Origin: a virus | Strand: one strand, 5' to 3' | IMG/VR virus record: IMGVR_UViG_3300028800_002444 | Span: 1 to 32,303 of that record | DNA length: 32,303 nucleotides | Shown here: piece by piece, positions 1 through 32,303 of the stretch | Layout: each line of letters starts with the position of its first letter | Position numbering within the stretch: position 1 is the first letter of the stretch | Made by a program: the position numbers and the translations under genes | Notes under the pieces: generated by a model | Told to the model about the DNA's origin: nothing | Database searches by the model: none | What the model saw: only the letters and a program-made list of their open reading frames with translations

Positions 1-1188
1 ATGCAAACACAAGAACGAAGTCACGTTCCGATTGCGACAACAAAGGAGGAAAACTTCTTTACAGCGATCGGCAACACAAAGCCTTACTTCAAAGCAGCTT
101 TTGAAGGAGAACCGGGCACCGGCAAGAGCTGGAGCGCGGCATTAGTAGCAATCGGTCTTCACAAGAAGATCGGCAGCACGAAGCCCATTGTCCTTATCGA
201 CACCGAGAAAGCAGCAAAGTTTTTGGTCCCACTCTTCAAAGAGAATGGAATCGAAGCGATGGTGCGCGAGACACACTCGCTCGCGGATTTGGTAACGGCA
301 ATGAAGCTCTGCTCGGAAGGATACTCAGACGTTGTGGTGATCGACAGCATCACCCACATCTGGATGGACTTCCAAGAGGCGTATAAGCGAAAGCTCAACC
401 GCCAAACATTTCAGATTCAGGACTGGATGGCTATCAAGTCCGACTGGAATAGAAACTTCTCGATCCCGATGGTCCAGTCGCCGCTGCACATCATTGCAAC
501 CGGTCGAGTGTCAGACCGAATGGAGCAGGAAGTAGATGAGGATGGTCGCAAGGAATTTACCAAGACCGGAGTGAAGATGCAGGCCGAGAAAAACGCCGCA
601 TACGAATTCGATGTCTTGGTACTGATGGAGCGCCATGAGCTTATCACTCGCGCAAAGCGAGAGGTATGGCGACAGGCAACTGTCCTCAAAGGCCGAGGCA
701 ATCTCCTCGATGGAAAGGTCTTTAAAAACCCAACTTACGAGGACTTCGCACCGGCAATCGAAGCGGTCATCAAAGACCCTGTAGCAGCCCGATTTAGCCC
801 TACAGAAAGGGATGCAGGGGAGCTGATCCGCACAGAGGAAGACAAGCGTAAGTGGGTCCTTGAAAGGAAGCGATGGCTTGAAGAGATCGAGGGATACCTT
901 GTATCGGTCTGGCCAAGTACCGGCGCACAGGAAAAGAAGAATAAGACTGATGCGCTCGAGTACGCCTTCCAAACAAGAAGCTGGTCCGCAATCGAAGCGA
1001 TGCGACCAGACGTGCTCGAAGACGGATACGCACGAATTCAGGAATTTGTTCAAAAGAAGATCGCCGAATTGAAAGGCGAAGAAGTACCGGAGCTCACACC
1101 CGAACAGAAGTTCGATAAAGATCTCCGCGATTCAAAGGTCGAAAAACCAAAGAAGCCTGCAAAGGTTACAGCCAAAAGTGGCAAGTAA
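1..1188 (+). CDS. RecA-like AAA ATPase (Sak4-type recombinase candidate)
   Basis: A 395-residue P-loop ATPase. Walker A is GEPGTGKS at residues 36-43 and Walker B is VVVID ending at D115, followed by S116; a further core strand, HIIATGR, lies near 163-169. This spacing fits the RecA/AAA_24 family of phage ATPases, whose Sak4 members promote single-strand annealing or recombination with phage SSB. The last 40 residues are Lys/Pro/Glu-rich and probably disordered. Its place before an initiator-like protein, a resolvase and methylases fits a DNA replication and recombination block. The ATG is the first base of the window, so an earlier in-frame start cannot be excluded. ATPase class is secure; Sak4-type recombinase is inferred from size and context. 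Confidence 0.8.
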   Translation: MQTQERSHVPIATTKEENFFTAIGNTKPYFKAAFEGEPGTGKSWSAALVAIGLHKKIGSTKPIVLIDTEKAAKFLVPLFKENGIEAMVRETHSLADLVTAMKLCSEGYSDVVVIDSITHIWMDFQEAYKRKLNRQTFQIQDWMAIKSDWNRNFSIPMVQSPLHIIATGRVSDRMEQEVDEDGRKEFTKTGVKMQAEKNAAYEFDVLVLMERHELITRAKREVWRQATVLKGRGNLLDGKVFKNPTYEDFAPAIEAVIKDPVAARFSPTERDAGELIRTEEDKRKWVLERKRWLEEIEGYLVSVWPSTGAQEKKNKTDALEYAFQTRSWSAIEAMRPDVLEDGYARIQEFVQKKIAELKGEEVPELTPEQKFDKDLRDSKVEKPKKPAKVTAKSGK

Positions 1189-1203
1189 AAACTAAGTAGC
1201 TTG

Positions 1204-1307
1204 GCCACTGACTCAGCCCTGATCCAGTGGCATGAGGGCTGAGATCGGGGGCTAAGACCCTCCCCGCCTAACCACAGAGAAGAAACACCGAACCCTCGGT
1301 GCTTCTC
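1204..1307 (+). other. Intergenic RNA-structure cluster with possible pseudoknot
   Basis: The 134-base gap after the ATPase gene is filled with inverted repeats. GCCACTG (1204-1210) pairs with CAGTGGC (1225-1231). CTCAGCCCT (1212-1220) pairs with AGGGCTGAG (1235-1243). The two stems interleave, so they form either an H-type pseudoknot or mutually exclusive hairpins. CGGGG (1246-1250) can pair with CCCCG (1262-1266). A last hairpin pairs GAGAAG and CACCGA (1277-1291) with TCGGTG and CTTCTC (1296-1307), with a 3-base bulge. It ends 15 bases before the next ATG. No clear U-tract follows, so a terminator is not the obvious reading; a structured leader or small RNA is possible. Confidence 0.6.
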
Positions 1308-1322
1308 TCTCTTCAAAAAACT

Positions 1323-1862
1323 ATGGACGAACATAAACCAACTCCTTTGATACCCAACAGCACACAGATGCCCAACCTTATCCTCGATAAGGTTATTCCT
1401 CTCATTCCCGAATCGGAAGCCCGATGCCTGCTTTACATATGCCGACGCACTTTCGGATTCCACAAGGAATCCGACCGCATCAGCTTCTCTCAATTCATGG
1501 ACGGAATAAAAGATCGACGAGGTAACGTGCTCGACTACGGCGCAGGACTTGCTCGCGCTTCAGTCTCTAAAGCACTCCGGCATCTCATGCAGGCGGGAGC
1601 GATTCTGATCCGCAAATCGGGTAAGGGAAATTACTACCAAATAAACCTGCATATGGATGTGGATAAGGTGGTTCAAATTGTGAACCAGTCCAATATTCGA
1701 ACCAGAAGCGGTTCAAAATCTGAACCAAAACTGGTTCAAAGGTTGAACACACAAAATCTAGGAAAAAAAGAGAAACCTAGTATTAGGGACCCTGTGCATA
1801 ACTTTTCCACAGAAATGCGAGAGCTCACCGAGAAGATGACCATTAATCGATTCAAACACTAA
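1323..1862 (+). CDS. Phage replication protein O-like initiator
   Basis: A 179-residue protein. Its first half (about residues 10-110) looks like the winged-helix N-terminal domain of phage replication protein O: a conserved stretch naming the ligand region, then an LLYICRRTFGFHK-like helix, a FMDGI segment and a recognition-helix-like ASVSKALRHLMQAG. The family binds origin iterons and recruits the host replication machinery. The C-terminal third is low in complexity because its codons also carry a candidate origin (see 1670-1811). I start at ATG 1323 rather than an upstream GTG at 1299, because the GTG lies inside the 3' arm of a strong hairpin. No helicase or helicase loader is seen in the window. 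Confidence 0.75.
   Translation: MDEHKPTPLIPNSTQMPNLILDKVIPLIPESEARCLLYICRRTFGFHKESDRISFSQFMDGIKDRRGNVLDYGAGLARASVSKALRHLMQAGAILIRKSGKGNYYQINLHMDVDKVVQIVNQSNIRTRSGSKSEPKLVQRLNTQNLGKKEKPSIRDPVHNFSTEMRELTEKMTINRFKH
1670..1811 (+). other. Candidate replication origin: four iterons, A-rich segment and two DnaA boxes
   Basis: Inside the initiator-like gene are 17-bp units made of GGTTCA, 5 bases, then TGAACC. Units at 1670-1686 and 1710-1726 are perfect; 1733-1749 has one changed base; 1687-1703 is degenerate (AGTCCA and CGAACC). The unit starts are 17, 23 and 23 bp apart. Next comes an A-rich stretch (1751-1790) flanked internally by CTAGG/CCTAG. Two head-to-head matches to the DnaA box TTWTNCACA follow: TTATGCACA on the minus strand (1793-1801) and TTTTCCACA on the plus strand (1803-1811). 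Iterons, an A/T-rich element and initiator boxes inside the initiator gene are the lambda arrangement. Function is inferred. Confidence 0.72.
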
Positions 1863-1864
1863 CC

Positions 1865-2266
1865 ATGAAAAAAACAATTCAATTCACTATAAAAGGAAAT
1901 CCGGACGACCTCGAGGGCAATCCGGTCCCGTACATCCGCGTAGTCGGCCGAGCGCTCTGGCTTCCAAACGCCAAGAGATATCACGCATGGAAGACCTATG
2001 TGCGCAGCGTCTTCTTCCGCTTGTACCCTGAACACTCGAACCGATCCGTCGAGCTTCAGCCATTCACCACAAAGGCATCGGATAAGGGCCGTATGGACAT
2101 CAAGATTTTCTGGGCAAATGGGATGCACGCCGATCCCGACAACGTCTTCAAGGGCATAGCCGACGCCCTCTTCAAGAACGACAAGTTTCTCGATGGGAGC
2201 TTCGAGTCTTGCTACGCGCCGGATTGCAAAGGTCGAGTGGACGTTACGATTTCTCTCAATCTCTAA
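1865..2266 (+). CDS. rusA: RusA-like Holliday junction resolvase
   Basis: A 133-residue protein, close to the usual RusA length of about 120. The diagnostic segment HADPDNVFKGIADAL gives D90, D92, N93 and K96, followed by further acidic residues at D100, D106 and D110. RusA enzymes bind branched DNA as dimers and use such Asp residues with Mg2+ to cut Holliday junctions. In phages they resolve recombination intermediates before packaging. The gene starts 3 bases after the initiator-like gene and ends 1 base before the methylase ATG, so it is co-transcribed with both. No Shine-Dalgarno sequence is visible. Confidence 0.85.
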   Translation: MKKTIQFTIKGNPDDLEGNPVPYIRVVGRALWLPNAKRYHAWKTYVRSVFFRLYPEHSNRSVELQPFTTKASDKGRMDIKIFWANGMHADPDNVFKGIADALFKNDKFLDGSFESCYAPDCKGRVDVTISLNL

Positions 2267-2267
2267 G

Positions 2268-3419
2268 ATGAAGTATTTCAGTCTCTTCTCCGGCATCGGC
2301 GGATTCGAACTGGGACTCATTAAAGCCTATGTGGAAATCATTAACAGAAATGCGGTCCGAAAAGGCCAAAAGGATCAGATCGAGAATGATGAAGCGTGGC
2401 AGAGATTGGAGTCCAAGAAGGGGAAAGGAGCTCGTGCCAAGAGTGGACGAACTCTCGAATTGCCTGACTGGCACAATGACCCGCGAGCACCTCATTGCGT
2501 GGGTTACTCCGAGATCGACAAGCACGCAATTAAAATCTATGAAAAATACTTCCAACACACAAACTACGGCGATATCAGAAAGATCAAGCCAAGAAGTCTC
2601 CCAGACTTCGACCTACTCATTGGAGGTTTTCCTTGCCAATCTTTCTCTATTGCCGGCAAGCGCAAGGGCTTTGAAGACACTCGCGGGACATTGTTCTTTG
2701 AGATTGCTCGCATTGCTCGTGCCAAAAGACCACGCCTTCTATTCCTTGAGAACGTTAAAGGGCTTCTCAATCACGAAAACGGGCGCACCTTTGGCGTCAT
2801 CCTCCGCACGCTGGATGGCCTTGGGTATGACCTCCAATGGCAAGTGCTTAACAGCAAAGATTTCGGGGTCCCGCAGAATCGGGAGCGAGTGTTTATTATC
2901 GGACATCTTAGAGGCACGCCCCGACCCGAAATATTTCCTGTCGGAGCGAACGGCAAGGCGGATATTGTCATACCAACCCTCACGGCACGCTATACCGCAG
3001 CGTCGAATGGAGGTTATGTGCGTCACCGACAGACACATCAAATAAACGATCCGGTCCATAGCAACGATCGCATCTATGCAACCGACGGCATCAGCCCAAC
3101 ACTCAACACCGCTCAAGGCGGGAATAGGCAGCCGAAGATCGTCGGAGGCTTGCAAGCTCATCAGAAACCAAGGGAGGACGGAATATCACCCACGCTCACA
3201 ACAGCAATGGGAATGGGCGGAGGGCAAACTCCGATCGTGTGGCGCAAGGATATAAAGATTCGTCGACTAACACCAAAAGAATGCGAACGACTCCAAGGCT
3301 TTCCGGACGGATGGACAGAGGGAGAGAGTGACACCCAACGATACAAGACCCTCGGCAATGCCGTGACTGTAAATGCGGTCCAAGCAATAGCAGAGAAATT
3401 GCTCGCAAAAAGGCTATGA
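2268..3419 (+). CDS. DNA cytosine-C5 methyltransferase, Dcm family (early-region copy)
   Basis: A 383-residue enzyme with the full C5-methylase motif order. FSGIGGFELG near the N-terminus binds AdoMet; FPCQSFS holds the catalytic C123; ENVKG follows; QNRERVFIIG is motif VIII. A variable target-recognition region contains two GISPTL segments, then RLTPKECERLQGFP and LGNAV close the fold. An insert rich in Lys, Arg and Glu lies between motif I and the PCQ loop. The longest open frame would begin at 2193 inside rusA, but ATG 2268 puts motif I right at the N-terminus. No nuclease gene adjoins it, so it is probably an orphan methylase that protects phage DNA. It differs from the C5 methylase at 24395. 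Confidence 0.93.
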   Translation: MKYFSLFSGIGGFELGLIKAYVEIINRNAVRKGQKDQIENDEAWQRLESKKGKGARAKSGRTLELPDWHNDPRAPHCVGYSEIDKHAIKIYEKYFQHTNYGDIRKIKPRSLPDFDLLIGGFPCQSFSIAGKRKGFEDTRGTLFFEIARIARAKRPRLLFLENVKGLLNHENGRTFGVILRTLDGLGYDLQWQVLNSKDFGVPQNRERVFIIGHLRGTPRPEIFPVGANGKADIVIPTLTARYTAASNGGYVRHRQTHQINDPVHSNDRIYATDGISPTLNTAQGGNRQPKIVGGLQAHQKPREDGISPTLTTAMGMGGGQTPIVWRKDIKIRRLTPKECERLQGFPDGWTEGESDTQRYKTLGNAVTVNAVQAIAEKLLAKRL

Positions 3420-3844
3420 ACAATCTCAACCATCCACGATACAAACTGACCACCACGGAAATCGAAAGCGCCAAAAGCCTCTTCGAAGACAACGGCTGGA
3501 AGATCATATGGCTCTGCATGCATTTCAACGTCGATCATAAATCAATCCGTTTCCACATGCACACGAACGGCTGGGTCCGGAAAGTCGGAGTGGCCACAGT
3601 GATGCCAGAGGAGATCGCTGCGATATACCGACAAATGCGCAGAGATAAATATCTCGAAAAGATGAAAGGTACTTACGAATTTATCCACGCCTCTGCACGC
3701 CAGAAGCGATTAGAGAATTGCGAGCATGCGCGATGGATTAAGCGATGCAGCCTTTGCGGGGAAATTCTCGCATCGGACTCGATCGATCATCACCTGATCG
3801 GCCAGTGCACGCCGAGATCAGAATTACCAGCCAATAACTTATAA
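3416..3844 (+). CDS. Hypothetical DNA-binding protein with HTH-like and Cys/His zinc-like segments
   Basis: A 142-residue protein that I do not recognise. Residues about 12-53 resemble a helix-turn-helix that scans for a target. The C-terminal end has C111-x2-C114, then H125/H126 and C131, spaced like a small zinc-binding finger. It overlaps the preceding methylase by 4 bases (ATGA), which implies translational coupling. The mix of HTH and zinc-finger-like ends suggests nucleic-acid binding, perhaps a regulator or packaging accessory factor. That role is inference from motifs and position only. Confidence 0.6.
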   Translation: MNNLNHPRYKLTTTEIESAKSLFEDNGWKIIWLCMHFNVDHKSIRFHMHTNGWVRKVGVATVMPEEIAAIYRQMRRDKYLEKMKGTYEFIHASARQKRLENCEHARWIKRCSLCGEILASDSIDHHLIGQCTPRSELPANNL

Positions 3845-3847
3845 ATC

Positions 3848-4270
3848 ATGAATAAAAACAACAACGAAGCTCCGGTCCAGATCGATACCAAACAACAGCC
3901 AAACCCTATCAACCTATCCGCTCGCTTTCTTGCGGCACGACCTGACTTCGTGGGTGCATGGATCATCGGCGCTCACGGCATCCTGCCAATATTCAAGTCG
4001 GCCCACAAGGAAGCGATCATCGGATTTCTTGAGACGGTCCAAATAGAATTCTTCGCCGCGCTCAAACATCATTTCGAGAAGAAGCATCCCGATCAGAAGA
4101 TGACCTACACCTTCGGGACGATTTGCCGAAACAAAAAGGGCGACGAGCGACTGGTCGTCGGCATTGTCCCGCAAAAAACAGGCAAGCCATCATACGAATA
4201 CATGGGAGACGACGGCAAGGTCGGTGCCTGCAATGAATCAAGCATGGTGAGCTGGATGGAAAAAAACTAA
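3848..4270 (+). CDS. Hypothetical protein
   Basis: A 140-residue protein with no motif I can name. The first 22 residues are polar and probably flexible. A mixed alpha/beta body follows with a hydrophobic stretch (FVGAWIIGAHGILPIF, about residues 34-49) that is too short and too mixed to call a membrane helix. It lies 3 bases after the previous gene and 1 base before the ParB-methylase gene, so it belongs to the same operon. An early-region DNA-metabolism accessory role is plausible but unsupported. Confidence 0.55.
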   Translation: MNKNNNEAPVQIDTKQQPNPINLSARFLAARPDFVGAWIIGAHGILPIFKSAHKEAIIGFLETVQIEFFAALKHHFEKKHPDQKMTYTFGTICRNKKGDERLVVGIVPQKTGKPSYEYMGDDGKVGACNESSMVSWMEKN

Positions 4271-4271
4271 T

Positions 4272-5588
4272 ATGCAAATCACTGACGTAAAACGATACGA
4301 GAAGAACGCCAAAGAGCATCCGGGCTTCCAGCTTGAGAAGATAGCGTCGAGCATCAAGGCGTTCGGATGCAAACAGCCGATCATCCTCGACAAAGACGGA
4401 GTAATTGTAGTCGGCCACGGCCGATTCATCGCCATGACGGAGCTTCTCGGCTATACGCTCATGGAGCAAAAAGCATTCACAAAGAAAGGCGAGCCAGTCA
4501 TACCATACGTTATGGTCGATGACCTGAGCGAGGAAGAAGTAAAGGCGTACCGCATCGCCGACAATCAGCTTAACGCTCTGACTGGACAGGACATGAGCCT
4601 GATCGTACCCGAGCTTAAAGAATTGGATGCGACAGGATTCGATATCACCCTTACCGGCTTTGATCGAGACCTTCTCCTTGAAGAAGACGAAAACGACGAT
4701 GTCCTGCCAGAAACTCCGGTCCAGCCAAAAAGCAAAGTGGGAGATGTCTATGAGCTCGGTCCGCACACCATCGTGTGTGGCGACTCAACGGAACGCGAAT
4801 CGTGGGAAAAAATCATGCGTGGCAGGAAAGCTGACTGCGTCTTCACCGATCCGCCATACAACGTGAACTATGCAGGTCGCGGAAAGAAAACGAGCGAAGG
4901 GATCATGAATGACGACATGGAAGCCGGAGTCTTCGACTCTTTCCTCGATCGAGCATTCGGAAATATCGCCGAGTGCGCGAAGTCGGGCGCGGGATGGTAC
5001 GTCTTCCACTCAACGTCCACGCAGGCGCAGTTTGAAGCAGCGCTCAAGAAGCACGGCATGGCGATCCGAAACCAGCTCATATGGAACAAGCCGACGGCAT
5101 CGATGGGATGGGGCGATTACCGATGGAAGCATGAGCCGTTCTTCTATGCCTCGAAGAACGGAGTCGAATCGGTCTTTTACGGCGATCGCACACATTCGAC
5201 GATCATAGATTTCCACGACAGCGAGCAGAAACTCCTCAATTGGGCGAAGCGACAGAAGAACCTCGAGACGGAAGGGAAGCTCACGATCTGGACAATGAAG
5301 CGCGACAAAGTAAACGAATATATGCACCCGACGCAGAAGCCGGTCGAGCTCATAACCTACGCGCTCTTCAACAGCTCAAAGGCCGAAGACCTGGTCATCG
5401 ATCCATTTCTCGGAAGTGGAAGCACTCTGATCGCCTGCCAGAAGACAAGCAGAGTGTGCACGGGTATAGAGCTCGATCCGAAGTTTATGGACGTGATCGT
5501 GCAGCGCTGGGTCGACTATACCGGCATAGAAACTGTGTTCAAAAACGGTCAACAGGAAATGTGGGAAATTACAAAACAAGATGAATGA
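4272..5588 (+). CDS. ParB-like domain fused to N4/N6 DNA methyltransferase
   Basis: A 438-residue two-domain protein. Residues about 1-100 are a ParB/Srx-like domain (GHGRFIAM near 49-56 and a following YRIADNQLN segment). The C-terminal domain is a beta-class amino-methyltransferase: catalytic DPPY at 193-196 comes first and the AdoMet-binding DPFLGSGST at 377-385 comes last. Such fusions are common in phages and mobile elements, where they methylate adenine N6 or cytosine N4. The sequence cannot tell which base is used. The gene overlaps the small terminase by 8 bases, so methylation and packaging genes are transcribed together. A role in marking phage DNA against host restriction is likely. 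Confidence 0.9.
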   Translation: MQITDVKRYEKNAKEHPGFQLEKIASSIKAFGCKQPIILDKDGVIVVGHGRFIAMTELLGYTLMEQKAFTKKGEPVIPYVMVDDLSEEEVKAYRIADNQLNALTGQDMSLIVPELKELDATGFDITLTGFDRDLLLEEDENDDVLPETPVQPKSKVGDVYELGPHTIVCGDSTERESWEKIMRGRKADCVFTDPPYNVNYAGRGKKTSEGIMNDDMEAGVFDSFLDRAFGNIAECAKSGAGWYVFHSTSTQAQFEAALKKHGMAIRNQLIWNKPTASMGWGDYRWKHEPFFYASKNGVESVFYGDRTHSTIIDFHDSEQKLLNWAKRQKNLETEGKLTIWTMKRDKVNEYMHPTQKPVELITYALFNSSKAEDLVIDPFLGSGSTLIACQKTSRVCTGIELDPKFMDVIVQRWVDYTGIETVFKNGQQEMWEITKQDE

Positions 5589-6153
5589 TGATGTCAAAAA
5601 TAGTGGCCCCAAAACAGATACCACGGAAAACGACCCCTCCGTTGCAAATGCAACGCAAATGCAACGTACGAAGCTCCTAGGAGGGGTCACGGGCAAGGGG
5701 TTCCTTCCGGGCACATCAGGCAATCCTGCCGGCAAGGTTCCGGGCACCAGAAACTTCAATACGATCATCACGGATGGTCTAAAAAAGGAGGCAAAAGACA
5801 CGAAGGGTAATCCGCTCGTGATTGAAGAAGCACTCGCCCAGAAAATCATCAAGATGGCGCTCGATGGCGATCGCAAAATGATCGAACTCATATGGAACTA
5901 CCGCGATGGAAAGCCGCCACAAAACATAGACGTGACGAGCAAGGGTGCTCGCGTTGGCACAGTCATTCTCTCGGCTGAAGAAGAAAGACGCATCGAGGAG
6001 CTGTTCGCGCCACGAAAATTACTAGAGTCTGCAAAGCAAAATGGAAACAATACTGAATCATCAAATAACGGAAGCACTAGCTCCAGTGACAATGGAGGGC
6101 CTGCAATTCCTCAAGGAGAGCAGCCGAGAGGTGCGTACGAAGGCAACGCGTAA
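5581..6153 (+). CDS. Terminase small subunit-like protein (DUF5681 type)
   Basis: A 190-residue protein. Residues about 38-60 contain GFLPGTSGNPAGKVPGTRN, the pattern seen in DUF5681 proteins that precede phage large terminases. A helical middle section follows. The last 40 residues are a Ser/Asn/Gly-rich tail. That tail is encoded where the large terminase gene also runs (6041-6153), so its odd composition may reflect constraint from the other frame. Small terminases recognise the packaging site on phage DNA and load the large subunit. The call rests on the motif and on position directly before the large terminase. Confidence 0.75.
   Translation: MNDDVKNSGPKTDTTENDPSVANATQMQRTKLLGGVTGKGFLPGTSGNPAGKVPGTRNFNTIITDGLKKEAKDTKGNPLVIEEALAQKIIKMALDGDRKMIELIWNYRDGKPPQNIDVTSKGARVGTVILSAEEERRIEELFAPRKLLESAKQNGNNTESSNNGSTSSSDNGGPAIPQGEQPRGAYEGNA
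5641..5683 (+). repeat. Tandem 11-bp repeat and palindrome in small terminase gene, possible pac site
   Basis: GCAAATGCAAC occurs twice in perfect tandem (5644-5654, 5655-5665). The preceding GTT turns the first copy into the inverted repeat GTTGCA-AA-TGCAAC. A perfect 10-bp palindrome, CTCCTAGGAG, follows at 5674-5683. Packaging (pac) sites of headful phages such as P22 lie inside the small terminase gene, which makes this a candidate recognition site. It could also be chance in coding sequence. Confidence 0.35.
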
Positions 6154-7735
6154 ACACTTCGGCTACTTTCTTGCTTACTATCTGTCGCATTACGTGCGAA
6201 GCGAATTCGCTCCGTACCACTACGACATGATGCAAGACTTCCATGATCTCATCGACATGAGGATTAACGAGCTCTCGTGGTTCATGTACCGAGAAAGTGC
6301 AAAGACGAGCTTCGCAAAAGGCGGATTACTCTACCTTCTTGCTTTCGGACTTGCGGAATATCCCAACGTCGACTCACTCGATGGCGACAACAGTGAACGC
6401 ATACTCTACGACGTTACATGGGAGCTTCAGACAAACAAGCGATTCATTAGCGACTTCGGTGAGCTCCACGTCGGCAAGCGAACACAGGACCAGATCAGCC
6501 AGAAAAAGATATCGAATTTCGTGACCAACCCTCAGCTCGACGACAATAACAATATTGTCAGGGTAGGCGCTCGCGTTGAGGCTCATACTACAAACGAAGA
6601 TGCTCGAGGCTTCCAGCACAACAGCAAACGCCCCGACTTCTTACTTCTCGATGACTTCGAGACAAAGAAAAGCGTGAGAAGCTCTGCGATCACAAAGTCT
6701 GTCCGCGATCACATCTCCGAATTCAAAGCCGGCATCGCAAGTGGAAGCTACAGGATTCTTTATCTTGGAAACTATTTCAGCGAGCACGGAAATATTCAGA
6801 GCATCATTGACCGCGCTTCGCATGATTCGAAGCTACGAGTGCGCATAGTGCCAATCTGCAAAGGCTCGATCGGTGGCCTTTACGAACCAAGCTGGTCCGG
6901 CCGATGGGTGATGACAGACGCTGAAGCCCGAGTGACGGGAAAGGCGAGCATTGAATCGAAGCAAAGAAGCATGTGGACTCCCGAAGAAGGAGATGCTGAC
7001 TTTCAAGCGGAAATGCTCTGCCAACCGATAGACGAAACCAAAGCAATATTCCGCCGTGAATGGTTCCAGCAGATCACATGGAATACGCTGATGGAGAAAA
7101 AGCTCGCGGCGTATGTCACCATCGACACACCAAGCAGAAAAGAGGATGGCGAAGTCAGCAAGGACGGCGACTTTGTCGGCATCTGCATCAACTGGGCCGA
7201 TAGAGAAGGCAAGTGGCATCTCAAAGCATGGCGGGAAAAGCTCGGTCCGACCGCGATCATCGAAAAGATGTTCGGCATCTATAACTTTTTGATACAGGCA
7301 GGAACTCCCCCGGTGAAATTCGGATGGGAAGATACCGCATTTACTCGCGGACTTGAACCCATGCTTAGGCATGAGCAAAGAATGCGACAAGTTTTCCTAC
7401 CGATGATGTGGCTCAAGCACGAAGGTCGATCAAAGCAGGATCGCATTCGCACTGGACTTTTATACCGATACGAAACACGCAGCATCTATCATCTCCAAGG
7501 AGAGTGCAAAGACCTCGAAAACGAACTCGTCCGATTTCCCGATGCGGATCACGATGACACGAGCGATGCTGTGGCGTATCAGAGTGATATAGCGCGACCG
7601 GCTGGAACTGAAAAGCCACGCGATCCTCGACCGGACCCGATCGTGACAATCGACACTGCCTATGGGCGAGTCAAACCCGCATACGAAGACGAATTATTCG
7701 ATCTGCCTCCGCAATATCCCGACATTGGCATTTAA
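6041..7735 (+). CDS. terL: Terminase large subunit
   Basis: A 564-residue packaging motor and nuclease. The adenine/P-loop motif is YRESAKTS (R84 to S90, with K88-T89), a form usual for large terminases. Walker B is LLLDD with D204 and D205 before E207. The C-terminal RNase H-like nuclease shows D362 in TIDT and D509 in DDTSDAVAY. The enzyme uses ATP to pump DNA into the prohead and cuts the concatemer. The first ATG (6041) overlaps the small terminase by 113 bases; ATG 6092 would still overlap by 62 and starts nearer the conserved region. The true start is therefore uncertain. Confidence 0.93.
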   Translation: METILNHQITEALAPVTMEGLQFLKESSREVRTKATRKHFGYFLAYYLSHYVRSEFAPYHYDMMQDFHDLIDMRINELSWFMYRESAKTSFAKGGLLYLLAFGLAEYPNVDSLDGDNSERILYDVTWELQTNKRFISDFGELHVGKRTQDQISQKKISNFVTNPQLDDNNNIVRVGARVEAHTTNEDARGFQHNSKRPDFLLLDDFETKKSVRSSAITKSVRDHISEFKAGIASGSYRILYLGNYFSEHGNIQSIIDRASHDSKLRVRIVPICKGSIGGLYEPSWSGRWVMTDAEARVTGKASIESKQRSMWTPEEGDADFQAEMLCQPIDETKAIFRREWFQQITWNTLMEKKLAAYVTIDTPSRKEDGEVSKDGDFVGICINWADREGKWHLKAWREKLGPTAIIEKMFGIYNFLIQAGTPPVKFGWEDTAFTRGLEPMLRHEQRMRQVFLPMMWLKHEGRSKQDRIRTGLLYRYETRSIYHLQGECKDLENELVRFPDADHDDTSDAVAYQSDIARPAGTEKPRDPRPDPIVTIDTAYGRVKPAYEDELFDLPPQYPDIGI

Positions 7736-7740
7736 AAACC

Positions 7741-7782
7741 AATACCTACCGAAATGATTTTTTTCGACCTTATCCTTTAAAC
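7741..7782 (+). promoter_or_regulatory. Putative late promoter copy 1, upstream of portal
   Basis: AATACCTACCGA (7741-7752) is followed by a T-rich run and, 18 bases on, by the -10-like hexamer TATCCT (7771-7776). The portal ATG begins 6 bases after that hexamer, so transcription would start at or beside the A of the ATG and give a leaderless message. The same element with identical spacing recurs at 10996 and 15834. Confidence 0.72.
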
Positions 7783-9804
7783 ATGGCACTCGCGAAAGCA
7801 AAAATAAGAGACGATCTAGCAAAGCAATCTCTGAAAGAGATCGACTATTCCTACCGCTACAAGAAGGCTCGCATGAGCTCGTGGAACAAGAATGAGGACA
7901 TGATGAATCCAGATCGAGCGATCGCATCAGCGATCTCACCCTTCGGCTCTGGCTTGCAAGCCGATACACGCACCCAAGTCCCGCTCTACAAAATGCACGG
8001 CTTCGTCCAAACGATTCTCTCAAAAATCGATAACCCTCTCACGTTCAAGTATGTGAAGGGTGAAGCGGCTGACACAAAGAAAGCGAATCTGATGAACGCG
8101 ATCAAAGAAAAAGACGCGCAAACAGGCAGGTGGAACTTTAAAGACCTCATGGGCAAGAGAGATGCCGCAGTCTACGGCCGAACGATCTATCTCTACATGA
8201 GCCGAAGCATCAAGGGCGTTTATAAAAGCCTCTTGAGTTTGATTGACCCTAAAGATTTTCTTATTGACCCTGATGTCGGTGGACTCTGCACCGAAGAAGA
8301 CGACGGAAGCGGAGTGGAGAAGGCGAGCTACATGGGATGGTGGAATACGAAGCTCACCCGCGCTCAGCTTTTGCAGGGAGTGAAAGACGGCATTTACTAC
8401 AAGTCAGTCGTGCAAAGCATTCTTGATTCAGGGAGTAATGTCGATTCAAAAACTGCGCAGGACATCGACAAAGACAACCGCAAGATCAATGGCGCACCAC
8501 GCGAGCGATTCAAAACTGGCAATCAGTTTATTTTCTATACATGGATCACGACCGACGAAGACGATGACCGCTACTATCTGATTCTCACTCCCTCGGGCGA
8601 CTGTGTGCGATGCGAGCCTTGGACTGATATTCGAAAGAGCGGAAAGTATCCGATTTGGACGTGGGCTGCTTTCCCTGATCCTCGTGAATTCTGGACGCCG
8701 TCATATTGCGACTTTGCCCGTGGTATTTTCATGGCACAGGAAAAGAGCATCAACCAGTCCCTCGACAACTCCGAACAGATCAACCGACCTCAGACTGCGG
8801 TCAACGTCGACTATGTCCGCAACCTCGCCCAGGTTCGCTACCGAAAGGACGGCTACATTGAGATCGAGGGCAACATCGACGTTAACAAAGTGCTTCAGAC
8901 GCGACAGACTCCGCCGATTCAAGGTCCCTTCATGGTTTACGACAAGCTCGAGTCGATCGTCGAAGTGGAAAGTGGCGTCACAGCTGACGTGAAGGGCGTG
9001 AGCGACGAAGATACGCTCGGCATTTACGAAGGCAACCTCGCACAAGCAGGCGATCGCTTCGGACTTTTGAATAAAAGCTATGCAGAAGGCTACTACCGCT
9101 TTGCTGTTTTGCACAAAGAAGGCGTCATGCAGGACTTGAAAAGAAAGATGGCAGTTAAGATTGCCGGTCCAATGGGTCTTCAGATCGAAGAAGTCACCTC
9201 GAAAGACCTCAAGCCTTACAGCACCGACTATGACATACTCGTCGAGTCTTCAATTGCCGAAGCACAGAGCAATCTCGCCGACAGCAAGAACAAACTGACA
9301 TTCCTCGGAGCATACAAAGACGACCAGAACGTAAATCAAAAGGTTCTCTTTGAAACACAGGCATCGATTGCCGGCATTGACGACGATACGATCAAACGAC
9401 TTCTCGATATGAGTGACTACGATGCAGTCGAGACACTCGCTGAAGCTGATGAGGCATTCCAGATAATCATCGGTGGCGATGACGCGCCTCTCTACAAAGA
9501 TGCAACGACAGGATTCGTCCAGCATCTCGTCGACCTCTCCGAAAAATATGATTACGATCTCACTCCCGAGCAACATAGCGCAGTATTCGCCTACATCGAA
9601 AAGATGATGCCGATCGCCCAACAGAATGCCGCTCGGTCCGTGAGTATGCAGATGGCCAAGGCAGGCTTAATCAGTGGAAATGGTGGCGGAGCTCCGGTCG
9701 AGAGCGGTCCGACACTTGAAAACCCCGACCTTCAAGCCAATGGCTCTGCACCGATCGGTGACCCAAACATGGCAGTAGCGGAAAACGCCGCCTTGTCAGG
9801 GTGA
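7783..9804 (+). CDS. Portal protein
   Basis: A 673-residue protein, in the size range of large podovirus portals (P22 portal is about 725 residues). It lies directly after the large terminase and before the scaffold/coat genes, the usual portal position. The middle has the portal-like run of alternating helices and strands with SLIDPKDFLIDPDVGG (about 166-181). Later helices carry SVSMQMAKAG near the C-terminus, then a Gly/Asn/Pro-rich tail. Portals form the dodecameric ring at one capsid vertex that the terminase docks on and DNA passes through. No start other than ATG 7783 is sensible, and the promoter -10 box lies only 6 bases before it. Confidence 0.88.
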   Translation: MALAKAKIRDDLAKQSLKEIDYSYRYKKARMSSWNKNEDMMNPDRAIASAISPFGSGLQADTRTQVPLYKMHGFVQTILSKIDNPLTFKYVKGEAADTKKANLMNAIKEKDAQTGRWNFKDLMGKRDAAVYGRTIYLYMSRSIKGVYKSLLSLIDPKDFLIDPDVGGLCTEEDDGSGVEKASYMGWWNTKLTRAQLLQGVKDGIYYKSVVQSILDSGSNVDSKTAQDIDKDNRKINGAPRERFKTGNQFIFYTWITTDEDDDRYYLILTPSGDCVRCEPWTDIRKSGKYPIWTWAAFPDPREFWTPSYCDFARGIFMAQEKSINQSLDNSEQINRPQTAVNVDYVRNLAQVRYRKDGYIEIEGNIDVNKVLQTRQTPPIQGPFMVYDKLESIVEVESGVTADVKGVSDEDTLGIYEGNLAQAGDRFGLLNKSYAEGYYRFAVLHKEGVMQDLKRKMAVKIAGPMGLQIEEVTSKDLKPYSTDYDILVESSIAEAQSNLADSKNKLTFLGAYKDDQNVNQKVLFETQASIAGIDDDTIKRLLDMSDYDAVETLAEADEAFQIIIGGDDAPLYKDATTGFVQHLVDLSEKYDYDLTPEQHSAVFAYIEKMMPIAQQNAARSVSMQMAKAGLISGNGGGAPVESGPTLENPDLQANGSAPIGDPNMAVAENAALSG

Positions 9805-9835
9805 GCGGAATTATAAGAATTAATCAATTAAATTT

Positions 9836-10129
9836 ATGTCTGAATCAAACAACGTAAGGTTCGTAGAGAATAACGGCAAGTGGATGTGGAAGCACTATGA
9901 CGAGCAGGGCTCTGTCATTTTCCGCAGCCCTGCATTCGATACCGAGCGCGAGGCTCGTGAGGATTACGATGCTAATGGTGACAAGCCGCAGGAATCAAGC
10001 AGCTCCCAAGGCGAATCGAATGAGGCAACCAACACCTCTTCCGAATCAGCTCCGTCAGCAGGTACAGCCGCACCCGAAGGGGACACAAACGCAGGCTCTG
10101 CATCAGCCGATCAGGGTTCTGCAATCTAA
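9836..10129 (+). CDS. Small protein with YegP-like N-terminus and disordered tail
   Basis: A 97-residue protein. The first 45 residues (WMWKHYDEQGSVIFRS, then FDTEREAREDY) resemble the small beta-strand repeat of DUF1508/YegP proteins, with its W, G, S and F-x-x-x-x-x-A spacing. The remainder is Ser/Ala/Gly/Glu-rich and surely disordered. It follows the portal gene by 31 bases of A/T-rich DNA without a Shine-Dalgarno sequence. Function is unknown. Its position suggests a virion or assembly accessory role. The YegP likeness is tentative. Confidence 0.55.
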   Translation: MSESNNVRFVENNGKWMWKHYDEQGSVIFRSPAFDTEREAREDYDANGDKPQESSSSQGESNEATNTSSESAPSAGTAAPEGDTNAGSASADQGSAI

Positions 10130-10133
10130 AGCC

Positions 10134-10508
10134 ATGCTCAAATTCTCCTATCAAGTAAAAAAGAAAGCGAAAGACAAAGGCGACTTTCGCATTGTGAAGC
10201 AGGGACAGGTCGCGGAGTTTTCCCTGCGCGAACTTGCACGAAACATCGAGCAAGTGAAGAAGCAGGCGAAAGAAATGGAAGCGAATGCAAAACTTCAGGA
10301 GTCACTCGCGGAGAATATTCGCAGAGCAAACCCTGATCTTGTCGCTTACATTAAAAAGCTCACACCTAAGAAGCGCTTCACTCTCACCATGCTTGCGATT
10401 CAGGAGAATAAAGCGCGGCAATTTAAGAGTCAGGAGAAAGAATCAAAAAGTATTCTCCGCACTCTGGTCGAGGAGAACAAAGAGGTCCGTAAGCAACTCA
10501 AAATATGA
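10134..10508 (+). CDS. Small basic coiled-coil protein
   Basis: A 124-residue, Lys/Glu-rich, largely helical protein. Heptad-like segments (about residues 28-60 and 85-120) suggest a coiled coil. I start at ATG 10134, 4 bases after the previous stop, because the upstream open frame runs through another real gene and is a shadow. It overlaps the next gene by 4 bases (ATGA). No family is recognised. Between portal and scaffold genes it may be a morphogenesis factor, but this is inferred only from place and shape. Confidence 0.6.
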   Translation: MLKFSYQVKKKAKDKGDFRIVKQGQVAEFSLRELARNIEQVKKQAKEMEANAKLQESLAENIRRANPDLVAYIKKLTPKKRFTLTMLAIQENKARQFKSQEKESKSILRTLVEENKEVRKQLKI

Positions 10509-10879
10509 GCGACATCAATAAAATGCGAAAGGAACTCACGGGTCCACACAATGCTCTGAAGGAAACAGAGCAGGAGGAACGTGAGCAGACCGGCGAAAAG
10601 GTAGAGGAGCTGAGAAAAGATATTGATATCACTCAAGACCTCGTATCGTGGACGAAAACTCCCGCGGGCCAAGACACAATCAATAAGCTCCGACATGAAG
10701 CACGAAAGGCGATGAACGAAATGTTCTCCGTGCTTCATGAGAACCCTGAACTTGCCAAGCTGATATCAGTCGTTGCTCGTTTCGAGGCGACAGTCCAGAT
10801 GACAAAACGCTTCACAGGAGCTGAAGATGACCTCGATATTCTCCTCGACGAACTCGCCAGAAAACGGCCTACCGCCTAA
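10505..10879 (+). CDS. Small coiled-coil protein
   Basis: A 124-residue, charged, helical protein with a Glu/Lys-rich N-terminal half (about residues 15-45, coiled-coil-like) and a more amphipathic C-terminal half. It starts inside the stop codon of the preceding coiled-coil gene, so the two are probably translated in step and may form a complex. It is the last gene before the 11-bp repeats and the terminator, so it closes the portal transcript. No known family is recognised. Confidence 0.6.
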   Translation: MSDINKMRKELTGPHNALKETEQEEREQTGEKVEELRKDIDITQDLVSWTKTPAGQDTINKLRHEARKAMNEMFSVLHENPELAKLISVVARFEATVQMTKRFTGAEDDLDILLDELARKRPTA

Positions 10880-10894
10880 GCCAATTCGACGAGA

Positions 10895-10960
10895 TAAAGA
10901 AAAAGTAAAGAAAAGATAAAGAAATACTAAAGATTTAGTAAAGAAATTATCAAGAAAAAC
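10895..10960 (+). repeat. Six tandem 11-bp A-rich repeats (phased A-tracts)
   Basis: TAAAG begins at 10895, 10906, 10917, 10928 and 10939, exactly 11 bp apart, each inside a TAAAGAAANNN-type unit. A sixth unit with two changes (TCAAGAAAAAC) sits at 10950-10960. The array lies just after a stop codon in non-coding DNA. It contains the perfect inverted repeat TACTAAA-GA-TTTAGTA (10925-10940), and its last unit runs into the terminator stem. A-runs repeated every helical turn are expected to bend DNA. Confidence 0.8.
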
Positions 10961-10983
10961 CGCTGAGAAATCGGCGGTTTTTT
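10955..10983 (+). terminator. Rho-independent terminator closing the portal operon
   Basis: AAAAACCGCTGA (10955-10966) pairs with TCGGCGGTTTTT (10971-10982) around a GAAA tetraloop (10967-10970). The stem has a G/C-rich core with one G-U pair, and its right arm runs into six T residues (10978-10983). This is a textbook intrinsic terminator. It separates the portal unit from the scaffold/coat unit, whose promoter begins 13 bases downstream. Confidence 0.92.
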
Positions 10984-10995
10984 ATATGGAAATTG

Positions 10996-11037
10996 AATAC
11001 CTACCGATTTTATTTTTTCCGACTTTAGACTTGTCAG
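10996..11037 (+). promoter_or_regulatory. Putative late promoter copy 2, upstream of scaffold/coat leader
   Basis: AATACCTACCGA (10996-11007), a T-rich run, then the -10-like TAGACT (11026-11031) at the same 18-base spacing as the other two copies. It shares GAATACCTACCGATTTTA with copy 3. It sits directly after the terminator, and the predicted start is near 11038. Unlike the other two copies it is followed by a leader of about 97 bases rather than an immediate ATG. Confidence 0.75.
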
Positions 11038-11134
11038 CATAGAGGGGCCAACCTCTTTTATTAAAAGGTAATTGCGCGACTGTCCGGCGTTCAATCAGGA
11101 CACGATGGGGCGAAACCATCGAAATAAAAACGTT
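11038..11134 (+). ncRNA. Structured 5' leader of scaffold/coat operon
   Basis: The leader folds into three clear stems. AGAGG (11041-11045) pairs with CCTCT (11052-11056). TGTCC (11081-11085) pairs with GGACA (11098-11102). CGATGG (11103-11108) pairs with CCATCG (11116-11121). The second and third helices abut with no base between them and could stack. CTTTT and AAAAG (11055-11067) offer an alternative pairing that would open the first stem. The leader precedes the most highly needed virion genes, so a role in message stability or translation is plausible. It matches no riboswitch class that I recognise. Confidence 0.5.
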
Positions 11135-11980
11135 ATGCCAGAACCAAAATCAAAGGACGCAGCTCCTATCGACGATAAGTCGGGAAAGCCTGTAGAGGGA
11201 TCAAAGCCTGATAACAAAGGCGATGGCAAGGGTGCCGACTCTAAATCGATCGCAGAAGTCGCAGGTGCATCAACCGATTCCAAGGACGGCAAGCCTAAAG
11301 AAGGCGATGAGAAGGACACGCTCATAGTCGACCTCAAGAAAGAGAATCGGGAGATGAAGAAGATGATCCGCGACGAAGTCATCCCTACGATCCGCCAGCT
11401 TCAGCAAGATGTGAAGCACGGAAGTACGAGTGCCGGTGAAGCCGGAGACGAGCTGGATGCGCTCGCAAAAGAGTGGAAGCTCGATCCCAAGTTTGTCCAA
11501 AAGCTATCGGGCATTCTCCTCAACAAGTCCAAGAAGCAATTCGAAGACGAGTACCTTTCAGACATCAAAGACATCAAGTCGAAGACCGACGCGCAGTCGA
11601 AACAGATCAACAACGCGCAGATCACCGCTGCAATCTCGAAAGAGTTTGATCGAGTGGTCGGCGCTGACTCTGATCTTGGAAAGGTCGCCAAAAAAGAAGC
11701 CGTGAGGAAGTACATCATGTCGAGCGAGGAAAACCTCAACCGATCGATGGAAGACATCCTCGAGGAACTCTATGGCGATACCGACAAAGGCTCTGCCGGC
11801 ATGGAGGGCTACAGCTCTCAAGGTGGCAATCATCCGAAGGAACCGGACTACACAGCTCCGACCGACGATGACAATCGCCGCATTGCTGAATCAAGAGTGA
11901 AGCGCGGATCGGAATTCGAAAAGTATCAGGACAGCCTGATCGGCCGACTGACTCACAAGTCACGACACCGAAAGAATTGA
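11135..11980 (+). CDS. Scaffolding protein
   Basis: A 281-residue, highly charged, helical protein directly before the coat gene. The first 65 residues are Lys/Asp/Gly/Ser-rich and disordered, followed by a coiled coil (about 70-100, LKKENREMKKMIRDE). The C-terminal end is basic (SRHRKN). P22 scaffold is similar in size (303 residues) and also ends in a basic coat-binding segment. Scaffold guides coat assembly and then leaves the prohead. I chose ATG 11135; in-frame ATG 11105 lies inside a leader hairpin and TTG 11072 is unlikely. The call rests on composition and gene order, not on a sequence motif. Confidence 0.75.
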   Translation: MPEPKSKDAAPIDDKSGKPVEGSKPDNKGDGKGADSKSIAEVAGASTDSKDGKPKEGDEKDTLIVDLKKENREMKKMIRDEVIPTIRQLQQDVKHGSTSAGEAGDELDALAKEWKLDPKFVQKLSGILLNKSKKQFEDEYLSDIKDIKSKTDAQSKQINNAQITAAISKEFDRVVGADSDLGKVAKKEAVRKYIMSSEENLNRSMEDILEELYGDTDKGSAGMEGYSSQGGNHPKEPDYTAPTDDDNRRIAESRVKRGSEFEKYQDSLIGRLTHKSRHRKN

Positions 11981-12020
11981 TGAATGAAAGGGCATTTACC
12001 AAATTTAATTTTAGAAATAA

Positions 12021-13232
12021 ATGTCCTTAGTAACATTCAAAGAGCAATTCGACAACGCCTATCAGGCGGTGTTCGACAAAGTGCTCGTGGCGATGGAAAT
12101 TGCCAACACGCGACTCGAACAGCAGCTCACCTACGGAGCTTCTGTTAAACGCGTGAAGTACGCACTCGCACCGATCCGAGTACGCAACATCACGATCGGT
12201 CAGAACCGAACCATTGACCAGCTCAATGACTCGGGCGAAACCCTTCAGGTCAACAAGAACAAGGGTTCCGACTTCCGCATCTCTCGAAAGGAGATGGTTC
12301 AGGCAGGCCCACTGAATCCAGCCGAATCAATCGGCTCGGAGGTCGCAAAGAAGCTCTCTCGCTACATCGATGCTGACGTCTTCGCGGAAGTGAAGAACGC
12401 TCTTCAGACGTTCGATGCCGGTGACTTGACCACGATGGCTTCAAGCGGAACGCCGATCACGCTCTCGACAACGAACGTGCCTCAGCTTCTCGCGCAGGGT
12501 CGCGCAAAACTGCGCCGTGGCAACCAAGACCTCACAAGTCTTGCACTCGTCCTCGACAGCTATGGCGGCTCGGTGATCGAGCAGTACGTCATGTCGAAGA
12601 ATATCGACCTTGCAGGTGCTGCATTCCAGAACGGCTATGCCGGTCCAGTCGGCGGTGCGGAGCTTTACCTCTCCGAGAACCTACTCGCGGAAGCGATCAT
12701 CACGATGGCTTCGAATCCTACGAACGGCCAGACGTTCTCGGTCAACGGATTCATTTACACCTTCGTGTCGTCCCTCGGTTCGACACCAGGCAACGTGCTC
12801 ATCGATACCGGCACCGGAGTCGATGTGACCCGCGACAACCTGATCGATGCGTTCCTTCAGGATGTAGCAACGGCGGGTGTGAAGTATGTCGCTTGGACTG
12901 ACGCCGATCCGAACTACGACCAGTCGAACTGGGTCGACCTTCAGATTGCGGCTGTCGACAACGACACCACTGACCAGATTACCTTCACTGGAACTGGATC
13001 AGGTCGCCTCGCATTCGGTGGAACGGCAACCTTCACCATCACTTCGAACCTCGTTCATGCCTACTACGGCAAGAAAGGTGCGATCGACGTGGTCATTCAA
13101 GACCTCGCCGAGATGGAAATGGTCGACGATCCGTACCAGCGTGCGAAGATCGTCCGCGCCGATGCCATCTACGGCATCAAGACGTTCGCCGATGGAAGAC
13201 CTCAATTCCTCGACGTTCATCTTCAGTCATAA
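12021..13232 (+). CDS. Major capsid (coat) protein with inserted surface domain
   Basis: A 403-residue protein right after the scaffold gene, with the repeated alpha/beta pattern of an HK97-fold coat. It resembles the P22-type coat group in length and in lacking an N-terminal cleavable segment. Residues about 229-343 form an inserted Gly/Thr-rich beta domain that begins NPTNGQTFSVNGFIYTF. The coat sequence resumes at LVHAYYGKKGAIDVVIQD and ends near FLDVHLQS. The same type of domain is near the start of the protein at 16671. Two strong hairpins follow the stop codon. It is the natural candidate for the most abundant virion protein. Confidence 0.85.
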   Translation: MSLVTFKEQFDNAYQAVFDKVLVAMEIANTRLEQQLTYGASVKRVKYALAPIRVRNITIGQNRTIDQLNDSGETLQVNKNKGSDFRISRKEMVQAGPLNPAESIGSEVAKKLSRYIDADVFAEVKNALQTFDAGDLTTMASSGTPITLSTTNVPQLLAQGRAKLRRGNQDLTSLALVLDSYGGSVIEQYVMSKNIDLAGAAFQNGYAGPVGGAELYLSENLLAEAIITMASNPTNGQTFSVNGFIYTFVSSLGSTPGNVLIDTGTGVDVTRDNLIDAFLQDVATAGVKYVAWTDADPNYDQSNWVDLQIAAVDNDTTDQITFTGTGSGRLAFGGTATFTITSNLVHAYYGKKGAIDVVIQDLAEMEMVDDPYQRAKIVRADAIYGIKTFADGRPQFLDVHLQS

Positions 13233-13244
13233 AGATTGCACTAG

Positions 13245-13304
13245 CCTCAGCGACCGCTGGGGCTCAGTGCCAGATGCAGAGCTAATTCTGCCTCTGGCAC
13301 TGAG
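13245..13304 (+). promoter_or_regulatory. Tandem hairpins after coat gene (processing or attenuation element)
   Basis: The first stem pairs CCTCAGC (13245-13251) with GCTGGGG (13256-13262) around a GACC loop, with one G-U pair. The second is long: CTCAGTGCCAGA (13263-13274) pairs with TCTGGCACTGAG (13293-13304). After a single mismatch, GCAG (13276-13279) pairs with CTGC (13288-13291). The next ATG is 6 bases downstream. No U-tract follows, so this is probably not a full terminator. It could protect the coat message or lower expression of the next gene. Confidence 0.7.
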
Positions 13305-13310
13305 AAATAT

Positions 13311-13931
13311 ATGGCAACACCACTAACAGGAGAACAAATCATCGAGCGCTTCGAACTCTACACCGACGACACTACGGAGCTGTCGACCGATGAAGAACTC
13401 GAGGTGGCGAACGACAAGCTGCGCCTCATCTACATGGAGCAGTCATGGGAATTTCTGCGCCGAAACAAATCAGGCACGATCGAAAGCGATGGAAAGATAT
13501 CGACCCCAATCGACTTTGACGAATTCATGGAAAATTATGCGGAAGATTCCGACATTCCGAATATGAAAGTGGTCTATATCGGCAGCGGTGCTCCTTACGT
13601 TGTTATTCCGATGGGGCAGCGTAACTCACGCCAATATACAAATTCATGTTGGCTTGATCCTACAGACAACAAGATTAATTTTTCACAGAGTCCGGGTGTC
13701 GGCACTCCGTATCAATTCGACTACAAGACGAGTCCCGACGACGTTACAGTCGATACTTCGCCGGCTCTTCCTGCCGAATACCATCCGATGATTGTTTTTC
13801 TAATGCTCATCGACGAGGAGATCATCAAGAAGTCGGAAAAGGCTCGCAGCAACATGCAGGACAACGCAGTCCAGTATCAGACCTATCTCAAGAACCTGAA
13901 GCTCAGAGATGCTCGGTTAAAACTTTCATAA
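13311..13931 (+). CDS. Head-completion / head-tail adaptor protein
   Basis: A 206-residue protein placed directly after the coat gene, where P22 has gp4 (166 residues) and other phages have their first connector. The N-terminal region is helical and acidic (about residues 8-50). The middle is beta-rich with a WLDPTDNKINFSQSPG-type turn segment. The C-terminus returns to helices (about 150-206), a common connector layout. Such proteins bind below the portal and seal the packaged head. It starts 6 bases after a strong hairpin, which may limit its translation relative to coat. Assignment rests on position and fold pattern. Confidence 0.65.
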   Translation: MATPLTGEQIIERFELYTDDTTELSTDEELEVANDKLRLIYMEQSWEFLRRNKSGTIESDGKISTPIDFDEFMENYAEDSDIPNMKVVYIGSGAPYVVIPMGQRNSRQYTNSCWLDPTDNKINFSQSPGVGTPYQFDYKTSPDDVTVDTSPALPAEYHPMIVFLMLIDEEIIKKSEKARSNMQDNAVQYQTYLKNLKLRDARLKLS

Positions 13932-13932
13932 T

Positions 13933-15834
13933 ATGGCAGACTTTCCCATCACAGTTTTTCAATCAGGAGTGCACAATCGAGACGATGTCGAGGATACGCC
14001 AAAAGACAGCGCACAGGATGAGCTGAACTGGATTACCATCGACGGCAAGATAGAACTGGCCCGCGGGAAAGTGACAGTCGGTCCCGAAGGCGCGGCAGGA
14101 TCATGCCCGACGATCCATATCGGCTACAAGGTTAATGGCGTCTCGATCCTTTGGCGCAAGATCAGCACTAGAATTCAATACTATAACGGCTCGACATGGG
14201 TCGATGTTGTCACCGGCCTCAACGCTTCCGACAATTACGTCTTTTCAAACTACAGCTCGCTCACTGGAGCGTACACGTTCGCAGGCGGTCCGGGCGGACT
14301 CTTCAAATTCGCCAATGCGAATCCGAACAATTACATCCAACTCTACACCTCCACAGATTTTTATTGCGGGTATCCTCTTATCGACAAGGCGCGAATGTAT
14401 CTCTGGGGAATCATTAAAGACCAGACCTCTCTTTATCGAAGTCACATCGACGCGCAACGTGCTGGCACGAGCTTCACACAGGTAAGCGCAGAAAACATCG
14501 CAAGCGGAAATGGGGTGTTAAGGACATTCAGCGGAACTCTTGCATTCAAGGCGAGCAATGCAAAAGCAAACTGTGGACTGGTGACTATAAAATCAATCGA
14601 CACTGGCGGGGAAATATTTACTGATGACAAAAACGGAAACCTGAAAGGAAACGCGGGGGGCACGGGCACGATCAACTACATTACTGGCGCATGGAGCGTT
14701 ACATTCGTGACTGTTCCGTGGAATACCTCGAACAACATTCAAGCAACCTATGTCTGGGAAGACAGCACAAGTAAAGGTGTTGCTGATTTCAGCTTCAGCT
14801 CTCCTCGAGTGGCATCTGAAGGCGACGTGATCCGCCAAGACGAGGGTGGTGATGCAATTCAACAGCTCGTGATCGGTATCGACGGCAACTATTACTCGCT
14901 CAAAAAGCAAAGTGCATATCAACACAAATATAGCGACGATGATACGACTTTCAACAACGAAATCGTTCGTCGAAACATCGGTATTCTCACGCGCAAAAGC
15001 TCCGTGGCGACTGGCCGAGGTGTCGTGTTCATAAACACTGCAAACCCAGACCGACCGCAACTCACTGTTCTCGAAAAAGACCCGCTCGGCGATGATATCC
15101 TCGCAACCGAACTCATTCCGCATTTCGCATGGGAAAACTATGACTACTCCGATGCAGTCATGGAAACTTACGGACAATTTATCGTACTTTCCTGCAAGTC
15201 GCAGGACAACGACGTTAACGATCGCATGCTCATCATCGACATCACGCGTGAGACTGTCGATATTACAAATTATGGAATGAAATCGCTCATGCGAGACAGC
15301 GGATTTTTGTATGCAGGCAGTCCGCACACCGAGACTGTCTATAAAATCCTGAACGGCTTTGACGACGACAGCTACGTTCTCCAGAACAACTGGGACAGCA
15401 AGGATGAGACATACGGAATATCTCGCCTCAAGAAATATCGCAGACTCCGCTATCGGGGCCAGATCGATCCTGCCCAATATGTCGAGGTTTATGCCGACTA
15501 TGACGGTGCGGGGTATAACCTCGTCGGCACGATCAGAGGCGATGCAACCTATGTGAACCGAAGCAGTCCCTCAACTGTCGGTACGACGATGGTGGGCGAA
15601 GCCGCGGTCGGAGGTGATGGAGAGGCGACTGTCTATCCCTACGAGATGCAACTCAAAGCAGTCAAGATTCCCAAATTCCGTCGCCGAAGTATTCGTTTTA
15701 TCGCAAAAGGAATCGGCTACGTGAGCATCATGGAATCGACCGACTGGGACATTTTGACCTATGAAGACAGGCTTCCAAAGGTCTTCAGGCAGAAGGAGCA
15801 TGTCAGTCTCGACGGAAAGGAGGTAAATCAATGA
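13933..15834 (+). CDS. Large beta-rich tail protein, gp10-like hub/nozzle candidate
   Basis: A 633-residue, beta-rich protein starting 1 base after the adaptor gene. Repeated strand-turn patterns with Tyr/Trp/Gly turns (for example FAGGPGGLFKFANANPN near 116-132) suggest a propeller-like body. Podoviruses carry a hub or nozzle protein at this position (P22 gp10 is 472 residues), which attaches below the adaptor. The C-terminal third has a strand-rich cap ending FRQKEHVSLDGKEVNQ. Its stop codon shares a base with the third promoter repeat. No motif proves the role; it rests on position, size and the absence of a tail tube. Confidence 0.6.
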   Translation: MADFPITVFQSGVHNRDDVEDTPKDSAQDELNWITIDGKIELARGKVTVGPEGAAGSCPTIHIGYKVNGVSILWRKISTRIQYYNGSTWVDVVTGLNASDNYVFSNYSSLTGAYTFAGGPGGLFKFANANPNNYIQLYTSTDFYCGYPLIDKARMYLWGIIKDQTSLYRSHIDAQRAGTSFTQVSAENIASGNGVLRTFSGTLAFKASNAKANCGLVTIKSIDTGGEIFTDDKNGNLKGNAGGTGTINYITGAWSVTFVTVPWNTSNNIQATYVWEDSTSKGVADFSFSSPRVASEGDVIRQDEGGDAIQQLVIGIDGNYYSLKKQSAYQHKYSDDDTTFNNEIVRRNIGILTRKSSVATGRGVVFINTANPDRPQLTVLEKDPLGDDILATELIPHFAWENYDYSDAVMETYGQFIVLSCKSQDNDVNDRMLIIDITRETVDITNYGMKSLMRDSGFLYAGSPHTETVYKILNGFDDDSYVLQNNWDSKDETYGISRLKKYRRLRYRGQIDPAQYVEVYADYDGAGYNLVGTIRGDATYVNRSSPSTVGTTMVGEAAVGGDGEATVYPYEMQLKAVKIPKFRRRSIRFIAKGIGYVSIMESTDWDILTYEDRLPKVFRQKEHVSLDGKEVNQ

Positions 15835-15875
15835 ATACCTACCGATTTTAATTTTTTCACATCAATACTTAAGCC
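15834..15875 (+). promoter_or_regulatory. Putative late promoter copy 3, upstream of fibre gene
   Basis: AATACCTACCGA (15834-15845) overlaps the last base of the previous stop codon. The -10-like AATACT (15864-15869) lies at the same 18-base spacing, and the ATG at 15876 begins 6 bases later. As at the portal gene, the message would be leaderless or nearly so. Confidence 0.72.
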
Positions 15876-16655
15876 ATGTCGACAAAGCTCACAAAAGTAG
15901 TAGCAAACTTCGAAACATCGCTTGCGACCAAGCTCGGAAATGGTGCTACTTCGGGCTCTCTCACAACCGCCGTCGATAAGGATGGAAACGCACTTCCGGC
16001 AGGTAAATATTGCATGATCGCAGATCGCGGAACTGGTGATGAAGAACACCTCCTCTTTGACCTTTCAGGTGTTGCCATGAGCAATATCTTTAGCGTCTCG
16101 CGCCAAGGAGTGCTGACTGCCGGTGTGCAGAATTCAAATGGCCATCGCGCAGGTTCAAAGTGCTATCTCACGGACTTCGTGAACCTGAAAGTCATCGTCG
16201 ACATTCTTTCCGGCGCTGACACACTCGACTCCGCAAATCCAATCAGGTACGACGCTGATCCGACATTCACTGATTCAAAACAAGTAGTGTCGAAAGGTTA
16301 TGCCGATGCGGGTCTTGCCGGCAAGGCTGACATCAATGGCAACAACGTCTTCCAAGGTCATAACTCCTTCGTTCAGTCACCGACTGTGCCAGCCGCGACG
16401 ACCTCAAGCCAACCAGTAACGCTTGCTCAGCTCATGGCAGCGGCACTTTTTGGTATTCAAGACGGACTCGACTACGCCGATATCGCAATAAATCCGGACG
16501 GGTCGGTCAGGTCCCTTCACGACAATGTAAACGGCAAGACCTATGTCTTCAGCTACGACCCGAACGGCGACCTCTTCACGATCTACGATGGCGTGAGGAA
16601 GTGGACGATCGCGTCGACGCTGAGTGGCGAGAGGATCGCGGGCATTACCAGATAA
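15876..16655 (+). CDS. Tail fibre-like structural protein
   Basis: A 259-residue protein. The segment KADINGNNVFQGHNSF (about 149-164), followed by SSQPVTLAQLMAA, is the repeating strand-turn style of phage fibre shafts and trimer-forming attachment proteins. The C-terminus (residues about 205-259) has YD-type repeats such as SYDPNGDLFTIYDG, a beta-rich end. The N-terminal 80 residues probably bind the tail. It opens the third late unit under its own promoter. Receptor binding is plausible but not shown. Confidence 0.6.
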   Translation: MSTKLTKVVANFETSLATKLGNGATSGSLTTAVDKDGNALPAGKYCMIADRGTGDEEHLLFDLSGVAMSNIFSVSRQGVLTAGVQNSNGHRAGSKCYLTDFVNLKVIVDILSGADTLDSANPIRYDADPTFTDSKQVVSKGYADAGLAGKADINGNNVFQGHNSFVQSPTVPAATTSSQPVTLAQLMAAALFGIQDGLDYADIAINPDGSVRSLHDNVNGKTYVFSYDPNGDLFTIYDGVRKWTIASTLSGERIAGITR

Positions 16656-16670
16656 ATAATTTATAAAAAT

Positions 16671-18773
16671 ATGATCAATTTAAATGTAGACAAGAGACAG
16701 AGCAAAGATACCATCGTAAAAGGACAGCAGATTCCTCCGCTTGTAATGCTGACCGAGTACGGCCGACCCGGCTATTCACGCTGGCCTGCGATAAAAGCAC
16801 AGGGAAGTCTGACGCTTCAGAATCAACCGACGGACGGCCAGTCGATCACGATAGGCCTCAAGACGTACACGTTCCAAGCGGTACTTACCAACGCCGACGG
16901 CAATATCCTAATTGGAGCTTCGATAGCTCAGACACAGGCGAATCTTTACGCAGCCGTCACCTTGACTGGCGTTCCCGGCACTCAATACGCGACCGCGACC
17001 ACGCTCAACCAAGACGTCGATGCAACGCCATTCGCTTCAAACATTCTGGTGCTTACTGCCAAAGTGGGAGGTATTGCCGGCAATTCGATTGCTACAACTT
17101 CAACGCTCACCGCTCCGAATGCATTCGACGCAGCCACTCTCGGTACGACGCGAACAGGTGTGGCACAGCAAGATGCTGAGTCGACGTTTATTCCACACTA
17201 TCGCTCGACCTTTAATTCCTCAAACGGAAATCAATATGCAAACCGAGAAATGTACTATCTCGGTGACATCAGCGGATCTCAAGACAGGCCAGTCAACAAC
17301 GACAAGATCATCGGAGCATTGCCTGCCCATAATTATATTATTCCAGCCGGTGGCACAAGAAAGCTCTGGGTACCGAACCACTTCGATCGCAGATACAAAC
17401 ACCTCCGCTCGATTCTCATGCGTTCAATGCTCCAAAGGCCTCTTTGGCAGAATGGCATCGTCGCTCCATTTGCCGAAACCACGAACAACCGATCGTTCAA
17501 ATCCCTTGCTCTCGATTCGAGCCGATTCGTCCATTTCTATCGCCAACAGGCAGGCACGAGCGGAATCTACGCGGTAGCTGGAAGCGTTGCTTCGAACGGA
17601 ACGATAACGTGGGGTGCTCCAGTTTTGTGTACAGCCCTCGATCAGTACAACACCGAATTCGACGCAGTCTTGATCAACACCGACAAAGTGCTCATGACCT
17701 ACGGCGCAGGTGCTTCGACGTTCATTCAGACAGCAACGCTTTCGTTCTCCGGCACCGGCATCACCAAGAACGCCGATGTTCAGGTCATCAATGTCAACGG
17801 CACGCAGAAGAATCTCGCCAAGATCGGAACCGACAAGGCACTCCTCGCTTTCCAGAACGGTGCGGCGGTCAATCTTTATGTCGTCTCGGTTTCAGGAACT
17901 GTGCCAGCATACGGAACGCTTGCGACGATCGCTTCCGCGAACATTTACTGGGGCAATCTTCAGGGCAACGGAACCGACAAGGCGCAGATCGTCTACTTCA
18001 ACGCCTCGAAAGTATGGACGGCGGTAGTTACTGCATCGGGTACGACTGTCACTGTGCAGACTCCGCTCACGATCGGCTACGATACAAACTCCGGCTATCG
18101 CTGCAACCAGCTCTATGCTTTCGGCACTGACAAATTCTTCTACTACCATCCGTGGGGCCAACTGATGCCGTTTCGCGGTCGCAACCGATGCAGGCTGACC
18201 TACCTCACAGCAAGCGGAAATACCTCTGCGCAAATAACTACGCTCGAAGTAACCGGCGACGAATACGACACCAACCCAGTCTTCTTCAATCCATATGATG
18301 CGAACAACTGTGTCATTTACCGATGGGCAGCAAACTATTTCGTCGGTGCAAAAATTAACGTGAATGGTAGCGTCGTCAGCCTTCAGGACGTTCCTCTCCG
18401 TGGAGTGGGATATTTCGACAGCGCGGACAACGGCCCAGGCAACGAATCACCAACGCGAATGAAGCTCTTCTCCGAATTCAACAACTTCACGCAGGTAGCC
18501 GATCCTGTCGTGATCGGTGGGATGACTGTCGTTCTCGCGACCGACAACAACATCAACGGATGCATCGCGGCTTTTGTCGATAAGCCGTTCAGTTTCGACC
18601 TGTACGTCGGCGACAACAAGATCGGCACGTTCAACAAGACACTCAATCTTCTTGTCGAACCGATCAACATTGACCAAGACCTCTACCTCGATGAATTCGG
18701 CATCAAGATAAAAAGCGATGAGGCGGTCGACATGAACATCGCTGCGCCAGTGCTACTTCTAACTGTCGAATAA
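16671..18773 (+). CDS. Large tail protein carrying the coat-type insertion module
   Basis: A 700-residue, beta-rich protein. Residues about 47-165 form a Gly/Thr/Ala-rich module starting QPTDGQSITIGLKTYTF and continuing through VGGIAGNSIATTSTLT. This is a recurrent phage decoration-type domain and the partner of the insert in the coat protein. The middle (about 210-590) has repeated strands with GTDK and VNGS turns (KIGTDKALLAF, QGNGTDKAQIVYF, AFGTDKFFYY), suggesting a propeller. The C-terminus ends in a compact strand domain. It is probably an exposed tail or receptor-binding component. The A/T-rich leader has no Shine-Dalgarno sequence. Confidence 0.6.
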   Translation: MINLNVDKRQSKDTIVKGQQIPPLVMLTEYGRPGYSRWPAIKAQGSLTLQNQPTDGQSITIGLKTYTFQAVLTNADGNILIGASIAQTQANLYAAVTLTGVPGTQYATATTLNQDVDATPFASNILVLTAKVGGIAGNSIATTSTLTAPNAFDAATLGTTRTGVAQQDAESTFIPHYRSTFNSSNGNQYANREMYYLGDISGSQDRPVNNDKIIGALPAHNYIIPAGGTRKLWVPNHFDRRYKHLRSILMRSMLQRPLWQNGIVAPFAETTNNRSFKSLALDSSRFVHFYRQQAGTSGIYAVAGSVASNGTITWGAPVLCTALDQYNTEFDAVLINTDKVLMTYGAGASTFIQTATLSFSGTGITKNADVQVINVNGTQKNLAKIGTDKALLAFQNGAAVNLYVVSVSGTVPAYGTLATIASANIYWGNLQGNGTDKAQIVYFNASKVWTAVVTASGTTVTVQTPLTIGYDTNSGYRCNQLYAFGTDKFFYYHPWGQLMPFRGRNRCRLTYLTASGNTSAQITTLEVTGDEYDTNPVFFNPYDANNCVIYRWAANYFVGAKINVNGSVVSLQDVPLRGVGYFDSADNGPGNESPTRMKLFSEFNNFTQVADPVVIGGMTVVLATDNNINGCIAAFVDKPFSFDLYVGDNKIGTFNKTLNLLVEPINIDQDLYLDEFGIKIKSDEAVDMNIAAPVLLLTVE

Positions 18774-18780
18774 AAAATTA

Positions 18781-20481
18781 ATGGCAACGTACACCATACA
18801 ATACGGCGACACTCTAAGCGGAATTGCCGCAAAGACCGGACAGAGCATCCAGCAACTGATGCAGATGAATCCGTCCGTCACCGACCCGAATAAAATCTAT
18901 GCGGGGCGTACGTTGAACGTGGGCGGTCCTGCACCCGCTCCGGCTCCTGCGCCGACACCAACTCCGCAGCCACAAAAGCAGACTATCTCGCAGGTGGCAC
19001 AACTTTCGGTCCCTGACTTTGTTGAAGACCCGGGAAGCGCTCAGATCGGACAGCAGTATAAGACGCAGGCGACTACTCCTATTGATGAGAATGCGATTCG
19101 AGCCTCGACCCGCGCAGCAATGCAGGGCCAGATTGACGCCATAAACTCCGCTGTGGCCGACCAGATCGCCAACTTCAGGAATACGACAGGCAAGAACAAT
19201 GAAGGCCAAGCGTACGCGCTTGAAGCGGCTGGTGGCCGAGTGGGAAGCGCGACAGGTGAAGCTCAAATCCAAGACGTCGAGAATACTGATGATCAGGAGG
19301 CGAACACATATCAGGACGAAGCCAATGCAAAAATATCTGCACTTCTTGGCCAAGCTGATACCGATGCTCAAACTGAAATCCAAAATCAGCGTGCCGCTAT
19401 TCAGCAGGGCGCACAAAGTTATTTCCAGTATCTCGATAGTTTGAGCAGCTCGAAGCAAAATCAAATGACGGCATTCGTAAAGAACATGGTCGCAATGGGC
19501 GTCGATCCGACACAACTCTCCGATGCTGACTTGCAGAAGATATCGTCGCAGTATGGATATACCAAAGATGAAATTGTTTCGATGTATAACGATGTGAAGA
19601 CCACTCAAGACCAGACAACGCAAACAAATGCTCTCACGAATGCAAAAGCTCAAGCTGATATCGACAAGGAAAATGCGGATACCAACTCTTTCGATTTGAG
19701 CCAAGGCCAAGCACACTACATCGTCGATCCGAAAACTGGACAGGTGACACAGGTCGCTAATCTTCCAAAGACGGCAGTCGATGGAAGTGATGGGTCAGGA
19801 TCAACGACGATTGACCCTACAAGTCCGCAATACAAAGTGGCACAAGACCTTGCTTATGGAGGTCTCACTTTCGCGCAATTCAAGAGCCTGTACTCATATT
19901 CGAGAGACATTAATCAGAAACTCGGAATCTATCAGCTTGCTAGTCAGCTCAATCCTCAATTCAATGCGGCCGATTTTGAAGCAGGCTATGAATTCTACAA
20001 AGACCCTCAGACAAGACGACAACTTTCGTCGGCCGACAACGCGATCGCAAATATTCAATCAATCATTGACCTATCGAATGCAGCAGCACGAAGCGGAGTG
20101 CCAGCGGTCAACAAGATCGAACTTCCTGCGAAGTATGAAATCGGTGATAGCTCAGTCGCAAACTTTGATCAGGCGCAGCAGCTTCTCGCAGATGAAGTTT
20201 CTGGTGTCCTCGGTTACGGCTCTGGCACCGACATGAAACTTAAGCTCGGTATCGATGTCATCGACGGCAATCTCGACCCTGCAACATTCGCTTCCAACAT
20301 GGAGCAACTCCAGACTTTCTTGCAAAAGAAAAAGAACTCGCTCCTTTCTCAGACGAGTGTATACGGCGATCCATCAGTCGGTGGTCAGCAAAACGATCCT
20401 TCGCAAGATATGTCGGCTTCATCCACAGCACCGACTACATACAAATCGACATCCGGCAAAGTTTACATTCTGCCTAATTAA
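18781..20481 (+). CDS. LysM-domain virion protein
   Basis: A 566-residue protein. Residues 3-48 are a LysM domain (YTIQYGDTLSGIAAKTGQS, then MNPSVTDPNKIYAGRTLNV), which binds N-acetylglucosamine in peptidoglycan. A Pro/Ala linker (about 50-63) leads to a long Gln/Asp/Ala-rich helical body. No catalytic cell-wall domain is seen. In a short-tailed phage this suggests a virion protein that touches the cell wall at infection, possibly one of the ejected internal proteins. It is followed after 2 bases by another large protein of internal-protein type. LysM is certain; the virion role is inferred. Confidence 0.75.
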   Translation: MATYTIQYGDTLSGIAAKTGQSIQQLMQMNPSVTDPNKIYAGRTLNVGGPAPAPAPAPTPTPQPQKQTISQVAQLSVPDFVEDPGSAQIGQQYKTQATTPIDENAIRASTRAAMQGQIDAINSAVADQIANFRNTTGKNNEGQAYALEAAGGRVGSATGEAQIQDVENTDDQEANTYQDEANAKISALLGQADTDAQTEIQNQRAAIQQGAQSYFQYLDSLSSSKQNQMTAFVKNMVAMGVDPTQLSDADLQKISSQYGYTKDEIVSMYNDVKTTQDQTTQTNALTNAKAQADIDKENADTNSFDLSQGQAHYIVDPKTGQVTQVANLPKTAVDGSDGSGSTTIDPTSPQYKVAQDLAYGGLTFAQFKSLYSYSRDINQKLGIYQLASQLNPQFNAADFEAGYEFYKDPQTRRQLSSADNAIANIQSIIDLSNAAARSGVPAVNKIELPAKYEIGDSSVANFDQAQQLLADEVSGVLGYGSGTDMKLKLGIDVIDGNLDPATFASNMEQLQTFLQKKKNSLLSQTSVYGDPSVGGQQNDPSQDMSASSTAPTTYKSTSGKVYILPN

Positions 20482-20483
20482 TC

Positions 20484-22550
20484 ATGCTCACTAAAACCCA
20501 AGTACAGCAGAATATTGAATCGCTCGAAAAGCAGGGAGCATCCCAGAATGACATTCAGGGATATTTAAATACTCTCGGTGGGCAGATTTCATCTGATGCA
20601 CCGACTCCCGCGCCAGCCGGCAATACGCCGGGCTTCTGGGGTAAGGCTCTCAATGTTGCGAAGGGTGTCGGTAACTTTCTTATTTCAAACGAGAAGAACT
20701 TCGGCAATGACATAGGGGATGCCATCTATGCACCGATCGCCGCGAATCAGGTTCAGGACGAAGTCAAACAAAACATGGCGCAAATGACTGAGCTTCTCGC
20801 AAAACGAAAAGCGATGAAAGCCGCAGGCCAAGACACGACGCATATCGACAACGCGATTCAGATGATCAATGCCAATCAGCCCGATCCGACAAAGGAGCTC
20901 GGAGATATTGTGCCATCGATAAATAAAAGCAATGAGCAGATTCTCGGTGATGCCGCCGGAGTAGCGACCGACATCGCGGCTTTTGGAACGTATGGTGATG
21001 CGGCAAAGGGAGCTGAGACAGGAAAGCTCCTTGTTTCTGGTCCCGTGAGTGGAGCGGTCGGCAATGCCCTCGGCAAAGCTGGAATTGAATCAAGTGCATT
21101 CGAGAAAACAATACCAACGGCCGCTTCGAAGCTCGCAGCTTTCGGCCAAGGTGCGCTCCAAGGTGCAAAGGTAATGGCTCCGATCGGAGCAGCCTATGGT
21201 GTTGCATCTTCAGCACAAAACAATGACGATCTTCCGACCATGCTTAAAAAGGCTCTCATCAGCGGAGCAGTATCCGGTGTCGTAGGTGGCGCACTTTCAG
21301 GCGTAGCAAATCTGCGCAACGTCGATCCTGACGAGCTCGATCAGGAAGCGGTCGCAAGTTACAAGAAAGGTCTCGCGGCGACCAAAGAAAAATATAAAGC
21401 GACGGCCGATCAGATCATTCCGGATCTCCTCGACCAGGGCGTATGGGGTACTCGCAAGCAACTCCTTCAGAAAGCAGATGCCGGCATTCAGCTCTCGTCC
21501 GACGAATATGAAAAGCTCGGTGAGCTTCAGGGAACTATTGACACTCAAGGCCTTACGCAGAAAATCGATGATGAGATCGCAAATTATTCTCAAGGTGGTC
21601 GTGCATTCAGCGACAAGATGGATGCTGTCGATAGTGCGATCGTGAATCACCTCAAGTCGGCCGATCAGATTTTGAATGACCCAGACATGGCAGGCGAAGT
21701 GGAGAAGTCCGGTGGCATTCAGGCGGTGCTTGATGATGCAAAGAATAATATCGTCGCCCAACTTCGACATGATGGCATCAATGACGCCGCTGATATTGTC
21801 GAGAACGTCGACACGGACGGCGTGAAGAATCCCGACGACTTCATGAGTACGCTCAAAGAATCAGTCTCGGACGGACTTCAGCCGAAGCCAATCTCGGTCA
21901 ACACCGCGAAGATCAATCAGCTCCAAAAGATGAAAGGCGATATTGAATCGCTTCAGCTCTACAACAAGCCGACCGAAGCGTATCAGCAAGACCTCCGCGA
22001 ACTCGCGCAGGATTACGGCGACACTGTCTATGACACGAGAAAGAGCCTCAAGACTGTCGACGACAGCGGTACTTTGTCGCAAGTGCGAAAGGTCGATGGA
22101 GCGATCCGTGATGTTTTGAATACAAACAATCCCGATTATGCCCAGATCAACAAGGTCTACACCTTGAATTCGAGACTCTTCGACGTTCTCGACGAGACGG
22201 CCAAGCGACAGGAAGCTCGCCCTCTCATCTCATGGTTCAACGCGATCGTGGGCAGCGGAGGCGCGACTGCGGGTGGTACAGCCGGCGGATTCATCGCCGG
22301 TCCCGCGGGGTCGACAGTCGGATCGCTTGCCGGTGGTGGCTTGGCAGTCGGCCTTACCACAGCGCTCAACAGCACTTGGTACAACACGCTCCGTGCGGTT
22401 CAGAAGGCGAATTTGGCCGACAAGCTTGTCGAGGTCGGAAGCCTCGATGCGGCGAAGTATTGGGTCCAGCTTTTGAATTCCGAGGGCATCAAAGGGGTTA
22501 ACCAACTCCTAAATACGCCAACAGCACAGCTAAACCAAGTGTCAAAATGA
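20484..22550 (+). CDS. Large internal/ejection protein candidate with glycine-zipper membrane segments
   Basis: A 688-residue protein, mostly helical. Two regions are rich in small residues: about 170-275 (GAVGNALGKAG, ISGAVSGVVGGALSGVA) and about 592-628 (GSGGATAGGTAGGFIAG, then VGSLAGGGLAVGL). Gly-x3-Gly patterns of this sort pack membrane helices. Between them are long charged helices. Podovirus ejection proteins have such a mix: they are stored in the head and form a channel across the envelope. The gene sits last in the virion block, where P22 also carries its ejection genes. This is inference from composition and position. Confidence 0.6.
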   Translation: MLTKTQVQQNIESLEKQGASQNDIQGYLNTLGGQISSDAPTPAPAGNTPGFWGKALNVAKGVGNFLISNEKNFGNDIGDAIYAPIAANQVQDEVKQNMAQMTELLAKRKAMKAAGQDTTHIDNAIQMINANQPDPTKELGDIVPSINKSNEQILGDAAGVATDIAAFGTYGDAAKGAETGKLLVSGPVSGAVGNALGKAGIESSAFEKTIPTAASKLAAFGQGALQGAKVMAPIGAAYGVASSAQNNDDLPTMLKKALISGAVSGVVGGALSGVANLRNVDPDELDQEAVASYKKGLAATKEKYKATADQIIPDLLDQGVWGTRKQLLQKADAGIQLSSDEYEKLGELQGTIDTQGLTQKIDDEIANYSQGGRAFSDKMDAVDSAIVNHLKSADQILNDPDMAGEVEKSGGIQAVLDDAKNNIVAQLRHDGINDAADIVENVDTDGVKNPDDFMSTLKESVSDGLQPKPISVNTAKINQLQKMKGDIESLQLYNKPTEAYQQDLRELAQDYGDTVYDTRKSLKTVDDSGTLSQVRKVDGAIRDVLNTNNPDYAQINKVYTLNSRLFDVLDETAKRQEARPLISWFNAIVGSGGATAGGTAGGFIAGPAGSTVGSLAGGGLAVGLTTALNSTWYNTLRAVQKANLADKLVEVGSLDAAKYWVQLLNSEGIKGVNQLLNTPTAQLNQVSK

Positions 22551-22650
22551 AAGCAAGAACCGCACCCAAAACAACTCCAAGAGGTCCAAGGATAGCTCCT
22601 CCGAGTAGCACACCAATTATCAGCAGTATGAAAAATAAAACGTAATACAT
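22498..22650 (-). CDS. Possible minus-strand two-helix membrane peptide
   Basis: On the minus strand an ATG at 22650 opens 50 codons with no charged residue at all. The peptide begins MYYVLFFILLIIGVLLGG and continues through two hydrophobic stretches with a Gly-Pro turn (GAILGPLGVVLGAVL), ending LLAYLGVG. It explains the otherwise empty 22551-22648 and overlaps the end of the preceding gene tail to tail by 53 bases. It would be the only minus-strand gene here, beside the lysis genes, so a holin or antiholin is conceivable. The + strand alternative is a Lys/Arg/Pro-rich 32-codon frame. No clear promoter is seen. Confidence 0.42.
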   Translation of the reverse strand: MYYVLFFILLIIGVLLGGAILGPLGVVLGAVLAFILTLGLAVLLAYLGVG

Positions 22651-22683
22651 GGACAAGATCATTCAGCCATACGAGAAAAAGCA

Positions 22684-22899
22684 ATGCAAGTGTCCTTCTT
22701 CAAAAAAATGATGGAAAAAAGAATCGAGACGATCGAATCCCAGATTCGAGAAATAAAAGAAAATCACCTGAGCCATATTCAGGAAGACTTGGCGGTGGTC
22801 AAGACGAACCAAGAATGGATCATGCGCTTTTTCTGGATCGTGGTCTCGGCTTCTGTCGCCGGACTGATCACCGGAATTATTAATTTAATGATCAAGTAA
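22684..22899 (+). CDS. XhlA-like lysis protein (coiled coil plus one membrane helix)
   Basis: A 71-residue protein. Residues about 9-43 are a charged coiled coil (IETIESQIREIKE), and residues about 49-69 a single membrane helix (FFWIVVSASVAGLITGIIN) ending MIK. This is the layout of XhlA/hemolysin-type phage proteins, which work with a holin and lysin to open the cell at the end of infection. It sits just before the lysin gene, 5 bases apart. The family link is by layout and context, not by a unique motif. Confidence 0.7.
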   Translation: MQVSFFKKMMEKRIETIESQIREIKENHLSHIQEDLAVVKTNQEWIMRFFWIVVSASVAGLITGIINLMIK

Positions 22900-22904
22900 T
22901 TTTT

Positions 22905-23963
22905 ATGGAAAACACAAAACTAGAAACTGGCGCATTGATTTCGCCACACGATTATCGAGACGGATATGCAGCTTCAGCCATTGCTGTAACGCTGGCGCCA
23001 CCGCTTAACCTACCCGCTACTTACAAGACCCAGCTCGCAGCACCCATGATGCAGGCCTTGGAGCCAGCATGCGTTTCGCACAGCGTGGCCGATAACCTCA
23101 AGCTCTACTGGTTCAGAAAGACAGGGAAGTGGATCGACTTTTCTCCCCGCTTCCTCGATATCCTCGCCAAGCGATTCGATGGACAAGATCGAGCAACAGG
23201 AGGCACATATCCGCGACTTGTCTTCAAGCTCGCCGTTCAATATGGATGTGCCACGACCGCAACGTTGCCGAATGACACCTCACTTCCTGTCCTCGAATAT
23301 CGAGACGACAACAAGCTCACTGAAACGGTCTTTGCCGAAGCGGCGCAGTACAAGATTCCTGGCTACGTCTCGGTCGCGCTGGACTTCCAAGGAACACGCC
23401 AAGCCATCTATCTCTACGGAGCGATTTCGACCCTCTTTCAGGTCGGCAACGAATTGTGGGTGCCTTCATGGGCTGACAAAGATACCGATCCGCTTCGCAC
23501 TCCGAAGCAAATCGTGTCAGGGCATCAAATGTCGCCGTTTGGATGGGAAGATTCGACCTATAACGATCTCCAAAACGAATGGAGCGACAAATGGGCAAAT
23601 AAAGGACAGACCCGATACGATCCGAAAGCATGGTCACCATTTGTGATCGAACAATGGGCGGTCGCTGAGATTCCACCGGATATTCAGGATTTCCTCAAAG
23701 CGCTTCCTGCGCCGTCTGCTTTCCATTACACATGGCAAAAAGACCTCGCATTTGGAGATCAAAACGAGGACATTAAATTCGTGCAGATCGCGTACATGAT
23801 ACTCGGTTTACTCGAACCAATCCCAGCTGAAGAGCTTGGCATCTTTGGCCCGAAGACTGCCACGGCAAACGCGAAGTATCAGCAAGCACACCGTATCGCG
23901 CCTGCGCCGAATCACATCGGTCCACAGACAAGAGCGGCACTTAATGGCCAATTTTCAATTTAA
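22905..23963 (+). CDS. Papain-like (C1) cysteine peptidase lysin with peptidoglycan-binding domain
   Basis: A 352-residue two-domain protein. The N-terminal domain has the C1 order of catalytic residues: C56 in EPACVSHSVAD, H207 in VSGHQM and N224 in NEWSDKWANKGQ, the last resembling the papain NSWG-x-x-WG segment. The C-terminal domain (about 283-348) has the PG_binding_1 pattern (GDQNEDIKFVQ, then GIFGPKTATANAKYQ). With XhlA-like and holin-like genes on either side, it is most likely the endolysin, cutting cell-wall peptides. Phage lysins of C1 type are less usual than amidases or lysozymes. Catalytic residues are read from the sequence; cell-wall substrate is inferred. Confidence 0.8.
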   Translation: MENTKLETGALISPHDYRDGYAASAIAVTLAPPLNLPATYKTQLAAPMMQALEPACVSHSVADNLKLYWFRKTGKWIDFSPRFLDILAKRFDGQDRATGGTYPRLVFKLAVQYGCATTATLPNDTSLPVLEYRDDNKLTETVFAEAAQYKIPGYVSVALDFQGTRQAIYLYGAISTLFQVGNELWVPSWADKDTDPLRTPKQIVSGHQMSPFGWEDSTYNDLQNEWSDKWANKGQTRYDPKAWSPFVIEQWAVAEIPPDIQDFLKALPAPSAFHYTWQKDLAFGDQNEDIKFVQIAYMILGLLEPIPAEELGIFGPKTATANAKYQQAHRIAPAPNHIGPQTRAALNGQFSI

Positions 23964-23968
23964 AAAAT

Positions 23969-24190
23969 ATGAATCCAACACTCAAACGTTACCTTATCAG
24001 CTCTGGTACTACATTCGTAACAGCTTTCCTGATCTCGGTCGGGGCGCAACTTACGCTAGTGCACATTACACCAGAAACCCTCGGCTGGAGCATTGTCGCA
24101 TCGATCGGCGCAACAGCTTGCCGTGCGGCGGTAAAGGCAGTTATCGAGGCTTTCTCAGACTCGAATGGTGGTCCTTCCGAGCTCGGATAA
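23969..24190 (+). CDS. Holin-like small membrane protein
   Basis: A 73-residue protein with two predicted membrane helices, about residues 8-30 (FVTAFLISVGAQLTL) and 38-60 (WSIVASIGATACRAAVKAVI), and a short Ser/Gly-rich C-terminus. Size, two helices and position 5 bases after the lysin fit a phage holin, which forms the membrane hole that releases the lysin. The preceding bases are AT-rich without a Shine-Dalgarno sequence. A longer frame starting at 23836 is an Arg-rich shadow. Confidence 0.75.
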   Translation: MNPTLKRYLISSGTTFVTAFLISVGAQLTLVHITPETLGWSIVASIGATACRAAVKAVIEAFSDSNGGPSELG

Positions 24191-24220
24191 AAATCTACGT
24201 GTAAGAAAATAGCAAAATCG

Positions 24221-24386
24221 TTGACTATATATTTAGAATGTTTAGTGTGTTCAATGCCACACTCAAAAAAGGAGAGTGTGGATAACTCGATCAGGATCGC
24301 TGCGAAACCCTGTATTTGCGACGCAAATTAGACCACGACTTTTTATGTCGTAGGGGGGCGACGCGGAAAAGCTTTTCTGATACAAT
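24221..24386 (+). promoter_or_regulatory. Control region of the methylase-nuclease cassette
   Basis: This gap holds several inverted repeats and promoter-like boxes. TTGACT lies at 24221 without a convincing -10. AGTGTG (24244-24249), CCACACTC (24257-24264) and GAGTGTGG (24274-24281) allow two exclusive hairpins. CGATC-AG-GATCG spans 24288-24299. ATTTGCG-A-CGCAAAT (24314-24328) is a perfect operator-like palindrome. GAAAAGCTTTTC (24366-24377) is a 12-bp palindrome directly before an extended -10, TGATACAAT (24378-24386). The methylase ATG is 8 bases past that -10, so the leader is near zero. Restriction-modification operons are often autoregulated, and these palindromes are candidate sites. 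Confidence 0.55.
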
Positions 24387-24394
24387 GTAAACAC

Positions 24395-25654
24395 ATGGCG
24401 ATAACGATTTCTAAGGAAAATAAAATAGAGACTCGCACCGCCAACGAACCCCATCCTGAAATACCAGAAAAGGAAAATATTCAAGACGTTGCGGGTGCCG
24501 ACGAAGAACTGACCGACAGACCGTGGTCCGTGTTCGGCGAAAAGAGACTCAAAGAAAAGAAAAACGGATACACTCACGTCAGCCTTTTTGCGGGTGTCGG
24601 AGGTCTTGATCTCGGGTTCCGAGCCGCGGGCTTTAGAACGATCTGGGCAAACGATATCGATCCGGACGCTTGCGAAACTTTCAGAGAAAATCTTGGCGAC
24701 ATAATCCAAGAAGGCGATATTCGTACGATTGGATTTCCTAAGCTCGAAGAACCACTCGATGTGCTTTCGGCAGGGTTCCCATGTCAGCCATTTTCAAACG
24801 CCGGTTCTCGTCGCGGAGTCAAAGATTCTCGTGGAGACCTCTTTAATTTTGCATTAGATGCTGTAAAAGCCCTTAAGCCTAAAGTGGTCTTGTTCGAAAA
24901 TGTTCGAGGATTACTCTCGATCAAGATTGGAAAGAAATTATTGATAGAAGAAATCCTACGCCAACTCCACAATGAAGGATATGACTGCCAATTAAAGCTT
25001 GTCGATGCATCCAATCACAGAGTCGCACAAAGAAGGATGCGTCTGCTCGTTATTGGAGTCCAGCGAGATGCTGATCTCGGTCCATTTCGATACCCTCAAG
25101 AGAAGCCTAAAGTCGGTCTTACTATCGGAGAGACGATTCTCGATGTTCTTTCTTATCTACCGAATCAAAACGAACTGATGCAACTCAATCCGCAAGCCGT
25201 GAAGCTTGGAACCTATGTACCAGAGGGTGGATCGTGGAAAGACATCCCGTATGACGTCCTGCCTGAACGCTTACAACACATCCATAGGAACATGGCGAAG
25301 TACCGATGGCCAAAGTTTTACGCGCGATTCCATCGAGACGACATCGCCGGAACAATCACCGCTGCATTCAAGCCTGAGAACGCCGGAGTTTGGCATCCGA
25401 CCGAAAGTAGGGTATTCTCAGTCCGTGAGGTAGCGAGGATTCAGAGCTTCCCCGACTGGTTCGTTTTTGGCGGCAGAAACGTCAAATCCAAATACCAGCA
25501 AATAGGGAATGCCGTTCCGCCTAGGTTAGCATACGAGGTCGCTATGGAAATTGTGAATGTCCTAGAAGGCCATAAACCTAGGACTTTAGATGATTTCTTA
25601 AAGGAAAAAAGGCCTTTGCGTACCTCAGATAAGGCGATCCACTACACCCCATAA
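24395..25654 (+). CDS. DNA cytosine-C5 methyltransferase of the cassette
   Basis: A 419-residue enzyme with all core motifs: LFAGVGGLDLGF (AdoMet), FPCQPFSNAG with catalytic C130, FENVRGL, QRRMRLLVIG, REVARIQSFPDW and QIGNAVPPRLA. A polar 60-residue N-terminal extension precedes the catalytic fold and has no HTH that I can see. It is the first gene of a tightly spaced five-gene operon ending in a nuclease, so it most likely protects self DNA from that nuclease. It is clearly different from the C5 methylase at 2268 in extension and target region. The near-leaderless start follows an extended -10 and a palindrome. Confidence 0.93.
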   Translation: MAITISKENKIETRTANEPHPEIPEKENIQDVAGADEELTDRPWSVFGEKRLKEKKNGYTHVSLFAGVGGLDLGFRAAGFRTIWANDIDPDACETFRENLGDIIQEGDIRTIGFPKLEEPLDVLSAGFPCQPFSNAGSRRGVKDSRGDLFNFALDAVKALKPKVVLFENVRGLLSIKIGKKLLIEEILRQLHNEGYDCQLKLVDASNHRVAQRRMRLLVIGVQRDADLGPFRYPQEKPKVGLTIGETILDVLSYLPNQNELMQLNPQAVKLGTYVPEGGSWKDIPYDVLPERLQHIHRNMAKYRWPKFYARFHRDDIAGTITAAFKPENAGVWHPTESRVFSVREVARIQSFPDWFVFGGRNVKSKYQQIGNAVPPRLAYEVAMEIVNVLEGHKPRTLDDFLKEKRPLRTSDKAIHYTP

Positions 25655-25660
25655 ATTTCC

Positions 25661-26488
25661 ATGATGCGGTACTTAACTGACAACTTAATCCGCGAATCTT
25701 TCCTACGGCTACGACAAAACGAAACTGGCGGAAAGACAGGTCTCGAGCGCACATCTGCCTTGATGTGTTTTCTTGCATTTGATGCTCTCCTAAAACGCAC
25801 GAGCGTAAATCCTCCTCTCGATTTTGACCCAGAAGCAAGCATCGGCAATAACAACAGGTCCGGACTTACGCGCGAATTCAGCCGACTCGTTCAGCTGAAA
25901 AATGGGTCTGAACCATATCATGTAATCAACCTCGGCGAAGTCACAGTCGGAGGTAATCCTCCTGAAAAGCGCTTTTCTTCAAACTTCCTCACTACTGGAA
26001 TGAAAAAGGCGACGACTAGCGCAACCTCTTACGATTATCCGACTCGGCCTTCCAATCCGCTCCTAGTCCTTGGTCCAAAGGCTACTGGCCTCACCTGGGG
26101 AATGAATCGTCATCCAGACTGGAAGGAAAACCTCCCAGTCTTTCTTGAGGGTCGAAAGACTAAAACTCCATTCACTGACCTAGCTATCTTCGTACTTCGC
26201 CAGCGCGGCATTGAATCTGAAGCGAAGACATTGCAGGATGGTCTGATGGATGGTTTGTGCGAAATCTTTACTCCTGAATTGTGCGAATTTTGGAAGAAGA
26301 AAGTGTCTCTTGAAAAAGTATATTTCGAGGCAGTCGAATCTCCCTTTCAAGATTCTGCTGCCACTCCATTCGCAGACTGCTCGTGGATGGGCGATTTCCA
26401 GCCGATCGACGAAACTACCATACTTACATCACGGGTGACCTACCTCGAAGGTCTACTGCGTATGCATAACATTTCATTCGAGGAATAA
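25661..26488 (+). CDS. Unknown protein of the methylase-nuclease cassette
   Basis: A 275-residue protein with no family that I recognise. The N-terminal half is mixed helix/strand (LMCFLAFDALLKR near 34-46). A central KRFSSNFLTTG segment and a NPLLVLGPKATGLTWGMNRHP segment (about 132-152) look conserved-like. The C-terminal part is helical and ends with an acidic tail. It lies 6 bases after the methylase and 6 before the ParB-like gene, so it is surely co-expressed. It may be a specificity, adaptor or effector subunit. ATG 25661 is directly followed by a second ATG, so either may start. Confidence 0.7.
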   Translation: MMRYLTDNLIRESFLRLRQNETGGKTGLERTSALMCFLAFDALLKRTSVNPPLDFDPEASIGNNNRSGLTREFSRLVQLKNGSEPYHVINLGEVTVGGNPPEKRFSSNFLTTGMKKATTSATSYDYPTRPSNPLLVLGPKATGLTWGMNRHPDWKENLPVFLEGRKTKTPFTDLAIFVLRQRGIESEAKTLQDGLMDGLCEIFTPELCEFWKKKVSLEKVYFEAVESPFQDSAATPFADCSWMGDFQPIDETTILTSRVTYLEGLLRMHNISFEE

Positions 26489-26494
26489 TTTTAT

Positions 26495-27616
26495 ATGAAA
26501 AAACCATCATTTTTACTTGATAAACCAGAACCAATACACCGCACTCGTCTCTATAACGGACGAAGACTCCAGGTGTGGGAAGGCCGCGCCAAAATATCAG
26601 AAATCAAAGGCTGGGCAGAAAATCCTCGTATAGATTTGGCGAAGCGCAGCTTGCAGCAGGCTGTAGGCGCGCGCGTCCTGCAACAGGACGAGCTGTACGA
26701 CCTCATGAAGAAAGACTCGGAGGTCAAACTTGCCGCACTCCGCGACGACATAATGAAGAACGGCCTACGCGAACCGATCACCCTTTCATATGATGGAAAA
26801 CTCCTCGATGGAAACAGACGTTTCTTTGCGGTCCGATACATCCTTGATACGCTTCCTCCAACCGACCCTAACCGCCAGGACCACGAGACAATCGATGCCT
26901 ATGTCCTTATGGATGACGCAACCCAAGACGACGAACAGCGAGTGCTCGTAGAGGAAAACTTTTCGCCTTCACTCAAAATCGAGTGGCCTGACTACGTCAA
27001 AGCATCCCACGTCATAAAAGAACACGAAGCAGGTATCGAGATCAGCGATATTGCAAAGAAATTCAAGTGGCCAGCCGGCAAGGTCAAGGAAACGATCCGA
27101 ATCAATCAGATCATCAACGACTTCCTCATCTACGCAACTGCACCAGAAGACCAGAATGACGATCTCGGCGGAGGTCTGGGGCTAACTGAACAGGAAGCAG
27201 AAACGATCGCTGCAAAGAACTACCAATTCTTCAACGAAGCCCAGAAATCCTTCTTCGAACCCTTGCAGACCGATCTCGAATTCAAAGCGAACTTCTTCAA
27301 ATGGATGAAGCAGGAAAAATTCTCGAGCTTCCCAGAGGTACGAATTGCCTACAAAGCCTGGAAAGACCCAGAAGTAAAAGCGATCATTGCTGGCAATGAT
27401 CCGGATGCGGCCAAAGATGCGAAGTCGACGCTCGATTACAACTCACGTGTTGTGCGCACAGGTGAAGAAGCCGCTGGACGCATAGATGCATTCATTAAAT
27501 TCTTGAAAGGAATGAGAGCAGAGGAAATCAAAACGCTGCCTGACTATGCACGGGAGAATCTCAAAACAGCCATCACGCTTATTGAGAAGATGAGTAAAGC
27601 CGCATCCTCTGAGTGA
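26495..27616 (+). CDS. ParB/Srx-like protein of the cassette
   Basis: A 373-residue protein. The ParB-like core is residues about 76-135: LRDDIMKNGLREPITL followed by LLDGNRRFFAVR, where D105-G-N-R108-R109 is the nucleotide-binding box of the ParB/sulfiredoxin fold. An HTH follows near 172-195 (ISDIAKKFKWPAGKVKETI). The C-terminal half is helical. ParB-fold proteins bind or hydrolyse nucleotides and can slide on or cut DNA. No parA partner is near, so plasmid-type partition is unlikely. Its place between a methylase and a SNF2 helicase suggests DNA recognition for a restriction-type complex. Confidence 0.8.
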   Translation: MKKPSFLLDKPEPIHRTRLYNGRRLQVWEGRAKISEIKGWAENPRIDLAKRSLQQAVGARVLQQDELYDLMKKDSEVKLAALRDDIMKNGLREPITLSYDGKLLDGNRRFFAVRYILDTLPPTDPNRQDHETIDAYVLMDDATQDDEQRVLVEENFSPSLKIEWPDYVKASHVIKEHEAGIEISDIAKKFKWPAGKVKETIRINQIINDFLIYATAPEDQNDDLGGGLGLTEQEAETIAAKNYQFFNEAQKSFFEPLQTDLEFKANFFKWMKQEKFSSFPEVRIAYKAWKDPEVKAIIAGNDPDAAKDAKSTLDYNSRVVRTGEEAAGRIDAFIKFLKGMRAEEIKTLPDYARENLKTAITLIEKMSKAASSE

Positions 27617-27632
27617 TCCGGCTGAACTCCCG

Positions 27633-29330
27633 ATGGCATTAATTTTCAAAGTACAAAACTCTCAGTTTATATGCGAAGGGGAAGGAATGTCCTTTTTGCA
27701 GCTCAAGACAAAATTGAGCGGCTTTTTAGGGCATGGTCAAATTACCAACCTAGGGCCGAAAGCATTCTCGATCCCTCTCATAGCGGCCGTAGCAGCGTCT
27801 TCCGTATTCAAGGAAACCTACGGAAGCGTCCCGGCAGAGCTTGCAGGTGAAACCGACATATACGAGAAGCATCGTATGGCCAGAGATGAAGCAATGAAGG
27901 GGGTGGAAGAAGACAAAATAGCACCACTCCCAGCTCCTTGGCCAGGAACACTCGATCCTGCACAAGCTATAGCGGTCACTGCCATGACAGCCGAAGGTTT
28001 GCTCGGTCTTTGCTTGTTCGATGAACAGGGCATAGGAAAAACCATCACCGCTCTGGCGGCTTTTGACGTGCTTAAGGAGCGCGGAGATACGGACTGCCTC
28101 GTAATTGTTTGCCCAGTCACAATGATGGGAGGGTGGAAAAGCGAAATTGAGAAGTTTCTACCAGGGAAGTATCGGGTCAGAACAGCCGAAGGATCGGCTG
28201 AAGAAAAAAGAAAAGCAGTCCTTTCGCCATTCGATGTGTTAATTTGCAATTTTGAATCAGTCCCGCCACTACTCATTGCACTCAAGGGAGTGCTTGGAGC
28301 AAGAAAGGCAACTCTTGCCGTGGACGAATCATTCAACGTAAAGAATAAGGAAGCCTTCAGATCAGTCGCGATCCGAGAACTGCGCGATTACTGCGTGAAG
28401 GGATTCGTCATGTGTGGAACCCCTGCACCGAATTCCGCGATCGACGTAATCAGCCAATTCGATATAGCCGATAGCGGATACACATTCGCAGGATTTGTAC
28501 CTCCTAAAGACGAAGAAGATCGCACTCAGAGGATAAACGAACGTATCGCCCAACGTGGAGCCTATGTGCGACGTCTCAAGGAAGAAGTCCTTCCCATGCT
28601 GCCTGCTAAAGATTTCAAGCTCGTATCCATTGTCCTGTCAGGCAGGCAAGCTGCTCTTTATGAAGAGGCCCGCGGTCAATTGGAGCTTTCCCTCAAGAGC
28701 ATGGATAATGCCTCCTTCCGAAAGTCGCTCGCTTCGTATTTTCAACAGAGATCGGCACTCCTTCAAATTTGCGCATGTCCTGAAGCTGTTGACCCCACCT
28801 ACTCCGATACGTCAGGGAAAATAATCGCCCTTGATAAACTCGTCGAAGAAATAGTCGAGCGGGGCCAAAAGAAATTAATCATCTGGTCTTTCTATAAAGC
28901 GAGCCTGCATAGCATCATGGAGAGGTATCAAAAGTACTCGCCCGTGCTTCTCGATGGAAGCTCATCTGCAAAGGAGAGAGCCGATTCGGTCCATAGATTC
29001 CAGACCGATCCGAACGTCCGAATCTGCGTAGCCAATCCAGCAGCGGCCGGAGCGGGAGTTACTTTACACTCAGCATCTGATGCCGCCTACGTTTCCTTTT
29101 CAAACCAAGCCGCACACTTTCTACAATCTCTTGACCGCATTCATCGTCGAGGCCAAACAGCGGATAATGTAAACTACCACCTGCTTGTATGCCGCGGCAC
29201 TATTGAAGAAACTGAAGTCCAACGTCTCCGTCAAAAAGAAGTACGCCAGCATGAGCTTCTTGGAGATGAGACAAAGTGGCCGAACTCTCTCGATGAAGCC
29301 CTCGCAGAACTCACTCCAATAAATCCATGA
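27633..29330 (+). CDS. SNF2-family helicase-like ATPase of the cassette
   Basis: A 565-residue superfamily 2 ATPase. Motif I is DEQGIGKT at residues 130-137, motif II a variant DES at 231-233 in place of DExH, and motif III GTPAPN follows. Motif V is AAGAGVTLHSA and motif VI QSLDRIHRRGQT (D501, R502), which is SNF2 style. There is no fused nuclease. SNF2 proteins translocate on double-stranded DNA rather than unwind it. In restriction systems such motors bring the nuclease to its cutting site. The nuclease gene starts inside its stop codon (ATGA), so the two are translated together and probably act as one complex. Confidence 0.88.
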   Translation: MALIFKVQNSQFICEGEGMSFLQLKTKLSGFLGHGQITNLGPKAFSIPLIAAVAASSVFKETYGSVPAELAGETDIYEKHRMARDEAMKGVEEDKIAPLPAPWPGTLDPAQAIAVTAMTAEGLLGLCLFDEQGIGKTITALAAFDVLKERGDTDCLVIVCPVTMMGGWKSEIEKFLPGKYRVRTAEGSAEEKRKAVLSPFDVLICNFESVPPLLIALKGVLGARKATLAVDESFNVKNKEAFRSVAIRELRDYCVKGFVMCGTPAPNSAIDVISQFDIADSGYTFAGFVPPKDEEDRTQRINERIAQRGAYVRRLKEEVLPMLPAKDFKLVSIVLSGRQAALYEEARGQLELSLKSMDNASFRKSLASYFQQRSALLQICACPEAVDPTYSDTSGKIIALDKLVEEIVERGQKKLIIWSFYKASLHSIMERYQKYSPVLLDGSSSAKERADSVHRFQTDPNVRICVANPAAAGAGVTLHSASDAAYVSFSNQAAHFLQSLDRIHRRGQTADNVNYHLLVCRGTIEETEVQRLRQKEVRQHELLGDETKWPNSLDEALAELTPINP

Positions 29331-30550
29331 CAAAAAACTATATCTGGACATTCAATGACGCAGCCCTAGCTTCCGGACTCAATGGAGCTTTTTCACTCGA
29401 ATACCACGTTCCTGGCTCAAAGATGAAAGTGCCGGCAGAAAACCTTGTAAGATCAAGAGTGTGGCTTGCAGTTAAAAGTGGCGATGAGAGCTTTCTGTAC
29501 GCGCTCCTCAGTCCATCAATCATCGAACTTTACCAAGAGGGAACATATAAGAACGATTTTCTATTACAATGCGAGCCTTTCTCTTCGGTCCGTTTTTTAC
29601 CTCGTCAGGAATCGCGCGGTCCCTGGCAATTACCATTTGAGACGGATGAAGAAATCCGGGAATGTACCGATACTGAGCAGGCTGCTCTGTTGGAGATAGT
29701 AAGCAAGAACGAACGTGTAGGTTTCGCGCCCCCTTCGCGCACGACTCTCGATGCGGTCCCTCGCACCGCTTTCAATGATTTAGAAAGTGCGGTCCCTGAC
29801 CAGCTTATGTCGACGCTTCGAACTATAGCGTTTGGAGATGCGTCACGCTCTCGCTCCATGCCCGAATCGATTTCAGCACTTGGCGGTATTGCTCTGATAA
29901 TCCTAGCCTCAACCCACCCTCATCTGAAGGAAGCAGATGTCGTCAGCTTAATCGCCGCTCTCGATCCATTGGCGAAAACAGAAAGCGGAGCCCCTATAAA
30001 ATCACAGAAAGATATCTTGCGTGTATTGTACTCCTTGCCGCCAGTCGTCGATACTTTTTTCGAGGAAATCGACCCAGACAAAATCTCACCTCGAACTTTT
30101 GTCGCTAAGTCAGATGATTCAAGCCTAGAATGGCTCGATAAAACCAATGACGCCGAGAGAGCTCATGAGCAAATCCTTAAAGACCTGGTACTTCATCTGA
30201 AAAGCAAAGGATTCAAGGTTTACAAGACTCGCAGCTTTGACTTGTTCGCTGAGAAGGAGAGCACCAAGCTCCTGTGGGAGATCAAAAGTGCGAACGGATA
30301 TAATTCCGTCTCTCAAGGGGAGAAAGGCATCATACAGCTTCTCCGATACTCGACGGCACTTGCAGACGAGAGATCGGTTGGCATACGATTCCTCGTCTTG
30401 TTGCAAGATTCAGGCCTTACCGCTATACATGAATATCTTTCAAAAATGGCGACACGCGCTGGTTCCGAGCTATGGCTATACGATGAGAAAGAGGAGTGGC
30501 CGAATCGTACATTCAATATTAAGTCCGAGACCCTCGAGGATTTAGCTTGA
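29327..30550 (+). CDS. PD-(D/E)XK nuclease of the cassette (restriction endonuclease candidate)
   Basis: A 407-residue protein with a large N-terminal region of unknown fold (about 1-270) and a C-terminal nuclease domain. Its catalytic set is an upstream Glu helix (RAHEQILKDL), D305 in SFDLF, E318-x-K320 in LLWEIKSA, and Q337 in GIIQLL. This is the PD-(D/E)XK order, as in Mrr-like and other restriction enzymes. It overlaps the SNF2 gene by 4 bases and closes the five-gene operon that opens with a C5 methylase. The natural reading is the cutting subunit of an unusual restriction-modification system. N-terminal function is unknown. Confidence 0.8.
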   Translation: MTKNYIWTFNDAALASGLNGAFSLEYHVPGSKMKVPAENLVRSRVWLAVKSGDESFLYALLSPSIIELYQEGTYKNDFLLQCEPFSSVRFLPRQESRGPWQLPFETDEEIRECTDTEQAALLEIVSKNERVGFAPPSRTTLDAVPRTAFNDLESAVPDQLMSTLRTIAFGDASRSRSMPESISALGGIALIILASTHPHLKEADVVSLIAALDPLAKTESGAPIKSQKDILRVLYSLPPVVDTFFEEIDPDKISPRTFVAKSDDSSLEWLDKTNDAERAHEQILKDLVLHLKSKGFKVYKTRSFDLFAEKESTKLLWEIKSANGYNSVSQGEKGIIQLLRYSTALADERSVGIRFLVLLQDSGLTAIHEYLSKMATRAGSELWLYDEKEEWPNRTFNIKSETLEDLA

Positions 30551-30582
30551 CTATAAGGTGCATTTTATTAATGATGATCACT
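30547..30582 (+). promoter_or_regulatory. Promoter for Cas4-like nuclease gene, near-leaderless
   Basis: TTGACT (30547-30552), a 17-base spacer and AATGAT (30570-30575, four of six matches to TATAAT). The ATG at 30583 begins 7 bases after the -10. The -35 box overlaps the stop codon of the preceding nuclease gene. Its TTGACTATAA core is shared with the promoter at 32025. Confidence 0.6.
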
Positions 30583-31335
30583 ATGTCCGAATACTATAAA
30601 CCAAACCGAATACGAAACATCTACTCCCCGTCGAGTACGGAGTCTTTCAAGCTGTCTCGATCAAAAATCGAGATGTATACGAAATGCCCGAAATGCTTCT
30701 ATATGGATCGCCGTCTTGGCGTTGGACAAATACCGCCGTTTCCCTTCGCCTTGAACACCGCCGTCGACACTCTTCTCAAAAAGGAATTTGATGTGCATCG
30801 AGCTGGAAAAACTCCGCACCCAATGATGATGGCTTACGGACTCGACATGGTCCCGTTTCAACACGAGAAGATGGATGAATGGCGCGAGAATTTCAAAGGT
30901 GTTCAGTACCATCACAAGCCAACGAATTTTATAATAACTGGTGCCGTCGACGATCTATGGGCCGATCGCAGCGGAGAGATCGCGGTCGTCGATTACAAAT
31001 CGACAAGTAAGCCGACCAAAGTCACTCTCGATGCCGACTGGCAGATGAGCTATAAGCGACAGATGGAAATATATCAGTGGCTACTTCGCCAGGTAGGATT
31101 CAAAGTCTCAAACACGGGATATTTTGTATACTGCAACGGGAAGACGGACCGACAGGCTTTCGATGCAAAAATCGAGTTTGACATAGACATACTTCCATAC
31201 ACCGGAGACAGCTCCTGGGTAGAAAAAGCCCTGTTCGATATCAAAGAATGCCTAGATGGGGATATGCCAGCTCCCGCCCAAGACTGCGATCATTGCAACT
31301 ACCGAAAAGCGGCAAATGCAGTCGATCCAAGCTAA
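30583..31335 (+). CDS. Cas4/RecB-like PD-(D/E)XK nuclease with four cysteines
   Basis: A 250-residue nuclease. The opening segment LSRSKIEMYTKCPKCFY is the RecB/Cas4 signature, with C35 and C38. Catalytic residues are D123/D124 in GAVDDLW, D137 and K139 in VVDYKST, and Q160 in the QxxxY motif. C235 and C238 close the domain, so four cysteines could hold an iron-sulfur cluster. No CRISPR genes or array are near, so it is not part of CRISPR adaptation. The protein strongly resembles a nuclease that I associate with Patescibacteria genomes. It has its own promoter after the defence cassette. I chose ATG 30583 from promoter spacing; 30571 or 30574 are alternatives. Confidence 0.82.
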   Translation: MSEYYKPNRIRNIYSPSSTESFKLSRSKIEMYTKCPKCFYMDRRLGVGQIPPFPFALNTAVDTLLKKEFDVHRAGKTPHPMMMAYGLDMVPFQHEKMDEWRENFKGVQYHHKPTNFIITGAVDDLWADRSGEIAVVDYKSTSKPTKVTLDADWQMSYKRQMEIYQWLLRQVGFKVSNTGYFVYCNGKTDRQAFDAKIEFDIDILPYTGDSSWVEKALFDIKECLDGDMPAPAQDCDHCNYRKAANAVDPS

Positions 31336-31345
31336 TAATAAAATC

Positions 31346-31549
31346 ATGCTCGAAGACAAAGACCCAGAAGAAATTATTGAGATTGCTGAAATCGCCCAAA
31401 ATAAAGGGATCGATATTGAAGCAGCCACAAATCTAAAAGAGATCATGGACAACCAAGGAGTCGATGAAGATACTGCCGAAAAAGTACAGGAGCTTGTGGA
31501 TGAAGGACTTGATGAAGATGACGCCGCTGAGATCGCCGATTTGCTATAA
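31346..31549 (+). CDS. Small acidic protein with three helical repeats
   Basis: A 67-residue, very acidic protein made of three short repeats of the form G-[IVL]-D-x-[ED]-x-A followed by a hydrophobic helix face: GIDIEAATNLKEI, GVDEDTAEKVQEL and GLDEDDAAEIADL. The pattern resembles small UBA-like or helix-turn-helix repeats. The start at ATG 31346 lies 10 bases after the previous stop; a longer upstream frame is out of frame with the nuclease and unlikely. It probably serves as a binding partner of the neighbouring proteins. No family name can be given. Confidence 0.7.
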   Translation: MLEDKDPEEIIEIAEIAQNKGIDIEAATNLKEIMDNQGVDEDTAEKVQELVDEGLDEDDAAEIADLL

Positions 31550-31552
31550 ATT

Positions 31553-32005
31553 ATGCTTTTAATAAAAACAAAAATTAAAGAGAGTGGGATTCATGGCATC
31601 GGCTTATTTGCCGATCAGTCCATACCTAAAGGTATGGAGATTTGGAGATTCACCCCAGGCTTTGATCAGAAATTCACTAAAGAGCAAATCTTAGGCTTCC
31701 CTGATTTGCTACAGATTTATATTTACAAATACTCATGGAAAAGCTCAAAGAGCAAACTCTATTGCTTCTCGTCGGACAACGGAAAATATTTTAATCATTC
31801 GGATCAGCCGAACGCTTTGTCGGAATATCGAGATGGAGAGGATGAAGTCATTACAACAGCAATCAAAGACATCCAAGCCGGAGAGGAAATTACGGACAAC
31901 TACTCCTCTTTTGAGGCTGATTCGGATGACGACAATGTGCTTGAATATATCGCACAAAAATTTCATCTCGAAGATGAGCTTGACCCTCGTTTGAAGGCAA
32001 AATAA
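31553..32005 (+). CDS. SET-domain protein-lysine methyltransferase
   Basis: A 150-residue SET-domain protein. Signature segments are GIHGIGLFADQSIPKG near the start, YFNHSDQPNA (N81-H82-S83) and GEEITDNYS with the catalytic Tyr at Y117. SET enzymes transfer methyl groups from AdoMet to lysines on proteins. A stand-alone SET domain of this size is common in bacteria, and I associate this form with Patescibacteria. It lies 3 bases after the acidic repeat gene, so the two may be expressed together. The target in a phage setting is unknown; candidates are host chromatin-like or translation proteins. Confidence 0.87.
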   Translation: MLLIKTKIKESGIHGIGLFADQSIPKGMEIWRFTPGFDQKFTKEQILGFPDLLQIYIYKYSWKSSKSKLYCFSSDNGKYFNHSDQPNALSEYRDGEDEVITTAIKDIQAGEEITDNYSSFEADSDDDNVLEYIAQKFHLEDELDPRLKAK

Positions 32006-32024
32006 AGAAGTAGATTGAACACCA

Positions 32025-32060
32025 TTGACTATAAATGTCAATAAAGCCATAATGTCCGCA
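32025..32060 (+). promoter_or_regulatory. Sigma70-type promoter, near-leaderless
   Basis: TTGACT (32025-32030), a 17-base spacer and CATAAT (32048-32053, five of six matches to TATAAT). The ATG at 32061 begins 7 bases after the -10, so the predicted start of transcription (about 32060) is next to the start codon. Confidence 0.72.
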
Positions 32061-32303
32061 ATGAAACCAACAGGCGAAAAAATCCAACATGAGGCAGGAA
32101 ACAACGAGGCGTGGATCTGCATCTGCAAAAACACTCCAACCGGCGGAGGCTTTTATGCTTGCGATGAAAATGGCAACGAAGTGGAGCCAACGGCAAAAGA
32201 CTGGACAAGCGGTCTCTATGTTTGCGCCGACTGCGGAAGAATGATCGACCCGGATACCTTAGAGGTAATGGGGAGAAATCCTGCGCCAAAACTTCTCGTT
32301 TAA
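32061..32303 (+). CDS. Small Cys-rich (zinc-ribbon-like) protein
   Basis: An 80-residue protein with C20-x-C22, C34 and C55-x2-C58 (CADCGRMIDPDTLEV), spaced like a small zinc-binding ribbon. The strand-rich middle has Gly-rich turns. I start it at ATG 32061, which sits 7 bases after a strong -10 box; ATG 32052 would place the start inside that box. It follows the SET gene by 55 bases and has its own promoter. The stop codon is the last triplet of the window. No function is recognised. Confidence 0.65.
   Translation: MKPTGEKIQHEAGNNEAWICICKNTPTGGGFYACDENGNEVEPTAKDWTSGLYVCADCGRMIDPDTLEVMGRNPAPKLLV

Follow-up and report, generated by a model that had tools for sequence, protein, structure and literature searches.

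Syntenic promoter-like repeats ahead of the structural operons of a Patescibacteria phage group, and a phage protein that may read them

A repeated 12-mer in the structural region

The DNA analysed here, called the window throughout, is the full 32.3 kb (32,303 nucleotides) of virus record IMGVR_UViG_3300028800_002444, which may be a fragment. The 12-mer AATACCTACCGA occurs in it exactly at 7741, 10996 and 15834, always on the + strand, and no other site in the window matches it with zero or one mismatch. The elements of interest are as follows.

3416..3844, + strand: c4, a 142-aa protein with a helix-turn-helix (HTH) and a C-terminal CxH...CxxC zinc-ribbon-like part; candidate specificity factor
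7741..7752, + strand: copy 1 upstream element AATACCTACCGA, exact match, at about -42 to -31; orthologous elements in relatives
7771..7776, + strand: copy 1 -10-like hexamer TATCCT; the ATG at 7783 is 6 nt further
7783..9804, + strand: portal gene, by its match to SU10_portal (PF23899, E 1.8e-11); ATG position conserved; predicted leaderless
10958..10983, + strand: intrinsic-terminator-like hairpin and T run just 5' of copy 2, read in the sequence; also in relatives
10996..11007, + strand: copy 2 upstream element AATACCTACCGA, exact match
11026..11031, + strand: copy 2 -10-like hexamer TAGACT; predicted start about 11038-11039
11038..11135, + strand: putative structured 5' leader of the copy 2 transcript, three hairpins; conservation starts at the predicted +1
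11136..11980, + strand: scaffold-like gene upstream of the major capsid gene; function suggested by position; homologues present
12021..13232, + strand: major capsid protein; weak phrog_544 match; 82-85% identity in close IMG/VR relatives
15834..15845, + strand: copy 3 upstream element AATACCTACCGA; its first base doubles as the last of the preceding stop codon
15864..15869, + strand: copy 3 -10-like hexamer AATACT; the ATG at 15876 is 6 nt further
15876..16655, + strand: 259-aa gene, predicted leaderless; opens the next gene block

The preliminary description of this DNA had given the three 12-mer positions correctly to the base, and its reading of the surroundings holds as well: each hexamer lies exactly 18 nt past the 12-mer, and at copies 1 and 3 the ATG follows 6 nt beyond the hexamer. 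Similarity among the copies extends over 37 nt around the 12-mer, at 70-81% identity. AATACCTACCGA is the sole 12-mer that occurs at least three times in the window. Some 12-mer reached that count in 24 of 200 dinucleotide shuffles (p about 0.12), and repetition by itself is thus statistically weak. What places the element beyond chance is that all three copies fall in the roughly 5% of non-coding DNA (copy 3 overlapping the stop codon by one base), that the spacing to the -10 is fixed and, above all, that the copies are syntenic in about 20 relatives. Looser matches at 13777 (two mismatches, within a coding gene, hence chance) and at 9938 (weak, inside a gene) were dismissed.

Two further features of the window deserve mention. 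Imperfect 11-bp tandem repeats (TAAAGAAA...) at 10895-10960, ahead of the terminator and copy 2, also occur in relatives and are possibly bent DNA. The blocks 2193-5588 and 24395-31335 encode a pair of C5 methyltransferases, a fusion of ParB with a methyltransferase, and an SNF2 helicase together with a PD-(D/E)XK nuclease; several unknown genes lie nearby, making this a possible modification or defence block.

The element diverges in concert within each phage

Terminase and capsid searches recovered about a dozen IMG/VR relatives, and a portal-profile scan added eight loci spread over seven MAG assemblies, of which four are labelled Patescibacteria, Parcubacteria or Paceibacterota. Scans with c4 or with the copy 2 leader sequence brought no new phages. 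A search of 50,697 phage records gave no match to the 633-aa protein; distant relatives stand at 42-50% in this protein. The hosts of this phage group are Patescibacteria, a huge, mostly uncultured group of ultra-small bacteria. In two assemblies, G013 and G016, sigma70-type genes lie on the contig that carries the phage, which fits prophages. One Patescibacteria MAG, G015, carries two related phages (L070, L073) that belong to different motif classes; each has a c4 of its own. The 59.9-kb G003 record (L024-L026) apparently contains two phages in tandem, related yet distinct, and a second terminase and early gene block lie at about 14-21 kb; by eye, the second phage was not seen to share the motif.

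Orthologous copies of the element are present in 20 of 20 related records, as far as the contigs reach, at the same positions: 5' of the portal gene, of the scaffold-like/major-capsid operon and of the 259-aa gene. The 12-mer itself varies between phages and is nearly always identical among the copies of one phage. Six phages have AATTCCTACAGA; other motifs are AATGCACGCAAT, AATGCACCCAAT, AAT[GA]CACCA, AATACACCC, ATTGCACACACT, AATGCAAC[GA] and AATCCGTGGTCT. In L072, motif position 4 is A in one copy and G in two, which looks like drift in progress.

The geometry around the element is far more constant, as counted over 50 sites in 20 phages. The 12-mer stands 18 nt from the hexamer at 40 of the 50 sites and 20 nt from it at all eight sites of G001, L070 and L076. 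The hexamer consensus is cATACT, with A2 at 50/50 and T6 at 49/50 sites; G005 has poorer hexamers than the other phages. Searching with the 12-mer only, we found extra copies in G002, G003, G004 and G005, each with an NANNNT-type hexamer at 18 nt, and in the first three of these the ATG again lies 6 nt past the hexamer. These fourth copies are at 18389 (+) in G002, 36311 (-) in G003 and 2560 (-) in G004; by eye, the G003 copy stands ahead of a likely lysis block that includes an amidase-like gene. No fourth copy of the G002-G004 type was found in the window. In host genome scans the motif falls inside the prophage in 3/3 (G017), 4/4 (G013) and 4/5 (G015) cases. Distant relatives have no 12-mer; TATAAT occurs in 21 of 39 of their upstream regions, versus 0 of 50 sites in the motif-bearing phages. 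In several of them (L043-L068) TATAAT lies only 8-11 nt ahead of the start codon, and very short leaders may be common in the wider phage group.

The copies thus share an upstream element at a fixed distance from a -10, ahead of structural operons, and this element is phage-specific and diverges in concert within each genome. Judged from these features, the three repeats are to be read as promoters and, going by gene content only, as promoters of a 'late' class. That they are phage-specific promoters, as first proposed, is favoured by the synteny of the copies and by their concerted divergence. It had also been expected that the 12-mer would recur in relatives upstream of portal, scaffold and fibre genes, its absence there counting against a promoter. 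Copies do stand ahead of the portal gene, the scaffold/capsid operon and a further structural-region gene, but none of the close relatives retrieved has the literal 12-mer. Because position and architecture are conserved while the letters are not, absence of the repeat, taken as worded, would have misled. A motif that is the same within a phage and different between phages points to a cognate trans-acting factor.

Predicted start sites and the copy 2 leader

How close does transcription start to the coding sequence? The ATG follows the hexamer by 6 nt in 13 of the 14 copies that precede the 259-aa gene; among portal copies the gap is 9 nt in 17 of 20, the window having 6. Since nearly all phages have the start codon 6 or 9 nt beyond the hexamer at copies 1 and 3, the natural reading of the promoter geometry is that the portal and 259-aa gene mRNAs would be leaderless or carry a 3-nt leader. 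The absence of Shine-Dalgarno enrichment in the phage (2 of 30 genes versus 2.4 in shuffles) fits leaderless or short-leader translation. A search for the anti-Shine-Dalgarno pattern in host 16S gave no match, a result that informs neither way. Phage transcripts have been described as often leaderless (PMC5312081); the present case differs in that the same genes are concerned in about 20 phages, and in that it is predicted from promoter geometry only. Literature searches returned nothing on leaderless mRNAs in Patescibacteria phages, nor on gene control in these phages at all.

Copy 2 is built differently. There, conservation resumes with CATAGAGGGGCCAACCTCTT at the predicted +1 and runs for about 100 nt to the scaffold ATG. 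This stretch folds into three hairpins, with compensatory changes in 7 of 17 pairs (RNAalifold), and has no Rfam match. A loop, CGTTT, could pair with AAACG just ahead of the ATG. Our guess is that the leader controls translation of the scaffold/capsid operon. Because copy 2 begins a structured leader of this length, it is not leaderless. The original proposal of leaderless messages from this promoter therefore survives as a prediction for copies 1 and 3, where the ATG sits at the predicted +1, and falls for copy 2.

A candidate reader of the 12-mer

The most likely reader is c4, as judged by its correlation with the motif. All close relatives in which the region is present have it, and none of 16 distant records without the motif do; in six host genomes it occurs once per phage, and twice in the genome with two phages. 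AlphaFold predicts a three-helix HTH at residues 13-51 (pLDDT above 90), followed by further helices and, with lower confidence, a zinc-ribbon-like C-terminal end. Pfam and PHROG gave no family with a meaningful score for the window c4, Ogr/Delta and MotA Pfam matches were absent from c4 and the 13 relatives scanned, and PDB sequence and fold searches with c4 had no significant match.

Motif distance correlates best with the HTH half of c4 (Mantel rho 0.53, reached by 0 of 2000 permutations), compared with 0.10 for the neighbouring c5, 0.05 for terminase and 0.27 for the O-like replication protein; these tests, like the c4-motif association itself, ignore phylogeny. In separating motif classes c4 also comes out best (AUC 0.999; c5, 0.485). 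RusA (0.990), the 206-aa head gene (0.984) and the portal (0.961) come close, presumably through shared ancestry, so that statistics alone do not single out c4. G001 and L076 have a common 12-aa insertion in the c4 linker and both use the 20-nt spacing; the C-terminal parts of their c4 are 75% identical and the HTH halves 48%, and their motifs differ. This is what a reader whose HTH sets the sequence and whose linker sets the distance would give, here in two c4 lineages. As a predictor of the nearest motif to that of the window, whole-c4 identity fails: the closest c4, that of L010, belongs to a different class. The window HTH has IRFH in common with the CCTAC classes.

Alternative readers and known systems

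Phage-encoded specificity for structural operons has precedents. P2 Ogr and P4 delta are small zinc-containing phage activators of capsid operons that work with the host polymerase, from sites near -55. The candidate here is likewise a small zinc-ribbon-like phage protein linked to capsid operons; c4 differs from them in its HTH and in lacking an Ogr/Delta Pfam match. In T4 the MotA box is centred near -30. As we propose for c4, MotA is a phage DNA-binding protein that replaces -35 recognition and leaves the -10 to host sigma70, in the MotA/AsiA sigma appropriation of middle promoters (PMC6755090). In contrast to MotA, c4 combines an HTH with a zinc-ribbon-like part and has no MotA Pfam match, and no AsiA-like gene was identified.

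The late promoters of 7-11 and phiEco32 use phage sigma factors, gp47 and gp36 respectively, the 7-11 consensus read by gp47 being GTAAtg-(16)-aCTA (PMC8948821). As in our phages, these promoters are phage-specific, lie ahead of structural operons at conserved genome positions, place the start 6-9 bp from the promoter element and vary in specificity among related phages with an SU10-type portal. Could a phage sigma-like factor of this kind read the 12-mer as a -35 and cATACT as a -10? The two-part layout does resemble 7-11 late promoters, as does the GTAATG-like box found upstream in many relatives (PMC8948821), and the portal belongs to the SU10 portal family, from the same phage group as 7-11. 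However, six phage records had no Sigma70_r4 (PF04545) match, no homologue of gp47 was found in 20 genomes, and hhalign showed no relation between gp47 and c4. The preliminary suggestion of an own activator or sigma-like factor is favoured in its first half by the concerted divergence of the motif, the likely factor being an HTH/zinc protein, and not in its sigma half, since no sigma-factor homologue was found. Neither the GTAAtg-(16)-aCTA nor the tAATGTAtA consensus fits, since spacing and -10 differ: the upstream box spans 12 nt and stands 18 nt from a sigma70-like -10 that retains the A2/T6 core, and 29 nt, not 16, from ACT. Predicted leaderless starts and Patescibacteria hosts further set these promoters apart. 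We regard a phage sigma as distinctly unlikely.

That a host regulator or host alternative sigma reads the 12-mer, the motif classes reflecting different hosts, would accord with the several sigma70-family genes in the hosts and with the presence of the phages in different Patescibacteria. Yet, unless contigs were mis-binned, G015 (UBA5187) has two phages that differ in motif class; within host genomes nearly all motif copies lie in the phage, and the presence of the motif is tracked by that of c4; the chances of a host reader seem slim. A somewhat better case, still an unlikely one, can be made that the promoters are real and that another phage gene supplies the factor, such as that for the O-like replication protein or one located beyond the window, c4 merely sharing ancestry with the motif. 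RusA, the 206-aa gene and the portal also sort with motif class, and a further regulator may lie outside a record that may be incomplete. Against this, c4 ranks first and is the only conserved HTH protein without a known role that all relatives with this region possess, and the correlation for the O-like protein is weak. Finally, the repeats could be repressor operators or packaging or replication sites instead of activator sites: in class B phages (L004, L075) the element is, by eye, an inverted repeat, AATGCA-N8-TGCATT, typical of dimer sites. The fixed 18 nt to the -10 and 6-9 nt to the ATG, and the lack of overlap with the hexamer, make this very improbable. So does the -10, which is TATAAT in none of the copies, as activator dependence would predict.

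A model for structural-gene transcription

To explain these results, we propose that a phage DNA-binding protein, most likely c4, would bind the lineage-specific 12-mer at about -42 to -31, in the place of a -35 box, and recruit or stabilise host RNA polymerase with its primary sigma on the weak -10 (cATACT); an unusual sigma could read this -10 instead of sigma70. RNA would start 6-8 nt past the hexamer. For the portal and 259-aa genes this would be the A of the ATG, or 3 nt earlier in most portal copies of relatives; for the scaffold/capsid operon, the beginning of the conserved, structured leader of about 100 nt. As a whole, we consider it probable that the 12-mers are promoters of the structural operons of a Patescibacteria phage or prophage, served by c4 and host sigma and yielding leaderless messages at copies 1 and 3.

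A bolder reading, which we hold tentatively and at a little under even chances, is that c4 is the first member of a new phage transcription factor family which assumes -35 recognition in phages of Patescibacteria, its HTH repeatedly re-specified together with the promoters and its linker setting the distance to the -10, giving orthogonal pairs and leaderless mRNAs. The many motif classes with fixed geometry could be of use as activator/promoter pairs that are orthogonal by nature. Given the leaderless geometry, Patescibacteria hosts offer a direct test of translation without Shine-Dalgarno sequences. Sequence gives access here to a promoter class, its candidate reader and its evolution, all open to testing in vitro with purified components. 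Each virus lineage has its own version of the switch, with the likely reader varying in step: a private gene-control code, legible in the sequence.
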